Assembly (NCBI GenBank): GCA_947573485.1
Contig: CANPGB010000005.1
Coordinates: 1 to 64,000 of the forward strand
DNA length: 64,000 nucleotides
Source of the DNA: an uncultured Porphyromonadaceae bacterium
Lineage (GTDB): Bacteria; Bacteroidota; Bacteroidia; Bacteroidales; Muribaculaceae
Direction of reading: 5' to 3'
Of the stretch, positions 1-64,000 are shown in pieces. Made by a program: the position numbers and the translations under genes. Position 1 is the first letter of the stretch; each line of letters starts with the position of its first letter. A model generated the notes under the pieces. It was not told where the DNA came from. It saw only the letters and a list, made by a program, of their open reading frames with translations, and ran no database searches.

Positions 1-53
1 CTCTCGACCCACTGATTAAGAGTCAGTTGCTCTACCAACTGAGCTACGGAGTC
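1..53 (-). tRNA. tRNA-Lys (CTT), partial at window edge
   Basis: Read on the minus strand from 53 the sequence gives a 7-nt acceptor strand (GACTCCG), TA at positions 8-9, a D-arm GCTC/GAGC, an anticodon stem ACTGA/TCAGT and loop CTCTTAA. The anticodon is therefore CTT (Lys, AAG codon). The variable loop and the first T-stem bases follow. The 3' half of the T-arm and acceptor lies beyond base 1, so the gene is cut only by the window edge. A good Bacteroidota promoter lies just upstream. Confidence 0.93.
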
Positions 54-86
54 AACTTTGCTGAGGTTTCTCCCTCAATTGCGGTG

Positions 87-118
87 CAAAGTTACGATGC
101 TTTTTTTATTCCACCAAA
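87..118 (-). promoter_or_regulatory. -33/-7 promoter of tRNA-Lys
   Basis: On the minus strand TTTG (118-115) is followed after 20 nt by TAACTTTG (94-87), matching the Bacteroidota housekeeping consensus. Transcription would begin about 30 nt before the mature tRNA 5' end. Confidence 0.7.
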
Positions 119-171
119 TTTTTTAGCAACTTTTTTCGTAAAATTTTTCACTTTTTTGAGCGCTTCTTCGC

Positions 172-2418
172 TTAGTGTTTGATATACACGCGCTTAACGC
201 GAGGTGCCACAGAGGTGAGAATTTCGTAGGAAATAGTGCCTAAGGTATCAGATATTCGCTCTACGGGAATTTGCGGGCCAAAAATTTCGACGGTATCGCC
301 GACGGCTACGCCCGGAACCGCTGTTACATCGATCATGCAAAGGTCCATGCAGATTACCCCTATGGTGGGGCACTCTACCCCCCGCACCACAAAAGAGGCG
401 TTTCCGCGACCGAGGCGGCGGTCTATGCCGTCGGCATAGCCTACGGGCACGGTGGCTATAATTGAATCAGCGCCCTTGGTGTGACCATTGCAGCCGTAGC
501 CTATAGGAGTATCGGCAGGCCAATGCTTGAGCGATATTATATGCGAGCGGAAAGCGGCCACGGGGCGTAGAGCTCCGGCCGCACCGCCGCGGTATGGTTC
601 GAGACCATAGAGGCCGATGCCGAGGCGCGACATCTCGTAGTTGCACGCGTTGGCAAAGCGCATCATGCCGGCAGTATTGAGTATGTGCCGGGACACGTCG
701 GTGCCGAGCTTCTCACGAAGGGTGTCGGCCATGGCCGTGAAGCTTGCAATCTGCCCAAGGGTATAGTCGTCTTTATCGAGGCAGTCGGCGGTGGCCAGAT
801 GCGAGAAAATAGAGGCGGCGCGCACGGCGTCGGTAGAGTTAAGCAGCTCCACAATTCTGTCGAGCTGCGAGGCAATGAAACCCACGCGGTGCATTCCGGT
901 GTCGAGCTTAATGTGCACAGGATAATTCTTTACGCCGCATTTCCCGGCTTCCTTTATCATGCGTTCAAGTTCTTCGGGCGAGAAAACGGCGGGCTCGAGG
1001 TGGTGTGCGAAGAGTGCCGGATAGCGGTTCGTAACCGGATTCAGCACCATTACCGGCATTGTTATTCCGGCCTCACGCAGGGCTATACCCTCCTCTATTA
1101 CGGCCACAGCAAGACTTGCAGCTCCGGCGCTCTGCATGGCCATGCCAATCTCTATCGCTCCCATACCATAGGCCGAGGCCTTGACCATGGCCACAATGCC
1201 CGTTCCTGCAGGCACGAGGCTTCGGTAATAGTTGAAATTATGAACCACGGCATCGAGGTCCACTTCAAGCGTGGTATCATGCCCGGCACTCTCAAGGGCT
1301 TCGGCGATATCGGTCATAAGAGGCGAGTCACAGCCGAAGAGCAGAACCTGCGCGTGGTTCACCTCCTTGCCCGTGTGGATGTTGGCAAGAAGCTCTTCGG
1401 AGATACTCTCCACCCGGTCAACTCCCATTTGCAGAGCCAGCTCACGGGCCCGGTCAAAGTTGCCTTCGAGCAGGTCGCCAAGCAAGAGTACTTTCTCTCG
1501 TGCCGGTGTGGTGTGGCGCCGCATGAAGTCGAGGGCGTCCTGGAGCGAACGTATATCGGGTGTGAAGAAGTCGCGGTAAATGGTGTTGTTGAAACTTCCC
1601 TCGGCTATCTGTCTGCGCTTATTCACCACGGGGAGGGACATAAGACGGCCAAGAGCCTCCTCCGACGCTCCCAAGCTGCGCGCTACGGCGGCGGCCAGGG
1701 CATGATAGATTGTGGGGTAATCGCCTTGCTCGACGGCGCGGAGCTGCGCATTAGGGAGTTCGCGCGCAAGGAGTGTTTCAAGCTCCGCATCGCCTGCGGC
1801 ATAGAATATGTTGCGGCAACCCGACACGAGGTGAATCTTCTCGAGCACCTTTGCCGTATGCGATTCAAAGGCACTGTCGTGCTCCGCGGTGAGGGGTGTT
1901 ATCACGCCTGTACCGTGCGAGGTTCCTATTATATTGCTTATGATTCGGGCCTGACCGGGCCCGTCGATTCCGGCCTCGGTGATAAGCACGGCACTGTCGG
2001 CTGGGGTTATAGTCATATCCCATACAGCAAGAGGCAGGCCTACCGACGAGTTCCAGCTGCGGGGACTGCGCCGCACTTTTTTCTCTCCAAGGAGGGTTCG
2101 GTAGAGCAACTCCTTGAGAGTCGTCTTACCGTGACTGCCGGTAATAAGGACGCCTCCGTCTACGCCGCCTAGGCGCTCGCGGGCTATCTCGCCGAGGGCG
2201 CCCACCACACTTGGCACAACTATAAAATTGGCATCAGTGGAGGCAAGCGCTTGGGGCACGTATTCCACTATGAAATTACGCACACCACGGCGGAGGAGCG
2301 GCTCTATAAAGCGGTGGCCGTCGGCAAGCGGTGTTTTGATAGCGGCAAAAAGAGTTTCGGAGGGATTGACAACCGAACGGCTGTCGGCACAGAGATATTT
2401 GAGATTCGGAAGTTTCAT
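172..2418 (-). CDS. MurF-like / alanine racemase fusion
   Basis: Two-domain cytoplasmic protein of 748 aa. Residues 1-375 resemble MurF, which adds D-Ala-D-Ala to the UDP-MurNAc tripeptide; the P-loop GSHGKTT is at 94-100. Residues 383-748 are a PLP-dependent alanine racemase with the PLP lysine in VKASAYG (K413) and a later GYADGIDRR motif. The fusion is a known Bacteroidota arrangement. The ATG at 2418 was chosen because it lies 2 nt after the upstream gene's stop; a longer reading from 2466 would overlap that gene. Odd: the MurF motif usually written DSYNxD is replaced by RDFFTPD (283-289) and the C-terminal LKGS/A motif reads LFGC (360-363), so the ligase half may be inactive while the racemase half looks intact. 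Confidence 0.92.
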   Translation of the reverse strand: MKLPNLKYLCADSRSVVNPSETLFAAIKTPLADGHRFIEPLLRRGVRNFIVEYVPQALASTDANFIVVPSVVGALGEIARERLGGVDGGVLITGSHGKTTLKELLYRTLLGEKKVRRSPRSWNSSVGLPLAVWDMTITPADSAVLITEAGIDGPGQARIISNIIGTSHGTGVITPLTAEHDSAFESHTAKVLEKIHLVSGCRNIFYAAGDAELETLLARELPNAQLRAVEQGDYPTIYHALAAAVARSLGASEEALGRLMSLPVVNKRRQIAEGSFNNTIYRDFFTPDIRSLQDALDFMRRHTTPAREKVLLLGDLLEGNFDRARELALQMGVDRVESISEELLANIHTGKEVNHAQVLLFGCDSPLMTDIAEALESAGHDTTLEVDLDAVVHNFNYYRSLVPAGTGIVAMVKASAYGMGAIEIGMAMQSAGAASLAVAVIEEGIALREAGITMPVMVLNPVTNRYPALFAHHLEPAVFSPEELERMIKEAGKCGVKNYPVHIKLDTGMHRVGFIASQLDRIVELLNSTDAVRAASIFSHLATADCLDKDDYTLGQIASFTAMADTLREKLGTDVSRHILNTAGMMRFANACNYEMSRLGIGLYGLEPYRGGAAGALRPVAAFRSHIISLKHWPADTPIGYGCNGHTKGADSIIATVPVGYADGIDRRLGRGNASFVVRGVECPTIGVICMDLCMIDVTAVPGVAVGDTVEIFGPQIPVERISDTLGTISYEILTSVAPRVKRVYIKH

Positions 2419-2420
2419 TT

Positions 2421-3278
2421 TCAAAGGATAGGACGATGATTTTCGGCCTTGAAGCGGCGCCTGCACTCTGCGGCAGCCGCAAGGGTCTTTTTAGAGAAAA
2501 ACGCATCAGCGAATTTCTCATATATATAATCTACGGCGACCTCGGAGGGGTGCTTCATGTCGGAGGCATAGAAGCGGTAGTCGCGCAGGTCGTCGACCAT
2601 GATTTCATAGGAAGGGAAATATACCGCCGTGTCGCTTGCGCTGCAGAGGGCGTCGAGGCCGAGCTGCAGGGTGGCTTTGCTCAGACCGTTGCCATGCAGG
2701 CCGTCGGCAAGGTGGCGTATGGGGCTAACGGTGAATATCACGTGCCTGACCCCGCTCTCGCCAAGGAGCGAAACGGTTCTGTCAAGCACAGCCGTCACCT
2801 CGGCGACAGACATACGGCGGCGGTTGAAGTCGGCGGCAGGGAATTTATGACAATTACCAACAACACGTCCCTCTCGTATAAGTTCGTACACAAAAGAGGA
2901 GCCGAGCGTCATCACCACTATAGGCTGGCGGCGGAGCATTGCCGAAATATCATCTATGCCGCTGTTGACTGCTGCGAGAACAGCCTCGGCATCATCGCCG
3001 CTGTAGCGTAAGGCATAGTCGAGGCAATGAAAACCGCGCGGACCGGGAGTGAGGTCAGCCACGGTATAGACGTCACCGGTTGCCGCACGGCTCAGACAGC
3101 GCGCTATCGAGAGCGGATTATAGAGAGGGCCGAGCGGATTGCGGAGTACATCGAAGCCGTCGGCCTCAAGGCGGGAGCCAATCTCATCGGTAAAGCACGA
3201 ACCCAACATGAGCAGCGGAGTGTCGTGGTTTATCTCGAAACCGGCGCGCAAGGGCTCTATTTCAGTTCGGAAACGCAT
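2421..3278 (-). CDS. GSCFA domain protein
   Basis: 285-aa soluble protein with the family signature LGSCFTDEIGSRL near residue 25, followed by NPLGPLYNPLSI. GSCFA proteins are related to SGNH/GDSL hydrolases; their substrate is unknown, and several are encoded beside cell-wall genes in Bacteroidota. Here it lies 2 nt upstream of the MurF-racemase fusion and 2 nt downstream of the PorE-like gene, so all three are probably cotranscribed, which fits an envelope role. No signal peptide is visible. Family call firm, function open. Confidence 0.85.
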   Translation of the reverse strand: MRFRTEIEPLRAGFEINHDTPLLMLGSCFTDEIGSRLEADGFDVLRNPLGPLYNPLSIARCLSRAATGDVYTVADLTPGPRGFHCLDYALRYSGDDAEAVLAAVNSGIDDISAMLRRQPIVVMTLGSSFVYELIREGRVVGNCHKFPAADFNRRRMSVAEVTAVLDRTVSLLGESGVRHVIFTVSPIRHLADGLHGNGLSKATLQLGLDALCSASDTAVYFPSYEIMVDDLRDYRFYASDMKHPSEVAVDYIYEKFADAFFSKKTLAAAAECRRRFKAENHRPIL

Positions 3279-3280
3279 TG

Positions 3281-5254
3281 TCAGAACATACGGTAGTCAA
3301 TCGACAGCACCTGGAACTCGGTACGGCGGTTTATCTGGTCGGCAGTCTCCTGATCTTCGGGCGAAAGTGCTTCGATATATTCTTCAGTGAGCACATCACC
3401 CTCCTTGAACTGCGGATATTCGCGTGCCAGTTTCTTGGTAATAGTCTTGGGTCGCGATTTACCGTAGCCCTGGCTCTGCAGCCTGTCGGCAGCGATACCC
3501 ACCGATATAAGATAGTCAATGACCGACTGTGCCCGTCGGCTCGAGAGGTCGATATTGTAAGCCTCGGTGCCCTTGCGGTCGGTGTGCGAGGCCATTTCTA
3601 TTGTCACGTTGGGGTTATCGCGGAGCACCTGAGCCATTTCGTCGAGAGCGGTCTTCGACTCGGGGCGGAGCGTGGCGCGGTCGAAATCATAGAAAATATT
3701 ATCAATCACCACGGGCTTGGTAATCGAAGCGAGAATAAAGTCAACCCCGTACTCGGCATCTTCCTCGGCCGTATCGCTGGTAAACTCCTGCTTCGAGTTG
3801 AGGTAACCCTTGGCGCCTGCAAGCATCACATAGCTCACACCGCGGTCAAGAGGGAAAGAGAAGGAGCCGTCGGCCCGCGCCACCTGCTTCTGGTTAGAGC
3901 CGTCGTTACCCACGATGCGTATCACAGCATTGGGCACGGGCTCCTCGTCTTTGTCGAGCACCCAGCCCGAAATCATAATCTTGAGTTCGGGCAACTCGAA
4001 AGAATAGATATGGTCGAAGCCGCGGCCGTCGGTGCGGTTGGAGCTGAAGAAGCCCCACTCTCCCGTGCCGAAAGTTATGCCGAAATCATCGGCGGCAGAG
4101 TTCACGGGGGTGCCCATGTTGGTCACGCTCCAGCCTCCCGAGCGGGTGAGCTCTGCGCGGAAAATATCAAGACCGCCGTAACCCGGGTGCCCGTTGGAGG
4201 CGAAGTAGAGAACCGAATCGCTGCGGACGTAGGGGAACATCTCGTCGCCCGGCGTATTAATCCACTCGCCGAGATTCTCGAGCGAGCCTGCGCGCTCCTT
4301 GAGGTTTACGCGCCATATGTCGCGGCCGCCCTGGCCGCCCGGCATATCGGAAGTAAAGTAGAGCCAGTTACCGTCGAGTGATACCGCAGGGTGAGCATAG
4401 CTCGAGAGAGTATCGCTTGTTATCTCGAATTTTACGGGTGCGCTCCACTTGGCGTCGGAGCGCTGCGAGGTGTATATCTCCACGCCCGTATTCGATGCGG
4501 GCTCGCGTCGGGCACGGCTGAGGTACATTGTCTGTCCGTCAGGTGTGAACGACACCGCTCCTTCGTCGGCATCGGTGTTCAGTTCGCCTTCCACGGGCTC
4601 TGGGCGCTTCCACTCGCCTCGCTCATTTTTAACGGCGAACCATATATCGCCTTTTTTCATGCCCGTGATTTCGCTCTTGTTGTTGCCTGTTACTTTCTCG
4701 TTGGTTGATGTAAAGTAAATCTGTTCGCAAGAGTTATCGAGGAACATCGGCGAGTAGTCGGCACGGCGGGAATTGAAAAGCTTCGATTGCTTCACCACAT
4801 AGCGCGTCGCCCCCTTCTTTTCGGCAGCCATTTCAGCCCCGGCGAGACCGTTTTCGGCTCTGAGGTCACCCGGTTTATATTCCAGGAAATCGCGGTATGC
4901 CTTTGCAGCCTCACGGTATTTACCGTCGGCAGCAAGAGCCTGCGCGAGCTTCAGATACAGAGTTGAATCGGCCACGCCATAGCGCAAGGCATTCTGGTAG
5001 GCTGCCGAAGCTCGTGCATACTGGCTGAGTTTGAGGTGGCAGTCGGCCATTTTAAAGGCGACCTCTCCGCGGAGCTGACGTTCCTCTTTCTTGGTGAGCT
5101 TGTTATAGACTTTGCGGTAGGTGCGCGCAGCGTCGTAGTACTCTCCGCGCGCCATCTGCTCGTCGGCGGTTGCAAGCTTGGGGCCGCGGCACGATAAAGC
5201 CGCCCCGGCCATGACAAGTGCTATTATATATAAGGTGAAGTGTTGCAGTCTCAT
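3281..5254 (-). CDS. PorE-like OmpA-family lipoprotein (TPR, beta-propeller, CRD, OmpA)
   Basis: 657 aa. A signal sequence ends in a lipobox-like AALSC with Cys at 22, so it is predicted to be a lipoprotein. Then come TPR-like helices (about 28-150), PD40/WD40-like propeller repeats (about 160-420; several YFTSD/YFASN blades), a carboxypeptidase regulatory-like beta sandwich (about 430-520) and an OmpA C-terminal peptidoglycan-binding domain (about 530-650; SHTDRKGT and SQGYGKSRP). This order matches PorE of the type IX secretion system, but similar proteins exist outside T9SS, so the PorE assignment is inference. It shares a divergent promoter region with the permease gene at 5322. Confidence 0.85.
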   Translation of the reverse strand: MRLQHFTLYIIALVMAGAALSCRGPKLATADEQMARGEYYDAARTYRKVYNKLTKKEERQLRGEVAFKMADCHLKLSQYARASAAYQNALRYGVADSTLYLKLAQALAADGKYREAAKAYRDFLEYKPGDLRAENGLAGAEMAAEKKGATRYVVKQSKLFNSRRADYSPMFLDNSCEQIYFTSTNEKVTGNNKSEITGMKKGDIWFAVKNERGEWKRPEPVEGELNTDADEGAVSFTPDGQTMYLSRARREPASNTGVEIYTSQRSDAKWSAPVKFEITSDTLSSYAHPAVSLDGNWLYFTSDMPGGQGGRDIWRVNLKERAGSLENLGEWINTPGDEMFPYVRSDSVLYFASNGHPGYGGLDIFRAELTRSGGWSVTNMGTPVNSAADDFGITFGTGEWGFFSSNRTDGRGFDHIYSFELPELKIMISGWVLDKDEEPVPNAVIRIVGNDGSNQKQVARADGSFSFPLDRGVSYVMLAGAKGYLNSKQEFTSDTAEEDAEYGVDFILASITKPVVIDNIFYDFDRATLRPESKTALDEMAQVLRDNPNVTIEMASHTDRKGTEAYNIDLSSRRAQSVIDYLISVGIAADRLQSQGYGKSRPKTITKKLAREYPQFKEGDVLTEEYIEALSPEDQETADQINRRTEFQVLSIDYRMF

Positions 5255-5285
5255 AATAGAGCTAACGATAGGTTCACGTTAGATA

Positions 5286-5318
5286 TTGCAAAATTACGCA
5301 TTATTTTCGTAATTTTGC
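5286..5318. promoter_or_regulatory. Divergent promoter with perfect 11-bp inverted repeat
   Basis: GCAAAATTACG (5288-5298) is repeated inverted at 5308-5318 with a 9-nt spacer. Each arm carries a TAATTTTG -7 motif, one per strand: plus 5310-5317, minus 5296-5289. A TTG at 5286-5288 lies 21 nt before the plus -7 motif. The plus motif ends 4 nt before the ATG at 5322, so that transcript may have almost no leader. The palindrome could also be an operator. Confidence 0.6.
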
Positions 5319-5321
5319 GGT

Positions 5322-6572
5322 ATGAATACGGCATTTTGGATATCGCGCCGCCTGAGGCTTGGCAGCGGCGGGGGCAGCCCCGCGGCTGTTGTTATAGCTG
5401 TTGCAGGAGTGGCTCTTGCCTTGATGATAATGGAGTTTACCCTCGCCGTTGTGGTAGGATTCAAAGACGGTATCGAAGCCAAACTCGCGGGCTTCGACGC
5501 CCAGATTGCCGTGGCTGCACCATACTCTGCCGCCGAAGCTACCGAGCTGCCCTTTGTGACTCGCAGCCCTGAGCTCGACAGTATAATAAGCGCCAATGTA
5601 CCGGCTAAGGCCGACATACGCATGGCCATGCGTCAGCCCGGGATGCTCAAGACCGACAGCGATTTTGAGGGTGTGATGTTTATAGCGCAGAGCGCCGACG
5701 CCCCCTTCACTTTCGAGAAAGCCAACATCACCGAGGGCTCGTGGCCCGATTTTGCAGCCGACTCGTGCGACAATAAAATCGTAATTTCCCGTGCGCTCGC
5801 CCGCAGTCTCGGTCTTGAAGTCGGCAGCCGCGTTTTCTCCACCTTTATCATAGGGCAGGATATAAAACTGCGTCGCCACACTGTGGCCGCGCTCTATGAA
5901 TCGGACTTCGGCGAGTACGATAAGACGGTGGTCTACGGTTCTTTGCGTGCCCTGCAGCGTGTTGCGGGCGCAGGCTCTCTTCAAGCCCACAGCATAGACA
6001 TACGCGGCCTCACGGAAGAGGAAATAGACCCCGTGGCGCAGCAGCTGCAGGTAGCCCTTGTAGATGCTATGGCCGACGGCATTCTCGACGAATACTGCAA
6101 TGTGGGCAACATACACCAGACAGGCGCTCTCTATTACAACTGGCTCGCGCTCCTCGACACAAACGTTACGGTAATTTTCATACTCATGCTCATTGTGGCA
6201 GGCTTCACCCTCGTGTCGAGTCTCTTCATACTCATCCTCGAACGCGTGCGTACCATAGGCATACTCCGCGCCATAGGCGCCTCCAAACCCATGGTGCAAA
6301 GCATATTCACCGACATGGGCATGCGCATAGCCGCCCTTGGCATGCTCATAGGCAACCTGCTCGGCATAGGGCTGCTGCTGATTCAGAAACACACCTCGGC
6401 AATACCTCTCGACCCCGACATGTACTACCTCAACGCCGTGCCCGTGGAGATTCGCCCGCTGTGGTTTGTAATCCTCAACATCGGGGTAGCCGCAGCGGCG
6501 TGGCTCATACTCAATATCCCTGCCCGTTTTGCCGCCAATACCGACCCCGCACGAGCAATATCGCAGGAGTGA
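5322..6572 (+). CDS. FtsX/LolE-type ABC transporter permease
   Basis: 416 aa with four predicted membrane segments: one near the N-terminus (about 22-48), a large periplasmic MacB_PCD-like domain, then three C-terminal helices (about 265-300, 318-350, 375-400). The conserved permease stretch around RVRTIGILRAIGAS is present. Such proteins pair with a LolD/MacB-type ATPase to move lipoproteins or other envelope substrates. No ATPase gene is adjacent, so the partner must be encoded elsewhere. LolC/E function is likely but not certain. The start is fixed by the ATG immediately after the promoter motif. Confidence 0.85.
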   Translation: MNTAFWISRRLRLGSGGGSPAAVVIAVAGVALALMIMEFTLAVVVGFKDGIEAKLAGFDAQIAVAAPYSAAEATELPFVTRSPELDSIISANVPAKADIRMAMRQPGMLKTDSDFEGVMFIAQSADAPFTFEKANITEGSWPDFAADSCDNKIVISRALARSLGLEVGSRVFSTFIIGQDIKLRRHTVAALYESDFGEYDKTVVYGSLRALQRVAGAGSLQAHSIDIRGLTEEEIDPVAQQLQVALVDAMADGILDEYCNVGNIHQTGALYYNWLALLDTNVTVIFILMLIVAGFTLVSSLFILILERVRTIGILRAIGASKPMVQSIFTDMGMRIAALGMLIGNLLGIGLLLIQKHTSAIPLDPDMYYLNAVPVEIRPLWFVILNIGVAAAAWLILNIPARFAANTDPARAISQE

Positions 6573-6671
6573 CGCAAGGCTTCAACACTCCGGTTTCAAG
6601 GATATTTGCGGAGCTTTGGCCGGGGAGGCGTTCAACTTTTAGGGAACGTAATTGTTAAATAAACATAGAAA

Positions 6672-6695
6672 GGGAGTGCTCAGGTATGCACTCCC
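6672..6695. other. Perfect 8-bp hairpin between permease gene and rsfS
   Basis: GGGAGTGC and GCACTCCC form a perfect stem with an 8-nt loop. No T-run follows on either strand, so it is not a classical terminator. It sits just upstream of the rsfS -7 motif and may be a weak terminator or an operator. Confidence 0.4.
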
Positions 6696-6707
6696 GCCAA
6701 AAATCAT

Positions 6708-6715
6708 TACTTTTG
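6708..6715 (+). promoter_or_regulatory. -7 promoter motif of rsfS-ftsH group
   Basis: TACTTTTG fits TAnnTTTG and lies 33 nt before the rsfS ATG. No convincing -33 element was seen in the hairpin region upstream. Confidence 0.5.
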
Positions 6716-6748
6716 CACATTAATTTAAAGTATAGTTAATTTAACCGA

Positions 6749-7108
6749 ATGGCTCAGGACAAAGACTTACGTCAACTCATCATAGAAGGTATTCACGAAC
6801 GCAAAGGCCGCGGCGTGACCGTGCTTGATTTATCAGAAATAGAATATGCGGGCGCCGCCTGCTTCATACTCGCCGAAGGCACCTCGGCCACCCAGACTGT
6901 GGCTATTGCCGAAAGCGTGGTGGAATACGTGCGCAAGGCATCGGGCATCAAGCCTTTCACTGTCGACGGCGACGACACCGGCGACTGGGTCATAATAGAC
7001 TACGGGGATGTGTGGGTACACATCTTCCTGCCCGAGACTCGCCAGCGCTACAACCTTGAAGACCTGTGGAGCGACGCCGTGATAAGCCGCGTTGCCGACC
7101 TCGACTGA
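6749..7108 (+). CDS. rsfS: Ribosomal silencing factor RsfS
   Basis: 119 aa, the usual length for the RsfS/YbeB/Iojap family. The family binds uL14 and blocks subunit joining in slow growth. Typical features are the central FILAEGTSATQTVAIAESV region and the C-terminal GDWVIIDYGDVWVHIF segment. It begins a plus-strand series continuing with ftsH 45 nt downstream; rsfS-ftsH linkage is common in Bacteroidota. Confidence 0.95.
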   Translation: MAQDKDLRQLIIEGIHERKGRGVTVLDLSEIEYAGAACFILAEGTSATQTVAIAESVVEYVRKASGIKPFTVDGDDTGDWVIIDYGDVWVHIFLPETRQRYNLEDLWSDAVISRVADLD

Positions 7109-7153
7109 TTCTCTCATCCTTAATGGCTTACCCACAGCCAAACCACAGCTCAC

Positions 7154-9232
7154 ATGCCAATTTTCCCTAATCCCAGCAATAACAGCAACGGCCCCGGCAA
7201 CAACGGCGGCCAGAAAAGCCCTTTCAAGTTCAGCCTTTGGTGGATGTACGCCATTGTCACGCTTTTCTTGTGCGGCATTTTCTACTTCGACAATAACTCT
7301 GTGACCAAGAAGGTGAATTACAGCACCTTCGAGAAATATATCGAGCAGGACCACGGTATCAAGAAAATCGTGGTGTTCTCCGATAAGAAACTTGTCGAGG
7401 GCTACCTCACCGACTCTCTCGCACATGTGATATTCGCAGGCAACAACTATGCCTCGGGCAACGGCATCGACGCCAAAGTCGAAGCCAACATACCATCGGC
7501 CGACCGCCTCTCGCAGAAAATCGAGGAGTGGCGCGCCACAGGAGCCTTCGACGGAGAGATTGAATATGAGCAGACCAGCCCTCTGAGCGGCCTGCTGTGG
7601 TCGATACTGCCTTTCGCGCTCATGATAGGCGTGTGGTTCTACCTCATGCGCCGCATGTCGGGCGGCGGCAGCGGCTCGGGCGGAGGTGGCGGCATTTTCA
7701 GCGTCGGCAAGTCGAAAGCCATGCTCTTCGACAAGAACAACGCCAACAAGGTCACATTCCGCGATGTGGCCGGCCTCAACGAAGCCAAGACAGAAATCGA
7801 GGAGATTGTTGAGTTCCTCAAAAATCCCAAACGCTACACCAACCTCGGCGGCAAAATTCCAAAGGGCGCGCTTCTTGTAGGCCCTCCCGGAACGGGTAAA
7901 ACACTCCTTGCCAAGGCGGTAGCCGGAGAGGCCGACGTCCCCTTCTTCTCAATGTCGGGTTCCGACTTCGTGGAAATGTTTGTGGGTGTAGGCGCCTCGC
8001 GCGTCCGCGACCTCTTCCGCCAGGCCAAAGAAAAGGCTCCGTGCATTGTGTTTATCGACGAAATCGACGCCGTGGGCCGCGCCCGCGGAAAGAACGCCGG
8101 CATGGGTGCTAACGACGAGCGCGAAAACACTCTCAACCAACTACTTACCGAAATGGACGGCTTCGGCACGAACAGCGGTGTCATAATCCTCGCGGCCACC
8201 AACCGTGCCGATATTCTCGACAAGGCCCTCATGCGCGCCGGTCGTTTCGACCGCCAGATATACGTCGATCTCCCCGACCTCCCCGACCGTGTGGAGATTT
8301 TCAACGTACACCTCCGCAAGATTAAAACGGCCCCCGGACTTGATGTTGACATGCTTGCAAGGCAGACCCCCGGTTTCTCGGGCGCCGACATCGCCAACGT
8401 GTGCAACGAGGCAGCCCTAATCGCTGCCCGTCACAACAAAGACAGCGTCGATACGGGCGACTTCAACGCAGCCGTCGACCGCATAATTGGCGGCCTGGAG
8501 AAGCGCAACAAGATTCTCACCGTCGAAGAAAAGAAGTCCATTGCCATACATGAGGCAGGCCATGCCACCGTTTCGTGGCACCTCCGCTACGGCAATCCGC
8601 TCGTGAAAGTTACTATCGTTCCGCGCGGAAAGGCTCTCGGCGCCGCCTGGTATATGCCTGAAGAACGTCAGATTGTGCCCTCGCAGGTGCTCCTCGACGA
8701 CATCTGTTCGCTCCTCGGAGGCCGCGCCGCCGAAGAACTTTTCTTAGGCCGCATCTCTACCGGCGCTGCCAACGACCTTGAGCGCGTCACCAAGCAGGCC
8801 TATGCCATGGTGGTATATTATGGTATGAGCGACCGCCTGCCCAACCTCAGCTACTACGACTCCACCGGGCAGAACAGCATGTTCACCAACCCCTACAGCA
8901 ACGACCGCGCCAAGATTATCGACGAGGAAGTGAGCCGAATCATCACCGAGCAATATGAGCGCGCCAAGGCCATACTCACCGAGTATGCCAAGGGGCATGC
9001 CGAGCTCGCCGAAACGCTCATTACCAAGGAAGTGATTTACACCGACGACGTTAAACGCATATTCGGCCCGCGCCAATGGACATCGCGCACCGACGAGCTC
9101 TTCGGCCATAAAGACACTTCGGAGACCGACGGCAGCAAAGAGCAGGGCCCGACTCCGCCCCCTATCGACGATGATGCCGACGTGCAGGATGTCGACGCCA
9201 CCGAAGTCAATTCAACCACTCCCGAAAAATAA
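7154..9232 (+). CDS. ftsH: ATP-dependent zinc metalloprotease FtsH
   Basis: 692 aa. Two membrane helices (about 28-46 and 145-167) flank a periplasmic segment, followed by the AAA+ domain with Walker A GPPGTGKT (243-250), Walker B VFIDEID and the SRH region, then the M41 peptidase with HEAGH (466-470). It degrades membrane and regulatory proteins at the inner membrane. A Gly/Ser-rich linker follows the second helix, and the C-terminus is acidic and low-complexity. The ATG at 7154 leaves a short Asn/Pro-rich cytosolic N-terminus. All catalytic residues are present. Confidence 0.97.
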
Positions 9233-9237
9233 AGGTC

Positions 9238-9675
9238 ATGACCAGCACACCCGAAAAACAGGAAACCCTCGACCGCCGCTACCTGCGCATGGCCCGCATA
9301 TGGGCTGAGAACTCATATTGCATGCGACGCAAAGTAGGCTGCCTTCTTGTGAAAGACAAGATGATAATTTCCGACGGCTTCAACGGAACCCCCGCGGGCT
9401 TCGAGAACGTGTGCGAGGACAGTGAGGGCGTGACCAAACCCTATGTGCTCCACGCCGAGGCCAACGCCATAACCAAGGTGGCGCGGAGCAACAACTCCAG
9501 CGAGGGCTCGACACTCTACATTACGGCATCGCCCTGCCTGGAGTGCTCCAAACTGATAATACAGGCAGGCATACGGCGCGTTGTTTTCAACGAGCTCTAC
9601 CGCCTCGCCGACGGCATTGACCTACTCAATCGTGCAGGTGTGGAATGTGTGCATCTGCCAATACCCGAAGACTAA
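9238..9675 (+). CDS. Deoxycytidylate (dCMP) deaminase
   Basis: 145 aa, cytidine/dCMP deaminase fold. The zinc site is visible as HAEAN (H72, E74) and PCLEC (C100, C103). It converts dCMP to dUMP for dTTP synthesis. The length and the NGTPAGFENV segment fit the ComEB/dCMP deaminase family. It lies 5 nt after ftsH and 13 nt before the protease gene, so it is probably in the same transcript. Confidence 0.92.
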   Translation: MTSTPEKQETLDRRYLRMARIWAENSYCMRRKVGCLLVKDKMIISDGFNGTPAGFENVCEDSEGVTKPYVLHAEANAITKVARSNNSSEGSTLYITASPCLECSKLIIQAGIRRVVFNELYRLADGIDLLNRAGVECVHLPIPED

Positions 9676-9688
9676 CCACCACAGCTTA

Positions 9689-11308
9689 ATGAGCAAAAAA
9701 TATCTCCTTTGGCTACCAATAGCCTGTTCGCTCTTCCTCATCGCCGGCATCTGGGCCGGTGTTTACTACGCCCGCAACGACCGTAACGCCGCCGCGCGCC
9801 AAAAACTCGACGAAGTATTCGACATCATTGGCCAGAGCTACGTCGACCCCGTGGATTTCGACAGCCTTGTGGAGCTCGCCATACCCGAGCTTCTGGCAAA
9901 CCTCGATCCCCACTCCGCCTATATCCCCTATGCCGAACGCACGGCAGTGAACCGCGACCTCGAGGGCGCTTTCTCGGGCATAGGCATACAGTTCCAGATG
10001 ATGAACGATACCCTCTATATCCTTGAGGTTATCTCCGGCGGTGCTTCCGAAGAGGCAGGCATCCTACCCGGCGACAGAATCATAGAGGTCGACGGCACCA
10101 ACATTGCAGGTGTCGAGGTAAGTCAGGATAAGATTTTCGACATGCTCCGCGGCCCTGAGGGCACCGAAGTCAAGGTCAAAATCAAGCGCAACAACTCCCC
10201 CGCCCCGCTCACCTTCAACCTCACCCGCGCCCAGGTGCCGGTGTCGCCTATCGACGCCTCGTATATCATAGCCGACACCATAGGCTACGTGCGCCTCGGC
10301 AAGTTCTCTGAAAGCACTTATCCAGAGATGCTCACCACCTTGGCCCAGCAGCGCTACGACGGCGCCAAAGCCTTTATCCTCGATCTCCGAGGCAACGGTG
10401 GCGGCTACATGAACCCTGCCGTTCTCCTCGCCAACGAGTTCTTCGGACCCGAGCATATTATCGTAGGAACGAAAGGACGCACCCGCGCCGACCACCAGAT
10501 ACTGTGCTCCGACGGCACTGGCGCTTTCCGCGATGAGAAAATAGTGGTGCTTGTCGATGAGTTCACCGCCAGTTCAAGCGAGATTCTTGCCGGCGCTATC
10601 CAGGATAACGACCGCGGCCTCATAGTAGGGCGCCGTACCTTCGGCAAAGGCCTCGTGCAGCGCTCCTTCGAGCTGCCCGACTCCAGCGAGTTCCGCCTCA
10701 CTGTGCAGCGCTACTACACACCCTCGGGCCGCTGCATACAGAAAACCTACCGCCCCGGCCACAACAGTGAGTACGCCACCGAAATTTTCGACCGCTACGA
10801 CCGCGGAGAGATTTTCAGCGCCGACAGCCTCAAGGTTGACTCTACCCTGATTTTCACCACCACAACAGGCCGCATGGTGTACGGCGGCGGTGGTATCGTG
10901 CCCGACATCTTCGTGCCCTCTGACACCACCAACGTAACTTCTTACTTTGTGAAAGTTGCCAACGCAGGCCTGCTGCGGAAATTCGCCTACGAGTACGCCG
11001 ACCTCAACCGCCCGCGACTCACCGAGAGCCGCGACACCCGCGAGCTTCTTTCCATGCTTCCGTCCGACAACGTGCTTCTGCAGTCGTTTGTCAACTACGC
11101 TTCCGCCAAAGGCGGCATAGCTCCGCGCTGGTACTACATCAACATTTCGGCACCGTTGATTGTTAATCAACTGAAAGCCCTCATAGCCCGCGATATCGTG
11201 GGGCTCGACGGCTACTTTGAGATAATCAACGAAAGCGACCCGGTGGTGGTCGAAGCGGTGCGTCAGCTCAACACCGGCGGCGCCGATTTCCCTCTCACCG
11301 ACGAATAA
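9689..11308 (+). CDS. S41 family C-terminal processing protease (CtpA-like)
   Basis: 539 aa. An N-terminal signal anchor (5-26) is followed by a PDZ domain (about 95-170) and the S41 serine protease core. The Ser/Lys pair fits S295 (in TASSSE) and K320 (in TFGKG), with the same 25-residue spacing as in E. coli Prc. The conserved LDLRGNGGG strand is at 231-239. Acts in the periplasm. The ATG at 9689 was preferred over an upstream in-frame start at 9581, which would run through the deaminase gene and lack a signal sequence. Confidence 0.92.
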   Translation: MSKKYLLWLPIACSLFLIAGIWAGVYYARNDRNAAARQKLDEVFDIIGQSYVDPVDFDSLVELAIPELLANLDPHSAYIPYAERTAVNRDLEGAFSGIGIQFQMMNDTLYILEVISGGASEEAGILPGDRIIEVDGTNIAGVEVSQDKIFDMLRGPEGTEVKVKIKRNNSPAPLTFNLTRAQVPVSPIDASYIIADTIGYVRLGKFSESTYPEMLTTLAQQRYDGAKAFILDLRGNGGGYMNPAVLLANEFFGPEHIIVGTKGRTRADHQILCSDGTGAFRDEKIVVLVDEFTASSSEILAGAIQDNDRGLIVGRRTFGKGLVQRSFELPDSSEFRLTVQRYYTPSGRCIQKTYRPGHNSEYATEIFDRYDRGEIFSADSLKVDSTLIFTTTTGRMVYGGGGIVPDIFVPSDTTNVTSYFVKVANAGLLRKFAYEYADLNRPRLTESRDTRELLSMLPSDNVLLQSFVNYASAKGGIAPRWYYINISAPLIVNQLKALIARDIVGLDGYFEIINESDPVVVEAVRQLNTGGADFPLTDE

Positions 11309-11322
11309 ACTGAAACTGCAGA

Positions 11323-11883
11323 ATGAAAAAAGAAGACATACGCGCCCGGGTGCGAGCCCGCAAAGCAATGCTTGACGATGCCGAACGCTTCGCCGCCGCC
11401 GAGCGTGTTTTTTCATCGCTCGCCTCTATGGCGGCGTTCACCATGGCTCGCAAGGTGCTCATGTATCACTCACTGCCCGACGAGCTCCACACACATGCTT
11501 TCCTCGACCGCTGGTCGGCAGAGAAGGAGTTCTACCTCCCGCGCGTCAACGGTCTCGACCTTGAGATACTGCCCTATTCGCGCTCGCGCACTCACCTCGG
11601 GGCTTTCCATATCGAGGAGCCCGACGGCGAGGATACCGCCGACGTTGCCGACATGGACCTCATCGTTGTCCCGGCAGTGGCGTACGACCGCAGCGGTAAC
11701 CGTGTGGGTCGCGGAAAGGGGTATTACGACCGTCTGCTTAGCCGCGCTAAGGCTCTAAAAGTAGGCGTTTGCTACGACTTCCAATTGTTCGACGCAGGCG
11801 AAATCGAAGCCGAGGAACACGATGTTTCGGTCGACTTTATCATAGCCGACGGCAACGGAATTATAAGAATAGTTAAGAGTTAG
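11323..11883 (+). CDS. 5-formyltetrahydrofolate cyclo-ligase
   Basis: 186 aa, normal length for MTHFS. The N-terminus MKKEDIRARVRARK carries the basic ATP-contacting residues, and the C-terminal GRGKGYYDRLL motif is the family signature. It converts 5-formyl-THF to 5,10-methenyl-THF using ATP. It starts 14 nt after the protease. Odd: the last codons and the TAG stop lie inside a TTAGGRG heptamer array, so the C-terminus (VKS) is partly written by the repeat. Confidence 0.93.
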   Translation: MKKEDIRARVRARKAMLDDAERFAAAERVFSSLASMAAFTMARKVLMYHSLPDELHTHAFLDRWSAEKEFYLPRVNGLDLEILPYSRSRTHLGAFHIEEPDGEDTADVADMDLIVVPAVAYDRSGNRVGRGKGYYDRLLSRAKALKVGVCYDFQLFDAGEIEAEEHDVSVDFIIADGNGIIRIVKS

Positions 11884-11921
11884 GAGTTAGGGGTTAGGAG
11901 TTAGGGGTTAGGAGTTAAAGC
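11873..11921 (+). repeat. TTAGGRG heptamer array (7 units)
   Basis: Seven consecutive 7-nt units: TTAAGAG, TTAGGAG, TTAGGGG, TTAGGAG, TTAGGGG, TTAGGAG, TTAAAGC. The array overlaps the stop codon of the cyclo-ligase gene (TAG 11881-11883) and fills most of the gap to the convergent gene. The same unit occurs in the 43.4 kb intergenic region. The plus strand is G-rich with regularly spaced GG/GGGG runs. Confidence 0.9.
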
Positions 11922-11951
11922 TTAGCACCCCATTTTTAATTTTTGCTGCCC

Positions 11952-13436
11952 TTATTTCTCTCCCGCATCCCGGTCAAGAGGCGAATATAGGAAAAACTTT
12001 TGGCCGTCACGCATAAAACTTTGCTCAGCATAATCCCTGCCCATGTAGTTTACTACGGGGCGGGGATATTCCGTTCTATACGCCCTATTCTCCACGCCGG
12101 GGAGTTGCTCTGTCGCAACAATGGCCTCGCCCACACGCAGAGGTTCGGAGAGCGATTGAAGATGGATGTTTTTGAGCGCCTCGGGTAAAACGACAAACGG
12201 TTTGCCACCGCCCAAAATAGATGATATGCGGAAGGTGTAGTAAGTGTCGTCGGCATCAGGCACCCCGTGGGTTTTGCGCAGCAAGTACCAAGGGAGAGCA
12301 GGCTCGTTGGTGTAATCGAAATATATGGTGCCGTCGGCCGATTTGCTGTAAAGTTCTAAAGCCCGGCGCGTCTCCGTGCCTAACCGTGCCTGCCAAACTG
12401 CAAGCGCTGTGTAATGGGCGCCCACAACGACGGCCAAGCCTATGGCAACAACCTTGGTAAGCTGCGCCGAGCGCACATGTATATCATATGACCGGGCCCA
12501 ACGCACAAGAGCCATCAGGGCAAATACCTGCCCGAACCACCCGGGACGCCCGGCATAGCGGGCGATAATCATAAAGAATAGCGAAGAGAACGCTGCCAGT
12601 GCGAATATGAGCCATGGACTGTAGATGAGTGCCACGAGCCGCTTGCGGTCGGCAATAAGCATGTAGAGTGTCACAGCCGCCAGAATCAAAACATAAAAGC
12701 CGGAGCCTGCCAGTATCGCCTGCAGACTGTCGGGCTCAAGCAAAGCGTCCATATTGCGGTAATTGCCGGGCGCGAGGAGGGTGAAAACGGCGCCTCCGCA
12801 GATGAACAGAATCATTAGCCAATTCCTCCAAGCCATACGCCTGAAGTTAAGCGCGGCGTAAACCACAAGACCGAGAGCTGCCGTGCAGCCCGAAGCCTCG
12901 TGCATACCGGCGGCCAAAGCACAGAAGCCGAGCGCGGGCACCAATTTCCACCACACCAAGGGGCGCCTGCTTATTGCAAGCCACAGAGCGGCAAGGCAGA
13001 AGGCAGTGGCCCATACATAGTTATACTGCGTGACGAACTCCATCCACAAAGCATCCCATCGCAAGGTGAAGGCCGCTGCGGCAATCACGGCTAAGGACCA
13101 CAGCAGAGAGGGGCGGTGGGAGCCTTGGCACCACTTCACTATCATCCAAAACATCAGCGCGGTGCATGCTCCGCAACACAATGCGTTGGCCCACAGCGGC
13201 ATAATGGCAAGCGGCAGTGGGTTGAGCAGGTCGGCCAGGCGAGAGTTCGACCAGTGCCAATGCAGTTTGTAGTGATAGATGAGGCTGTCGAGCGATGTGC
13301 AATCCTGCAGGAAGTAATGCCTGTAGCCGAGGTCATCACCCGTAAGAGGCATGTAAAAGGATACAAAAACATACACCACCCCTATGAAGATTATGAGGGC
13401 TGCAGGGAGGGCTGTGGAGGCACGCAGGCGTGTCAT
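11952..13436 (-). CDS. Polytopic membrane protein (DUF6056-like)
   Basis: 494 aa with about ten hydrophobic helices. The N-terminal part has a YMPLTGDDLGYRHYF-type segment just after helix 1, which resembles the acidic first-loop motif of GT-C glycosyltransferases and of DUF6056 proteins. The C-terminal 120 residues are soluble, probably periplasmic. Its ATG overlaps the stop of the HMA-AraC gene (ATGA), so translation is probably coupled. A role in glycan transfer is only a suggestion. The family name is from memory of the sequence pattern. Confidence 0.65.
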   Translation of the reverse strand: MTRLRASTALPAALIIFIGVVYVFVSFYMPLTGDDLGYRHYFLQDCTSLDSLIYHYKLHWHWSNSRLADLLNPLPLAIMPLWANALCCGACTALMFWMIVKWCQGSHRPSLLWSLAVIAAAAFTLRWDALWMEFVTQYNYVWATAFCLAALWLAISRRPLVWWKLVPALGFCALAAGMHEASGCTAALGLVVYAALNFRRMAWRNWLMILFICGGAVFTLLAPGNYRNMDALLEPDSLQAILAGSGFYVLILAAVTLYMLIADRKRLVALIYSPWLIFALAAFSSLFFMIIARYAGRPGWFGQVFALMALVRWARSYDIHVRSAQLTKVVAIGLAVVVGAHYTALAVWQARLGTETRRALELYSKSADGTIYFDYTNEPALPWYLLRKTHGVPDADDTYYTFRISSILGGGKPFVVLPEALKNIHLQSLSEPLRVGEAIVATEQLPGVENRAYRTEYPRPVVNYMGRDYAEQSFMRDGQKFFLYSPLDRDAGEK

Positions 13437-13987
13437 ACTTTGTCGAGGGGTTTACGCGGGCATCCGAGCTTCACGAAAGCCGAGGGGGTGAGGCCTGTCA
13501 CGGTCTTGAACTGACGCGAGAGATGCGCCGCACTCGAGTAGCCGGCAATATCGGCAATCTCATCGAGCGAACGGCCGCCATAGGAGAGCAGCTCCTTTAC
13601 CCGCTCCACCTTCTGTGCTATATGGTATTTTTCGATAGTGCGCCCCTCAACCTGCGAGAAGAGGCGGCTCACAGCGTCGTACGATACTCCAAGTTGCTTT
13701 TCGATACAAGCCGAAAGCTTGAAACGGCACTCAGCCTCGTTACGCACGTGGTGCATCACGGCTATCTTAGCGCGCTCCACGAGGTCGGCGGCGGGGTCGG
13801 AGACACGGGCAAAACCAAGTTCGCGCAGGCCGGCATCGAACGATGCCAAGGCGGAATCAGAAAGAGGGGCAGCAAGCTCTACAGTGCCAATATCCACAGC
13901 AGGATTCTCAACGCCGAGCGAGGCGAGCACAGCCTTGACCGCAGCCACGCATCGCTCGCACACCATATTTTTAATTCGGTAAATCAT
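13433..13987 (-). CDS. AraC-family regulator with N-terminal HMA-like metal-binding domain
   Basis: 184 aa. Residues 1-70 look like a heavy-metal-associated fold (MVCERC at 8-13, the MxCxxC position) and residues about 80-180 are an AraC helix-turn-helix pair (SLDEIADIAGYSSAAHLSRQFKTVTGLTPSAF). It could sense a soft metal and control transcription. The ATG at 13987 was chosen because it overlaps the MFS stop as ATGA and puts the HMA motif at the normal distance from the N-terminus; a longer reading to 14104 would run into the MFS gene. Confidence 0.85.
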   Translation of the reverse strand: MIYRIKNMVCERCVAAVKAVLASLGVENPAVDIGTVELAAPLSDSALASFDAGLRELGFARVSDPAADLVERAKIAVMHHVRNEAECRFKLSACIEKQLGVSYDAVSRLFSQVEGRTIEKYHIAQKVERVKELLSYGGRSLDEIADIAGYSSAAHLSRQFKTVTGLTPSAFVKLGCPRKPLDKV

Positions 13988-15123
13988 TTGTATCGGAAGT
14001 AAAGTATAAACAGAGCGGTCGCGCCTATAATACCGCAGGGAATACCTACGAGGGCAGGCGACGCCAGACCGAGGCCATGGCCTATGGCAGCACCGCCGAG
14101 CCATGCCGACATTGCATTAGATACATTGAAAGCTATCTGTATGCCTGCGCCCCCGAGCATCTCACCGCCTTTGGCGTAGCGCACAATGAGGTACTGCAGC
14201 GGGCCGCCTATGCCAAAGAGGCAGGCGGTACCGATAAATAGAAGTACCACCGAAGGCAGTTTATCGGCGGCAAAGAAATACATCGCCGTCATGGCGGCAA
14301 TAGCCAGCAGAGCGAGGTTGCCAGTAACGAGAGGCGCGGGATGGCGGTCGCTGAGTTTCCCGGCTATGAAATTTCCTATAACCATGCCGAGGCCGGCAAG
14401 CATCATAATCCACGTCATATCAGGGGCAGAGAAGTGAGCCACGCGGGTCATAATAGGGTCCACATAGCTCAGAAGCGGATATACCGATGCCTGCCCGAAA
14501 AACACACCTGCGTAGATAAGCCAGGGCTGCGGTTTTGAGAGGAAAGCAAACTGGCCGCGCATGCCTCGGTCAGGCAGTGCGTCGAGCACGGGCACCCACG
14601 CGCGGATTCCGATGTAGGCCAACAGACCTATGAAAGCCACTATGCCGAAGGCCGCGCGCCACGAGAGGACGTCGCTCACAAATGTGGCACCGGGCACACC
14701 AACGACGTTTGCCACCGTCATGCCTCCCACCATGATAGCCACAGCTTCGGCACCACGGCCTTTATCGGCAAGGCGCGAGCAAACTATAGCGCCGGCGCCG
14801 AAGAACGCACCGTGTGGCAATCCGGCAATGAAGCGGGCGGCAAGCAACATGCCGTAAGAAGGAGCTACCGACGCCAGTGTATTGCCTATAACAATAAAGG
14901 CTGCAAGGAGTTGCATAACCCTTTTCAAAGGCATGCGACGTATGAGAATAAGGCCGGGCGAACCTACGGCTACGCCTGCCGAATAGGCCGAGATGAGACT
15001 TCCGGCCTTCACAATCGACACATCGAGCCCCTCGGCCACATCGCCAAGGAAGCCCATCATGCCAAACTCTGCGATACCCAAAGCAAAAGTACCGACAGCG
15101 AGTGCAATCAGACTCTTTTTCAT
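13984..15123 (-). CDS. MFS transporter, AraJ-like
   Basis: 379 aa with about 12 membrane segments. The first helices contain GIAEFGMMGFL, and loop 2-3 the MFS-like GSPGLILIRRMPLKRVM. It resembles the AraJ/YdhP drug or sugar efflux group; the substrate is unknown. It is the first gene of a three-gene ATGA-coupled set with the HMA-AraC regulator and the membrane protein, so efflux linked to a metal or toxic signal is possible. It lies 22 nt downstream of the nitrilase gene. Confidence 0.85.
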   Translation of the reverse strand: MKKSLIALAVGTFALGIAEFGMMGFLGDVAEGLDVSIVKAGSLISAYSAGVAVGSPGLILIRRMPLKRVMQLLAAFIVIGNTLASVAPSYGMLLAARFIAGLPHGAFFGAGAIVCSRLADKGRGAEAVAIMVGGMTVANVVGVPGATFVSDVLSWRAAFGIVAFIGLLAYIGIRAWVPVLDALPDRGMRGQFAFLSKPQPWLIYAGVFFGQASVYPLLSYVDPIMTRVAHFSAPDMTWIMMLAGLGMVIGNFIAGKLSDRHPAPLVTGNLALLAIAAMTAMYFFAADKLPSVVLLFIGTACLFGIGGPLQYLIVRYAKGGEMLGGAGIQIAFNVSNAMSAWLGGAAIGHGLGLASPALVGIPCGIIGATALFILYFRYK

Positions 15124-15145
15124 CTATAAAAACTGTACCTGAAAA

Positions 15146-15949
15146 TCAGAAATTACCTTCGAGGATTTGGAAATCGTCGGCATCGGCCGCAACAGGGAAA
15201 TTGCGCCTGAAAGTTGCCTGGCTCTCACGGCTGAGGTCGGCAACTATAAAAGGCCCCTCGGCACGGGCTGCCGGATAGCCGCGGCTGTCGAAAACGAAAG
15301 ACAGCCCCGAATAATCGCCATAGGCGTCGGCACCTCCGCGGTTGGCTCCGGCCACACAGCACTGGTTCTCGATAGCGCGGGCAATGAGCAGATGCTCAAA
15401 AGCGTAGCCGCGACTATTGGGCCAGTTGGCCACTACGAGAAGCAGGTCGTAGCTGTTGGCACGGCAGCGGCACCATACGGGGAACCGCAGGTCGTAGCAC
15501 ACAATCATGGCTATATTCCAGCCACGGAAGCGCACCACCGGCAGAGGGTCGGTGCCGGGAGCAAAAATCTGAGCCTCGCGGCTGAGAGAGAATAGGTGAC
15601 GCTTGTCGTAGAAAGTCTCCTCGCCCGAGGGTTCTATGAAGAAAGCCCTGTTATATACCTTAGGAGGCGTAGAGGCAAGGTAGCTGCCTGCTATCGCCAC
15701 AGAATATTGGCTTGCGAGAGCCTTTATGCAGTCAATGGTCGCGCCGGTGTTACGCTCGGCGAGGTCTTTCATCAACTCGGGGTCATCGGTATAGCCGGTG
15801 GAGAAAAGCTCGGGGAGCACCACAAGGTCGGTGCCCTCGGGGAGGTTCTTCATGGCCTCGGTGACGGCGGCGATGTTGGCCTCCTTGTCGGCCCACTTTA
15901 TGTCGAGCGGCAGCAGGGCTATTCTGAAACGGTCGGTAAGCCTGTTCAT
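15146..15949 (-). CDS. Carbon-nitrogen hydrolase (omega-amidase/nitrilase family)
   Basis: 267 aa, cytosolic. The Glu-Lys-Cys triad is visible: E47 in LPELFSTGY, K116 in YDKRHLFS and C151 in VCYDLRFP. The sequence is closest in style to YafV/Nit2 omega-amidases, which hydrolyse alpha-ketoglutaramate or related omega-amides in metabolite repair. Its ATG overlaps the acyltransferase stop (ATGA). Substrate assignment is by family resemblance. Confidence 0.88.
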   Translation of the reverse strand: MNRLTDRFRIALLPLDIKWADKEANIAAVTEAMKNLPEGTDLVVLPELFSTGYTDDPELMKDLAERNTGATIDCIKALASQYSVAIAGSYLASTPPKVYNRAFFIEPSGEETFYDKRHLFSLSREAQIFAPGTDPLPVVRFRGWNIAMIVCYDLRFPVWCRCRANSYDLLLVVANWPNSRGYAFEHLLIARAIENQCCVAGANRGGADAYGDYSGLSFVFDSRGYPAARAEGPFIVADLSRESQATFRRNFPVAADADDFQILEGNF

Positions 15950-16491
15950 TCGGTAGAGAACTTATCGGGGTTAATGCCGGTGAATGGAGCGTAGAAATCT
16001 TTGACGGCGCGGATGTCGGCGTCAATATCCCCGCTCGGGGTAAATGTGCGCTCAATCATAATGGTTTTCGTGGCAGCGTCGATGGCGCCGAGGGCGATAG
16101 GCACGCCCGTGTTGAGCGCTATGTGGAGGAAACCCGTGTGCCACTTGGAGGTTCGGCTGCGTGTTCCCTCGGGAGTTATTGCAATAGTGAGGCGCGTGGC
16201 GGCATTGAATTTCCCGGTCATGAAAGCTGTGAGCGACGCGCTCCCGGGTCGCTTGCGGGGCACGGCAATGCCTCCAATGGCTCGGAAAAAGCAACCCAAG
16301 GGCCAGAAGAACCAGGTTTCTTTCATGAGAAACCCGGCTCTGCGGCCCACAGAGAGATAGGCGAGTTCACCGAGTATAAAATCCCAGTTGCTTGTGTGGG
16401 GAGCCACACAGATAATGCACTTGGGATAATCGGGGACGGTGATACTCACCTTCCAGCCGAACAGCTTGAGCAGTCGTCCGGCGAAATTCAT
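15946..16491 (-). CDS. PlsC-like 1-acylglycerol-3-phosphate acyltransferase family protein
   Basis: 181 aa, short for PlsC. The HX4D motif reads HTSNWD (32-37) and the second motif PEGTRS is at 107-112, so both catalytic and glycerophosphate-binding motifs are present. A hydrophobic N-terminal segment may attach it to the membrane. The compact size and PHTSNWDF form are typical of a Bacteroidota subgroup that may acylate lipids other than lysophosphatidate. ATGA overlaps on both sides place it in a coupled set. Confidence 0.87.
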   Translation of the reverse strand: MNFAGRLLKLFGWKVSITVPDYPKCIICVAPHTSNWDFILGELAYLSVGRRAGFLMKETWFFWPLGCFFRAIGGIAVPRKRPGSASLTAFMTGKFNAATRLTIAITPEGTRSRTSKWHTGFLHIALNTGVPIALGAIDAATKTIMIERTFTPSGDIDADIRAVKDFYAPFTGINPDKFSTE

Positions 16492-16850
16492 TCAGCAGCG
16501 GCTTTCTTGATTTCAGCTTTGACGTCTTCGGGAAGAGCGGCGTTCATGCGCTTAACGATGTTGACGACGGCTTCATCGAAGTTATCGAGGAGCTTGGTGT
16601 ATGCTGTTCCGAAGTAAGCGCGGCGTGCTTTCTTATATTCGGCGCGGTTCTCGAAATCGCGGGGAGCCTTGTCGAAGGCTATAGTTGCTTTTGCGAGAGT
16701 GTCGGCCTGGAGACCGGCGATGTCGGCAACGATGTCGTGTACGGTCTTGCGGTCGATAGTGGGGAAAGCAGCGCGTGCGAAGATTATTTCGGCTGCGAGA
16801 GCGCCGCAGGTATTGCGGACGAATTTTTTGAGCTGACGTTTTGTTGCCAT
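16488..16850 (-). CDS. Conserved small helical protein of unknown function
   Basis: 120 aa, almost entirely helical and rich in Lys/Ala, with no signal or membrane segment. It begins MATKRQLKKFVRNTCGAL, a pattern I have seen in small Bacteroidales proteins without assigned function. It lies 1 nt after thrC and overlaps the acyltransferase start by ATGA. No motif supports a function. Confidence 0.75.
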   Translation of the reverse strand: MATKRQLKKFVRNTCGALAAEIIFARAAFPTIDRKTVHDIVADIAGLQADTLAKATIAFDKAPRDFENRAEYKKARRAYFGTAYTKLLDNFDEAVVNIVKRMNAALPEDVKAEIKKAAAE

Positions 16851-16851
16851 A

Positions 16852-18168
16852 TCAGTTTTTAGTTAAGGGGTTGATAGATAGGAGTATTTTTCGGAGAGCG
16901 GGAATAGTAGGAGGAATGATTGCAGCATGGCGGCTACCGCTCATAAAACGGGTTAGCTGCACAGGAAGTTCGATAGCTGCGCCCGTGATGCCCGTCATGA
17001 TGTCGAGCTGACGCGCCGGATGACCGGTGGCGAAAATAACCTTCGGGCCGGGTAGACCCGACTCGACAGCTGCGCTGAAAGCCATGGCTCCATGAGGGTC
17101 GATGGTGTAGTTGCAATGGCGTCGCAGCAGGTTTACGGTATCGGCAATGGCGGTGTTGTCGACCGGCGGTGCCACGGTGATGTCGGCATTGAGGGCCGCA
17201 AGGTCGCCACCGTATAGCCACGAGAGGCGCGGCCACGACGAGGGGTAAGCCATATCGGTAGAGGGCGCAAGCGTCGGCACCGGTGCGTTGCCCGGAACAG
17301 GTTCGGAGCCCTGCAGAAGATTGCGGAACTGGTTGTTGGCGTTCGTTGCCGCAATAAGAGTACCCGCGGGAAGCCCCATGCGGCGTGCGATAGCGGCGGC
17401 TACGAGGTTGCTGCCGTTTCCACACGGTATTGAGTATATGGCCCTTGCGGCATCTTTCACACCCTGAGAGGCAAGGCGCGCGTAGGCATACATGGCAAAA
17501 CTCACCTGCGGTATGAGGCGTGCGATATTTATAGAGTTTGCAGCCGTGATATTGAAGTCGGCAAGCGAGGGCTCGGCGAGCGACTTGAGCAACAACACCT
17601 TGCAGTCCTCTATAGTTCCGGCGACCTCCACGGGGTGTATATTTCCGCCGAGCGATGCGAAGAGCGAAATCTGGCTGCGCGAGAGGCGTCCGCGTGGATA
17701 GAGCACGATGACATCGACCCCGGGCTCATTGAGGAACCCGCTCGCTGTGGCGGCGGCAGTGTTGCCCGTGCTTGCCACAACTACGGTTCGGCGCTTGGCG
17801 GGCGCGGTAAGGCGCAGTATACCTGCCATGAAGCGGGCGCCGTAATCCTTGAAGGTGAGCGAAGGGCCATGGAAGAGCTCCAAGGCATAAAAATCGTCGT
17901 AGAGGTGTCGCAGAGGGATATCGACGGCAAAGGCGTCGTCGACCACGGCCTTGAGAGCCACGCTGTCGAGGTCGTCGCCGAGCAGTGTATCGGCCACCAC
18001 GAAAGCAATCTCGCGGAGATTCATCTCGGCGATGTTGTTGAAGAGAGCAGCGGGTATTCGGCGCACCTCGGCAGGCATGAGCTGTCCGCCGTCGGGCGCC
18101 ATACATGTGTCGACAGCCTCTGCCAATGTCAATTGGCTGCCGCTGCCTTTTGTAGATACGAATTTCAT
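16852..18168 (-). CDS. thrC: Threonine synthase
   Basis: 438 aa, PLP fold type II. The N-terminal KFVSTKGSGSQLTLAEAV segment and the PLP lysine motif SLTFKDYGARF (K107) identify ThrC, which converts O-phosphohomoserine to threonine. The glycine-rich phosphate-binding loop appears as PCGNGSNL. Other threonine genes are not adjacent. It sits 15 nt downstream of the coiled-coil gene. Confidence 0.95.
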   Translation of the reverse strand: MKFVSTKGSGSQLTLAEAVDTCMAPDGGQLMPAEVRRIPAALFNNIAEMNLREIAFVVADTLLGDDLDSVALKAVVDDAFAVDIPLRHLYDDFYALELFHGPSLTFKDYGARFMAGILRLTAPAKRRTVVVASTGNTAAATASGFLNEPGVDVIVLYPRGRLSRSQISLFASLGGNIHPVEVAGTIEDCKVLLLKSLAEPSLADFNITAANSINIARLIPQVSFAMYAYARLASQGVKDAARAIYSIPCGNGSNLVAAAIARRMGLPAGTLIAATNANNQFRNLLQGSEPVPGNAPVPTLAPSTDMAYPSSWPRLSWLYGGDLAALNADITVAPPVDNTAIADTVNLLRRHCNYTIDPHGAMAFSAAVESGLPGPKVIFATGHPARQLDIMTGITGAAIELPVQLTRFMSGSRHAAIIPPTIPALRKILLSINPLTKN

Positions 18169-18183
18169 TTCAGACCTGACGCT

Positions 18184-19539
18184 TTAGAAAAGAGACAGTT
18201 GAGCATCGTTTTCGGGTTTACGGGGTTTGCGCGGTGGCTCCTGATAGCCAAATTCGGCATCGGATGCCAGGAGCGGGCTGACTTCGCCGGGGAGAGGTTC
18301 GGAGACAAACCACTCGGGTACTTCAAAATCGTCTTCGATAGCGGCGAGATTGTCGGCGCTGATCTTGGGAGAAGCGGCCTGCGGCTTTTCGTCAGAGAAG
18401 GCAAAGAGCCCCTCGTTGGCAGCCCCGCGGGCGGCGTTGAGAGCGGCGTCGAGCTGCTCGCGCAATTTCTTGTTGTTCGCTTTGAGGCGGCTTATGCGCT
18501 CGTCGCGCTTGCGTATCATGCTTTCGACCTGCGACATCTGCTCCTGAATCTCTGCTACCGACGCTACAATCTTGCGTGCTTCGGCAAGCGATTCCTCGGC
18601 CTCGCGATGCGCGTCGCGCTCGGTGGCATATTGAGTCTGAAGGTCGTTATACATACCTTGCGAGAGTTCCTGTTGAGTGCGGAGGTCGGCGAGAAGGCCG
18701 TCGACGGCAGCTTTCTCTTCGGCAATCGTCTTGTTGGTTTCGGCAAGCTCGGCAACACGGGCTTCGAGCTCAGCGGCTTTTGCGAGAGCTTCTTTCTCGC
18801 GGGCGAGAACGGCCTCGTGCTCGGCAGGGTCAACACCCTGCACTGCGGATTGAGCCTCGGCAGGCGCTCCCGATGCAAGTTGCGCGCGCAGTTGCTCTAT
18901 TTCTTTCTGCAGATCCTCTACCACGCCCGGCTGTATGTCGGCCACCTTGAGCTTGTTCATGAGGCTGCGGCGCTCGAGTTCATACTGCTCGCGCTCTGCC
19001 TCGGCAGCTGCCAGCTGCGACTCGAGGTCGGTAACGCGGTCAGCGAGAGCACGGCGGCGGCGGTCGGCGCTGAGCTGCTGTTCGCGGAGCGAAGTACGCT
19101 GTTGCTCAATCTGCTGCATGTCGGAGCGGAGGCGTTCCGACTCGCGTCTTGCGTTTTCGGTAGCGCCCTTGAGCTTGGCCTCGGCATACTGCTCGGCCAC
19201 AAGCATGAGGCCGTTGAGATAATCGTCGACACCCTTGTCGATAGCTTCGGCAAGGCGTTTCTGTTGCTTGTCGGCGTCGACACTCTCGCGCAGGAAGTCG
19301 GGCAAACTCTCATTGAAAATCGCCACGGCTCCGGCAAAAATTTTCTGCTTTACAGCAGGGTCAATCTCGGGGAGCGTGGGCACATCGGAGAGGCCTTCGA
19401 CAGCCTCCTCCTGCTTTTCCTCGGCAGGAGCCTCGGCAAGGGCGAGAGGGGCGTCGTCGACATCGTCGGCAGTTTCATTATCATATTCGGCATCCGGCCC
19501 GAAACCGAAAGCACGTTTTATGGCAGAGAAAACACTCAT
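18184..19539 (-). CDS. Long coiled-coil protein of unknown function
   Basis: 451 aa. An acidic N-terminus (15-60) is followed by a short globular helical stretch (about 60-115) and then heptad-rich coiled coil from about 115 to 370, ending in a low-complexity tail. No signal peptide or membrane helix is seen. The start overlaps the stop of the receiver/PPDK_N gene by ATGA, so the two products are probably made together and may interact. No named family recognised; similarity searches will be confused by the coiled coil. Confidence 0.8.
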   Translation of the reverse strand: MSVFSAIKRAFGFGPDAEYDNETADDVDDAPLALAEAPAEEKQEEAVEGLSDVPTLPEIDPAVKQKIFAGAVAIFNESLPDFLRESVDADKQQKRLAEAIDKGVDDYLNGLMLVAEQYAEAKLKGATENARRESERLRSDMQQIEQQRTSLREQQLSADRRRRALADRVTDLESQLAAAEAEREQYELERRSLMNKLKVADIQPGVVEDLQKEIEQLRAQLASGAPAEAQSAVQGVDPAEHEAVLAREKEALAKAAELEARVAELAETNKTIAEEKAAVDGLLADLRTQQELSQGMYNDLQTQYATERDAHREAEESLAEARKIVASVAEIQEQMSQVESMIRKRDERISRLKANNKKLREQLDAALNAARGAANEGLFAFSDEKPQAASPKISADNLAAIEDDFEVPEWFVSEPLPGEVSPLLASDAEFGYQEPPRKPRKPENDAQLSLF

Positions 19540-22500
19540 GGCAAGAAGTCGGGTTTGGAGTCGGTCTGGCGGCTGAACTCCGGTTTAAGAATTGTTGCGA
19601 GCCCCGAGCGCCCGTTTATGGCAATGGCGAGGGGACTTGAAAGAGTAATCATCCTCACCCGGCCGTCGTCGTAGTCGGCAGGCAGGGAGTCGAGGAAAGC
19701 GGAGTCGTAGTAAGAGCCGTCGTTGGCGCGCGGGTCTACCGTGAGATAACCGACTCCGAAAGAGGTGAGATTCTGAAAAAAATGTGTACCCTGGCTCGGC
19801 TCTACACGGTACGCCCCCGTGGCTGCTTCCACAATTACGCGGGCAGCCGAGATATCGGCCCAGCGAACGGGAATACCGAGAGCGGCGTCGGAAGAGCCCC
19901 AGCGGCCCGGGCCTATGAGGATGTAGCCGCGGCCTTCGGCTGCGAGCTTGTTGTTGAGGTCACGGATAACATCGACCAGGGCGCGGTTGTTCGATGAATC
20001 GAAAGCATCGGGACGCACGTAAACAATAGTGCGCACGCCCTCTATCATTCCATTGCCGAGGGCGGTGGTACTCCGCAGTATGAGTTCGTTGTCGGGGCAG
20101 TCGAGCACATCGTCGTTTATAAGATTCTTCTTATCAATGATAGGCCTGATCTGGAGCCAGTAGAGATGTCCTTTGATACCTTCGGCAGCCGGGCCGGGAA
20201 GGATATTCCCGGCAAACTCAATCTCCACAGGGCGCTGCATGGCGCTCTGGCCCTGCTTCAACATAAAGTCGAGAGCGTCGGCGAGGGGCAGTGCGCGGTC
20301 GCGGAGTATGTTTGTAAACGTCACCACACGGCGCCCACGGCCGGCATCGTAGTCGTTGAGGATACCGTCGAGGGCGTTATATGTCGATACCATATATCGC
20401 AGCGCACCCGTTCCGGCAAAGTCCTGCACGCTCTTTTTCACAAGATTTGAGCCTTCGTCGAGCTGAGCCGAGAAGTCGGCGTCTTCGCCCGAGCGGAGAG
20501 CGAGGAGGTCGGTCTGCGTGTCGCGCAGGGCAAGGTCGAGAGTCGAGGTCTGGAGCACGTGGCCGGGATGCCGGGGAGAGAAACGCAGGCCTCTGCCGCC
20601 GTCGACAATATGTTTGCCCAGCCCCACGGCGATTTCAACGACGCCGTCGTCGATAGTCTCGTCGCCGAGCGGGTAGTAGTTGAGCGAGCGGCCCACTCCT
20701 GCGAAAGAGGGGAAGTAACAGTCGCCGCGGTCCTCACCGACAACCTCCTGGATAATCACGGCCATTTTTTCCTGGTCGATGACATTGCTGGTGGCCGTCA
20801 TATAGCTCTTGCTTGCGGCATAAAATACCGAGGCATACACGCCTTTGACAGCATCGGTGAGCCACTTCAGGCGCTTCTCGGTCTCGCTCGAGAAGGGCAC
20901 CATATAGGTGGCATAAATACCGGCGAAGGGCTGGTAATGGGAGTCTTCGAGCAGACTCGAACTGCGCACGGCAAGCGGGCGGTCGACAACGTCGAAGAGA
21001 GCGACAAAGTCCTCGCGCACGCGGTCGGGGAGCTTTGCGGCGAGAAAAGCGCGGAGTATATCTTCGTCGGAGGCATCGCTGAGAGCGAGCGGATAGAGGT
21101 CGTTGACAGCCATGAACTCGTCGAAGATGTCGGTGCAGAGCACCACGGTACGCGGTATCGAGATAGTGATACCGTTGAAATTATCGCACTCGGGATTCTT
21201 CTTGATAATTGAATCGACGAAAGCGAGACCGCGCCCTTTGCCGCCAAGACTACCCTGCCCTATTCGGGCGAAGTTGGAGTAATGGTCGAAGCGGTCTTTC
21301 TCGAACACGGCCACCACGCCGCGGTTCTTCATCTTGCGGTACTTTACAATGAGGTCGAAGAGGAGCTGCTTTACGGCGGGAGCCTCTTCTATGCCTGTGA
21401 AGCGGTGCTGCTTGACAACATCGGCAATAGGGAAGAGCGCGCGGGAGTAGAACCAGCGCGAGATATCGTTGCGTGAGGCATGGTAGAGAAGCGATTCGGC
21501 AGGGATGTCGAACACTTTCTGCTGCATGTCTTTCAGATTCCGTATCACGGTAATCGGCTCGCCCGTCTGCGGGTTGCGTATAATGAAATCGCCGAAGCCG
21601 AAATTATCCATTATGGCCTTGCCGAGGTCTACGGGCAGCTTCTTGGAGTTCTTGTCGATGAAGATTCCGCCGAACTCCTGCATGTGAGCGGCGTTCTCGC
21701 TCTCCGACGACTCTATGATAATGGGCAGGTAGGGGTCAATGCTCCTGAAATAATTGGCGAGACGGATACCGGCCTGCGGGTCTTTAACGCCGCCGCGGCT
21801 GAACGATACGTCGCTGATTACGCCAAGCATCTTGTGGCCGTATTTGCCATAGAGCTCCACGGCCTCCTCGTAAGTGCGGGCGAGCATGACCTTGGGGCGT
21901 CCGCGCATGCGCAGCATCTGCTCGTGCTGGTTGAGCGCCTCGGTGGAGAAGAGCATCGACTGCTTGAGCAGGAACTTGTATATATGGGGGAGAACCGATG
22001 AGTAGAAGCGCACGGAGTCCTCGATGAGGAGTATTGCCTGCACGCCCACTTCGGTGATGTCGTTGGCGTTGAGGCGGTCTTCGAGAAGCTTGATTATTGC
22101 CAGGAGCAAATCCATGTTGCCGAGCCAACTGAATACGTAGTCGACATTAGAGAGGTCTTCGTTGGCAAGTCGGCGCGACACCTCTTTGCTGAAAGGTGTG
22201 AGCACCACGAGCGGCACAGAGGGGTGTGCGGCTTTGAGGAGCGCGGCGCCGTCGAAGGTATCCGAGAGGTCGCCACCTGGCATGGCCACCACGAGGTCGA
22301 AAGGCTTCTGCTGCATCAGCGCGAGCGCCTCGGCCATGGTCGAGACTCGTGCAACACGTGGGGGAGAGCTGAGGTTAAGAGCCACATACTCATTGTATAG
22401 CTGCTCTTCGACACGCCCGTCTTCCTCCATCATAAAGGCATCGTAAGGCGAGGCAATAAGCAGCACGTTGAACACACGATGCTGCATTAACGCCTGGAAG

Positions 22501-22544
22501 GAGGTTTCCTTCAAGTACATCTTGCTGAGGGCTTCCTCATTCAT
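19536..22544 (-). CDS. Receiver-like / PEP-pyruvate-binding (PPDK_N) domain protein
   Basis: 1002 aa. Two response-regulator-like domains come first (about 20-150; about 165-320, with LLIEDS and VISDVSFSRGG placing acidic residues at the phospho-acceptor positions). They are followed by a PPDK_N ATP-grasp region with GQGSLGGKGRGLAF and LAVRSSSLLEDS. The phosphohistidine swivel motif (GGxTSHAAI) and the PEP/pyruvate TIM barrel of real PEP synthase were not found, so it is unlikely to be PpsA. A phosphotransfer or regulatory role is inferred. Its ATG is 62 nt from the acyl-CoA ligase stop. Confidence 0.85.
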   Translation of the reverse strand: MNEEALSKMYLKETSFQALMQHRVFNVLLIASPYDAFMMEEDGRVEEQLYNEYVALNLSSPPRVARVSTMAEALALMQQKPFDLVVAMPGGDLSDTFDGAALLKAAHPSVPLVVLTPFSKEVSRRLANEDLSNVDYVFSWLGNMDLLLAIIKLLEDRLNANDITEVGVQAILLIEDSVRFYSSVLPHIYKFLLKQSMLFSTEALNQHEQMLRMRGRPKVMLARTYEEAVELYGKYGHKMLGVISDVSFSRGGVKDPQAGIRLANYFRSIDPYLPIIIESSESENAAHMQEFGGIFIDKNSKKLPVDLGKAIMDNFGFGDFIIRNPQTGEPITVIRNLKDMQQKVFDIPAESLLYHASRNDISRWFYSRALFPIADVVKQHRFTGIEEAPAVKQLLFDLIVKYRKMKNRGVVAVFEKDRFDHYSNFARIGQGSLGGKGRGLAFVDSIIKKNPECDNFNGITISIPRTVVLCTDIFDEFMAVNDLYPLALSDASDEDILRAFLAAKLPDRVREDFVALFDVVDRPLAVRSSSLLEDSHYQPFAGIYATYMVPFSSETEKRLKWLTDAVKGVYASVFYAASKSYMTATSNVIDQEKMAVIIQEVVGEDRGDCYFPSFAGVGRSLNYYPLGDETIDDGVVEIAVGLGKHIVDGGRGLRFSPRHPGHVLQTSTLDLALRDTQTDLLALRSGEDADFSAQLDEGSNLVKKSVQDFAGTGALRYMVSTYNALDGILNDYDAGRGRRVVTFTNILRDRALPLADALDFMLKQGQSAMQRPVEIEFAGNILPGPAAEGIKGHLYWLQIRPIIDKKNLINDDVLDCPDNELILRSTTALGNGMIEGVRTIVYVRPDAFDSSNNRALVDVIRDLNNKLAAEGRGYILIGPGRWGSSDAALGIPVRWADISAARVIVEAATGAYRVEPSQGTHFFQNLTSFGVGYLTVDPRANDGSYYDSAFLDSLPADYDDGRVRMITLSSPLAIAINGRSGLATILKPEFSRQTDSKPDFLP

Positions 22545-22606
22545 AAGGGCAAATTTACTAATTTTTTTCGGAGCTACGGCAAATGTGCCCCGAAAAATAT
22601 GCCATG

Positions 22607-24346
22607 CTACTTATAAAGGAAGCGACGGATAGAGCGCTTGGGTGTTTTCTCGAACTCCTCGGGCATAATCTCTATGGCCTGCACCTGCTCGTAGGGAGCA
22701 ACGAGCTTATTGAGACTCCTGCGGTTCGATTCCATGGCCTCGGCGAGAGCGTCGGCATCGAGGGCGTCGCGCGACACCTGGTCGGCATCGGGGTGACAAA
22801 GCGCAACAAGTTTTCCGTCGCGCTCAATCACAAGGCACTCGTTGACGTAGGGCATATTGCTGAGCTTAGCCTCAATTTCCTCGGGGTAGATATTCTGCCC
22901 GTTGGCCGAAAGAATCATGGTCTTGTAACGGCCACGGATATTCACGGTGCGGTGAGCCGGAGCACCGAGCCAGCCCATGTCGCCGGTGTGGAGCCAGCCC
23001 TCGGAGTCGAGGGCGGCGGCAGTGGCCTCGGGGTTCTTGTAATAGCCGCTCATAACATTTAGACCGCGCACGAGAATCTCACCCTGCGGGCCTCCCTGAG
23101 GCGATAGCCCGAGGGTATCATCGGCCGCTATCGAGGCTTCCATTATGTGGTTGAGCGTACGCCCTGCCGAGCCGGGTTCGAAGCGGCGCCATGGCGAGTA
23201 GCTGATCAGCGGGCCGCACTCGGTCATGCCATAGCCGACGGTGAAGGGGAATTTTATGCGATGCAGAAACTCCTCAACCTCATAGTTGAGAGCCGCTCCA
23301 CCTACTATCACCTCTTCAAACGAGCCGCCGAAAGCCTCCACGAGCTTGCTGCGGATAATGCTGTAGAAAGCCTTGTCGAGCATGGGCACAGCCAGAACCC
23401 AACGCACGGGTTTGCGGGTAATCTGCGGCACCACCACCTTGCGGTAGATTTTCTCAAGGATGAGCGGCACGCATATTATAAGCGAGGGGCGCACCTGCTT
23501 GAGTGCTTTCAGGAGTATGGCCGGTGTGGGTGTCTTGCCCAAGAGGGTTATGTGCGAACCCACGGCGAGGGGCACGAGCATATCGAAAGCGCAGCCGTAG
23601 GCATGTGCCAACGGCAGGAACGACAGCGCACGCGAGCCCTGGTAGTGGAGCTTGGAGCGGATGCCGAACACCACGTTGCCGCGGAGATTGTCGAGCGAGA
23701 GCATGACTCCCTTTGAGAAGCCCGTTGTGCCCGACGTATAGTTTATGACAGCCACCGAGTCGCCCGGCAGGCGCGGATAGCGGATATCGGCTGTAGAAAA
23801 GCCCTCGGGATAGCGGGAGCGCATGCTGCGCGTGAGCCCCGAGACTATGGTGCGGTGCGAAGTGGGCCCGCGCCGACCGCTTTTCTTTATCAGCTCGCGC
23901 TCGGCAATCACCGTGCGCGTGTTCAGCGATACCACTACCCTCACCTCGGGCAGCTCGTCGTAATTTATCGTCTTGAAAATATCGTCGGCGATAAAAAGTG
24001 CGACGGCGTCGGAGTGGTTTATGATATGTGTGGCGTCCGACGGATTGAAATCGTGGAGCACCGGCACAATCACGGCGCCATAGGTTATGGTGCCTATGAA
24101 AGTTATAACCCAGTTGGGGGTATTCTTGCCCACGAGGGCTATCTTGTCGCCTTGTTTTATACCTGCGGTCTCGAAGAACAGATGCAGCCTGGCGATACGC
24201 CTGGCCACATCGAGATATGTGAGGGTTTTGCCCGTAACATAGTCGGTGAGGGCAGGCAGAGCGTGGTTATCGGCGAAAGAGTGCGCGTAGATAGCCAGCA
24301 GGTCGTCGTACGGCGGATTGCAGTATGGTTCTTCGAAAGTGTACAA
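22607..24346 (-). CDS. Long-chain acyl-CoA ligase (AMP-forming)
   Basis: 579 aa ANL-superfamily enzyme. The AMP-binding motif YTSGTTGFSKG, the GYGMTECGP motif and the C-terminal LHTGDMGW and GRYKTMILSANGQNIYPEEIE segments are complete. It activates fatty acids with ATP and CoA. The start is unusual: the only reasonable codon is TTG at 24346, which follows the adk TGA after a single GTT codon in the same frame. No ATG occurs for about 170 codons. Confidence 0.9.
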   Translation of the reverse strand: MYTFEEPYCNPPYDDLLAIYAHSFADNHALPALTDYVTGKTLTYLDVARRIARLHLFFETAGIKQGDKIALVGKNTPNWVITFIGTITYGAVIVPVLHDFNPSDATHIINHSDAVALFIADDIFKTINYDELPEVRVVVSLNTRTVIAERELIKKSGRRGPTSHRTIVSGLTRSMRSRYPEGFSTADIRYPRLPGDSVAVINYTSGTTGFSKGVMLSLDNLRGNVVFGIRSKLHYQGSRALSFLPLAHAYGCAFDMLVPLAVGSHITLLGKTPTPAILLKALKQVRPSLIICVPLILEKIYRKVVVPQITRKPVRWVLAVPMLDKAFYSIIRSKLVEAFGGSFEEVIVGGAALNYEVEEFLHRIKFPFTVGYGMTECGPLISYSPWRRFEPGSAGRTLNHIMEASIAADDTLGLSPQGGPQGEILVRGLNVMSGYYKNPEATAAALDSEGWLHTGDMGWLGAPAHRTVNIRGRYKTMILSANGQNIYPEEIEAKLSNMPYVNECLVIERDGKLVALCHPDADQVSRDALDADALAEAMESNRRSLNKLVAPYEQVQAIEIMPEEFEKTPKRSIRRFLYK

Positions 24347-24349
24347 AAC

Positions 24350-24922
24350 TCAATTGTTTTTCAGTGCATGCTTGATGTCGTCGAAAATCTCTTCGACGGT
24401 GCGGTTGCCGTTGATTTTGCGATACTGGTTCTTGGCGGTATAGTAGTCTTTGAGCGGGGAAGTCTGCTTGTGATAAACTTCGAGACGCTTGCGGATAGTA
24501 TCGAGGTTGTCGTCGGCACGGCCGCTTGTCTTTCCGCGCTCTATCATGCGGCGCACGAGTTCGTCTTCGTCCACCTCAAGGCCAACCACGGCATGAACCT
24601 CTGTGCCGAACTCCTCAAGGAGCGAAGCAAGAGCCTCGGCCTGCGGAATGGTGCGGGGGAAGCCGTCGAAAATCACGCCCTTCTCGATGAGCTCGGGGTT
24701 CTGGTGAAAGAGGTCGGCGAGAACCTCGACCATCAGTTCGTCGGGAATAAGAAGACCCTGCGATATAAACTGGTCGGCTACCTTGCCGAGTTTAGTACCA
24801 CGGGCGATATTGTCGCGGAGGAGTTCTCCGGTAGAGATATGATGAAGACCGAATTCTTCGATGATACGGTCGCTTTGGGTACCCTTACCGCTGCCGGGGG
24901 CACCGAAGATCACTAAATTCAT
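24350..24922 (-). CDS. adk: Adenylate kinase
   Basis: 190 aa short-form adenylate kinase without a zinc LID. The P-loop GAPGSGKGT is at 7-15, followed by STGELLR and the FDGFPRT motif. It interconverts ATP + AMP and 2 ADP. Its ATG overlaps the hpt stop (ATGA), and its TGA is in the same frame as the downstream acyl-CoA ligase. Confidence 0.97.
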
Positions 24923-25461
24923 TGTTCCTTGAGGATATAGATATCGTTAAGATTTCGAGCCTTGCCGTTGAGGTCGAGGCCATATCCGATAATAAACTTT
25001 GTGGGGATGCTGAAACCGACATAGTCGGGTTTAACGGGACGGACGAGTGCGTCGGGCTTGAAGAGCAAGGTGGCGATTTTGATTTCGGCAGGCTTGTGCT
25101 TGCTGAGATCGTCGACGAGGCGGTAGATAGTATTGCCGGTGTCGACAATATCCTCGACGATAATCAGGGTACGACCCTCGATATCCTCACCAAGACCGAG
25201 AACTTCTTTTACGGCGCCGGTAGAAGAAGTGCCTTCGTAGCTCTTCAGCCTTATGAAAGTGATTTCGGCATCGATGCTCTCTACGGCGCGGAAAAGGTCG
25301 CTTGCAAAAGGAAATGCCCCGTTGAGCACACACACAAACAGGGGCATTTTTCCTGCGCAATCGCGCACTATTTCTTTACCGAGTTCTTCGACACGGGCGG
25401 CAATATCGGATTTTGAGATATAGGGCTCGAATGTAAGGCCCTCGTAAGTCACTTGTTTCAT
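24919..25461 (-). CDS. hpt: Hypoxanthine phosphoribosyltransferase
   Basis: 180 aa type I PRTase. The PRPP-binding motif [11 protein letters not shown] is at 101-111, and the substrate loop [11 protein letters not shown] follows a Hpt-like segment. It salvages hypoxanthine and guanine. The ATG at 25461 was preferred over one 9 codons upstream because the extra residues are not typical and lie close to the promoter. First gene of the long minus-strand run; adk follows by ATGA overlap. Confidence 0.93.
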
Positions 25462-25485
25462 TATTGCTGTGAGAAATAAATTGCG

Positions 25486-25517
25486 CAAAGTTAATGATAA
25501 TTTTGCAACCTCGCAAA
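25486..25517 (-). promoter_or_regulatory. -33/-7 promoter of hpt-adk run
   Basis: On the minus strand TTTG (25517-25514) precedes TAACTTTG (25493-25486) by 20 nt. It lies 25 nt before the hpt ATG and probably drives much of the minus-strand run that follows. Confidence 0.7.
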
Positions 25518-25562
25518 CGTATTTTTTAATAAAAAAAGAAATACATATAGGCAGAAAAGGCT

Positions 25563-25570
25563 TAACTTTG
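25563..25570 (+). promoter_or_regulatory. -7 promoter motif of locus A
   Basis: TAACTTTG ends 19 nt before the ATG at 25590. The expected -33 position is AT-rich without a clear TTTG. Confidence 0.55.
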
Positions 25571-25589
25571 TAGTCTAAAAAGCTAAACT

Positions 25590-27812
25590 ATGAAAAGATA
25601 CAGGCGCCGCCGCGGGGTTGGCGGATTAAACCTTGCATTCGACAGATTTCTCTCATGGTCGTTCATCACAGTGTTCGGCATAACGCTGGCAGTGACTGCG
25701 CTGCTCTTTATCACCCTGGTATACGGCTTCAAGTTTTTCGGCAGCGACGTGAGCCTCGTGCGGGCTTTCATTCAGCTCACCAACCCCACGGAGTGGCACT
25801 CCGAAGGCCTCACCGGGTGGAACGCCGGAGCTTTGGTGATACTCAATCTATTCGGTATGTTTGTGGTCAACGGCCTTGTGCTCACCTTCCTCATAAACTG
25901 GGTGTCGGGGCGGCGCGACAAGAGCGAGAAGGGCCAGGCGCGATACCCCAATGTCACCGCCGGGAAATTCACGGTGATTATCGGCGGCCACAGGATAGTG
26001 CCCTCGCTGGTGCACAATATCTTCAAAGATGAGGCCGACGACAGCCAATTCATACTCATACAGACGCAGAGCAACGTTGAACGCCTCCGCAAGGAAATTT
26101 TCGCCGAGATTGCCGACAGCAACCTGCGTAAACACATTATTATATATTCAGGCGACCGCACATCATGGCACGAACTCGCCGACCTGAGGCTCGAACGGGC
26201 GCGTGCAGTGTATATCGTGGGCGAGTCGCCGATTATCGACGGCACCAGCCATGACGCCCTAAACCTCAAGTGCTGGAAACTCATCAACAGCAATATAAAA
26301 GGCTCTCGCGACCCCGGCAAGAAGACGCCGTGCCACATAATGTTTGAGTATCAATCGACCTTCACCGCCTTCCAGATGGCCGACCTGAGGGCCGAGGACA
26401 GCGCCATATTCCGCTTTATCCCCTTCAGTATCTACGAAACCTGGGCACAGCAGGTGCTCGTAGGTCAGGCAGGTACCGGTTCGCCTTACATTCCGCTCGA
26501 CGGCACCGACGGCCTCAGCGTGTCGTCGCACCAGCGCGTACACCTTATTATAATAGGTATGTCTAAAACCGGCATGGCAATGGCTCTGCAGGCCGCCCAT
26601 ATAGCGCACTACCCCAACTTCGACAATCCCCATGCCGGACGCCCCCGCACCCTCATAACGTTTATCGACCGCAACGCGCGCCGCGAGATGCTGTTTATGA
26701 TGGGGCGCTACCGCGAGATTTTCCAGCTTGCACGCTGGCGATACGTTAAGGCTCCCGAAGGCGTCAAACCCGGCGACGGCGGCTCGTGGAAGATATACGA
26801 CAGCCAGACCGACATGAACGCGCTCACCAACGCCGATTACCCCTGGGAACGCCCGCTCGACGACCCCAATTTCAAATCGCCCTACTACGGCGGCTATCTC
26901 GGCGAGGACTTCATAGACATAGACTTCGAGTTTATAGAGGGCGATGTTGCCCAACCTGCCGTGCAGAGGTATATTGCCGACGCCTGCGCCGACTGCAGCG
27001 CCAATGCTCCTGCCGGAGAGCCCGACTCGTCGAGCCGCACGACAGTGGCTGTGTGCCTGCCGCGGGCATCGGAGGCAATATCGGCGGCTTTCTGCCTTGA
27101 CCCCTCGGTGTACGACAACGCCCAGCAGATACTTGTGGAGCAGTCGGAAACAGGCGCGCTGGTCGACGCCGTAAGGCAAGGTCTGACCGGCGACGACAGC
27201 TCGAAATACCGCCTCCTGCGCCCCTTCGGCATGCTCGACAATTGCAACTATCCACCGGTCGACGACAACTTCCCCGCCAAATGCGTGGCCTATGCCTATC
27301 ACTGCATGAGCAAGAAAAGCGAGTTGGTGTCGTTCATGCACCAGTACCGTCATCGCGGGGCCGAGAAATTCATAGCCGACATCGAGGCGTTCTGGCTCAG
27401 CATAGAGGCAGGCAACGGCAAGAGCGCGGTATCGAAGCGCTGGTCGAATTTCTACTGCGCCCTTACTTTCAGCACCAAAATGCGCGCGGCAGGCAGCCAT
27501 GGTGTCTCCGGCGAAGAAATCGTGGATAAAGCCACGGTTGAGCGCCTCGCGCACATGGAGCACACGCGGTGGCTCTTCGAGCAACTCCTCTTAGGCTTCA
27601 GACCCATCGACAAGTCAATGGCCAATCTTTTCCCCTTCAACGACGACAACGACCCCGGGAGAGCCTTGCGTAAATCACTAAAGAGCAAAGGCATACACCC
27701 TGACCTTGTAGCTAACTCTCTGCTCAGCACCACCGATGCCTACGACCGCGGCATTGTGAGTATCATACCCGTTGTTATCGAACTCAACAATAAGCGCAAG
27801 GCTAACCGATGA
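25590..27812 (+). CDS. Locus A: two-TM, Rossmann/RCK-like, RyR-domain protein
   Basis: 740 aa. Two membrane helices (about 22-50 and 84-108) flank a short extracytoplasmic loop. Two nucleotide-binding-like folds follow: KFTVIIGGHRIVPSLV near 126, similar to CASTOR/POLLUX or TrkA/RCK domains, and VHLIIIGMSKTG near 316. The C-terminus is an RyR-type domain (about 650-735; AHMEHTRWLFEQLLLGFRP, then IHPDLVAN and YDRGIVSIIPVV). No K+ selectivity filter is visible, so channel function is doubtful. The second Rossmann and RyR parts align with the locus B protein at 46159. It overlaps the TIR gene by ATGA. I infer a ligand-sensing membrane protein. Confidence 0.8.
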   Translation: MKRYRRRRGVGGLNLAFDRFLSWSFITVFGITLAVTALLFITLVYGFKFFGSDVSLVRAFIQLTNPTEWHSEGLTGWNAGALVILNLFGMFVVNGLVLTFLINWVSGRRDKSEKGQARYPNVTAGKFTVIIGGHRIVPSLVHNIFKDEADDSQFILIQTQSNVERLRKEIFAEIADSNLRKHIIIYSGDRTSWHELADLRLERARAVYIVGESPIIDGTSHDALNLKCWKLINSNIKGSRDPGKKTPCHIMFEYQSTFTAFQMADLRAEDSAIFRFIPFSIYETWAQQVLVGQAGTGSPYIPLDGTDGLSVSSHQRVHLIIIGMSKTGMAMALQAAHIAHYPNFDNPHAGRPRTLITFIDRNARREMLFMMGRYREIFQLARWRYVKAPEGVKPGDGGSWKIYDSQTDMNALTNADYPWERPLDDPNFKSPYYGGYLGEDFIDIDFEFIEGDVAQPAVQRYIADACADCSANAPAGEPDSSSRTTVAVCLPRASEAISAAFCLDPSVYDNAQQILVEQSETGALVDAVRQGLTGDDSSKYRLLRPFGMLDNCNYPPVDDNFPAKCVAYAYHCMSKKSELVSFMHQYRHRGAEKFIADIEAFWLSIEAGNGKSAVSKRWSNFYCALTFSTKMRAAGSHGVSGEEIVDKATVERLAHMEHTRWLFEQLLLGFRPIDKSMANLFPFNDDNDPGRALRKSLKSKGIHPDLVANSLLSTTDAYDRGIVSIIPVVIELNNKRKANR

Positions 27813-29107
27813 AAAAGAAACAGCAGACTTACGACGTTTTCATAAGCTATCGCCGTGCTGGCGGCGCGCAATATGCCCGCAACCTCCAGGTGCTTCTGCA
27901 AATGCGTGGTTACAAGGTGTTTCTTGACTACGATGAGCTGATTGAAGGCTTTTTCCGACCGGAAATCGAGGCGGCGATACGTAACTCCGACGTATACCTG
28001 CTGGTGCTCTCCGAAGGGGCGCTCGATCGCTGCAACGAAGAGGGCAATTGGGTGCGCCGCGAGATTGAGATTGCACTCGACGCAAAAAAGGTGTTTGTGC
28101 CCATCAACGCCGACAATTCATATAAAGGCATGCCCGCCGATGTACCCGAGGCCATACGTCATGCCGTTGAAGAGACTCAGCACCAGGAAGTTCGCTTCGG
28201 GCAGCCACTGCAGTCCGACATCGACCTTCTGGTAAAGCGCCGTATAAAGCCTTATGTGAGCAAGCGCAAGCGTCGTGGCAAAGCACTCGCCATTGTTGCG
28301 GCATGTATAGCCGGAGCAGCCTTGTGTGCAGGTGGCTTCTTTGCCCTGCGCTCGCATGAACTGAAGCAGCTCAAGCAGGGTGTAGAGTTCAATGGGGCGG
28401 CGGTTGTGTTCAGCAGCGAGGCGGGGCGCCCCGAAGTCATGGCGGCGAAGGAGATTCTCTCGCAGATGAAGTATATTAACGGAGGAAGTTTCACCCAAGG
28501 AGCCGATTCTGCGGAAATTATCCGCTATGCCGATTTTGTGGAACCCGACTTCGAGACTCCGGCAAGCCGCCGCACCGTCGAGCCTTTTTATCTCGGCAGC
28601 CTTGAAGTGAGCGAGCGGCAATGGAACGCCGTGATGCGCAAGAGCGACAGCGGCGGCGAGCTACCCGTACGCGCGGTTTCGTACAGCGATGCCGAAGCCT
28701 TCTGCCGCAGGCTCAGCACTATAACCGGGCTGCTCTTCCGTCTGCCCTCAGAAACCGAGTGGGAGTACGCCGCCCGCGGAGGAGCCCGACCCGAAGGCTA
28801 CGTCTATGCCGGAGGAGAGCGCGTCTCCGATGTAGCCTGGTGCCGTGAAAACAGCTCGGGGGCACCCGAAGCCCGTCTCCTTACCGGGACTATCGACGAT
28901 ATTTTCAACCTCAGCGGCAATGTGGCCGAATGGTGCGCCGATGATTTCTTACCTTACAACGAAGCCGTCGCTCCAATAGCAGCGGGACTCAAAGTTGTTC
29001 GGGGCGGCTCTTACGGCTCTGAGGAGTACGAGCTCACCGTTTTCCACCGCGACGGCGTGGCTCCCGACCAAAAGTCGGAGTTTGTAGGTTTCCGTGTTGC
29101 CATATGA
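27809..29107 (+). CDS. Locus A: TIR - TM - FGE-sulfatase-like protein
   Basis: 432 aa. The N-terminal TIR domain (5-105; VFISYRR; candidate catalytic Glu 85 in WVRREIEIAL) is followed by a linker, one membrane helix (158-180) and a formylglycine-generating-enzyme/SUMF1-like domain (about 222-432; INGGSFTQG, LPSETEWEYAARGG, NLSGNVAEWC, VVRGGSY, GFRVA). The FGE fold is predicted outside the cytoplasm. The two catalytic cysteines of true FGE, which follow the RGGS motif, are absent, so it is more likely a binding or scaffold domain. TIR domains of this type can cleave NAD+. ATGA overlaps on both sides. Confidence 0.85.
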   Translation: MKKKQQTYDVFISYRRAGGAQYARNLQVLLQMRGYKVFLDYDELIEGFFRPEIEAAIRNSDVYLLVLSEGALDRCNEEGNWVRREIEIALDAKKVFVPINADNSYKGMPADVPEAIRHAVEETQHQEVRFGQPLQSDIDLLVKRRIKPYVSKRKRRGKALAIVAACIAGAALCAGGFFALRSHELKQLKQGVEFNGAAVVFSSEAGRPEVMAAKEILSQMKYINGGSFTQGADSAEIIRYADFVEPDFETPASRRTVEPFYLGSLEVSERQWNAVMRKSDSGGELPVRAVSYSDAEAFCRRLSTITGLLFRLPSETEWEYAARGGARPEGYVYAGGERVSDVAWCRENSSGAPEARLLTGTIDDIFNLSGNVAEWCADDFLPYNEAVAPIAAGLKVVRGGSYGSEEYELTVFHRDGVAPDQKSEFVGFRVAI

Positions 29108-29742
29108 AAAAGTTCCTGACCTCACTGATGATGTGCGCCATGCTTCACGCTGCCGCCGCCGAGCCTGCCGATGTGGCCACAGTCGCCACCGCGTGCGAGG
29201 CCGTGGCCGAAGCTTATGCCAAGGGGAGCACTGTGCAGCTGCGTTCTGCCGCCAACACACTTCGCTCATTGGCAATCGAGCACCCCACCCTGCTCAACCA
29301 AACGGGCGGCCGCAAGCTCTCGCTCGACAACCATTATATCTTCGATGAAGTGTTTATCGATAGCCTCATCACCAACAGGGCAGTAATCTCCTTCGCCCGC
29401 GAATATGCCCGCAGGCGCGAGAACAAACGAGGGTCGGGGCACCTCGGGCAGGCCGTATATCTTAAAAACATGATAGTCGCCGCAGGCGATACTTTGAAAA
29501 TACGTACGGCAGTGCGCGGTGCCAAGAATTTTGCAGTGGTCGCCGAACCCGGCGGACTGCTCACCCTGCAGATTCGCGACATCAAGGGCTTGCCTCTCTA
29601 CAGCGAGCGCGACCGCGCAAAGACCGGAGCTCAGAGCCGCCGCGCAAAGGTAGCTTTCGAGAGCGGCGAGGCGCAGGCCGTTGAGCTCCTGATTGTAAAC
29701 TGCGGAGAGCACGACAGCTCTTTTGCCTTGATTTTCGACTGA
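29104..29742 (+). CDS. Locus A: secreted protein with beta-rich C-terminus
   Basis: 212 aa. A signal peptide (1-19, ending AAAA-EP) is followed by a helical region (20-75) and a beta-rich C-terminal half. The last 90 residues resemble the locus B protein at 49148: both have a G-T-L/V strand start, a central GG turn and an ending of the form L-x-I-x-N...SFAxI. No known family recognised. It is ATGA-coupled to the TIR-FGE gene and is probably a periplasmic or outer-membrane partner of the FGE domain (inference). Confidence 0.75.
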   Translation: MKKFLTSLMMCAMLHAAAAEPADVATVATACEAVAEAYAKGSTVQLRSAANTLRSLAIEHPTLLNQTGGRKLSLDNHYIFDEVFIDSLITNRAVISFAREYARRRENKRGSGHLGQAVYLKNMIVAAGDTLKIRTAVRGAKNFAVVAEPGGLLTLQIRDIKGLPLYSERDRAKTGAQSRRAKVAFESGEAQAVELLIVNCGEHDSSFALIFD

Positions 29743-29759
29743 CACATACAATAAAAAAT

Positions 29760-29798
29760 CACGGGCTGCCCTGCCGAAGCGGAGCAGCCCGTGTTTTT
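29760..29798. terminator. Bidirectional rho-independent terminator
   Basis: CACGGGCTGC (29760-29769) pairs with GCAGCCCGTG (29784-29793). A T-run follows on the plus side and an A-run precedes it, so it can end both locus A and the convergent NagB-PIG-L gene. Confidence 0.88.
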
Positions 29799-29815
29799 AT
29801 AGGGAGTATATTGCT

Positions 29816-31789
29816 TTAGAGTGGCTTATATTCCACGAAAGCTTCCATAGCTTCGTAAGAAGCGAGGCCGAGCTCCTCGTAGAGTTGAGCGGTGGCGCGG
29901 TTGCGGTCTTCGGCACGCTGCCAGAAGAGACGGTCGTCGTCGCCAAGGAAGGGAGCGTTCTCCATTTGGCACTGGTGCTTGAGGATAGAGTTACGCTTCG
30001 AGCGGAGTTCCTCGGGGCTGATAGGCACTGCCATTTCGATATGGTCGATTTCCCATTCTGCCCAGGCACCGCGGTACATCCATATGCGGCAGTCGGCCAT
30101 CCAGGGTTCGTCTTTGAGCTCGTCTATAGCGGCGAGAACGGCGTCGGTGCACACCTTGTGTGTTCCGTGGGGGTCGGCGAGGTCACCGGCCACGAAAATC
30201 TGGTGAGGCTTGACGTCTTCGAGGAGGCGCTTCACGATATCGACATCGCGCTGCGAGAGTTCGCCTTTCTTAATGGTACCGGTTTCATAGAAGGGCAGAC
30301 GGAGGAAGTGGATATTCTCGTCTTTCACACCTATATATTGGCAGGCGAGAGTGGCCTCGGCCTGGCGAATCATAGTCTTGATTTCGCGGACGTCGGCGCT
30401 GTCGATGTCGCCGGCTTTCTTCTCAGCAACAGCCTTGTGCACTTCCTTGGAGAGTTTGCCGTAACCGTCGGCAAAGCCGAACATGGGGGCAATCTTATCC
30501 ATCATCAGGAAGTAGCGCATCATATCTTCGTCGCCTACAGCGATGTTACCCGAGGTCTCGTAAGCCACATGCACATCGTGGTGCTGGTCGACGAGGCGCT
30601 GGAGCGTGCCGCCCATAGAGATAACGTCGTCGTCGGGGTGGGGAGAGAATACGATAACGCGCTTGGGATAGGGATTGGCGCGCTCGGGGCGGTCGGTATC
30701 GTCGGCATTGGGTTTACCGCCGGGCCAGCCTGTAATGGTGTGCTGCAGGTTGTTGAACACCATTATATTTACGTTGTAGGCCGAGCCGTAGAGGGCGAGG
30801 AGCTCGCCGAGACCCCAGTCGTTGTAGTCTTTATCGGTGAGTTTGAGGATAGGCTTGCCGGTCATCTTGCTGAGCCATACGATAGCGCGGCGGATGAGCT
30901 TATTGTTCCACTCGCACGATGTCACCTTCCAGGGGTGCGATATGCGGGTGAGGTCTTCGGCACCTGCGAGGTCGGTAACGACTTTCACGTGGGGGTGACC
31001 CTGGAGGAGCGAAGCGGGAACGGCTGTTGTGGAGTCTTCCTCTACGGTGCGGCGGATGATGTCGGCGCTTGCCTCACCCCATGCCATGGAGAGCACGCGG
31101 CGTGCGCTCACGATGTTGGCAATGCCGAGGGTAATGGCGTTCGAGGGCACGGTATCGCATTTGTAGCTCTTGCCGATGCGGTGGCGCGACTCGCTGCCGA
31201 GGAGCACCAGGCGACAGTAGCTCGAGGCCTGAGTACCGGGTTCGTTGAAGGCTATGGAGCCGTTGGGGGCAATCTCGCACAGAGCCACGTCGATGCCGCC
31301 TTCGGCAGCTATTGCCTGCTCGTAAGCCTGGCAATACTCATACATGGTCTCTTTTGTAATAGCCGGATTGATCGAGCGGACGTTCTCGGGCTTTACATTG
31401 ACGTGCTGAAGGAAAACTTCGGTAAGACGGGTGAGAGTCGACGGCCCCTGGGGTTCGAGGGGGAAGAACTCCGAGATGTTGAATACGATAACTTTTTCAA
31501 AGTCAACCTTACCTTCTTTATATAGGTTGATGAGGCTGGCATAAACGCGGTGAGTGCTGTCGCCGGCACCGAGTGCGAGCACGCACTTGCCGTTGAGGTC
31601 GGTGTAGCGCTTGATGTAGCGCACAATTTCAGAAGCAATAAAGTCGGCACCGTCGGTAGCGGTTTCAAAAACACGTGTGTCGATTTTTTCTTCGCGGCGC
31701 AGGGCGGCGAGTTCAATCTCGCTGTCGGGGTTGTAGTACCTGCGCGGGATTCTGTCCAGTTTGATCTGGCTACTTAAATCGTTTCTCAT
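29816..31789 (-). CDS. NagB-like / PIG-L (LmbE) deacetylase fusion
   Basis: 657 aa. Residues about 35-300 have the NagB (glucosamine-6-phosphate deaminase) fold and residues about 375-600 a PIG-L/LmbE zinc deacetylase with SPHPDDD (382-388) and DPHGTH. The combination suggests amino-sugar deacetylation plus deamination. Relative to E. coli NagB, catalytic D72 is Ser 106 (NISEF), D141 is Asn 176 and H143 is Ser 178 (PNGSIAFNEP), while E148 is kept as Glu 183. The deaminase domain may therefore be inactive or altered; the deacetylase metal ligands look intact. Long fusions of this kind occur in other Bacteroidota. Confidence 0.88.
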   Translation of the reverse strand: MRNDLSSQIKLDRIPRRYYNPDSEIELAALRREEKIDTRVFETATDGADFIASEIVRYIKRYTDLNGKCVLALGAGDSTHRVYASLINLYKEGKVDFEKVIVFNISEFFPLEPQGPSTLTRLTEVFLQHVNVKPENVRSINPAITKETMYEYCQAYEQAIAAEGGIDVALCEIAPNGSIAFNEPGTQASSYCRLVLLGSESRHRIGKSYKCDTVPSNAITLGIANIVSARRVLSMAWGEASADIIRRTVEEDSTTAVPASLLQGHPHVKVVTDLAGAEDLTRISHPWKVTSCEWNNKLIRRAIVWLSKMTGKPILKLTDKDYNDWGLGELLALYGSAYNVNIMVFNNLQHTITGWPGGKPNADDTDRPERANPYPKRVIVFSPHPDDDVISMGGTLQRLVDQHHDVHVAYETSGNIAVGDEDMMRYFLMMDKIAPMFGFADGYGKLSKEVHKAVAEKKAGDIDSADVREIKTMIRQAEATLACQYIGVKDENIHFLRLPFYETGTIKKGELSQRDVDIVKRLLEDVKPHQIFVAGDLADPHGTHKVCTDAVLAAIDELKDEPWMADCRIWMYRGAWAEWEIDHIEMAVPISPEELRSKRNSILKHQCQMENAPFLGDDDRLFWQRAEDRNRATAQLYEELGLASYEAMEAFVEYKPL

Positions 31790-31837
31790 TTAATAGTCGT
31801 CCTATAATTAGGGTAGTGTTAGTTTTTTTCTAAGCCA

Positions 31838-31867
31838 CAAAATTAAGAATAATTTTGCAAACGACAA
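31838..31867 (-). promoter_or_regulatory. -33/-7 promoter of NagB-PIG-L gene
   Basis: Minus strand: TTG (31867-31865), 19 nt, then TAATTTTG (31845-31838), about 48 nt before the ATG. Confidence 0.6.
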
Positions 31868-32181
31868 TCTTTTTCCTTATTTTTCGCGCAAAGAAATTTT
31901 TATTGCAAAATGCACCCGAGCCCTCATCTTATTTAAAATTATTTCAAATAGTTGATAAAGTAGTAAATCGGCGTCAGAGTGCGTCTTAGAGCTTTTATTC
32001 AAGTCTCACAAAAGTACCGCGCTCTCTCGGTCCACTACTTTAAATCGGCTGTATATTACTAATTTACAAGCTACAACACACAAAAATATGAAGCAAAGAT
32101 AAAACACAAATGGCAATTCTATGCTAAGTGGTTGAAACTGCGAATCTTGCACAAAAATCGTATTTTGCAAATAATTCTGCA
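31868..32181. other. AT-rich intergenic region upstream of dnaA
   Basis: This stretch between the divergent NagB-PIG-L gene and dnaA is AT-rich. I find no protein gene, no tRNA and no clear cluster of TTATNCACA-type DnaA boxes. It may hold leader sequence or unrecognised regulatory sites. Confidence 0.5.
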
Positions 32182-32213
32182 TTTGTTTTAGAATTTTTTT
32201 TGCCCGAATTTTG
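32182..32213 (+). promoter_or_regulatory. -33/-7 promoter of dnaA
   Basis: TTTG (32182-32185) precedes GAATTTTG (32206-32213, one mismatch to TAnnTTTG) by 20 nt. The leader to the ATG at 32256 would be about 40 nt. Confidence 0.6.
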
Positions 32214-32255
32214 TATCGCAAAATCGGTAAAGCCGATAAGAAACCCTATATATTT

Positions 32256-33656
32256 ATGAACGCAACGCACCAAGAACTTTGGGAGCAGTGTCGTGCCTTT
32301 ATCAAGGACAACATCTCGCCCCTGCACTTCGATACCTGGTTCCGCGACATCACACTGGAGAAGTATGATGCCGAGGCCCGAACGCTTGTGCTCATGGTGC
32401 AGTCGTCATTCTTTGTCGATGTACTCGAAGAGCGCTTCCAGCCCGTGCTCCGCGCGGCGGTGAAAAAAGTGTTCGGCGAAGGTATTCAGATTTTCTACGG
32501 CTACCGCACGGTAGGCAACGACCCCAGCTCTGCAAGCGTTCAGAAGAGCTCGTCGCCCTCACCCACCATACTTGCACAGCGCACGGCAAAGGCCGCCAAC
32601 CCCTTTACCAACGACAACCGCGACGACTTCGACCCGCAGCTCAATCCACGATACACTTTCGAGAACTACTGCGAGAGCGACAGTAACAAAATCGCGCGTT
32701 CGATAGGCGAGGCAATCGGCAACAACCCCGCGCTCAAAACCTTCAACCCGCTCTTCGTGTTCGGTCCTGCCGGTGTGGGCAAAACGCACCTCATCCAGGC
32801 GATAGGCATCCGCATCAAGGAGCGCAACCCTCAGGCACGCGTACTTTATGTAACGGCTCGCCTCTTCCAGAGCCAGTTTACCGCGGCCGCAGCACGCGAC
32901 AAGGATATCAACAGCTTCTTCCACTTCTACCAGAGCATCGATACACTCATCATCGACGATATCCAGGACCTGCAGAACGCACCCAAGACTCAGAACACTT
33001 TCTTCCACATTTTCAACCACCTGCGCCAGCACGACAAGCAGATTATAATGTCGAGCGACCGCTCGCCCGCCGAAATGGAGGGCTTCGAGGAGCGACTGCT
33101 GAGCCGCTTCAAGTGGGGCATGCAGGTAGAGCTCGAGCGTCCCGACATCGAACTGCGCCGCGACGTGCTCAAACTCAAAGCCGAGCAAGACGGCCTTGCA
33201 ATTCCGGGCGACGTGGCTGAGTTCATTGCCTCGAACGTTACCAACAGCGTGCGCGAGCTCGAAGGCATAATGGTGTCGCTCATGGCTCATGCCACTGTAC
33301 TTAACCGCGACATATCGCTCGAACTTGCCCGCCGCGTAATGGCCAACGCCGTAAAAATCAACCGTAAGCAGGTAAACTTCGAGATGATTGCCGATGCCGT
33401 GGCAGCACACTACGGCATTGCGCCCGACCTCATCTTTACCAAAACCCGCAAACGCGAAGTCTCCGATGCCCGTCAGGTGGTGATGTATCTTGCCAAAAAG
33501 ATCGCGCACATGCCCCTTACTACTATCGGGCACAAGCTCGACCGCACTCATGCCACGGTTATCTACGCATGCAACAATATCGAAGACCGCCTCAGCACCG
33601 AGAAGAAACTTTCATCAGACATCGAGGCAATTGAGGCGGCTATCGCAGCACAATAA
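32256..33656 (+). CDS. dnaA: Chromosomal replication initiator DnaA
   Basis: 466 aa with all four DnaA regions: N-terminal domain I (WEQCRAFIKDNISPLHFDTWF), a variable linker (about 85-125), the AAA+ domain with Walker A GPAGVGKT (170-177) and Walker B LIIDDIQ, and the C-terminal DNA-binding domain ending in the LDRTHATVIYA signature. Binds origin DnaA boxes and starts replication. The ATG at 32256 was chosen; a TTG 45 nt upstream lies in the promoter motif and gives an atypical N-terminus. Confidence 0.98.
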   Translation: MNATHQELWEQCRAFIKDNISPLHFDTWFRDITLEKYDAEARTLVLMVQSSFFVDVLEERFQPVLRAAVKKVFGEGIQIFYGYRTVGNDPSSASVQKSSSPSPTILAQRTAKAANPFTNDNRDDFDPQLNPRYTFENYCESDSNKIARSIGEAIGNNPALKTFNPLFVFGPAGVGKTHLIQAIGIRIKERNPQARVLYVTARLFQSQFTAAAARDKDINSFFHFYQSIDTLIIDDIQDLQNAPKTQNTFFHIFNHLRQHDKQIIMSSDRSPAEMEGFEERLLSRFKWGMQVELERPDIELRRDVLKLKAEQDGLAIPGDVAEFIASNVTNSVRELEGIMVSLMAHATVLNRDISLELARRVMANAVKINRKQVNFEMIADAVAAHYGIAPDLIFTKTRKREVSDARQVVMYLAKKIAHMPLTTIGHKLDRTHATVIYACNNIEDRLSTEKKLSSDIEAIEAAIAAQ

Positions 33657-33775
33657 CGAGTGCTAAAATTCCTTAACGGAAAGGAGCGGAAGTAAAGTAA
33701 TTACGGAAATTTTTATTTAATTATTTTTAAGACTCCAAAACACTGAGGGGCAGGTAAAATCACGATTAAAATCAC

Positions 33776-33783
33776 TACTTTTG
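33776..33783 (+). promoter_or_regulatory. -7 promoter motif of rseC-rnf operon
   Basis: TACTTTTG lies 20 nt before the rseC ATG in a 147-nt gap after dnaA. No strong -33 element was assigned. Confidence 0.55.
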
Positions 33784-33803
33784 TGGTCGAAATTCAAGAG
33801 TAG

Positions 33804-34238
33804 ATGGAATCGTGCGAGCTAACACACACGGCAGAAATCACCGTAGTAAGCAATAATCACATTTATGCCCGTTTCTCCCCGCAGGAGAAGCCCGATGATT
33901 GCGGCGGCTGCGCCCTCGCGGGGGTGTGCGGCAACAGCAAAAGCATGGTCGAAGTCGAGGTTTCGGCTCCGCCAGGCATGATACCTCTCGGGCCCGGCAG
34001 CCACGTCAGAATATCGCCAAGACCGGGAGCGCGCTTGCGGGGCACCCTGCTTCTGTTCGGGTTGCCCTTGGCAGTTTTCCTGGCGGTTGCCGCTATGCTC
34101 CGCCTCACCGAGCTCGAGCAAGGTCTGGCGGCTCTCATTTCACTGGCGGCAGCCGCATTGACCTACGCCGTGATTCACTACCTTGAAAAACACAGAGGAA
34201 AGCCTATGTGGTATGTATGCGAAATTCTGAATCCTTAA
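33804..34238 (+). CDS. RseC/SoxR-reducing-system family membrane protein
   Basis: 144 aa. An N-terminal domain carries a Cys cluster (CGGCALAGVC, about 33-43), followed by two membrane helices (about 77-95 and 101-120). Matches the RseC/MucC family, which is often encoded with Rnf and may take part in electron transfer to SoxR or in complex assembly. It lies 9 nt before rnfB and is probably the first operon gene. Confidence 0.88.
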   Translation: MESCELTHTAEITVVSNNHIYARFSPQEKPDDCGGCALAGVCGNSKSMVEVEVSAPPGMIPLGPGSHVRISPRPGARLRGTLLLFGLPLAVFLAVAAMLRLTELEQGLAALISLAAAALTYAVIHYLEKHRGKPMWYVCEILNP

Positions 34239-34247
34239 AAACTATAA

Positions 34248-35111
34248 ATGTCCTTATTACTGTCTACAATACTTATCTTGGGAGTCCTCGGGCTTGTCGG
34301 CGCATTGATTCTATATGCCACAGCCCGCAAATTCCACGTTGAGGAAGACCCTCGGGTCGACGCCATAGCCTCTCTGCTACCGGGCGCCAACTGCGGCGGC
34401 TGCGGATTGAAAGGTTGTCGCGACTTTGCCACCCGATGCGTGGCAAGCGGCTCGCTCGAAGGTTTCCACTGCCCGGTGTCGGGGAGCGAAACCCTCTCAA
34501 AAATCGCTTCTATATTAGGTGTAGAGCCTCTCGGCGAGGCTGAGCGTAAGATTGCCGTACTCAAATGCAACGGCAGCTGCAAGGCACGTCCCGAGCGCTA
34601 TGTGTACGACGGCGCCATGAGCTGTGCCGTTATGGACTCAGTGGCTGTTGGCAACCGCGGCTGCTCCTACGGCTGTCTGGGCTGCGGCGACTGCACAGAG
34701 GTGTGCAAGTTCGGAGCCATTGCTATTAATAAAGAGACCCTGCTGCCCGAAGTGGATACCGACCGATGCACCGCCTGCGGCGCATGCGTGAGCGAGTGCC
34801 CCCGTCACCTTCTCGAATTGCGCCCCGCAGGCAGGCGCGACCGCCGCGTGTGGGTTGCATGCAACAACCGTGAGCGTGGCGCTGTGGCACGACGCACATG
34901 CTCGGCAGCGTGCATAGGCTGCGGCAAGTGCGTTAAAGCCTGCCCCTTCGGTGCCGTAACTGTAAACGATAACCTCTCATATATCGACCCCGCTCTCTGC
35001 AAGGCCTGCGGCAAGTGTGTGGGAGAGTGCCCCACGGGAGCTATTCTCGCTACTTTCAGTATTGTAAAACCCGCCGCCAAAGCCGCGGCCACACAAGAAG
35101 CAAGGCCATGA
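34248..35111 (+). CDS. rnfB: Rnf electron transport complex subunit B
   Basis: 287 aa. An N-terminal membrane helix (about 3-24) is followed by a cysteine-rich Fe-S domain starting CGGCGLKGC and several CxxCxxCxxxC ferredoxin clusters (for example CTACGACVSECP and CKACGKCVGECP). RnfB takes electrons from ferredoxin at the cytoplasmic face of the membrane. Translationally coupled to rnfC through ATGA. Confidence 0.95.
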   Translation: MSLLLSTILILGVLGLVGALILYATARKFHVEEDPRVDAIASLLPGANCGGCGLKGCRDFATRCVASGSLEGFHCPVSGSETLSKIASILGVEPLGEAERKIAVLKCNGSCKARPERYVYDGAMSCAVMDSVAVGNRGCSYGCLGCGDCTEVCKFGAIAINKETLLPEVDTDRCTACGACVSECPRHLLELRPAGRRDRRVWVACNNRERGAVARRTCSAACIGCGKCVKACPFGAVTVNDNLSYIDPALCKACGKCVGECPTGAILATFSIVKPAAKAAATQEARP

Positions 35112-36433
35112 GACACAGCTTCAGCAAAGGCGGTATTCATCCGCCACAGAACAAGACAGCAAGCCGCACCATACATCTCCAGCCGCTGCCCATGACTGCC
35201 TGCGTGCCTCTCACCCAGCACATTGGCTCCCCGGCCATACCCGTGGTAGAGCGCGGCGCCACCGTAAGCCGCGGCATGATGATAGCGCGCGACGCCTCTT
35301 TTGTATCGGCATCGGTGCATGCCCCCATAAGCGGCACTGTGTCGGCTATAGATAACGTGATTATGCCCAACGGCAAACCGGCTCAGGCCATTGTGATAAA
35401 GGCAAGCGAGGAGCAGCACGCCGCCGATACCATAGCACGCGAACGCTACTGGGCACAGATTATTCCCGGCGACACCGACCGCGAGCTCTCTGAGAAACTC
35501 TCCAGTGAGGAGATACGCCGCTATATATCGCAGGCGGGAATAGTGGGTCTCGGAGGCGCCACCTTCCCCTCGCACGTGAAATTGTCGCTCAAACCCGAGC
35601 AAAAGCCTGAGATTCTGATTCTCAACGGCTGCGAGTGCGAGCCTTACCTCATGTGCGACGACGCTCTCATGAGCACCTACCCCGCTCGTATTGTGGAGGG
35701 CGTGGAGCTTATGATGAAAGCCGGCGGTATTCCCAAGGCGGTAATTGCCATGGAAGACAACAAGCCCGAGGCTGCCGAAGCCATAAGACGCGCCATAGAC
35801 CCTGGGCAGAACATATCACTTACCGTGCTCCGCACTAAATACCCCCAGGGCGGCGAGAAGCAATTGATTGAGGCAGTCACCGGCCGACGTCTCGCTTCGG
35901 GAGCGTTACCGATAAGCGTTGGCGCCGTGGTGCACAATGTTGCAACAGCGTTCGCCGTATGGCAGGCCGTAGCTACAGGCCTACCTCTTATCGAGAGGGT
36001 TATCACAATAACAGGCGACATCCCCGCCGAACAGCGCCGCAACTACATGGCTGCCATAGGCACACCTTTCTCTGAATTTCAGTTCACGCTTCCGGCAGAA
36101 GCGCGTGCCATTGTCGGAGGTCCGATGATGGGCCGCACGGCCGTCAATCTCGACGCGCCCGTTACAAAAGGCACCTCGGGTCTCACTCTTCTCGCGGGAA
36201 AATCGCGCCGCCCGGTGCAGGCTTGCATACGCTGCGGAGCCTGCGTCGATGCCTGCCCCATGGGTTTGGAGCCATACCTCCTTTCGGCCTACGGGCGCCT
36301 GCGCCTCTTCGACGAAGCGCGTCAGGCCGACGTCGCCGACTGCCTTGAGTGCGGCGCCTGCAGCTGGTCGTGCCCCTCGTCGCGCCCGCTCCTCGACTAT
36401 ATACGAATCGCTAAACAACGTTCACGAAAATGA
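35108..36433 (+). CDS. rnfC: Rnf electron transport complex subunit C
   Basis: 441 aa. The N-terminal FSKGGIHPPQNK is typical of RnfC. A flavin/NADH-binding SLBB-type core follows (GLGGATFPSHVK, NGCECEPYL), ending with two [4Fe-4S] motifs (CIRCGACVDACPMGL and CLECGACSWSCPS). This is the NADH-side subunit. The ATG at 35108 overlaps rnfB TGA; a reading from 35015 is excluded by overlap. Confidence 0.95.
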   Translation: MRHSFSKGGIHPPQNKTASRTIHLQPLPMTACVPLTQHIGSPAIPVVERGATVSRGMMIARDASFVSASVHAPISGTVSAIDNVIMPNGKPAQAIVIKASEEQHAADTIARERYWAQIIPGDTDRELSEKLSSEEIRRYISQAGIVGLGGATFPSHVKLSLKPEQKPEILILNGCECEPYLMCDDALMSTYPARIVEGVELMMKAGGIPKAVIAMEDNKPEAAEAIRRAIDPGQNISLTVLRTKYPQGGEKQLIEAVTGRRLASGALPISVGAVVHNVATAFAVWQAVATGLPLIERVITITGDIPAEQRRNYMAAIGTPFSEFQFTLPAEARAIVGGPMMGRTAVNLDAPVTKGTSGLTLLAGKSRRPVQACIRCGACVDACPMGLEPYLLSAYGRLRLFDEARQADVADCLECGACSWSCPSSRPLLDYIRIAKQRSRK

Positions 36434-37443
36434 GTCAGACACTCGTATTCTCGCCCTCGCCCCACCTGCACACCTCCCGCACCACCGGGGGCGCCATGCG
36501 CCATGTGCTCATTGCCCTCATCCCGGCCATAGCCTGCGCGCTGTATTACTTCGGGCTCCCCGCGCTCACCGTGCTTCTGGTGTCGGTAGCCTCCTGCGTG
36601 GCCATAGAGTGGGCCATAACGCGGTTTATGCTCCGCCGCCCCTCGACTGTCGCCGACGGCTCGGCGGTTCTTACAGGAGTTCTGTTGGCCCTCAACCTCC
36701 CCTCCTGTCTTCCGCTATGGATGGTGGTTGCAGGCGCAGCTGTAGCCATAGGCATAGCCAAAATGGCCTTCGGCGGCCTCGGATGCAATATTTTCAACCC
36801 GGCGCTCGTAGGTCGTGTGTTCCTGCTCATTTCCTTCCCCGTGGCAATGACCACCTGGCCCCTGCCCTCACCCGGCTTCGGCGACGCCGACGGAGCCACG
36901 GGGGCAACCATTCTCTCCATAAGCAAATATGCGGCGAGTCACGAGGCAAACACCGGCGCCTCGATGCCCGTGCTCGGTCAGGAAGCTCCTCCCGCCCCCG
37001 TGCTACCCGACAACACCGACATGCTCCTTGGCAACATGGGCGGCTCAATGGGAGAGACCGGTGCCGCTGCCATAATCTTAGGCTTTGTATACCTCCTTGC
37101 CATGAGGATTATAAAATGGGACATCCCCGTAGCTATAGTTGCCGGCATGGCTTTCATAGACCTCATTGCCGGTTATCCCCTCGTCACCGACCTTCTTTCG
37201 GGAGGCCTGCTGTTAGGCGCGGTTTTCATGGCCACCGACTACGTAACCTCGCCCATGACGCGTAAAGGCATGTGGGTCTACGGTGTCTTCATAGGCATAA
37301 TCGCCGCCTCTATACGCCGCTGGGGCGCTTACCCCGAAGGTGTGTCGTTTGCCATACTTATCATGAACGGCGCCACACCGCTCCTGAACCGCTACCTGCG
37401 CCCCTCGCGCTTCTCACCTGCAAGAAAGGAGGTGCGGGCATGA
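36430..37443 (+). CDS. rnfD: Rnf electron transport complex subunit D
   Basis: 337 aa polytopic membrane protein. Helices are dense throughout, with the RnfD/NqrB pattern TRTTGGAMRHVLIALIPA-like at the N-terminus and the flavin-attachment region GATILS near residue 157. Transports ions together with RnfG. ATGA overlaps link it to rnfC and rnfG. Confidence 0.94.
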   Translation: MSQTLVFSPSPHLHTSRTTGGAMRHVLIALIPAIACALYYFGLPALTVLLVSVASCVAIEWAITRFMLRRPSTVADGSAVLTGVLLALNLPSCLPLWMVVAGAAVAIGIAKMAFGGLGCNIFNPALVGRVFLLISFPVAMTTWPLPSPGFGDADGATGATILSISKYAASHEANTGASMPVLGQEAPPAPVLPDNTDMLLGNMGGSMGETGAAAIILGFVYLLAMRIIKWDIPVAIVAGMAFIDLIAGYPLVTDLLSGGLLLGAVFMATDYVTSPMTRKGMWVYGVFIGIIAASIRRWGAYPEGVSFAILIMNGATPLLNRYLRPSRFSPARKEVRA

Positions 37444-37988
37444 AATCGACGCTACGAAACATGGTGCTCTCACTCGGCGGTCTCACAGCGATAGCCGCTG
37501 CAGCCTTGGCCGGAGTGAACCTGCTTACACGCGAACCTATAGAGGCAGCCCGCAAGGCTGCCCTGCGCGAAGCACTGGAGGCCGTGCTGCCTCCATTCGA
37601 CAATGATATCACTCCCGATACGATTGCCCCGGGCATCGTGGCTTACAAAGCTTCGCTCGGCGACGATTACGCGGGAACTGCCGTCGAAAGTTTCAGCGAC
37701 AACGGCTTCAGCGGCCGCATAAGCGTGCTCTTCGGCTTCGACGCCGAGGGGGCAGTAACAGGCTACCGCGTGCTCACCCACAGCGAGACACCGGGCCTCG
37801 GAGCTAAGGCTACCGACTGGTTTGCTGCCGAAGGCACCGGCCACGACATCCGCGGCAGCCGCAAGCCCCTAAGAGTAAAAGCCGACGGTGGCGACATCGA
37901 CGCCATAACCGGCGCCACTATCACTTCACGAGCCTTTCTCGAAGCTCTCAGGAGCGCCCGCAAAGGCCTAAAAAAAGATGAGAAATGA
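37440..37988 (+). CDS. rnfG: Rnf electron transport complex subunit G
   Basis: 182 aa with one N-terminal membrane helix (about 7-25) and a periplasmic FMN-binding domain. The covalent FMN site is the Thr in the TGATITS motif near residue 160. The ATG at 37440 overlaps the rnfD stop. The longer in-frame reading from 37272 lies inside rnfD and is rejected. Confidence 0.94.
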   Translation: MKSTLRNMVLSLGGLTAIAAAALAGVNLLTREPIEAARKAALREALEAVLPPFDNDITPDTIAPGIVAYKASLGDDYAGTAVESFSDNGFSGRISVLFGFDAEGAVTGYRVLTHSETPGLGAKATDWFAAEGTGHDIRGSRKPLRVKADGGDIDAITGATITSRAFLEALRSARKGLKKDEK

Positions 37989-38572
37989 ATGCTTTGAAAG
38001 TTATACTCGACGGTGTAATCAAGCGCAACCCCACATTTGTGCTTATTCTCGGCATGTGCCCGACGCTTGGCACAACGTCGTCGGCACTCACAGGCCTTTC
38101 AATGGGCCTTGCCACACTCTTTGTGCTCATCTGCTCGAACGCAGCCATATCGGCAATCAAGAATATCGTGCCCGACAAGGTGCGTATACCAGTGTTTATA
38201 GTTGTGATAGCCTCCTTCGTAACCATACTCCAAATGGCCATGCAGGCGTGGGTTCCCGCACTCTATGCCGCCCTGGGCATATTCATACCCCTTATAGTGG
38301 TAAACTGCATCCTGCTGGGGCGTGCCGAGGCCTTCGCCTCTAAAAACAGCGTATGGCTCTCGGTGTGCGACGGAATAGGGTGCGGCGTAGGTTTCACCCT
38401 GGCACTCACCGTTATAGGAGCCGTGCGCGAGCTCTTAGGTACGGGTGCCATTTTCGGCATGCAGCTCTACAACGCCGACTTCGGCGCCCTCATCTTCGTG
38501 CTCGCCCCCGGAGCCTTCATCGTGTTAGGATTCCTCATTGCCCTCTTCAACCGCTTCAAAACCACGGAATAA
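37985..38572 (+). CDS. rnfE: Rnf electron transport complex subunit E
   Basis: 195 aa, six membrane helices, with the NPTFVLILGMCPTLG segment (residues 12-26) that carries the cysteine shared by RnfE/NqrD. Forms the Fe-S-binding membrane pair with RnfA. ATGA overlap with rnfG; rnfA follows after 1 nt. Confidence 0.94.
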   Translation: MNALKVILDGVIKRNPTFVLILGMCPTLGTTSSALTGLSMGLATLFVLICSNAAISAIKNIVPDKVRIPVFIVVIASFVTILQMAMQAWVPALYAALGIFIPLIVVNCILLGRAEAFASKNSVWLSVCDGIGCGVGFTLALTVIGAVRELLGTGAIFGMQLYNADFGALIFVLAPGAFIVLGFLIALFNRFKTTE

Positions 38573-38573
38573 A

Positions 38574-39146
38574 ATGCTCACTTACCTCGCCATAATCTTC
38601 AGCGCAATACTGGTCAACAATATCGTATTCGCGCAATTTTTAGGAATATGCCCCTTTATAGGAGTCTCCAAAAATCTTGACTCCGCTTTCGGCATGAGCA
38701 TGGCCGTGACTTTCGTTATGGCCGTAGCAACCGCCGTCACGTGGCTCCTGCAGCACTATCTGCTGTTGCCGCTCGGCCTTGAGTATATCCAGACCATTGC
38801 CTTTATTCTCGTGATTGCCGTGCTTGTGCAGATGCTTGAGATAATAATCCGCAAAAGCGCACCCGGGCTATATGCGGCGCTCGGGGTATATCTGCCGCTT
38901 ATCACCACCAACTGCGCGGTGCTGGGCGTGGCTATTATAGTGGCTCAGAAAAACTTCGACTTCCTCTACTCCGTGATGTATGCCATAGCCACTGCCCTCG
39001 GCTTCGGCCTTGCAATGATGCTCTTCGCAGGAATACGCACCCAGCTCGAGCTTGCCGATGTTCCGCGCTCAATGCGCGGTGTGCCCATTGCACTTGTCAC
39101 GGCAGGTATCCTCGCCATGGCTTTCATGGGATTCGCAGGCATGTGA
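38574..39146 (+). CDS. rnfA: Rnf electron transport complex subunit A
   Basis: 190 aa, six membrane helices, with the VNNIVFAQFLGICPFIGVS signature. Pairs with RnfE. The ATG at 38574 was chosen; the in-frame start at 38538 lies inside rnfE. Last gene of the operon. Its TGA directly abuts the stop of the convergent gene (TGATCA), so there is no room for a terminator. Confidence 0.94.
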   Translation: MLTYLAIIFSAILVNNIVFAQFLGICPFIGVSKNLDSAFGMSMAVTFVMAVATAVTWLLQHYLLLPLGLEYIQTIAFILVIAVLVQMLEIIIRKSAPGLYAALGVYLPLITTNCAVLGVAIIVAQKNFDFLYSVMYAIATALGFGLAMMLFAGIRTQLELADVPRSMRGVPIALVTAGILAMAFMGFAGM

Positions 39147-39716
39147 TCACGAGAGCGCGTCGCGAATCTCATCCTGCATTTCTTTGGCAAGACGCACCAG
39201 TTGACGCCATTTGACAATGCCTATCGGCACACCTATGGCTATGCCTAAGAGCATGCCGAGGAGCATTGGCAGATTGCCGTTCTCCACGTAGGCTTCCCAC
39301 ATCAGCGAGCCAACCACCACAGCACCGAACGACAGGCTCACCATGCGCAGCTGCCGCTGCAGTTTGCGAATCTCAACCACTCGCGAGAGCGCCGTAACCA
39401 CAGGCAGCGACAGATAATTCTCGCGGCGCACCTTGCGGGAAAACCAAAAGTCAATCACTGCCATTGTAAGGCCAAAAATACCGTAAAGAACGGCCACCCA
39501 GAGCGGCAATTCGAGAATAGTGAAAACCATTGGCGACATGGCTGCCACACACAAGCCCATGAGTGCTACCACCACGTAGCTGTCGGCGAGGCGTTTCTGC
39601 GAGCTTTCGGCCTTGCCACGCGAAAGTTTGCGGGCAATCTCGGCAGTCTCGTTTTCGAGGCGGCTGTCGGGAACGCTGAAATCACGCCATGTATTTTTTA
39701 ATGAATCGAGATCCAT
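39147..39716 (-). CDS. Membrane protein, probable anti-sigma partner
   Basis: 189 aa. A soluble N-terminal part (1-45; DLDSLKNTWRDF) is followed by four hydrophobic helices (about 46-64, 71-90, 122-140, 147-165) and a charged tail. It lies 20 nt downstream of the ECF sigma factor, the usual place for an anti-sigma or sigma-modulating membrane protein in Bacteroidota. No zinc-binding anti-sigma motif is visible. Function is inferred from position only. Confidence 0.72.
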   Translation of the reverse strand: MDLDSLKNTWRDFSVPDSRLENETAEIARKLSRGKAESSQKRLADSYVVVALMGLCVAAMSPMVFTILELPLWVAVLYGIFGLTMAVIDFWFSRKVRRENYLSLPVVTALSRVVEIRKLQRQLRMVSLSFGAVVVGSLMWEAYVENGNLPMLLGMLLGIAIGVPIGIVKWRQLVRLAKEMQDEIRDALS

Positions 39717-39736
39717 ATGATGTCAGGTATAGAGTG

Positions 39737-40243
39737 TTAGTCTTGGGCTAATTGAGCCAGTTTATCTTTAATACGGTGGATACGCACGGCCACATTGCCG
39801 GGTGAGATACCCATGATAAGGCCAATCTCGTTGTATGGTTTTTCGTCGAGCCAAAGCGTTATAAGAGCCTTTTCGAGAGGATTGAGAAGCGAGATCAGGC
39901 GCTGCAGCTCTCGGTATCGTTCAAGTCGTTGCTCGCCCTCGGCACTGTCGCGGGGGTCGATGTTGAGGTCGTCGAGCCTCAGGGTGTCGCTGCCGCCATG
40001 ACGCCCGTTGCGTCTGTGCCAGCTTATACAAGTATTAATCGCTGTACGGTAAATCCACGTCGACATTTTGGAGTCGCCCCGGAAACTGTCAAGGCCCTGC
40101 CATATATTTATCAGCACTTCCTGAAAAAGGTCGTCGAACGGGGATGTCGGCGACGAATAGAGGTAGCACACCTTAGCCACGACATCTTTGTACTCTCTGC
40201 TGATGTCGAGGAAACGCCGTTCCCGTTCTACGTCATTTTTCAT
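39737..40243 (-). CDS. ECF-type RNA polymerase sigma factor
   Basis: 168 aa, sigma-70 region 2 (SSPTSPFDDLFQEVLINIWQGLDSFRGDSKMSTWIYRTAIN) and region 4 (LIMGISPGNVAVRIHRIKDKL) without regions 1 and 3, as in extracytoplasmic-function sigma factors. Binds core RNA polymerase for a stress or envelope regulon. Its presumed regulator is the membrane protein 20 nt downstream. Confidence 0.92.
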   Translation of the reverse strand: MKNDVERERRFLDISREYKDVVAKVCYLYSSPTSPFDDLFQEVLINIWQGLDSFRGDSKMSTWIYRTAINTCISWHRRNGRHGGSDTLRLDDLNIDPRDSAEGEQRLERYRELQRLISLLNPLEKALITLWLDEKPYNEIGLIMGISPGNVAVRIHRIKDKLAQLAQD

Positions 40244-40265
40244 ATCATTTATTAAGACGCAAAAA

Positions 40266-40289
40266 AATCCCGCTTATTACAGCGGGATT
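40266..40289 (-). terminator. Rho-independent terminator after thioredoxin-fold gene
   Basis: AATCCCGC and GCGGGATT form an 8-bp stem with an 8-nt loop. On the minus strand it is followed by a T-run. A weaker T-rich stretch follows on the plus strand. Confidence 0.8.
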
Positions 40290-40329
40290 CATTTTTATGA
40301 AAAAATGTTTCAAAAAAACTTAGGTAACT

Positions 40330-40836
40330 TTACGAAGGCAAAGTGTTTGTGTGCATCAGTGCATCGAGTTCGGCGGGGTCAGGGTCATACGCCACTATTG
40401 TACCTGCGGGGTTGATAAGGACTGAGCCAAAACCTTGGTCGAGCCCGTATTTCTTGGTGGCTTCTATTGCGCGCTCACCCGATATGTGAAATTGCTCGTC
40501 GCTCTCGAGGCTGTCGCGGCGGACAATTTCATTGAAAAGTCCTTGCGAATCATCGAAATTCACACCTACGAGCTGGAGCGGAGCCTCGGGGTGGCGTCGC
40601 TGCCATGCGGTGTAGAGGTTGGCGGCCTGACGCGAGGGAGCGTCGGTCGACGACCAGAAGGTGAGCAGTACGTAGTCGCCACGGAGGCGGTCAAGACTTA
40701 TCAGGCTGTCGGCGGGGTCATAAGCGAGTGCCGGAGCCTGCCTGCCAATTTCGGTAGAGTGGCTGCTCTCGGCGTAACCGCCGGCAAAGAGGAGCACGCC
40801 TATAAAAAGAGCCGCAATTAAAAATGTCTTTTTCAT
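40330..40836 (-). CDS. Secreted thioredoxin-fold protein lacking CxxC
   Basis: 167 aa. A signal peptide or anchor (1-23) is followed by a TlpA/AhpC-like thioredoxin fold: LRGDYVLLTFWSS, GVNFDD, GFGSVLINPAG. The redox motif is missing: where FWxxWCPPCR is expected the sequence is FWSSTDAPSR, so the two cysteines are Asp 65 and Ser 68. It cannot be a normal thiol oxidoreductase and may have a binding role. The ATG at 40836 places the signal sequence at the N-terminus; the reading to 40878 adds atypical residues. Confidence 0.8.
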   Translation of the reverse strand: MKKTFLIAALFIGVLLFAGGYAESSHSTEIGRQAPALAYDPADSLISLDRLRGDYVLLTFWSSTDAPSRQAANLYTAWQRRHPEAPLQLVGVNFDDSQGLFNEIVRRDSLESDEQFHISGERAIEATKKYGLDQGFGSVLINPAGTIVAYDPDPAELDALMHTNTLPS

Positions 40837-40899
40837 GAGTGTATTCCTTTCTGTATAGGAATAACAATCTTGCGGCACCTAAGGTTGGCGGAGCCGGGT

Positions 40900-43362
40900 C
40901 TACACGGGGTCTACGTCGTAGTATACGGTGAGGCCGCGCATCAGTGGCGAGGAACTAAGGGCCACATAGCGCTCACGGAGTATCTCCTTGACTTTCACCA
41001 TCGAGGCTTCACGCTCCATTTTGAGCATTATCTTGCGTATATACATTGCCTGCACACGGCTCACGGCAGGCTCCTGGGGCGGCGATACACGAGCACCGAA
41101 CACTTCGCGCAGCGAGGCGCTGAAGCGTGAGGCACACTCGGCCACGGTGGCGCTGTCGCGGTGCTTGAGATAGATGTTTATTATGCGGGTAAAGGGCGGG
41201 AACCCGAAGGCTCGCCGCTGCTCGAGTTCGTGGCGATAGAACCCCTGGTAGTCATGACCGGTGGCGAAACCAAGTATCGCCGAAGAGGGGTCGTAGGTCT
41301 GGATTACAACTTTGCCGTTGCCATCGCGGCGCCCGGCGCGGCCCGACACCTGCTCTATCATATTGAAAGCGCGCTCGGCCGATCGGAAATCGGGGAAGTT
41401 TATGAGGCTGTCGGCGTTGAGAATACCCACAAGGTCAACATCACCGAAGTCGAGACCCTTCGTCACCATTTGCGTACCGACAAGAATATCGGCGCGATGA
41501 GCCGAGAAATCGTCGATAATCTTGCCATAGCCCTCTTTATTGCGGGTGGTGTCGAGGTCCATGCGCAGCACCTTGCGGTCGCGGAAGTTAGCGTTAATCT
41601 CCTCCTCGAGCCTCTCTGTGCCATAGCCTAAAATTTCGATGGCAGGCTCGTGGCACTCAGGGCACAGCTGCGGCACGGCATACTCCTTGCCGCAGTAGTG
41701 GCACACCAGGCGGTTGGTGCGGCGGTGATATGTGAGCGACACATCGCAGTAGTCGCACTTTGGCGTAAAGGCACACATCTTGCAGCGGGCTACAGGGGCG
41801 TAGCCACGGCGGTTGTGGAAGAGAATAGCCTGGCGCCCGCGGTTCAAGGCGTCGAGGGTAGCGTCGAGAAGGCGGTGCGAGAAGTAGCCGCTCACGGCCT
41901 TACGGCCACGCTGCGCTTTCATATCCACTACTTCGATAGCGGGGAGGGCGGCGTTGCCGTAGCGCTCGGTGAGGCTCACGAGTCCGAATTTGCCTGCGGT
42001 GGCTTTGTAATATGTCTCTACCGTTGGGGTGGCGCTGCCGAAAAGGGTCTTGGCTCCATGCATGGCGGCGAGGACGGCAGCGGCATCGCGACCGTTATAG
42101 CGCGGTGCCGGGTCGAATTGCTTGTAGCTCGACTCATGCTCTTCGTCGACTATCACTATGCCGAGACGCGCGAACGGCAGGAACACCGCCGAGCGGGCGC
42201 CTATAACAACGCAAGGCTCGTCGGCAGCGGCAAGGCGGCGCCATATCTCTACACGCTCGTTATCGGAAAACTTGGAGTGGTAGATAATGACTTTGTCACC
42301 GAAAACTTTCTGAAGCCTGCGGGTAAGCTGTGTGGTGAGAGCAATTTCGGGCACAAGGAAAAGCGCCTGACGCCCTTGCCTGAGCACGTAGTCTATCAGG
42401 TGTATGTATACCTCTGTCTTTCCCGAACCTGTGACGCCGTGCAGCAGCACTATGTCTTTCTCGCGGAACCGGCGGTGTACCGAGTCGAGGGCGGCGGTCT
42501 GCGCCTCGGAGAGTGTCGGCAAGGTGCCACCGGCAGTGCCGTTGAAACTGAAGCGCGACACATCTTTCTTATAGATCGTGCATATACCCTTGTCGGCCAA
42601 CGCCTTGATAATGCTGCGTGTAACACCGGCTTTCTCGGCGAGCACGTCGAGCGGAACTTCGGTAAGAGGAGCGTCGTGCCTGTAGAAGCCGGAGAGAGCC
42701 ACAAGGGCAGTGAGCGCGTCTTCCTGCCGGGAAGAACGGCGCACCGAGGCGTAGGCGCTGTCGAGAGCGGCCTTGTCGGCACGGTCGGCGTTCATGCGCA
42801 CATATTCTTTCTTCACAGCACGGTAGCGCTCCACGAGTTTCTCGCTCACGCAGAGCAAGCCCCTATCGATAAGGCGGGTAACGACGCCTCCCTTGGCACC
42901 GGTCTTGGAGGCGAGCGTATCAAGGGCAACAGTGCCCTCCTGACGCACGAAGTCGAGAACTGCAAGTTCGTCGGGCGAACATGCACCGAAGGCCTCTGCC
43001 TCTATATCGGCTGGGACGCTGACCCTCGTCTCGCTTTCGGGCTTCAGACCCGACGGCAAAGCCGCCTTGAAAACCTCCCCAACGGTGCACAGGTAGTAGT
43101 CGGCAACCCAATGCCAGAAGCGCATCTGCGAAGGCCGAACAACCGGACGCTCATCAGGCGCCGCCGCTATTTCTTTGAGGTTAAGGGCATCGGCAGGCTT
43201 TACGGTGCCCACACTCTCCACCACTCCCGTATAGAAGTGTTTTTTGCCGAAAGGCACTGTCACACGGCTACCGGCCTCTATCTTCCCGGCCAAGGAGTCG
43301 GGCACGATGTAGGTAAAAAGGCCGTGGAGCGGCAGGGGTAATATGACTTGAGCGTATAACAC
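40900..43362 (-). CDS. priA: Primosomal protein N' (helicase PriA)
   Basis: 820 aa. An N-terminal 3'-DNA-binding and winged-helix region precedes a superfamily 2 helicase with Walker A GVTGSGKTEVYIHL and a DEEH box, and a zinc-binding insertion with CKMC...CDYC...CHYC...CPEC cysteines. Restarts stalled replication forks. Full length with all motifs. Ends 37 nt before the thioredoxin-fold gene. Confidence 0.97.
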   Translation of the reverse strand: MLYAQVILPLPLHGLFTYIVPDSLAGKIEAGSRVTVPFGKKHFYTGVVESVGTVKPADALNLKEIAAAPDERPVVRPSQMRFWHWVADYYLCTVGEVFKAALPSGLKPESETRVSVPADIEAEAFGACSPDELAVLDFVRQEGTVALDTLASKTGAKGGVVTRLIDRGLLCVSEKLVERYRAVKKEYVRMNADRADKAALDSAYASVRRSSRQEDALTALVALSGFYRHDAPLTEVPLDVLAEKAGVTRSIIKALADKGICTIYKKDVSRFSFNGTAGGTLPTLSEAQTAALDSVHRRFREKDIVLLHGVTGSGKTEVYIHLIDYVLRQGRQALFLVPEIALTTQLTRRLQKVFGDKVIIYHSKFSDNERVEIWRRLAAADEPCVVIGARSAVFLPFARLGIVIVDEEHESSYKQFDPAPRYNGRDAAAVLAAMHGAKTLFGSATPTVETYYKATAGKFGLVSLTERYGNAALPAIEVVDMKAQRGRKAVSGYFSHRLLDATLDALNRGRQAILFHNRRGYAPVARCKMCAFTPKCDYCDVSLTYHRRTNRLVCHYCGKEYAVPQLCPECHEPAIEILGYGTERLEEEINANFRDRKVLRMDLDTTRNKEGYGKIIDDFSAHRADILVGTQMVTKGLDFGDVDLVGILNADSLINFPDFRSAERAFNMIEQVSGRAGRRDGNGKVVIQTYDPSSAILGFATGHDYQGFYRHELEQRRAFGFPPFTRIINIYLKHRDSATVAECASRFSASLREVFGARVSPPQEPAVSRVQAMYIRKIMLKMEREASMVKVKEILRERYVALSSSPLMRGLTVYYDVDPV

Positions 43363-43379
43363 GGATGGGAGTTTCTTGG

Positions 43380-43436
43380 TTAGGAGTTAGGAGTTAGGGG
43401 TTAGGAGTTAGGAGTTAGGGGTTTCTTGGTTAGGGG
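43380..43436 (+). repeat. TTAGGRG heptamer array, forward
   Basis: Six contiguous 7-nt units (GAG, GAG, GGG, GAG, GAG, GGG types) from 43380 to 43421, then an 8-nt break and another TTAGGGG at 43430. The same unit as at 11873. The word TTTCTTGG occurs just before the array and in the break. Confidence 0.9.
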
Positions 43437-43495
43437 TTATTTGGTAAGGGAGTTGAGAGATAACAGTTGCCGGAGAGGAGTGAAAGAAGAGAAAA

Positions 43496-43551
43496 CTCCT
43501 AACTACTCACCCCGGACTAAAAACTCCTAACCCCTAACTAAAAACCCCTAA
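43496..43551 (-). repeat. TTAGGRG heptamer copies, inverted
   Basis: Reverse-complement units CTCCTAA (43496), CTCCTAA (43524), CCCCTAA (43531) and CCCCTAA (43545), spaced by other sequence. They face the forward array about 60 nt away and could pair with it as a long imperfect hairpin. No gene is seen in the whole 43363-43592 stretch apart from the repeats and the terminator. Confidence 0.85.
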
Positions 43552-43555
43552 CTAA

Positions 43556-43591
43556 AAAAGCGGCCAATCCGATACCGGAAAGGCCGCTTTT
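43556..43591 (-). terminator. Rho-independent terminator of tRNA-His
   Basis: AAAAGCGGCC and GGCCGCTTTT form a 10-bp stem around an inner TCCG/CGGA stem. On the minus strand it ends in a T-run directly after the tRNA. Confidence 0.85.
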
Positions 43592-43592
43592 G

Positions 43593-43667
43593 GGTGCCGA
43601 GTGGGATTCGAACCCACGACCTTCGGAACCACAATCCGACGTTCTAACCAACTGAACTATAGGCACC
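43593..43667 (-). tRNA. tRNA-His (GTG)
   Basis: Minus-strand cloverleaf: the first G of GGTGCC fits the encoded G-1 opposite the discriminator C73, then D-arm, anticodon stem CGGAT with loop TTGTGGT (anticodon GTG), and T-arm GTGGG-TTCGAAT-CCCAC. CCA is not fully encoded. It has its own promoter and terminator. Confidence 0.96.
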
Positions 43668-43683
43668 ATTTCTAAAGGCACTG

Positions 43684-43713
43684 CAAAGGTACGCACTTTT
43701 TTTGAATCTGCAA
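43684..43713 (-). promoter_or_regulatory. -33/-7 promoter of tRNA-His
   Basis: Minus strand: TTG (43713-43711), 19 nt, then TACCTTTG (43691-43684), about 17 nt before the tRNA. Confidence 0.6.
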
Positions 43714-43775
43714 GCGTTCGAGGTATTTTTTTTGTTCAAAATGATAAATTTCCCCAAAAAGACAAAAATAATCGC

Positions 43776-43783
43776 TATTTTTG
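43776..43783 (+). promoter_or_regulatory. -7 promoter motif of gluQRS and locus B, possibly leaderless
   Basis: TATTTTTG ends 4 nt before the gluQRS ATG. With normal spacing, transcription would start at or next to the A of the ATG. Confidence 0.55.
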
Positions 43784-43787
43784 CACC

Positions 43788-44717
43788 ATGAAATCGCCTC
43801 AACGAGAAGTTACGGTGGGCCGCTTCGCCCCCTCGCCTACCGGCCGCATGCACCTCGGCAACGTTTATGCCGCCGTGCTCTCGTGGCTCTCGGCACGAAA
43901 AGCCGGGGGACGCTGGATTCTGCGCATAGAGGATCTGGACCCTCAACGCTCCAAAATTGAATATGCCCGCTTGCTTGAAGACGACCTTCGCTGGCTCGGG
44001 CTCGATTGGGACGAGGGCGGCCTCGACGGCAAAGGGCCTGCGGCGCCCTACTGCCAAAGCGAGCGCTCCTATATATATAAGGAGTACTATTCAAAACTCG
44101 AAGCATTGGGCCTCACTTACCGCTGCCACTGCCGCCGCGCCGATATTCTTGCATCGCAGGCGCCTCACCAGTCCGACGGCCGTGTGGTGTATGCAGGCAC
44201 GTGCCGTCCTGCCTCTGCCCCACCCTTCGCCGCCTCTGCCGACCAAAGCGGCGCGATCCGCCTTTATGTGCCCGACAGCGAAATTGTGTTCACCGACCGC
44301 GTGTATGGCAGGCAATGTGTAAACCTCGCCCGCGAATGCGGCGACTTCATCATTTGCCGCGCCGACGGCGTATGGGCCTACCAACTTGCTGTGGTGGCCG
44401 ACGATGCCGCAATGGGTGTGACCGAGGTTGTTCGCGGTGCCGACCTCCTGCTCTCTGCAGCCCAGCAAATATACCTCTACGGGCTGCTCGGCTTGACACC
44501 TCCCGAGCATGCGCACCTTCCTCTACTGTGCAACGAGGCCGGGAAGCGCCTCTCGAAGCGCGACGGTTCGCTTGCAATGGATGCGCTTCGCCTGTCGCGC
44601 AAACCCGAGGATATTCTCGGCATGGTGGCCGGTCTCGCAGGCATAACTCCCGGGCAGGACGCCATTTCTCTGGCCGAGCTCCTCTCTGAATTTTCATGGG
44701 ATAAAATCAAAGTATAA
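43788..44717 (+). CDS. gluQRS: Glutamyl-Q tRNA(Asp) synthetase
   Basis: 309 aa, the truncated GluRS paralogue without an anticodon-binding domain. The HIGH-type motif is FAPSPTGRMHLGN (13-25) and the KMSKS-type motif is LSKRDGS. Zinc-site cysteines are visible in YRCHCRRAD. It glutamylates queuosine in tRNA-Asp. Its TAA overlaps the first base of locus B (TAATG), so locus B may be transcribed with it. Confidence 0.94.
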   Translation: MKSPQREVTVGRFAPSPTGRMHLGNVYAAVLSWLSARKAGGRWILRIEDLDPQRSKIEYARLLEDDLRWLGLDWDEGGLDGKGPAAPYCQSERSYIYKEYYSKLEALGLTYRCHCRRADILASQAPHQSDGRVVYAGTCRPASAPPFAASADQSGAIRLYVPDSEIVFTDRVYGRQCVNLARECGDFIICRADGVWAYQLAVVADDAAMGVTEVVRGADLLLSAAQQIYLYGLLGLTPPEHAHLPLLCNEAGKRLSKRDGSLAMDALRLSRKPEDILGMVAGLAGITPGQDAISLAELLSEFSWDKIKV

Positions 44718-45004
44718 TGGATAAATACACTCCTCACCCCGCCGATACCTCGGGTATTGAGTTACCCGCCGAGCTCGAAGCCTTGGCCGAAGACATGGCC
44801 CGCAACGTGCATGAGGTATGGGCTGCCTCACGCATAGCGCAGGGCTGGACCAAAGGGCCGCGCAACGACGAGCTTAAACAGACTCCCTGCCTCGTGCCCT
44901 ACGACGAACTCGATGAGACTGAGCGCGACTACGACCGCCACACTTCGCAGGAGACCCTCAAATACATCTTGAAACTCGGCTTTAAAATAAGCAAGGAGCA
45001 ATGA
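44717..45004 (+). CDS. Locus B: stand-alone RyR domain protein
   Basis: 95 aa and almost entirely one RyR domain: ARNVHEVWAASRIAQGWTKGPRNDELK followed by CLVPYDELDETERDYDR and a C-terminal helix. RyR repeats are found in ryanodine receptors and in bacterial signalling proteins; the ligand in bacteria is not established. Starts at the gluQRS stop (TAATG) and overlaps the TIR gene by ATGA, so it is the first gene of locus B. Confidence 0.9.
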   Translation: MDKYTPHPADTSGIELPAELEALAEDMARNVHEVWAASRIAQGWTKGPRNDELKQTPCLVPYDELDETERDYDRHTSQETLKYILKLGFKISKEQ

Positions 45005-46116
45005 GCAGAATCGACCCCGAAGCACCGTATACCAACTATGCTTTCATAAGCTACAGCCACCGCGACATGGCCACGGCCAAGTGGTTGCAGCGGCGCCTCG
45101 AAGGCTATAGGCTCCCCACCGAGATTCATAACGAGCTCGACGATTCACGCTACTTGCGGCCTATCTTCCGCGACCAGACCGACCTCAACACTGGCGTCCT
45201 CACGAGTGTGCTGCGCCGTCAGCTCGAGCGCAGCAAGTTCCTCATACTCATTTGCTCGGCAAATTCCGCAGCCTCGGCATGGGTCAGTGCCGAAGCCCGC
45301 GCCTTTGTCGAAATGGGGCGCCTCGACCGCATAATTCCCGTAATACTGCCCTCTAAAGACATTCCCGAGCCTGAGCTATTTCCCGAGTTTCTCCGCAATT
45401 ATTTCAAGGAGAATCCCGGCACCGAGCTTTTAGGGGTCAACATAGGCGAGGTAGGCAAAGAGAAAGCCCTGGTGCGGGTGGTGTCGCGCATGCTCGATGT
45501 GGAGTTCGACAAGCTGTGGAACCGCCACGAGCGTATGCGACGCCGCCGCTTAGCACTCACGGCATGCGGCGCTGCCTTAATAGCAGGAGCGACTTACCTC
45601 TTTGCCTGGCCCGTGGCGCTAACTGTAGCAATCGAGCCTCATAGTTCCGGTCTGCCCGAGCCTGCGACTCTGACCCTCAATGTAAACGGTGCCGACTATG
45701 AAGCGCCCTTTTCGTCGCCCGTATTCAACGATTTGCGTCTGCCGGGCTACTTCCGCTTCAAAACTGTGGCTATTAAAGCTTCGGCAAACTATTTTACGCC
45801 TGCCGATACAACCATCAGCGCCGGTTGGGGCACGCATGCACGCGTAGCTCTGCCGCTCAGGCGCGACGACTCTTTCGCCCGCTACGAAGGCACGGTGTAT
45901 ACGAGCGATATGCAAGCTCTTGAAGGAGTGAATGTTGAACTTGCCGGAGAGTCGCAGTTCACCGACAGTCTCGGGCACTTCGCCTTCACTCTGCCCGTGG
46001 AGCGGCAGCGGGTTGAATTGCCCATAATTCTGAGCAAAGAAGGCTACGTGAGCGTAAGCCGCGACGATGAGGTGCCGGGCTCTGACTTGCGTTTTATAAT
46101 GCACGAAATTCGGTAG
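45001..46116 (+). CDS. Locus B: TIR - TM - beta-sandwich protein
   Basis: 371 aa. TIR domain at 10-130 (YAFISYSHRD; candidate catalytic Glu 98 in SAWVSAEARAF), a charged linker, one membrane helix (184-204), then an extracytoplasmic region of about 165 residues with a carboxypeptidase-regulatory-like fold (YEGTVYTSDMQALEGVNVELAG). Topology matches the locus A TIR protein but with a different outer domain. TIR domains of this kind may consume NAD+ or make a nucleotide signal. Couples to the RyR gene by ATGA. Confidence 0.85.
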   Translation: MSRIDPEAPYTNYAFISYSHRDMATAKWLQRRLEGYRLPTEIHNELDDSRYLRPIFRDQTDLNTGVLTSVLRRQLERSKFLILICSANSAASAWVSAEARAFVEMGRLDRIIPVILPSKDIPEPELFPEFLRNYFKENPGTELLGVNIGEVGKEKALVRVVSRMLDVEFDKLWNRHERMRRRRLALTACGAALIAGATYLFAWPVALTVAIEPHSSGLPEPATLTLNVNGADYEAPFSSPVFNDLRLPGYFRFKTVAIKASANYFTPADTTISAGWGTHARVALPLRRDDSFARYEGTVYTSDMQALEGVNVELAGESQFTDSLGHFAFTLPVERQRVELPIILSKEGYVSVSRDDEVPGSDLRFIMHEIR

Positions 46117-46132
46117 TTTCGTAAAAATTCGC

Positions 46133-46140
46133 TAACTTTG
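46133..46140 (+). promoter_or_regulatory. Internal -7 promoter motif in locus B
   Basis: TAACTTTG lies in the only gap between the first genes, 18 nt before the ATG at 46159. The -33 element is weak. It may give the rest of locus B a second promoter. Confidence 0.45.
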
Positions 46141-46158
46141 AGCGAAACTAAAGTAAAA

Positions 46159-47292
46159 ATGACAGCAAACTCTCCATATGGCAGCCTTGTGCCTTTCGTT
46201 GTTCCCGGCCTCGAGAACTTCGCTTTCGAAGGCGCACCTTTAGGCTATGACGCCGACGCGCGCGTTCACCTGCTGATAGCGGGGGACTCCGGTCGTGTGC
46301 GCGAACTTGCCATGTTTGCAGCCCTCTCATGCCACTACCCTAACTATGAGCGTGATAATCGCCTGCGCACACGCATAAGCATAGTGTGCGGGCGCAGCGA
46401 CGCCGAGGATTTGCGTTTTGAGTTCGCCGAACTCTTCGACAACTCGTGGTGGCGCAGCGTCGACCTCTCCGGCAACGCCCCCGCAGTTACCGTGCATGCC
46501 CCTCTCTACCACGGGCGCCGCGCCGATTTCACCGACATCGAGTGGGAGTTTATCGAGGGGCGGCTGTCGAACCCCTTGCTTCAACAGAAAATCAAGCTAT
46601 GGGCCGCAGATCCGCGCCAACGTTTCACTGTTGCCCTCTGCTACGATGACGCCTCACGCAACCTCAATCTCGGCGCCCGCATAGCCTCGCGCCTGGGCTG
46701 CAGGGTTATCGCCGACGCGCCCGAAAGCGCTCCCGGAGTGCATGCTTATGGCCGATGCGCCGATGCCGAAGCCTTGGTAAGCCGCTATATGGCCATGGCC
46801 CGTTACCTCAATTATTTCTACGAAGCATCTTACAATCTCGGCGCAGCCCCCGTTGAGTTGCCCGAAGATAAAGTCGAGGCCGCCTGGGCCAAGGTCGCCG
46901 CTCCCGAGCTGCAGTTATCCAATATATATAATGTGATGACCATGCCGTGCAAGATGCGCACGCTCGGCCACGACCGCTCGCAGTGGGATACCTTCTATGC
47001 CGTGTCGGCCCGCGAGACCGAGGCCCTCGCCGCCACCGAGCACAACCGTTGGAGCGTTGAGCGCCTTATCCAGGGTACCCGCCCCTGCACCGATGCCGAG
47101 CGAGAGGCTGTCATGGCCGACATTTCATTAAAAAAGAAATATAAGAAGGAGCGCAACGCCCACTTCGACCTTGTAGCTTTCGACGAGCTCGGAGTCGACG
47201 AAACCGGGCTGCCTGTAGAGCGCTACGACCGCGCTCTGATTGCCGCAATACCTCTTATAGTAAGTACTTATAACAACCGCAGGCATGAATAA
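46159..47292 (+). CDS. Locus B: Rossmann-like / RyR protein
   Basis: 377 aa, no membrane helix. Residues about 25-270 align with the second Rossmann-like half of the locus A protein (VHLLIAGDSGRVREL against VHLIIIGMSKTG; DIEWEFIEG against DIDFEFIEG). The C-terminus is an RyR domain (about 288-372; ATEHNRWSVERLIQGTRP, HFDLVAFDEL, YDRALIAAIPLIV). The ATG at 46159 was chosen; an in-frame TTG at 46138 is inside the promoter motif. Overlaps the FHA gene by 8 nt. Confidence 0.82.
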   Translation: MTANSPYGSLVPFVVPGLENFAFEGAPLGYDADARVHLLIAGDSGRVRELAMFAALSCHYPNYERDNRLRTRISIVCGRSDAEDLRFEFAELFDNSWWRSVDLSGNAPAVTVHAPLYHGRRADFTDIEWEFIEGRLSNPLLQQKIKLWAADPRQRFTVALCYDDASRNLNLGARIASRLGCRVIADAPESAPGVHAYGRCADAEALVSRYMAMARYLNYFYEASYNLGAAPVELPEDKVEAAWAKVAAPELQLSNIYNVMTMPCKMRTLGHDRSQWDTFYAVSARETEALAATEHNRWSVERLIQGTRPCTDAEREAVMADISLKKKYKKERNAHFDLVAFDELGVDETGLPVERYDRALIAAIPLIVSTYNNRRHE

Positions 47293-48568
47293 GCACTATA
47301 CCCTGAGCTCAAGGGGCGGCATAGTGAGCCTGCCTGCGACCCGCGCGGCCTTCATAGGGCAGACGGCAGGCTGCGATGTGCGCGTCCCCGACTGCGAGCC
47401 CTATGCTCCTGCGGTTCTCGCCCGTGTGGAGGCGGCCTCAGAAGGCGGGGAGTGGAGACTTGTGCGCCTCTCACCCCACGCTTCGATTGCCGTCAACGGT
47501 CGCAAACTAAACCGTGTGCACTACCTCGCCGACGGCGACACCATTGAGGCTGACAATTACCTGATTCGCTTCAATATACGTGAAGGCGAACTCGCCCACA
47601 GTACCGTGACACCGCCTGGCGACCGTCGCCTCCAGACTTTTGTAGTGCTGCTCATAGCGCTCGTGATTGCAGCCGGAACATGGATGTGGCTCTCGGCCGA
47701 CCGCTCACAACTTTCCGAGGACGAGCTCGCCACAGCCATGGCATCGCTCGTCAAAATAGAAGTCGACTCGCTCTGCCTCATGGAGGTCGACAGCATAATC
47801 GACACCTATGTATATCCTTCGCGCCCCGTAGGCACGGCCTTCCTCACGAGCGACTCACTGCTCGTCACCGCCCGCCACTGCGTGCAGCCGTGGCTCAACG
47901 CCGTCAACCCCATGGCCGTTAGAGAGGTGCCATTTTTGGCAGACCGCCCCGTGGCTATGGCTCTGCGTGCCGAGACGGCCAACCAATTCGAAGGCAGCGA
48001 ACGCCTGTCGCTTGTGAGTCACCTTACTCTCACCGCCCACAATGGTTCGCGGAGCACTGCCACCTCACGCGATTTCAGAATTGACACGAGTCGCGACGAA
48101 ATTATCGAGCTCGGCGATTACGACAACGATTTCTGGTGGCGCAGTGTGGCACGGCGCTACGGGAGAGCCGACATGATGCTTGGCGACGTGGCAGTAATGG
48201 CTGCCGACAACGCCGGAAGCATTGTGCTCGCCGACAGTCTTTTCATCGCCACAGAGCTGCGGCCGCGTACAACCCTCACCTTCCTCGGCTTCCCCATGAG
48301 CGAGGGCGAAGGCGAAGTGGCCGAAGCCGAGCGCGATGAGCTCCGGCAGCCTCTCGCGCACACCGACGGCGGCGAGCTCTTCATGCTTGCCCATGGCGGA
48401 GCTCTCTCGCCTGGATACTCCGGGGGGCCTGTGCTCGTCAAGGACGGTGCCGTCGTGCGCGCCGTTGGCGTAGTGTCGGTTCTCGACCTCCGCAACGGTC
48501 ACCGCTCATATTCTGTTCCCGTCACCACGCTTAAAAATCTGAAAACCGATGAAGATTCACAGCGGTAA
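47285..48568 (+). CDS. Locus B: FHA - TM - trypsin-like protease
   Basis: 427 aa. N-terminal FHA domain (about 8-100; FIGQTAGCDVRV, then NGRKLNR) predicted to bind phosphothreonine in the cytoplasm, a membrane helix (116-137), then a chymotrypsin/trypsin-like domain predicted in the periplasm. The triad is visible: H198 (TARHC), D301 (LGDVAVM) and S379 (GYSGGP). It could turn a cytoplasmic phosphorylation signal into periplasmic proteolysis. Overlaps the pseudokinase gene by 20 nt. Confidence 0.87.
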   Translation: MNKHYTLSSRGGIVSLPATRAAFIGQTAGCDVRVPDCEPYAPAVLARVEAASEGGEWRLVRLSPHASIAVNGRKLNRVHYLADGDTIEADNYLIRFNIREGELAHSTVTPPGDRRLQTFVVLLIALVIAAGTWMWLSADRSQLSEDELATAMASLVKIEVDSLCLMEVDSIIDTYVYPSRPVGTAFLTSDSLLVTARHCVQPWLNAVNPMAVREVPFLADRPVAMALRAETANQFEGSERLSLVSHLTLTAHNGSRSTATSRDFRIDTSRDEIIELGDYDNDFWWRSVARRYGRADMMLGDVAVMAADNAGSIVLADSLFIATELRPRTTLTFLGFPMSEGEGEVAEAERDELRQPLAHTDGGELFMLAHGGALSPGYSGGPVLVKDGAVVRAVGVVSVLDLRNGHRSYSVPVTTLKNLKTDEDSQR

Positions 48569-49169
48569 GAAATATACGGTAGCCGTGCGCTGCGACCGCG
48601 GCAACATGTTAGCGGTGAAAACCGCGGACGACGGCTCGGAGCGCACCATGACCTACTACCCCGAGCGCGACACCTCGGCTATAGCGGGCGAGCTCGACGA
48701 GGCAGGTGCGTGGCGCCTCCTTGCCGACATCGAGCCCGGCGACACCCCCGTTTCGCCCTCACATATTTTTATCGACGGCGACGGCTTTGTACTTTCGCCA
48801 TGGTCAGCGAGTCACGATCCGCGCTTCACAGCCCCCGAAGGCTATGAGCCTGTGTGGGCTCTCGGTGCCACGGTGTTTTACCTCGTGCTCGGCACTCATG
48901 TTTTTGGTAGTCGGGGCGGCAAGGGTCAAAGCGCCACGAGCCCCGTGCCCGTAATGCGTGCTTCGTGTGCAGACCTTAGCAAACTCGTGGCCCGTTGTCT
49001 GAGTTTCAACCCCTCAGAGCGCCCTACCCTCTCCGAAATCAAAGAAATTGCAACCGACAATCTGAGGCGCATCGCGGCACTGCCGCCTGTGGCACGCCCC
49101 TTGAAGTCGGCACCCGTATCTCTGACCCCTGATTCACTCTCCGAATTATGGCCCGAAGAAATTTATTGA
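48549..49169 (+). CDS. Locus B: small pseudokinase
   Basis: 206 aa with the C-lobe pattern of Ser/Thr protein kinases: an APE-like TAPE (94-97), PVWALGATVFYLVLG (101-115) in helix F, and CLSFNPSERPTLSEI (150-164). The N-lobe is reduced, the catalytic HRD loop is missing (VSPSHIFIDGDG is where it should be) and DFG reads SPW (83-85). Hence a probable pseudokinase, perhaps a scaffold for the FHA protein encoded just upstream. Soluble. Overlaps its neighbours on both sides by about 20 nt. Confidence 0.75.
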   Translation: MKIHSGKKYTVAVRCDRGNMLAVKTADDGSERTMTYYPERDTSAIAGELDEAGAWRLLADIEPGDTPVSPSHIFIDGDGFVLSPWSASHDPRFTAPEGYEPVWALGATVFYLVLGTHVFGSRGGKGQSATSPVPVMRASCADLSKLVARCLSFNPSERPTLSEIKEIATDNLRRIAALPPVARPLKSAPVSLTPDSLSELWPEEIY

Positions 49170-49774
49170 TATTCCTGCTCAGCCTCTGCGTCACCCTTCC
49201 CTGCCTCGGTCAAAGCGCCGACGTGGAACTGCAGAAGCTCGTCGACATAGTAAAATCGCTGCGCGGCGGCTCCGCTGCTTTTGCCGAAGCCACCGCCGTG
49301 CTGGCATCAGACCCCGCATGGACGCCCATGAACGAGCTGCGAGCCGCCGATGCCTCGGCAGAGTGCCGCGCTTCCGACAAGGTGCCGGGCTTCCGTCTCA
49401 ACAAGCTCCTTGCCGCCTCCGAACAGGCGCAACGCTTCGAGACATCGACCGGAAACATGCTGAACGGCGAGGACGCCCGCTTCAACTATTCCCTTTTCGA
49501 GCGCGGCATAAAAGCCGGAGCCACAGCCGTCTACACCCTGCGTGGCCGCGAGGGCGCACAAACCTTCGTGATTCTGCCCTACGACGGTGGCAGCGGCTCT
49601 TTCGCCGCCACCATAAGCTGCGGTGGAGTACCTTTTGAAGTCAAGGAGTATACCGACGGCTCCCTTGTATTCACAGGCAATGTCGCAAGCGGCCAACCGC
49701 TTACCCTCTCAATCGCGAACACCTCCGGGCGCAATATCTCTTTCGCTATCCTCAACCACAACTCCCGCCGATGA
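49148..49774 (+). CDS. Locus B: secreted protein with beta-rich C-terminus
   Basis: 208 aa. Signal peptide (1-22, ending CLGQS), helical N-terminal half, beta-rich C-terminal half (about 115-205) resembling the locus A protein at 29104. No known family recognised. The start overlaps the pseudokinase gene by 22 nt and the stop overlaps the CHAT gene by ATGA. Predicted periplasmic; a partner of the extracytoplasmic modules is inferred. Confidence 0.75.
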   Translation: MARRNLLIFLLSLCVTLPCLGQSADVELQKLVDIVKSLRGGSAAFAEATAVLASDPAWTPMNELRAADASAECRASDKVPGFRLNKLLAASEQAQRFETSTGNMLNGEDARFNYSLFERGIKAGATAVYTLRGREGAQTFVILPYDGGSGSFAATISCGGVPFEVKEYTDGSLVFTGNVASGQPLTLSIANTSGRNISFAILNHNSRR

Positions 49775-51897
49775 ACCGCCTCCTCACTCTCCTCGTTCTC
49801 GTTCTCTGCACCCTTGGCGCCGCTGCCCACCCACTGCTCGATTCCCTTGTAACGCAGGGCAACCGCGCTTATCTCTACAGTCGCCGCGATATTATCCTTG
49901 ACTGCGCCCGCGGGCTGCAGGAGGCGATCCCCGTCTATGCTTCATCGACGCGCGATTCTCTCGAATACACCTCGGCAATGTTCAAGCTCTTCGGCAATTA
50001 CCATTACGAGAACGCGTCGCTCGACCCTGCATCTTTTGCCAAAGCGGCCTGCTACTACGACAGCGCCGCCTCTCTCAACGCACAGCGCCTCTCCACCGGG
50101 CACCTCCTTTTCCAGGAGAAAGCGCAACTCAACTACCGGCTCGAAAACTACAGCCAAGCTCTTGCCGATATCGACAAGGCCATAGACTACATCGACCAAT
50201 CGGGCATCTACGAGCCCGGCGACACCGAGTGGAATAACCTTGCCATGCAGCGCGCGATGTGCCTGGCGCGCACCAGTCGCTTTGACGAAGCCATAGCTCT
50301 TGCCGATGCTACCGTCGCCGAGTATATCGACAGCTCCTCGCTCGACTATGCCCGCGCCCTGCGCATGAAAGCCAAGATTTTGGCTCTCGCCACCCAACGC
50401 CCTGCCGATGCCCTGGAGGCCTACAAAAAGTATTTTTCCACCCAGCGGGCTTTTGCCAACGAGTGCTTCCTGAATATGGACAGCCGTGCCCGCGAGCAAT
50501 ACTGGCTCACTCTCCGCCCATTCCTTGCCGACTGCTATATGCTCGGCGACACCGACCCGGCGTTCCTCTACGATGTCACGCTTTTTATCAAAGGGCTGCT
50601 GCTTCACCTCACAAGCGTTTCGGGTTCGGGACCTGCCTCTGCCAACGCTCTCAGAGCGCTCTCTTACACCTGGCGCGACATACAAAGCAAACTCAAGCCC
50701 GGCGATGTGGCTATAGAGTTTATAAGTCCCGGCGACCCGACCGACCCGGGCATGGGCGCCCTTGTGCTTAAAGATAAGGGCACGCCTGCCTACGTGCCTC
50801 TGAGCTCCCCTGCAGAGGTCGCCGAGGTGGCAGGAAAGGCCTTGGAATCGACAAGCAGGCGCGACAAGGACGCCCTTTACACCTCGGCCGCGCTCGACAC
50901 CGCCGTTTGGCGCCCGGCGCTCCTGGGGCAACTCGCAGGAGCCAAACGCATTTACTTCGCCCCCGAGGGCTACATACACCGGCTTGCCATTGAATACCTT
51001 CCCTCTGTAAGCCACCTCGACATGTACAGGCTCAGCTCCACGCGGCGCCTAATGGAGCCTCCACGCGAGTTGAGCGCTGCAGCTCCGGCACTACTCTGCG
51101 GCGGCATAGACTACAGCTCGCCGAAAGTGGGGGCCGACCCTGCCGCCAACGACCCCGAAGCCTTTGCCAACTACCGCGGCACACGCTTCGCGCGTCTCTC
51201 GCAGGAGTCCGACGAATCACGTAAAATCCACAATCTCCGAGGCAATAACGCCGACAGCGTTCTGCGTGGAGCCGCAGCCTCAGAATCGGCCTTCCGCGCC
51301 CTTGCGCCACGGTTCGGCAATATTTTGGTATCGACGCACGGAGATTTCAAGGCGCGAGCTGCTGCGGTGCCCAACGACCTGAAACCCACACTCGACGACG
51401 ACGCCATGTCGCGCGGCATTATAGCTTTTGCAGGAGTGAATCCGCACCTTGCAGACCCTAAGTTCGATGCCACACACTGCGACGGCCTTCTCTCGGCACG
51501 TGAGGTGGCAGAGCTCGACCTCTCGCAGTGCAATCTTTTTACCCTCTCGGCATGCCAGACGGCCTTGGGGCAAATAGGCCCCGATGGCGTCGTTGGCCTG
51601 CGCCGAGGTCTTAAAAATGCCGGTGCCGGAGCCCTGCTCCTGAGCCTGTGGAACGTTAACAGCGATGCCACGGCTCTGCTCATGGAGCGCTTCTACGCCG
51701 GGCTTGCCGAGGGCCTTGGCATACACCGCGCTTTCGTTGCCGCCCGCCGCCACCTGCTCGACATGACTGCCGGCGAAACGCGCAGCGTGCAGCGCTTCAA
51801 CCCCGCCACCATGGCCGAAGAGACGGTCACCGAGACCGCGCCCGTATTCTCGGCACCGCAGTTCGCCAACGCCTTTATCCTCATCGACGCTATCTGA
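49771..51897 (+). CDS. Locus B: secreted TPR-CHAT protease
   Basis: 708 aa. Signal peptide (1-19, ending GAAAHP), TPR-like helical repeats (about 25-300) and a C-terminal CHAT (caspase-like) domain (about 310-700). The catalytic dyad is present: H523 in STHGDF and C595 in TLSACQTALG, with the typical GVVGLRRGLKNAGAGALLLSLWNV and HRAFVAARRHLLD segments. CHAT proteases in bacteria are usually cytosolic; the signal sequence here predicts a periplasmic one. ATGA-coupled to the secreted protein upstream. Confidence 0.88.
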   Translation: MNRLLTLLVLVLCTLGAAAHPLLDSLVTQGNRAYLYSRRDIILDCARGLQEAIPVYASSTRDSLEYTSAMFKLFGNYHYENASLDPASFAKAACYYDSAASLNAQRLSTGHLLFQEKAQLNYRLENYSQALADIDKAIDYIDQSGIYEPGDTEWNNLAMQRAMCLARTSRFDEAIALADATVAEYIDSSSLDYARALRMKAKILALATQRPADALEAYKKYFSTQRAFANECFLNMDSRAREQYWLTLRPFLADCYMLGDTDPAFLYDVTLFIKGLLLHLTSVSGSGPASANALRALSYTWRDIQSKLKPGDVAIEFISPGDPTDPGMGALVLKDKGTPAYVPLSSPAEVAEVAGKALESTSRRDKDALYTSAALDTAVWRPALLGQLAGAKRIYFAPEGYIHRLAIEYLPSVSHLDMYRLSSTRRLMEPPRELSAAAPALLCGGIDYSSPKVGADPAANDPEAFANYRGTRFARLSQESDESRKIHNLRGNNADSVLRGAAASESAFRALAPRFGNILVSTHGDFKARAAAVPNDLKPTLDDDAMSRGIIAFAGVNPHLADPKFDATHCDGLLSAREVAELDLSQCNLFTLSACQTALGQIGPDGVVGLRRGLKNAGAGALLLSLWNVNSDATALLMERFYAGLAEGLGIHRAFVAARRHLLDMTAGETRSVQRFNPATMAEETVTETAPVFSAPQFANAFILIDAI

Positions 51898-51941
51898 AAA
51901 ACCATTTCCATACCTTATAAAGCTCTTTTATACTTCAAGTT

Positions 51942-53249
51942 ATGAAAATCAAATCAGCTCTTTTCTCATTTCTTGCCTTTAGCTTATCGTTACAGCCCGC
52001 AGTTGCTCAGGCGCCCCACGGAGGTGTGCCCGTTGACTCGTGGCAGGTAAGCGTACGCCAGATGAACCCCGACATGCGCGACCGCATCACCGATACCATG
52101 CAGGAGCTCGACGGCTCCGACCAGGACCGCGGCCTTATTGCCGAAATCGGGCAGGCGGCAGGCTTCGGACTCGTTGCAAGCGCCGTCGATATTATTGTAA
52201 GCGAGACTTTCAACCTCGCCCAGATGCGTAAGAAACAGAAGCGCGAATGGATGCAGATGATTGAGCGCGAGAACAATTACACCGACAGCATCAGCTCTAT
52301 CAAAGGTCTGCGCGACTTCTACAACGCGCCCTCGACACGCGGTGCCCTCGACCCCTCGGACATCAACTTCGACGGCATAGAAATACGCGGCATACGCAAC
52401 GGTCGCGAGGTGATATACATGTCGTGCTCGATAGACCGCACCAAGCTCGACAACCTCTTCCGCCACTCCAAGTTCAACCTCGTGATTGACACGCTCGCCT
52501 TCTACCCCTACCAGTGCCACCTGCCCAACGTAGCCGCCAACGGCATACGCATCATGAACGACATCAAGAAGGGGAAGGCCGAACTGCAGGGCGACTCCAT
52601 AGTGCGCCCGGGCAACGGCGGCAACGGGTTCTCTTTCGACGAGCGCAAGAACCTCAACGTTGGCATCGACTTCACAATCACCTCCTCGTGGATCAACGAG
52701 GCCGTGCAGGTACACAAAGATGTGGAGCTCGGGCGCTTCAAGTTCAACATCGCCATACCCGACAATGCCATGATGTACACTTACTCGCGCAAAGACGTCG
52801 ACTCCCGCGCCACCGCCATTGCCGATGAAGCTCAGCGCGAGCAGTTTCTCGCCGCCAACCTCCTGCCCGTTGAGGGCGATTGCTTTGTGGTGCCCCGCTC
52901 ATACATGCCTCTGGCAAGCGGTCGCCGTCTGTGGGGTACCGGCGAATATAATATAAAGGTCAAGGTGCGCGAGAGCTGCCGCTTCGACACCGAGAGCGAT
53001 AAAGCCAAGCATTGGCGCGACGACTACAAACGCCTCCGCAAAATGCAGAACCGCAGCGGCGAAGTGCGCGAATACTTCCAGACGCTTTGGAATCAGAACG
53101 GCCTCAATCTCGTCAAGCAATCCTACAAGACCGTGCTCAACACGGGCCTCTCGCACTACGGTCTCACAGCCCAGGGAGCCGCAGCCAACGCAGCAGCAAA
53201 AGCAGCCGCTGCCAAAGCCGCTGCCGCCAAACCACAGCCACAGCCTTGA
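51942..53249 (+). CDS. Locus B: secreted protein of unknown family
   Basis: 435 aa. Signal peptide (1-22, ending VAQAPH), helical region (about 40-125) including a hydrophobic patch AAGFGLVASAVDIIV, a mainly beta central part (about 140-340), a basic helical segment (about 345-400) and an Ala/Lys low-complexity tail ending PQPQP. No enzyme motif recognised. It follows the CHAT gene by 44 nt in the same direction, so it may be the last gene of locus B. Assignment to the system is by position only. Confidence 0.75.
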   Translation: MKIKSALFSFLAFSLSLQPAVAQAPHGGVPVDSWQVSVRQMNPDMRDRITDTMQELDGSDQDRGLIAEIGQAAGFGLVASAVDIIVSETFNLAQMRKKQKREWMQMIERENNYTDSISSIKGLRDFYNAPSTRGALDPSDINFDGIEIRGIRNGREVIYMSCSIDRTKLDNLFRHSKFNLVIDTLAFYPYQCHLPNVAANGIRIMNDIKKGKAELQGDSIVRPGNGGNGFSFDERKNLNVGIDFTITSSWINEAVQVHKDVELGRFKFNIAIPDNAMMYTYSRKDVDSRATAIADEAQREQFLAANLLPVEGDCFVVPRSYMPLASGRRLWGTGEYNIKVKVRESCRFDTESDKAKHWRDDYKRLRKMQNRSGEVREYFQTLWNQNGLNLVKQSYKTVLNTGLSHYGLTAQGAAANAAAKAAAAKAAAAKPQPQP

Positions 53250-53259
53250 CACTCGCCGT

Positions 53260-53285
53260 AGGCCTTTAATGGCCGTGAAAGGCCT
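53260..53285 (+). terminator. Possible terminator after locus B
   Basis: AGGCCTTT and AAAGGCCT form an 8-bp stem with a 10-nt loop 11 nt after the stop codon. The T-rich stretch starts about 14 nt later, so termination may be weak. Confidence 0.45.
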
Positions 53286-53320
53286 TAGAACACGGCTTAT
53301 TAAAAATTTTTACATTGAAA

Positions 53321-53353
53321 TTGCGTGTGTTTGCGAGAAATTTTGTAACTTTG
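53321..53353 (+). promoter_or_regulatory. -33/-7 promoter of Crp/Fnr gene
   Basis: TTG (53321-53323) precedes TAACTTTG (53346-53353) by 22 nt, 43 nt before the ATG at 53397. Confidence 0.6.
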
Positions 53354-53396
53354 CATGTTATAAAACATCATTTTCCAACACATTCCGTCATTTCCA

Positions 53397-54095
53397 ATGA
53401 TTAAAGCCGCCCTCGAGAAAGTTATAAATGAAGATATGGCCGAGATATGGTCGATACTCACGCCCGATGAAAAGCGCATAGTGGCCGACAATCTTCAGAT
53501 TCATTCTTTCAAGAAGAACCAGCTCATCTACGCCGAGGGCGACGAGCCTGAATACCTTTGGTGCCTCTTCAAGGGCAAGGTAAAGAAGACCAAGGAAGGT
53601 GTTGGTGGTCGTGTTCAGATTCTGCGCCTCATACGCCCTGTGCAGTACTTCGGCTACCGCGCGTTTTTCGCCGGTGAGCCCTACGTGTCGAGCGCCGAAG
53701 CTTTCGAGCCCTCGACCCTCGGAGCAATACCTCTCGAGGTTGTGCGCGACCTGATACAGAACAATATAAAGCTTGCGTGGTTCTTTATCCACGAACTCTC
53801 GCGCAACCTCGGCGGCTCCGACACCAAGATTGTGAACCTCACTCAGAAGCACATCCGCGGCCGTCTTGCCGAAGCTCTCATAGTGCTACTCGACAACTAC
53901 GGCTACGAGGACGACAACTGCACGCTCAAGATTTATATGGCGCGTGAAGACCTCGCCAACCTCTCGAATATGACAACGTCGAACGCAATTCGCACCCTCT
54001 CGGCTTTTGTCAACGAGCGCATCCTCCTTGTCGACGGCAGGCGCATAAAGATTATAAACGAGAGCGTGCTGCGCAAGATAAGCAAATTCGGATAA
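53397..54095 (+). CDS. Crp/Fnr-family transcription regulator
   Basis: 232 aa. cNMP-binding beta-roll (about 15-125; YAEGDEPEYLWCLFKGKVK), dimerisation helix and a C-terminal winged helix-turn-helix (about 170-225; REDLANLSNMTTSNAIRTLSAFVNERIL). No Fnr-type cysteine cluster at the N-terminus. It has its own promoter and terminator. The regulated genes are not evident from context. Confidence 0.92.
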   Translation: MIKAALEKVINEDMAEIWSILTPDEKRIVADNLQIHSFKKNQLIYAEGDEPEYLWCLFKGKVKKTKEGVGGRVQILRLIRPVQYFGYRAFFAGEPYVSSAEAFEPSTLGAIPLEVVRDLIQNNIKLAWFFIHELSRNLGGSDTKIVNLTQKHIRGRLAEALIVLLDNYGYEDDNCTLKIYMAREDLANLSNMTTSNAIRTLSAFVNERILLVDGRRIKIINESVLRKISKFG

Positions 54096-54139
54096 CACCG
54101 CCAGCCCGGAATTTCCTGAAGAAAGGCTTTTCCCATACT

Positions 54140-54168
54140 TGCCCGCGTCACCACGATGCGGGCATTTT
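54140..54168 (+). terminator. Rho-independent terminator of Crp/Fnr gene
   Basis: TGCCCGC (54140-54146) pairs with GCGGGCA (54158-54164), followed by TTTTATAT. Confidence 0.8.
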
Positions 54169-54210
54169 ATATATTACGCCGTGGAGGGTGAAATTGTCGC
54201 AAATTTTCAT

Positions 54211-54218
54211 TACTTTTG
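54211..54218 (+). promoter_or_regulatory. -7 promoter motif of TPR/PD40 gene
   Basis: TACTTTTG, 25 nt before the ATG at 54244. The nearest upstream TTG is too close to be a normal -33 element. Confidence 0.45.
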
Positions 54219-54243
54219 TAGCCTAAACGAACAGGAAGATTTC

Positions 54244-55680
54244 ATGCACGATATAGCACGACATATAAGCGCTTTTCTCATGCTCGGCGCAGGGCTTGCC
54301 GCCCTTGCCGCTCCTATCGACGAAGCCCGTCGCCTCTATAACGAGGGCGACTACGCGGCTGCCGCCGAAAAAGCGCGCCCGCTTGTGAAACGTAGTCCGC
54401 GCGACGGCAATGCCAATTTTTTCTTCGGTGCCTCGCTCTATAATTTAGGAGAATATGCCGAAGCCCTGGCGCCGCTCAAAGTGGCCGAAGGCCGCGGTGT
54501 GGCCGAGGCGGCGCGTATGCTCGCCGAATACGCCCTCGACAACTACGATGCCGACGGCGCGCAGGAGCACCTCGACTCGTGGGAGGCTCTGCTCAAAAAA
54601 GGGAAGAAAGAAATTCCGGCAAGACACGAGGAGCTCACCTCACGCGCCGTGCAGATGAGCAACATGCTCGACCGCGTGGAGCGCATTGAGATTATCGACT
54701 CGCTGAGTGTCGACAGCGCCACATTCTTCAATGCCTACCAACTCTCAGCCGCCGCAGGCAAGATTCTGCCGCCCGACGCGGTAAGCCACCTTGGAGCAGG
54801 AGGTTACGATGAGAAGCTTTCTACAGCCTACATGCCTGAAAACCACTCTGAAATACTGTGGGCAGCAGCCGACAGCAGCGGGGTTTTCAAGCTCTACGGT
54901 GCTGATATTCTCGACGACGGCACTCTTGACCACAGCGCCCCCCTCGATGAGAAACTCGGCCGCAACGGCAATGCGCTCTACCCATTCCTCATGCCCGACG
55001 GCATGACGCTCTACTTCGCTTCCGACGGCGAGGGCTCGCTCGGCGGCTATGATATTTTCATGACACGCCGCACCGATTCGGCCACGGGCGGCAAAGAATA
55101 TTTCGAGCCTCAGAACATTGGCATGCCCTATAACTCGCCCTACAACGACTACATGTTCGCTATCGACGAGACTTCGGGTCTCGGCTGGTGGGCCACCGAC
55201 CGCAACAGCGAACCCGGGCGCGTCACCATATACGTTTTCGAGCCCTCGGCTGTGCGTGTCAATGTTGAACCCGGCGACCCCAACCTCGCTTCTCTCGCCC
55301 GCCTGAGCGACATTTCGCTCACCCGCGAAGCAGGCAAGGACTACGAGGCGCTGCTCGCCAAGAAACTACCCGAGCAGAGCGCCGATGCCGACACAAACGG
55401 AGGCGCGACCTTTGCCATAGACCTCGGCAACGGCAAAATATACCGTCGCCTGGCCGACTTCAAGAACGAGCGCGCACGCTCGGCCATGCTCGAAGCTTTG
55501 GCGGCAGAAGCAAGCCTGCGCAAGCTGCAGAGCCGCCTCGACGGTCTTCGCAGCAAATATGCCGCAGGCGACCGCAGCGTGAGTCATTCGATTCTCGATG
55601 CCGAGCGCGAGGAGGCATCTCTGCGCGAACGTTCGGCAGCCCAGCGCAACAGTGCCGTGCGCCTCGAGAACAAGCTCTGA
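54244..55680 (+). CDS. Secreted TPR / PD40 beta-propeller protein
   Basis: 478 aa. Signal peptide (1-23), TPR-like repeats (about 25-130), a PD40/WD40-like propeller (about 190-360; LPFLMPDGMTLYFASDGEG-type blades) and a coiled-coil C-terminus (about 400-478). It looks like the PorE-like protein at 3281 without the CRD and OmpA domains, so envelope or T9SS association is possible but unproven. The ATG at 54244 puts the signal peptide at the N-terminus; the in-frame start at 54139 is upstream of the promoter motif. Confidence 0.8.
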   Translation: MHDIARHISAFLMLGAGLAALAAPIDEARRLYNEGDYAAAAEKARPLVKRSPRDGNANFFFGASLYNLGEYAEALAPLKVAEGRGVAEAARMLAEYALDNYDADGAQEHLDSWEALLKKGKKEIPARHEELTSRAVQMSNMLDRVERIEIIDSLSVDSATFFNAYQLSAAAGKILPPDAVSHLGAGGYDEKLSTAYMPENHSEILWAAADSSGVFKLYGADILDDGTLDHSAPLDEKLGRNGNALYPFLMPDGMTLYFASDGEGSLGGYDIFMTRRTDSATGGKEYFEPQNIGMPYNSPYNDYMFAIDETSGLGWWATDRNSEPGRVTIYVFEPSAVRVNVEPGDPNLASLARLSDISLTREAGKDYEALLAKKLPEQSADADTNGGATFAIDLGNGKIYRRLADFKNERARSAMLEALAAEASLRKLQSRLDGLRSKYAAGDRSVSHSILDAEREEASLRERSAAQRNSAVRLENKL

Positions 55681-55723
55681 CAAGAGCTTGAAGCAAAACA
55701 ATGAACCTAAAACCACATAGCAT

Positions 55724-56707
55724 ATGGAACTTACTGTAATTCTTTTAATTGTGCTGGCGGTAGTACTACTGATAGTGTTCTTCTACTACTGCCCCTTCTT
55801 CCTCTGGATTTCGGCACGGGTGAGCGGTGTGCGTATCTCACTCATGCAGCTCGTGCTCATGCGCATACGCCAGGTGCCCGCAAGCATTATTGTACGCGCC
55901 CTCATCGAGGCTCATAAGGCCGGACTCAAAGACGTTACCCGCGATGACCTCGAAGCCCATTACCTTGCAGGCGGTAACGTAGAACGTGTGGTTCACGCCC
56001 TCGTTTCGGCAGCTAAAGCAAATATCGACCTCGGGTTCAAAATGGCCACTGCCATCGACCTCGCCGGTCGCGATGTGTTCCAGGCCGTGCAGATGAGCGT
56101 TAACCCCAAAGTAATCGACACACCGCCCGTTACCGCCGTGGCAAAAGACGGCATCCAGCTTATTGCCAAAGCCCGCGTTACGGTGCGCGCCAACATACGC
56201 CAGCTCGTGGGCGGCGCAGGCGAAGACACCGTTCTTGCCCGCGTTGGCGAAGGTATAGTATCGTCTATCGGTTCGTCGGAAAGCCACAAGCAGGTGCTTG
56301 AAAACCCCGACTCCATTTCCAAACTCGTGCTGCGCAAAGGCCTCGACTCGGGCACTGCCTTCGAGATTCTCTCTATCGACATCGCCGACATCGACATAGG
56401 CCGCAATATAGGTGCAGCCCTGCAGATCGACCAGGCTCAGGCCGACAAGAACATAGCCCAGGCCAAGGCTGAGGAACGCCGCGCAATGGCTATCGCCCGC
56501 GAGCAGGAGATGAAAGCCCTTGCCCAGGAGGCCCGCGCAAAGGTTATCGAGGCCGAGTGCCGCCTGCCCGAGGCTATGGCTCAGGCTTTCCTCAACGGCA
56601 ACCTCGGCATAATGGACTACTACCGCATGCGCAACATGGAAGCCGACACCACCATGCGCCAGTCGCTGGGTAACAACCCGACCTCAACGCCGGAGATACG
56701 CGAATGA
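55724..56707 (+). CDS. floA: Flotillin-like protein FloA
   Basis: 327 aa, normal FloA length. An N-terminal hydrophobic membrane hairpin (about 3-28; [24 protein letters not shown]) is followed by an SPFH domain and an Ala/Glu coiled-coil C-terminus ([34 protein letters not shown]). Organises membrane microdomains. The ATGA overlap with the CstA-like gene suggests joint expression. Confidence 0.95.
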
Positions 56708-58158
56708 CCACACTCCTCGTCTCACTGGCAGTCCTCATAGGCGGATACTTCGTGTATGGTCTTGTTTCCGAGAAAGTTTTCGGCACCGACTATTCACGAC
56801 CCACACCCGCCACTACCCTCGCCGACGGCGTGGACTTCATGCCCATGCCCACGTGGAAAGTGTTCCTCATCCAATTTCTGAACATTGCCGGTCTCGGGCC
56901 TATTTTCGGTGCGATAATGGGCGTGATGTTTGGTCCGGCGGCGTTTATATGGATTGTTGCTGGCACTATTTTCGGCGGCGCCGTGCACGACTTCATCTCC
57001 GCCATGATGTCGCTGCGCAGCGGCGGCGACTCGCTGCCCGAACTCGTAGGGCGTGAGCTCGGTCCTGCCATTAAAAACGGCATGCGCGTGATATCTACCG
57101 TGCTGCTCATACTCGTGGGAGCCGTATTCGTGCTCACTCCCGCAGGGCTCCTCGCGGGCATGACTCCCGATTGGGCAGGCCAATACTTCTGGATTGGCAT
57201 AATCTTCCTCTATTACATGCTTGCCACAGTGCTGCCCATCGACAAGCTCATAGGGCGCTTCTACCCCGTGTTCGGCTTTGCCCTGCTGTTTATGGCAGCC
57301 GGACTGCTCTACGTGCTCCTCTTCGGGGGGCACACGATCCCCGACGGCTTAGCCGACGGGCTTCAGAGCCGTCACCCCTCGGGCGAGAGCGCACCTCTCT
57401 TCCCGATGATGTTTGTGAGCATAGCCTGCGGCGCTATCTCAGGCTTCCATGCCACCCAGTCGCCCATGATGGCGCGCTGCCTCAAGAGCGAGCGCCTTGC
57501 CCGCCCGGTGTTCTACGGTGCCATGGTAGTCGAGGGTATAGTTGCCCTCATATGGGCTGCCGCCGCAATCACCTTCACCGGCGGCTACGGAGAACTTGCC
57601 GCCTACATGGGCTCGCACAGCGGTGCCGGCGACCTCGTGCACGACATCTCGGTAAGCTGGCTCGGAACCATCGGAGGTCTCCTGGCAATCTTAGGCGTAG
57701 TGGCCGCCCCCATTACAACGGGCGACACAGCCCTGCGCTCGGCACGCCTCATTATTGCCGACTTCATGCACATCGGCCAGGGCAAACTCAAAAACCGCCT
57801 TATGGTGTCGCTGCCAATCTTCGCCCTCACCTTTGGAGTAATGCTCATAGACTTCAACGTGCTGTGGCGCTACTTTGCATGGACAAACCAAACCCTTGCA
57901 GCCTTCACCCTCTGGGCCGCCACCGTTTACCTGGCACGCCACGGCAAGGCATATGTGATATGCCTTATTCCGGCGGTTTTCATGACAACCGTAGTGGTGA
58001 GCTACATTCTTTTCGCCCCCTCGCCCGAAGGATTCGGGTTGCCCATGGGCGTGGCGCTCGGCATAGCCGGAGCCGTCGACGCCTGCTGCCTCGGACTCTT
58101 CGCACGCTATGAAATTCTGCGCAGAGCCGGGCGCATTATTCACGACGTTGCATATTGA
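56704..58158 (+). CDS. Carbon starvation protein A (CstA) family transporter
   Basis: 484 aa, shorter than E. coli CstA (701 aa), with about 12-13 membrane segments. Family motifs include the first-helix region [15 protein letters not shown], the [28 protein letters not shown] segment and [18 protein letters not shown]. Family members take up pyruvate or peptides; the substrate here is unknown. Overlaps floA by ATGA. Confidence 0.9.
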
Positions 58159-58164
58159 GATAAT

Positions 58165-58980
58165 ATGAACTTTAAAGAAATAATATCCACCACCCGCAAC
58201 TATAATTTCCACAGCCACACCCAATTCTGCGACGGCCGCGCCCCCATGCACACCATGGCGGCGGCAGCCGTCGCCGCAGGTATGGAGCACTACGGCTTCA
58301 CCCCGCACAGCCCCATACCCATAGCCTCGCCGTGCAACATGAGCGCCGAAAGTGTCGAGGAATACTTTGCCGAGAGCAAGCGCATATCAGCCGACCCGGC
58401 TCTCTCGGGCTGCCGCTTCTACACCGGCATGGAGGTCGATTACCTCTCGCCCGAGTGGGGACCCTCGCACCCCTACTTCGCCGGGCTCGGACTCGACTAC
58501 ACCATAGGCTCTGTGCACTTCATACCCTCGCAGTCGGGCGAACCCGTTGACATCGACGGGCATTTCGACAGCTTCTCACGGCGCATGCGCGAGCATTTCC
58601 GAGGCGACATCGACTATGTCGTTGAAACTTTCTTCGGGCAATCGCGCGCGATGATAGAGGCCGGAGGCTTCGATATACTCGGGCACTTCGACAAGGTCGG
58701 TCAGAACGCCTCATATTACGCCCCCGGGATAGAAGACGGCGAACATTACCGCAAGCTTGCCGACGAACTGGTTGACCTCATCATAGCCCGCAAGCTGACT
58801 ATAGAGCTCAACACCAAGGCACGCAACGAGCATGGCCGCTTCTTCCCGGCCGTGCGCTATCTGCCGCGCCTCATCGGTGCCGGAATCACCATTCTTGTGA
58901 ACAGCGACGCCCATCACCCCGACCGCATTACGGCCTCGCGTGACGAAGCTTTTGCCATACTTGACACACTCAAAGCGTAA
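58165..58980 (+). CDS. PHP-type histidinol-phosphatase family protein
   Basis: 271 aa PHP-domain phosphoesterase. The first metal motif is NFHSHTQFCDGR (14-25); later metal ligands are in the HPDRI-type C-terminal segment (NSDAHHPDRI). This form resembles HisK/HisJ histidinol-phosphatases (last phosphatase step of histidine synthesis). No other his genes are nearby, so another phosphatase role is possible. Follows cstA by 6 nt. Confidence 0.82.
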   Translation: MNFKEIISTTRNYNFHSHTQFCDGRAPMHTMAAAAVAAGMEHYGFTPHSPIPIASPCNMSAESVEEYFAESKRISADPALSGCRFYTGMEVDYLSPEWGPSHPYFAGLGLDYTIGSVHFIPSQSGEPVDIDGHFDSFSRRMREHFRGDIDYVVETFFGQSRAMIEAGGFDILGHFDKVGQNASYYAPGIEDGEHYRKLADELVDLIIARKLTIELNTKARNEHGRFFPAVRYLPRLIGAGITILVNSDAHHPDRITASRDEAFAILDTLKA

Positions 58981-58982
58981 CA

Positions 58983-60842
58983 ATGCGTAAGCTCGAATTA
59001 CTGTCTCCGGCGCGCGACGCCTCGGTTGGCCGCACGGCTATCCTCGCCGGTGCCGATGCCGTATATATAGGCGCGCCCGCTTTCGGAGCCCGCGCAGCCG
59101 CAGGTAACAGCGTTGCCGACATCGCCACTTTGGCCTCTTTCGCCCACCGCTACCGGGCGCGGGTATATGTGACGATGAACACAATACTCTTCGACCATGA
59201 GCTCGAAGACGCCCGCAAGCTTGTGTGGGAGCTTTATGCCGCCGGGGTCGACGCACTTATTGTGCAGGATATGGCCTACCTCGGCATGGAACTGCCGCCT
59301 ATCGCCCTGCATGCAAGCACCCAGTGCGACATACGCACTCCCGAGAAGGCAAGAATGCTTGCCGAGGCCGGATTCTCGCAGCTTGTGCTCCCACGCGAGT
59401 TCACCCTCGCCGAAATCAAGGCATGCCATGAGGCTGCCGGCGTGCCCGTGGAAGTGTTTGTACACGGTGCCTTGTGCGTGAGCTACAGCGGCGACTGCCA
59501 GGCGGGGCAGGTGGCAATGGGTCGCAGCGCCAACCGCGGCGTATGTCCTCAGATGTGCCGTCTGCCCTACGAGCTCGTCGACCGCGACGGGCGTGCCGTA
59601 GGGCCTGAGAAGCATTACCTTTCGCTGCGCGACCTCAATCAAAGCTCCAATCTCGAAGAGCTGATTGATGCCGGAGCCTCCTCTTTTAAAATCGAAGGGC
59701 GCCTCAAAGACGCGCGCTATGTTGCCAACGTGACCGCCGCCTACCGCCGCGCTCTCGATGCCATAATAGCGCGCCGCGACGACATCTGCCGCAGTTCGGC
59801 CGGAGTAAGCGTCTGCGATTTCACCCCCGACCTTAACCGCACTTTCAACCGCAGCTACACCAATTATTTTATAAAAGGGACTGCCGCCGCCCGCTCTATG
59901 GCATCGCTCGACACACCCAAATGGGCAGGCGTCGCTGTAGGCGTCGCCGAGTCGGCCCCCGACCGCCGGGGCTCGTTTACCGCCAAGCTCAGCGCCGAGC
60001 TCACCAACGGCGACGGACTTGGGTACTTCGACCGCGCGGGGCGCTTTCACGGCTTCAGGCTGAATAAAATAGAGGGTAAACGCCTCAGCGCCATGGGTGA
60101 TACCGAGGGACTTGCTGCGGGTATGACTTTATACCGCAACTCCGACAAGGCGTTCACCGACACTCTCGACCGGCCCGACGCCACCTGCCGACGCACCATA
60201 GGCGTACATTTCGTGCTGGAGAGTATCGACAGCAAGCGCCTTTCGCTTGCCGCCACCGACAGCCGCGGCTGCTCGGCCACTGTGACAATCGACAGCGAGG
60301 CACAGGAAGCGCGCTCGCCGCAGACCGATGCGCGGCTCCGCACCCTCTCGCGTCTGGGCGATACCATATATAATATAGAAGGCTGCGACGACCGTCTCGG
60401 CTCGCGCTTCGTGGCGGCATCTATCCTTGCCGACGGTCGCAGGCGCGTGCTCGAGGCTCTCGACACCGTTGCCGAGGCCACATACAACTACGACCGCCGC
60501 CGGAAAAACATGCTCGCCGAGGACGCTTTTGCCGGGCTCGCGCCTCTTAGTTATCACGATAACATTGCCAACAGACTCGCCCGACACTTCTACACTACCC
60601 ATGGCGCAACCGTGGGCTCGCCCGCAATTGAAACCTCGCAAAGACAGCCCGAAGGGGAGCTTACCGTGATGACCACCCGCTACTGTGTGAGGCGCGAGCT
60701 CGGTGCCTGCCTGCGCACCGAGGACGGCAAGAAATTGCCCTCCCCTCTGTTCCTTCGCAACAACTCGGGGCTCTACCGCCTCGACTTCGACTGCTCGCGC
60801 TGCGGCATGCGTGTAGTGCGCGTCGGCGGCAAAATGCAATAA
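58983..60842 (+). CDS. Peptidase U32 family protein
   Basis: 619 aa. Begins with the U32 pattern ELLSPARDASVGRTAILAGADAVYIGAPAFGAR and has the signature EVFVHGALCVSYSGDC, followed by Cys residues of the family (RGVCPQMCRLPY; the DCSRCGM tail). U32 members such as RlhA and TrhP hydroxylate RNA or act on prephenate-derived precursors rather than being proteases; the substrate here is unknown. It follows the PHP gene after 2 nt. Confidence 0.88.
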   Translation: MRKLELLSPARDASVGRTAILAGADAVYIGAPAFGARAAAGNSVADIATLASFAHRYRARVYVTMNTILFDHELEDARKLVWELYAAGVDALIVQDMAYLGMELPPIALHASTQCDIRTPEKARMLAEAGFSQLVLPREFTLAEIKACHEAAGVPVEVFVHGALCVSYSGDCQAGQVAMGRSANRGVCPQMCRLPYELVDRDGRAVGPEKHYLSLRDLNQSSNLEELIDAGASSFKIEGRLKDARYVANVTAAYRRALDAIIARRDDICRSSAGVSVCDFTPDLNRTFNRSYTNYFIKGTAAARSMASLDTPKWAGVAVGVAESAPDRRGSFTAKLSAELTNGDGLGYFDRAGRFHGFRLNKIEGKRLSAMGDTEGLAAGMTLYRNSDKAFTDTLDRPDATCRRTIGVHFVLESIDSKRLSLAATDSRGCSATVTIDSEAQEARSPQTDARLRTLSRLGDTIYNIEGCDDRLGSRFVAASILADGRRRVLEALDTVAEATYNYDRRRKNMLAEDAFAGLAPLSYHDNIANRLARHFYTTHGATVGSPAIETSQRQPEGELTVMTTRYCVRRELGACLRTEDGKKLPSPLFLRNNSGLYRLDFDCSRCGMRVVRVGGKMQ

Positions 60843-60888
60843 TCGCAGCACGGCGCCGTTATATAAGTAATCAAAAAGAAAACAACTG

Positions 60889-62328
60889 ATGAAGCTCGCT
60901 TTTATAGTACCCCCTTGCTTCGACCACCGTCAGCCTGCCGAACGCACCGCCGGGTGCACCCGTGTGGTGTACCTCGCCCCCAATATATACGAACTTACAG
61001 CAGCTGCCGCGCTCGCGCAGAATCCTGCCTATGAGGTGAGCTACCACGATTTTGTATATCATAAAACCACTCCTGAGCAATTCGACGCTTTTTTTGCCGC
61101 CGACGACTCGGATGTGTATCTTATGTGGACGGTGAATCTCTCGATTACCACCGACCTCCACGCCATAGAAGTACTGCGCCGCCACCGACCCGACGCCAAA
61201 GTTGTGCTCATGGGCCCCGGGCCCACACACTTCACCAAACGGTGCCTGCCTGACGCCAACGTGTTTGTCGTGCGCGGCGAGCCCGAGGAATCGCTGCAAG
61301 AACTTATAGCCGCACTCGGCGAGGGCAAGTCTCCCGAGGGCATACGCGGCATATCGTGGCTCAGCGACGGCAAGGTAGTGAACAATCCTCCCCGCCCCCT
61401 CATCAAGGACCTCGATGCACTGCCCCTCCCGGCACGACACCTGCTCGGCGACGCCCGTTACTACAACCCCAAACTCAAATGCGGCCCCTACACCACAGTG
61501 GTCACCTCGCGCAACTGCCCCTACAAGTGCATCTACTGCGTGCCCTCGTCGCTCACCTTCGCACGCGAGATTGAGTTCCGCGCCGAGCATGGCCGCAAGC
61601 CCACCATTGGATTCCGCTCCGCCGAGAATATCGAAAAAGAAATCGCCGCACTCGCCGCCGAGGGCTACAAGGCCATAGGCTTTATGGACGACAACTTTAT
61701 ATGGAACGAGAAGCGCACCGCCGAAATATGCGACATTATGAAGCGTTACGGCATGGTATGGGGTTGCCAGGCACGCGCCGACGCCATTACCGAACCGATT
61801 GCGAAAATGCTCGGCGAGAGCGGTTGCCGGTACGTGGACTTAGGTGTGGAATCGTTCGACGAGGCTATTCTCAAGTACATCAATAAGGGAGAAACGGCAG
61901 AAGACATTTACCGCGCCGTAGACCTGCTGAAGAAATACAAGGTGCCCGTCAAACTCAACGTGCTCATAGGCTCCAGCCCCCTGGAGACCCGCGAGACAGT
62001 GATTCATACCTTGAAAGAGGCCAAAAAACTGCACGTCGACCAAGTGATGTTCAACATCGTATCGCCCTTCCCCGGCACGGAGTTCTACAAGCTTTGCAAG
62101 GAGAACGGTTGGCTCGAAACACCCGACTATGTGCCTACCGACGTGCAGCGCGAGTCGATACTCAAGCTTCCAAACCTCTCGGCAAAGGAAATGGAAAAGC
62201 TGCTCTTCCGCAATAACATTCAGTATTTCCTCTCGCCCCGCTTCATAGCGCGCCAATTGGGCAGATTCCGCTCGTTCAGCGAGTTCAGCCACGCCCTCAA
62301 AGCTCTGAAAATAAAGCTATTCGGCTAA
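60889..62328 (+). CDS. B12-binding radical SAM protein
   Basis: 479 aa. An N-terminal cobalamin-binding-like Rossmann domain (about 1-150) precedes a radical SAM core with the CPYKCIYC motif (CxxxCxxC) near residue 206 and an HhaI-type glycine region. Such proteins carry out methyl transfers or C-C rearrangements; the substrate cannot be given. Encoded next to a glycosyltransferase, so lipid or glycan modification is a reasonable guess. Confidence 0.88.
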   Translation: MKLAFIVPPCFDHRQPAERTAGCTRVVYLAPNIYELTAAAALAQNPAYEVSYHDFVYHKTTPEQFDAFFAADDSDVYLMWTVNLSITTDLHAIEVLRRHRPDAKVVLMGPGPTHFTKRCLPDANVFVVRGEPEESLQELIAALGEGKSPEGIRGISWLSDGKVVNNPPRPLIKDLDALPLPARHLLGDARYYNPKLKCGPYTTVVTSRNCPYKCIYCVPSSLTFAREIEFRAEHGRKPTIGFRSAENIEKEIAALAAEGYKAIGFMDDNFIWNEKRTAEICDIMKRYGMVWGCQARADAITEPIAKMLGESGCRYVDLGVESFDEAILKYINKGETAEDIYRAVDLLKKYKVPVKLNVLIGSSPLETRETVIHTLKEAKKLHVDQVMFNIVSPFPGTEFYKLCKENGWLETPDYVPTDVQRESILKLPNLSAKEMEKLLFRNNIQYFLSPRFIARQLGRFRSFSEFSHALKALKIKLFG

Positions 62329-62331
62329 AGC

Positions 62332-63081
62332 ATGGATATTTCGCTTGTCATCTTAACGTGTAACCAGAAAGGCTACACTCTCAGGTGTCTGGAATCGGTG
62401 TCGGGCTTGCTCGACCACCCCGACCGCGAGATAATATTGGTTGACAACGGTTCTGCCGACGGCACCGCCGAAGAGGTGGCCTCACGCTTTCCGGCAGTGA
62501 AAATAGTGCGGTTCAACGAAAACCGCGGTGTAGCCGGAGGGCGCAACGCGGGCCTCCGCGCAGCTTCAGGGCGCCACCTCATGATTCTCGACAACGATAC
62601 CGTAGCCTCGCCCGAGGTTATTGAATCGCTTTCGGCCTACCTCGATAGCCACGCTGACACAGGGCTCGTGGCGCCGCGCCTCGTGAGCCCCGGTGGCGAC
62701 GTTCAGACAAGTTTCAGAGCCTACCCCGGCATTGGCGAGAAATTGAATAACGTGCTGCTCGGGCGCCGGAAGTCGTCGGTGGCATGCGCGGTTCCCACCT
62801 CGCCTATCGAGCCATTTTATGTAATAGGAGCAGCGCAGATGTTTACAGCTGACGTTTACAAGGCTTCGGGCGGCCTCGATGAGAAAATCTTCTTCGGCCC
62901 CGAAGACGCCGATTTCTGCATGGCAGTGCGTGCGCAAGGTAAGAAAGTGGTATACAATCCGACGCTGACTATTATCCACGACTGGCAGCGGGCCACCACC
63001 TCGCGAATCTTCTCGCGTGGCGCCCGCATACACGCTGCCGCCCTGCTCTATTTCTACCGCAAGCACCGTCGCTGGCTGTAG
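62332..63081 (+). CDS. Family 2 glycosyltransferase
   Basis: 249 aa GT-A fold. The N-terminal DISLVILTCNQKGYTLRCLES and ILVDNGSADGT segments, the DND metal/nucleotide motif (about residue 84) and GPEDADF are typical of GT2. No membrane helix is seen. Acceptor unknown. Starts 3 nt after the radical SAM gene, so they are probably cotranscribed. Confidence 0.9.
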   Translation: MDISLVILTCNQKGYTLRCLESVSGLLDHPDREIILVDNGSADGTAEEVASRFPAVKIVRFNENRGVAGGRNAGLRAASGRHLMILDNDTVASPEVIESLSAYLDSHADTGLVAPRLVSPGGDVQTSFRAYPGIGEKLNNVLLGRRKSSVACAVPTSPIEPFYVIGAAQMFTADVYKASGGLDEKIFFGPEDADFCMAVRAQGKKVVYNPTLTIIHDWQRATTSRIFSRGARIHAAALLYFYRKHRRWL

Positions 63082-63285
63082 CACACGTAAGCAAAAATTC
63101 ATTTTAGCAAGATTTTTGGCAGTTGGAATCCCCGACTGCCACTTTTTTGTCGCTCAAAACGCTTGATTGATATAATTCACTCTTTTCCAAATTATTATAT
63201 TGCCAAATAATTGACATTTGTCACGTTTTTCAGAGCACAAAACACAATTATTTTAATTTTATCTTTCATTTTTCTTCTCTTTTAC

Positions 63286-63316
63286 TTGCATAGTATAAAT
63301 TTATGCTATACTTTTG
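63286..63316 (+). promoter_or_regulatory. -33/-7 promoter of secreted protein genes
   Basis: TTG (63286-63288), 20 nt, then TACTTTTG (63309-63316), 35 nt before the ATG at 63352. An imperfect palindrome (TAGTATAAATTTATGCTA) lies between the elements and could be an operator. The rest of the gap 63082-63285 is AT-rich without a gene. Confidence 0.65.
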
Positions 63317-63351
63317 CGCCCATAAATCACTTTTCAACAAAATTAAGTTAG

Positions 63352-63837
63352 ATGAGAGAAGCATTAAAGAAACTAAGCGCCATAGCGCTCGTATGTGTCG
63401 CCGGCCTCAGTGCCGGGGCTGCCGAGCCGGGAATCGCGGTGCTTGACAAAGACGGCACCACCTATGAGGTGAGTATCGCCGCGCTCGACCGCCTGAGCTT
63501 CGGTAGCACGACACTCACGGTGCTCACCACCTCGGGGGAAGAAAAGTCGTATGCCTACGGCGACATCGAAAAGATAACGCTCGATGCCGAAATTGCGGGA
63601 GCGCAAACTATTGCCGCCAACGGTCATATTGCCGTATGGCCCACGCTGACAAGCTCCGAGCTATACATTTCCGGCGCTGAAAAAGGCACACCCGTGTATG
63701 TATATACGGCAACCGGCGCCCTTCTGATTGCCACAGAAGTCGGCGACGGCACACTCAGCCTCGACCTCGGGAGCGCACCTGCAGGCCTCTGCATTGTGAG
63801 CGTAGGCGACCGCTCGGTAAAAGTTATCAAGAAATAA
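63352..63837 (+). CDS. Secreted protein with Por/T9SS-like C-terminal domain
   Basis: 161 aa. Signal peptide (1-23, ending AGAAEP), a short beta region, then a C-terminal beta-sandwich (about 90-161) with the pattern GTPVYVYTATGALL and LDLGSAPAGLCIVSVGDRSVKVIKK, which fits type IX secretion C-terminal signals. Probably exported and surface-bound, or cleaved by the sortase. Few other recognisable features. Confidence 0.78.
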   Translation: MREALKKLSAIALVCVAGLSAGAAEPGIAVLDKDGTTYEVSIAALDRLSFGSTTLTVLTTSGEEKSYAYGDIEKITLDAEIAGAQTIAANGHIAVWPTLTSSELYISGAEKGTPVYVYTATGALLIATEVGDGTLSLDLGSAPAGLCIVSVGDRSVKVIKK

Positions 63838-63855
63838 TCCAATCATAGAATCAGT

Positions 63856-64000
63856 ATGCTTAAAAACCTCTTCATAAGCGCTGCCGTAGCTCTGGCAGCC
63901 ACCGCAGCTCCGGCACAGGAGACACTCTACCTCATCAAAGGCAATAAGGTAATTGCCAAATACTCAACCGCCGAAGTTGAATACGCCACATTCAAGCTTC
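63856..64000 (+). CDS. Partial CDS, secreted protein
   Basis: The first 48 codons are visible and the gene continues beyond the window. A signal peptide (MLKNLFISAAVALAATAAPAQ) is followed by ETLYLIKGNKVIAKYSTAEVEYATFKL, which resembles the N-terminal part of other small Bacteroidales secreted proteins. It lies 18 nt after the previous gene, probably in the same operon. Not identifiable further. Confidence 0.7.
   Translation, partial: MLKNLFISAAVALAATAAPAQETLYLIKGNKVIAKYSTAEVEYATFKL

What the first reader, a model, noticed from the sequence alone, without database searches (positions are those of the whole stretch)
44717..53249. Locus B: candidate undescribed envelope-spanning TIR/RyR/FHA/pseudokinase/CHAT system
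Seen: eight same-direction genes, most overlapping by 4-22 nt, encode a RyR protein, TIR-TM-beta sandwich, Rossmann-RyR, FHA-TM-trypsin-like protease, pseudokinase, secreted beta protein, secreted TPR-CHAT protease and a secreted unknown. Known: TIR, CHAT and trypsin modules are common effectors in bacterial conflict systems, and RyR and FHA are sensor or binding modules. Inferred: one system with cytoplasmic sensing and periplasmic proteolysis. I know of no named defence or stress system with this set.
Basis: partly seen in the sequence, partly recalled or inferred. Interest (0 to 1): 0.9.

Follow-up and report, generated by a model that had tools for sequence, protein, structure and literature searches.

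The report
TIR/RyR-linked envelope-spanning protease relay
Eight adjacent genes in a gut bacterium form a conserved, apparently unnamed signalling cassette in which an immune-type TIR enzyme and ryanodine-receptor-like domains inside the cell appear wired to two proteases outside the inner membrane, which would be a new way for a bacterium to turn an internal alarm into damage or repair at its own envelope.

Summary
The eight same-strand genes at 44717-53249 are real and correctly placed. Six of them (B3-B8: Rossmann/RyR-like, degenerate-FHA-TM-trypsin, pseudokinase, secreted beta protein, secreted TPR-CHAT, secreted unknown) form a conserved cassette, found in 56 of 69 examined Bacteroidales loci, with correlated divergence and intact protease catalytic residues. 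B1 (RyR) and B2 (TIR-TM-beta) are an interchangeable input: other loci carry TIR-FGE, SIR2-TIR plus nSTAND1, or RyR membrane proteins, and 29 of 56 cassette loci have a TIR gene in the fetched span. The window also holds a related locus A (25590-29742): an RCK-channel-like RyR protein plus TIR-FGE. B3 looks like the pore-less paralogue of that channel.

A 2026 preprint shows phage RyR-domain proteins bind or cleave 2'/3'cADPR; its four ligand residues are kept in B3, three of four in B1. Best reading (inferred): TIR makes an ADPR-type signal, B3 reads it, B4/B5/B6 carry it across the inner membrane, trypsin and CHAT act in the periplasm, probably on B8.

I found no named system with this set, but two likely earlier surveys were not readable. 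No wet evidence exists, and the RyR call on B3 is indirect. New variant of TIR-nucleotide signalling: new receptor, new output compartment.

The parts
44717..45004 (+). B1: stand-alone RyR (R12) domain protein, 95 aa; keeps three of the four RyDEP ligand residues (H32, W35, D73), Thr56 in place of the phosphate-contacting His
   Evidence: Pfam PF02026 E 5e-34; profile of B1 and nine relatives matches RyR1-3 and the bacterial structure 3nrt; residues read from the alignment against those named in PMC13232231
45001..46116 (+). B2: TIR - one TM - outer CarboxypepD_reg-like beta domain, 371 aa; keeps the WVxxE glutamate motif
   Evidence: TIR_2 E 7e-13, CarboxypepD_reg 3.5e-4 below cut-off; TM by hydropathy; motif (role of the Glu recalled)
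46138..47292 (+). B3: cytoplasmic Rossmann protein with C-terminal RyR-like domain, 384 aa (short form; many relatives about 480-540 aa)
   Evidence: hhalign to an RyR-membrane family 94.9%, E 4.6e-8; to the RyR family P 3e-5, 73% with 8 sequences but 2.5%, E 0.018 with 46; H302, W305, H342 46 of 46 and D364 45 of 46
47017..47265 (+). RyR-like segment inside B3 (residues 294-376)
   Evidence: aligned range
47285..48568 (+). B4: degenerate FHA (cytoplasm) - TM - trypsin-like serine protease (periplasm), 427 aa
   Evidence: Trypsin_2 E 4e-7, FHA E 0.07; H198, D301, S379 57 of 57, FHA Arg 0 of 57; TM by hydropathy in relatives
48549..49169 (+). B5: pseudokinase fragment, 206 aa, no HRD or DFG motif
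   Evidence: Pkinase C-lobe E 1e-3; motif scan
49148..49774 (+). B6: secreted or membrane-tethered beta protein, 208 aa; fused to B5 through a hydrophobic helix in 22 other loci
   Evidence: C-terminal part homologous to A3 of locus A (hhalign 93%, E 3e-7)
49771..51897 (+). B7: signal peptide - TPR - CHAT protease, 708 aa; catalytic His523 and Cys595
   Evidence: CHAT E 4e-38; His 62 of 62, Cys 60 of 62 with 2 gaps
51942..53249 (+). B8: secreted protein of unknown fold, 435 aa; its relatives outside the cassette are adjacent to a B7-type CHAT gene in 6 of 7 loci
   Evidence: no significant Pfam and no solved-structure match
52128..52130 (+). codon of B8 Arg63, a conserved Arg usually followed by Gly or Ser, directly before a Gly/Ala/Ser-rich weakly hydrophobic segment; candidate cleavage site (inferred)
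   Evidence: Arg in 40 of 47 B8 proteins against 5% overall Arg content, Gly or Ser next in 43 of 47; segment hydropathy

Best explanation
A TIR-driven, envelope-spanning signalling relay, most likely for abortive defence against phage or other invaders. Inferred steps: the membrane-anchored TIR protein B2, with a beta domain outside the inner membrane, is triggered and converts NAD+ to an ADP-ribose-type messenger. The RyR-like domain of the cytoplasmic Rossmann protein B3 binds it, as a pore-less version of the RCK-RyR channel of locus A. B3 then acts on the degenerate FHA of B4 and the pseudokinase B5, which serve as non-phospho docking modules. Through the TM helix of B4 and the B5/B6 pair, this switches on the periplasmic trypsin-like protease, and the periplasmic TPR-CHAT protease B7 follows. 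B7 and/or B4 cut B8, probably after Arg63, freeing a Gly/Ala-rich segment that could act on a membrane. B1 binds or destroys the messenger and sets the threshold. Shown here by sequence: the genes, domains, conserved residues, synteny, correlated divergence, B5-B6 fusions, B7-B8 pairing and the TIR/RyR association. Not shown: messenger, activation order, substrate, phenotype.
For: Cassette (strong B3 with B4 next) in 56 of 69 loci; by raw matches of 50 bits or more B4 occurs in 58, B5 56, B6 55, B7 54, B8 41 of 69. Distance matrices of B3, B4, B7, B8 over 39 loci correlate at r 0.78-0.94, 0 of 1000 permutations reaching it for each of six pairs (no species-tree control). Trypsin H/D/S 57 of 57, CHAT His 62 of 62 and Cys 60 of 62 with 2 gaps. 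B5-B6 fusions with a hydrophobic helix between them in 22 loci. TIR gene in the fetched span of 29 of 56 cassette loci (28 of 55 without the window), in the same gene run in 21; 41 TIR genes against about 2.2 expected at the rate of the window's genome (the two counts used different TIR profiles). Sample not chosen by B3: of 4 genomes in 295 with RyR over cut-off, 3 have a TIR gene within about 5 kb (G000, which is the window itself, G629, G659) and the fourth (G267) has an RCK-RyR channel gene beside it; a fifth, below cut-off (G1250), has a DUF4062 gene 1.5 kb away; DUF4062 is a TIR-like NADase (PMC13174449 passages). Only 72 of 295 genomes have any TIR match. Phage RyR proteins bind or cleave 2'/3'cADPR through H75, W78, H100, D117 (PMC13232231); the spacing +3/+25/+42 is that of the B1 family (read) and the four residues are kept in B3 and in 15 of 15 locus-A-type proteins. 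The locus-A-type profile matches an RyR1 chimera construct (E 9e-9), BK channel TM plus RCK (1e-4), the bacterial RyR structure 3nrt (1e-3) and DMI1/CASTOR (2e-3, 3e-3) among solved structures. B8 sits by a B7-type CHAT gene in 6 of 7 relay-free loci.
Against: RyR in B3 is indirect: Pfam RyR reaches E 0.1 in only 1 of 46 B3 proteins, and the 46-sequence profile against the RyR family gives 2.5% probability, E 0.018. Native RyR1 structures match the locus-A-type profile only at E 0.04. 27 of 56 cassette loci show no TIR gene in the fetched span, including the two same-genus relatives; some spans are cut by contig ends. Of 47 TIR proteins in these loci only 24 match a loose pattern for the WVxxE glutamate, and some of those matches may be chance. 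B1 lacks one ligand residue (T56). B7-B8 pairs exist without relay genes, so part of the cassette may have a housekeeping role. The Gly/Ala-rich segment of B8 is only weakly hydrophobic (best 19-residue mean 0.52-1.79). No relative of B3 in viral contigs or of B4 and B8 in plasmids, PADLOC matches only weak and partial, and the window locus lies between genes that its relatives also have. No structure could be predicted.
Confidence: 0.42

Rival explanations
1. Envelope-damage surveillance or repair rather than suicide defence: the outer domains of B2 and B6 sense envelope or outer-membrane stress, and the periplasmic proteases process a quality-control substrate (B8). The TIR/RyR part only modulates the response.
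For: B7-B8 pairs without relay genes in 6 loci; variable outer domains on the TIR proteins (beta domain in B2, FGE in others); no relatives found in viral contigs (B3) or plasmids (B4 and B8).
Against: Co-location with immune-type modules (TIR, SIR2-TIR, nSTAND1) and patchy presence (7 of 247 family genomes with the cassette) are unusual for a stress housekeeping system.
Confidence: 0.25
2. TIR and RyR are scaffolds or NAD(P)-linked metabolic sensors without a made messenger; the Rossmann/RyR protein B3 reads adenine nucleotides (ATP, NAD+, ADPR) directly and gates the proteases by energy state.
For: B3 is related to RCK-bearing Rossmann proteins; animal RyR R12 binds adenine ligands (stated in PMC13232231); 27 of 56 cassette loci have no TIR in the fetched span.
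Against: The WVxxE glutamate motif is kept in B2 and A2; RyR genes sit by TIR or TIR-like genes in a sample not chosen by B3.
Confidence: 0.2
3. Inter-bacterial or host-contact response: the outer sensor domains detect secreted toxins, lectin ligands or host peptides, and the periplasmic proteases destroy incoming proteins, with TIR giving a self-limiting alarm.
For: Secreted proteases and outer sensor domains in a mainly gut and rumen group; FGE domains are called a subtype of the C-type-lectin folds proposed as invasion sensors (PMC10907252 passages).
Against: Nothing recognised in the cassette resembles an immunity or delivery gene; no direct evidence.
Confidence: 0.1

Closest known systems
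Thoeris systems (TIR cyclase plus nucleotide-gated effector), in particular type IV with a caspase-like protease and type II with a TM-macro effector
   Same: TIR enzyme and a nucleotide-binding effector or receptor in one locus; a caspase-like protease output in type IV (PMC12847820 passages)
   Different: Receptor module here would be an RyR-like domain; proteases are predicted periplasmic and separated from the receptor by a membrane relay; apart from the TIR (ThsB_TIR above Pfam cut-off) no Thoeris family was matched
RyDEP phage RyR-domain proteins (PMC13232231)
   Same: Same Pfam family PF02026 and ligand residues; predicted ADPR-type ligand
   Different: Those are phage counter-defence proteins; here RyR domains are bacterial, beside TIR genes, and fused to RCK channel-like or Rossmann proteins
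Craspase / CASP: TPR-CHAT protease Csx29 with substrate Csx30
   Same: TPR-CHAT protease with a dedicated partner protein (abstract and introduction of PMC10028731)
   Different: Here the CHAT protein and partner carry signal peptides by eye and no CRISPR gene was matched among the eight
Protease-activated immune effectors (nuclease-protease pairs, PMC12799240)
   Same: Trypsin-like protease activating a partner in defence loci (passages)
   Different: Partner there is an MBL-fold nuclease; here the protease lies beyond a TM helix and no nuclease was matched
MarP-type membrane serine proteases; MviN pseudokinase with FhaA
   Same: Membrane-tethered trypsin-like protease (weak NCBIfam MarP hit, E 0.009); FHA protein with a pseudokinase (PMC12599244 passage)
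   Different: Score far below the MarP cut-off (15 against 250 bits); FHA arginine lost

Membership tests
Thoeris | TIR protein with conserved catalytic glutamate | tested here: met
   TIR_2 and ThsB_TIR above cut-off for B2; WVxxE motif kept (function of the Glu recalled)
Thoeris | ThsA-type effector (SIR2-SLOG, TM-macro or cytosolic caspase-like) in the same operon | tested here: not met
   No ThsA-type family in Pfam, PADLOC or NCBIfam scans of the eight proteins; the caspase-clan protease present is a CHAT protein with a signal peptide
Thoeris | TIR product (cADPR isomer or His-ADPR) activates the effector | not testable with these tools
   needs biochemistry
RyR / R12 domain family (PF02026) | Profile match over curated cut-off, B1 | tested here: met
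   116.8 bits against cut-off 27.4
RyR / R12 domain family (PF02026) | Profile match over curated cut-off, B3 | tested here: inconclusive
   Below Pfam threshold (1 of 46 at E 0.075); profile comparison 94.9% to an intermediate family of which 3 of 7 pass Pfam RyR, 2.5% directly
RyR / R12 domain family (PF02026) | Four ligand-binding residues H, W, H, D | tested here: met
   B3: 46, 46, 46 and 45 of 46. B1 of the window: H, W, D yes, second His replaced by Thr
CHAT / clan CD protease | Catalytic His-Gly and Cys | tested here: met
   His 62 of 62, Cys 60 of 62 with 2 gaps
FHA phosphothreonine-binding domain | Conserved Gly-Arg phosphate-binding arginine (recalled) | tested here: not met
   0 of 57 Arg; Gln 39, Glu 12, others 6
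Active Ser/Thr protein kinase | HRD and DFG motifs (recalled) | tested here: not met
   Absent in B5 of the window; of 56 B5 proteins the loose patterns hit both in L060 (HGDVK, DFG) and in L062 (LGDLG, DLG in one stretch, probably chance)
Craspase (type III-E CRISPR) | Cas7-11 and Csx30 genes | tested here: not met
   no such match among the eight proteins

The most novel reading that the evidence does not exclude
Bacteria use RyR domains as their own receptors for TIR-made ADP-ribose messengers, in two outputs derived from one ancestor. One is an RCK-type ion channel gated by its RyR tail (locus A), a possible bacterial counterpart of the ryanodine-receptor and TIR-calcium axis. The other is a pore-less receptor that sends the alarm outward through a pseudokinase/FHA membrane relay to a two-protease cascade in the periplasm (locus B).
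Probability: 0.35. Interest if true: 0.93.

Novelty: new variant of a known kind. Interest (0 to 1): 0.76.

Why it matters
If right, it supplies the host side of a fresh observation: phages carry RyR proteins that destroy or soak up TIR messengers, and here are bacterial RyR proteins that such messengers could act on. It would also be an immune signal relayed from the cytoplasm to the periplasm through proteolysis. It makes an old question (does the RyR domain bind cADPR-type nucleotides, and why) testable in a 95-residue bacterial protein and in small TIR plus RCK-RyR two-gene units.

Tried and rejected
Rejected: (1) 'eight-gene fixed system': B1/B2 are variable. (2) 'known PADLOC or NCBIfam system': only weak, partial matches. 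(3) 'FHA senses phosphorylation by the pseudokinase': both lack the needed residues. (4) 'prophage or plasmid cargo': no relative of B3 in viral contigs or of B4 and B8 in plasmids; the phage collection was not searched. (5) 'wide in the phylum': in 395 genomes only the window's own gave a strong B3 match, five others weak partial ones.

The empty-site test for locus B is not clean: in the relative G032 a block ending in the gluQ-type gene is inverted, so gluQ and Crp are not neighbours. Before the counts the gene picker dropped overlapping ORFs; L059, counted there as lacking B4, has a B4 match of 406 bits.


Full report
Observation. The window lies at G000:C5:1-64000 of a 2.88 Mb genome. Eight + strand ORFs occupy 44717-53249 as described, between a glutamyl-Q tRNA synthetase-type gene (43788-44717) and a Crp/Fnr-type gene (53397-54095); those two names are by eye and recall, not from a call. 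Five of seven junctions overlap by 4-22 nt. Pfam gives RyR for B1, TIR for B2, Trypsin_2 for B4, CHAT for B7; FHA and kinase fragments are below cut-off; B3, B6 and B8 are unassigned. PADLOC and NCBIfam give only weak partial matches.

Synteny. Searching B3 in 247 genomes of the family gave 25 genomes with a match. Fetching 20 regions showed B3-B4-B5-B6-B7-B8 in the same order in six of them; B6 of L036/L037 was placed by position and alignment and B8 of L035 by reading the sequence and by profile. With the window that is 7 of 247 genomes. In L034 a fragment similar to the end of B2 lies just upstream of B3 at the contig edge. The other matches are longer, mostly membrane-bound relatives of locus A. 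A scan of named genomes with the B3 profile gave 68 loci, titled as Bacteroidales, Bacteroidia or Bacteroidetes groups (Candidatus Minthenecus is Bacteroidales), largely rumen and gut metagenome assemblies plus Prevotella sp. tf2-5 and Bacteroides ilei. Counting the window, 61 of 69 loci have a strong B3 and 56 of those have B4 within the next two picked genes; of the five others one (L059) does carry B4. By raw matches of 50 bits or more, B4 occurs in 58, B5 in 56, B6 in 55, B7 in 54 and B8 in 41 of 69 loci (the profiles were built partly from copies of these loci). Several contigs are short and several loci are near-duplicates, so these are not independent counts. In 39 loci with B3, B4, B7 and B8 the distance matrices correlate at r 0.78 to 0.94, with 0 of 1000 permutations reaching the observed value for any of the six pairs; there was no species-tree control. 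In the order, 32 of 393 genomes match the B3 profile, many by open-frame length locus-A-type; in the phylum sample 6 of 395 match and only the window's genome strongly.

What each part is. Alignments and residue counts: the trypsin His, Asp (D301, taken as catalytic) and Ser are kept in 57 of 57 B4 proteins; CHAT His in 62 of 62 and Cys in 60 of 62 (two gaps) B7 proteins, which include second copies in some loci. The arginine that follows the first FHA glycine in phosphopeptide-binding FHA domains (recalled) is never present (0 of 57; Gln 39, Glu 12). B5 of the window lacks HRD and DFG motifs; of 56 B5 proteins only L060 shows believable forms of both. In 22 loci B5 and B6 are one protein with a hydrophobic helix between the two parts, which would place B5 inside and B6 outside the inner membrane and make them one working unit. 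B6 is related through its C-terminal part to A3, the third gene of locus A (hhalign 93%, E 3e-7).

B3 and the RyR domain. B3 is homologous to A1 of locus A (tblastn bits 42-113 for A1 against the six B3 relatives). Locus-A-type proteins (15 aligned) have two TM helices by hydropathy, Rossmann/RCK parts and a C-terminal RyR-like domain. Their profile matches an RyR1 chimera construct (E 9e-9), the bacterial RyR structure 3nrt (1e-3), native RyR1 only at 0.04, BK channel TM plus RCK (1e-4), a TrkA-domain channel (1e-3) and DMI1 and CASTOR (2e-3, 3e-3) among solved structures; 8 of 15 match Slo-like_RCK and 3 of 15 RyR in Pfam at E 0.1 or better. A second membrane family next to cassettes passes Pfam RyR in 3 of 7 members and aligns to B3 over Rossmann and RyR parts (94.9%, E 4.6e-8). 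The direct comparison of B3 with the RyR family is P 3e-5, 73%, using 8 sequences that include A1, but 2.5% and E 0.018 using 46 B3 sequences, so the RyR assignment of B3 is likely, not certain. A 2026 preprint (PMC13232231; I read parts 1 and 2 of 6 of its text and search passages) shows that phage RyR proteins bind or hydrolyse 2'cADPR and 3'cADPR through H75, W78, H100 and D117. The spacing +3, +25, +42 is that of the B1 family as read. In B3 the four are 46, 46, 46 and 45 of 46, and in locus-A-type proteins invariant in 15. The window's B1 has H32, W35, D73 but Thr56 for the second His; two of the other nine aligned B1 relatives (L042, L045) have Thr there too.

TIR association. TIR genes, found with a profile grown from B2 and A2, occur in the fetched span of 29 of 56 cassette loci (28 of 55 without the window), in the same gene run in 21; 41 TIR genes in 1.07 Mb against about 2.2 expected at the rate of the window's genome, which has 6 Pfam TIR_2 matches in 2.88 Mb. 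27 of 56 have none in the span. Forms include TIR-TM, TIR-FGE and SIR2-TIR beside nSTAND1. Of 47 TIR proteins 24 match a loose pattern for the WVxxE glutamate; B2 and A2 do. To avoid selection by B3, I searched RyR and TIR in the same 295 genomes of the class: 5 have an RyR match, 4 over cut-off; 72 have a TIR match. Of the 4, three have a TIR gene about 0.05, 2.1 and 4.5 kb away (G000, G629, G659); G000 is the window itself, so 2 of 3 others. The fourth, G267, has no TIR match but an RCK-RyR channel gene beside RyR. The fifth, G1250, below cut-off, has no TIR_2 match, but a DUF4062 gene (E 4e-18) lies 1.5 kb downstream; DUF4062 domains were reported in 2026 to be TIR-like NADases of an antiphage system (PMC13174449, passages). 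DUF4062 proteins also stand beside the RyR channel of L046 and near that of L043. In G659 a 1112-aa TIR-WD40 protein is followed after 23 nt by a 561-aa TrkA_N-RyR protein with a hydrophobic start, a minimal TIR plus RyR-channel pair.

B7 and B8. B8 occurs in 14 of 247 family genomes: the 7 cassette genomes and 7 others. In 6 of those 7 others it is adjacent to a B7-type CHAT gene without relay genes; in L218 no such gene was found next to it. B8 has Arg at aligned position 63 in 40 of 47 members, with Gly or Ser next in 43, directly before a Gly/Ala/Ser-rich, weakly hydrophobic stretch. I read B8 as the partner or substrate of the CHAT protease; the cut site is a prediction.

Accessory nature. 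In the relative with the most similar gluQ (G032, 77%), the homologues of window 25521 and 29818 are 68 bp apart, so locus A is cleanly absent. Locus B is absent there too (no match): gluQ is followed within about 0.1 kb by the dnaA-type gene of window 32211-33656, and Crp lies on the other side of an inverted block that ends in gluQ. No relatives were found in viral contigs for B3 or in plasmids for B4 and B8.

Mechanism and confidence. That B3-B8 is one functional unit: about 0.95. That it is driven by an ADPR-type nucleotide read by RyR domains: about 0.55. That it serves defence: about 0.55. That the order is trypsin, then CHAT, then B8: about 0.3. The overall best explanation carries 0.42.

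Literature. Searches for RyR with TIR, CHAT, conflict systems, prokaryotic homologues, PF02026 and for CHAT/trypsin/FHA/pseudokinase combinations listed no paper describing this set among the held open-access papers; I judged most by title and abstract start. Term searches in eLife 52696 and 70394 found no 'RyR'. PMC12599244, PMC13174449, PMC12847820, PMC12799240 and PMC10907252 were seen as passages only, PMC10028731 as abstract, introduction and outline. Two surveys most likely to mention TIR-RyR neighbourhoods are not held, so priority is open.

Noticed in passing
25590-29742: Locus A: 2TM-RCK-RyR channel-like protein, TIR-TM-FGE protein and a secreted protein related to B6; cleanly absent from the relative G032. 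Possibly the more striking of the two loci.
   Followed up: partly
L227 4477-9524: TIR-WD40 protein (1112 aa) followed by a TrkA_N-RyR protein (561 aa): minimal two-gene TIR plus RyR-channel candidate in another family of the class.
   Followed up: partly
L228 7466-10225; L046 6371-13404; L043 1401-8715: DUF4062 (TIR-like NADase) genes near RyR or RyR-channel genes: the RyR association may extend beyond classical TIR domains.
   Followed up: partly
L074 16243-17737, L085 518-1997; also L042, L043, L045: Sigma-factor-like gene (weak Pfam in L074; by eye elsewhere) next to a 300-330 aa protein that ends in an RyR domain (tail not detected in L043): a possible transcriptional output of the same signal.
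   Followed up: no
L215, L216, L217, L219, L220, L221: B7-type CHAT plus B8 pairs without B3-B6.
   Followed up: partly
39147-44717: A block ending in priA- and gluQ-type genes (names by eye) is inverted relative to G032, with locus B at one junction and Rnf complex genes (34248-39143) at the other.
   Followed up: partly
L060 2974-3727: One B5 relative keeps kinase-like motifs, suggesting descent from an active kinase.
   Followed up: no
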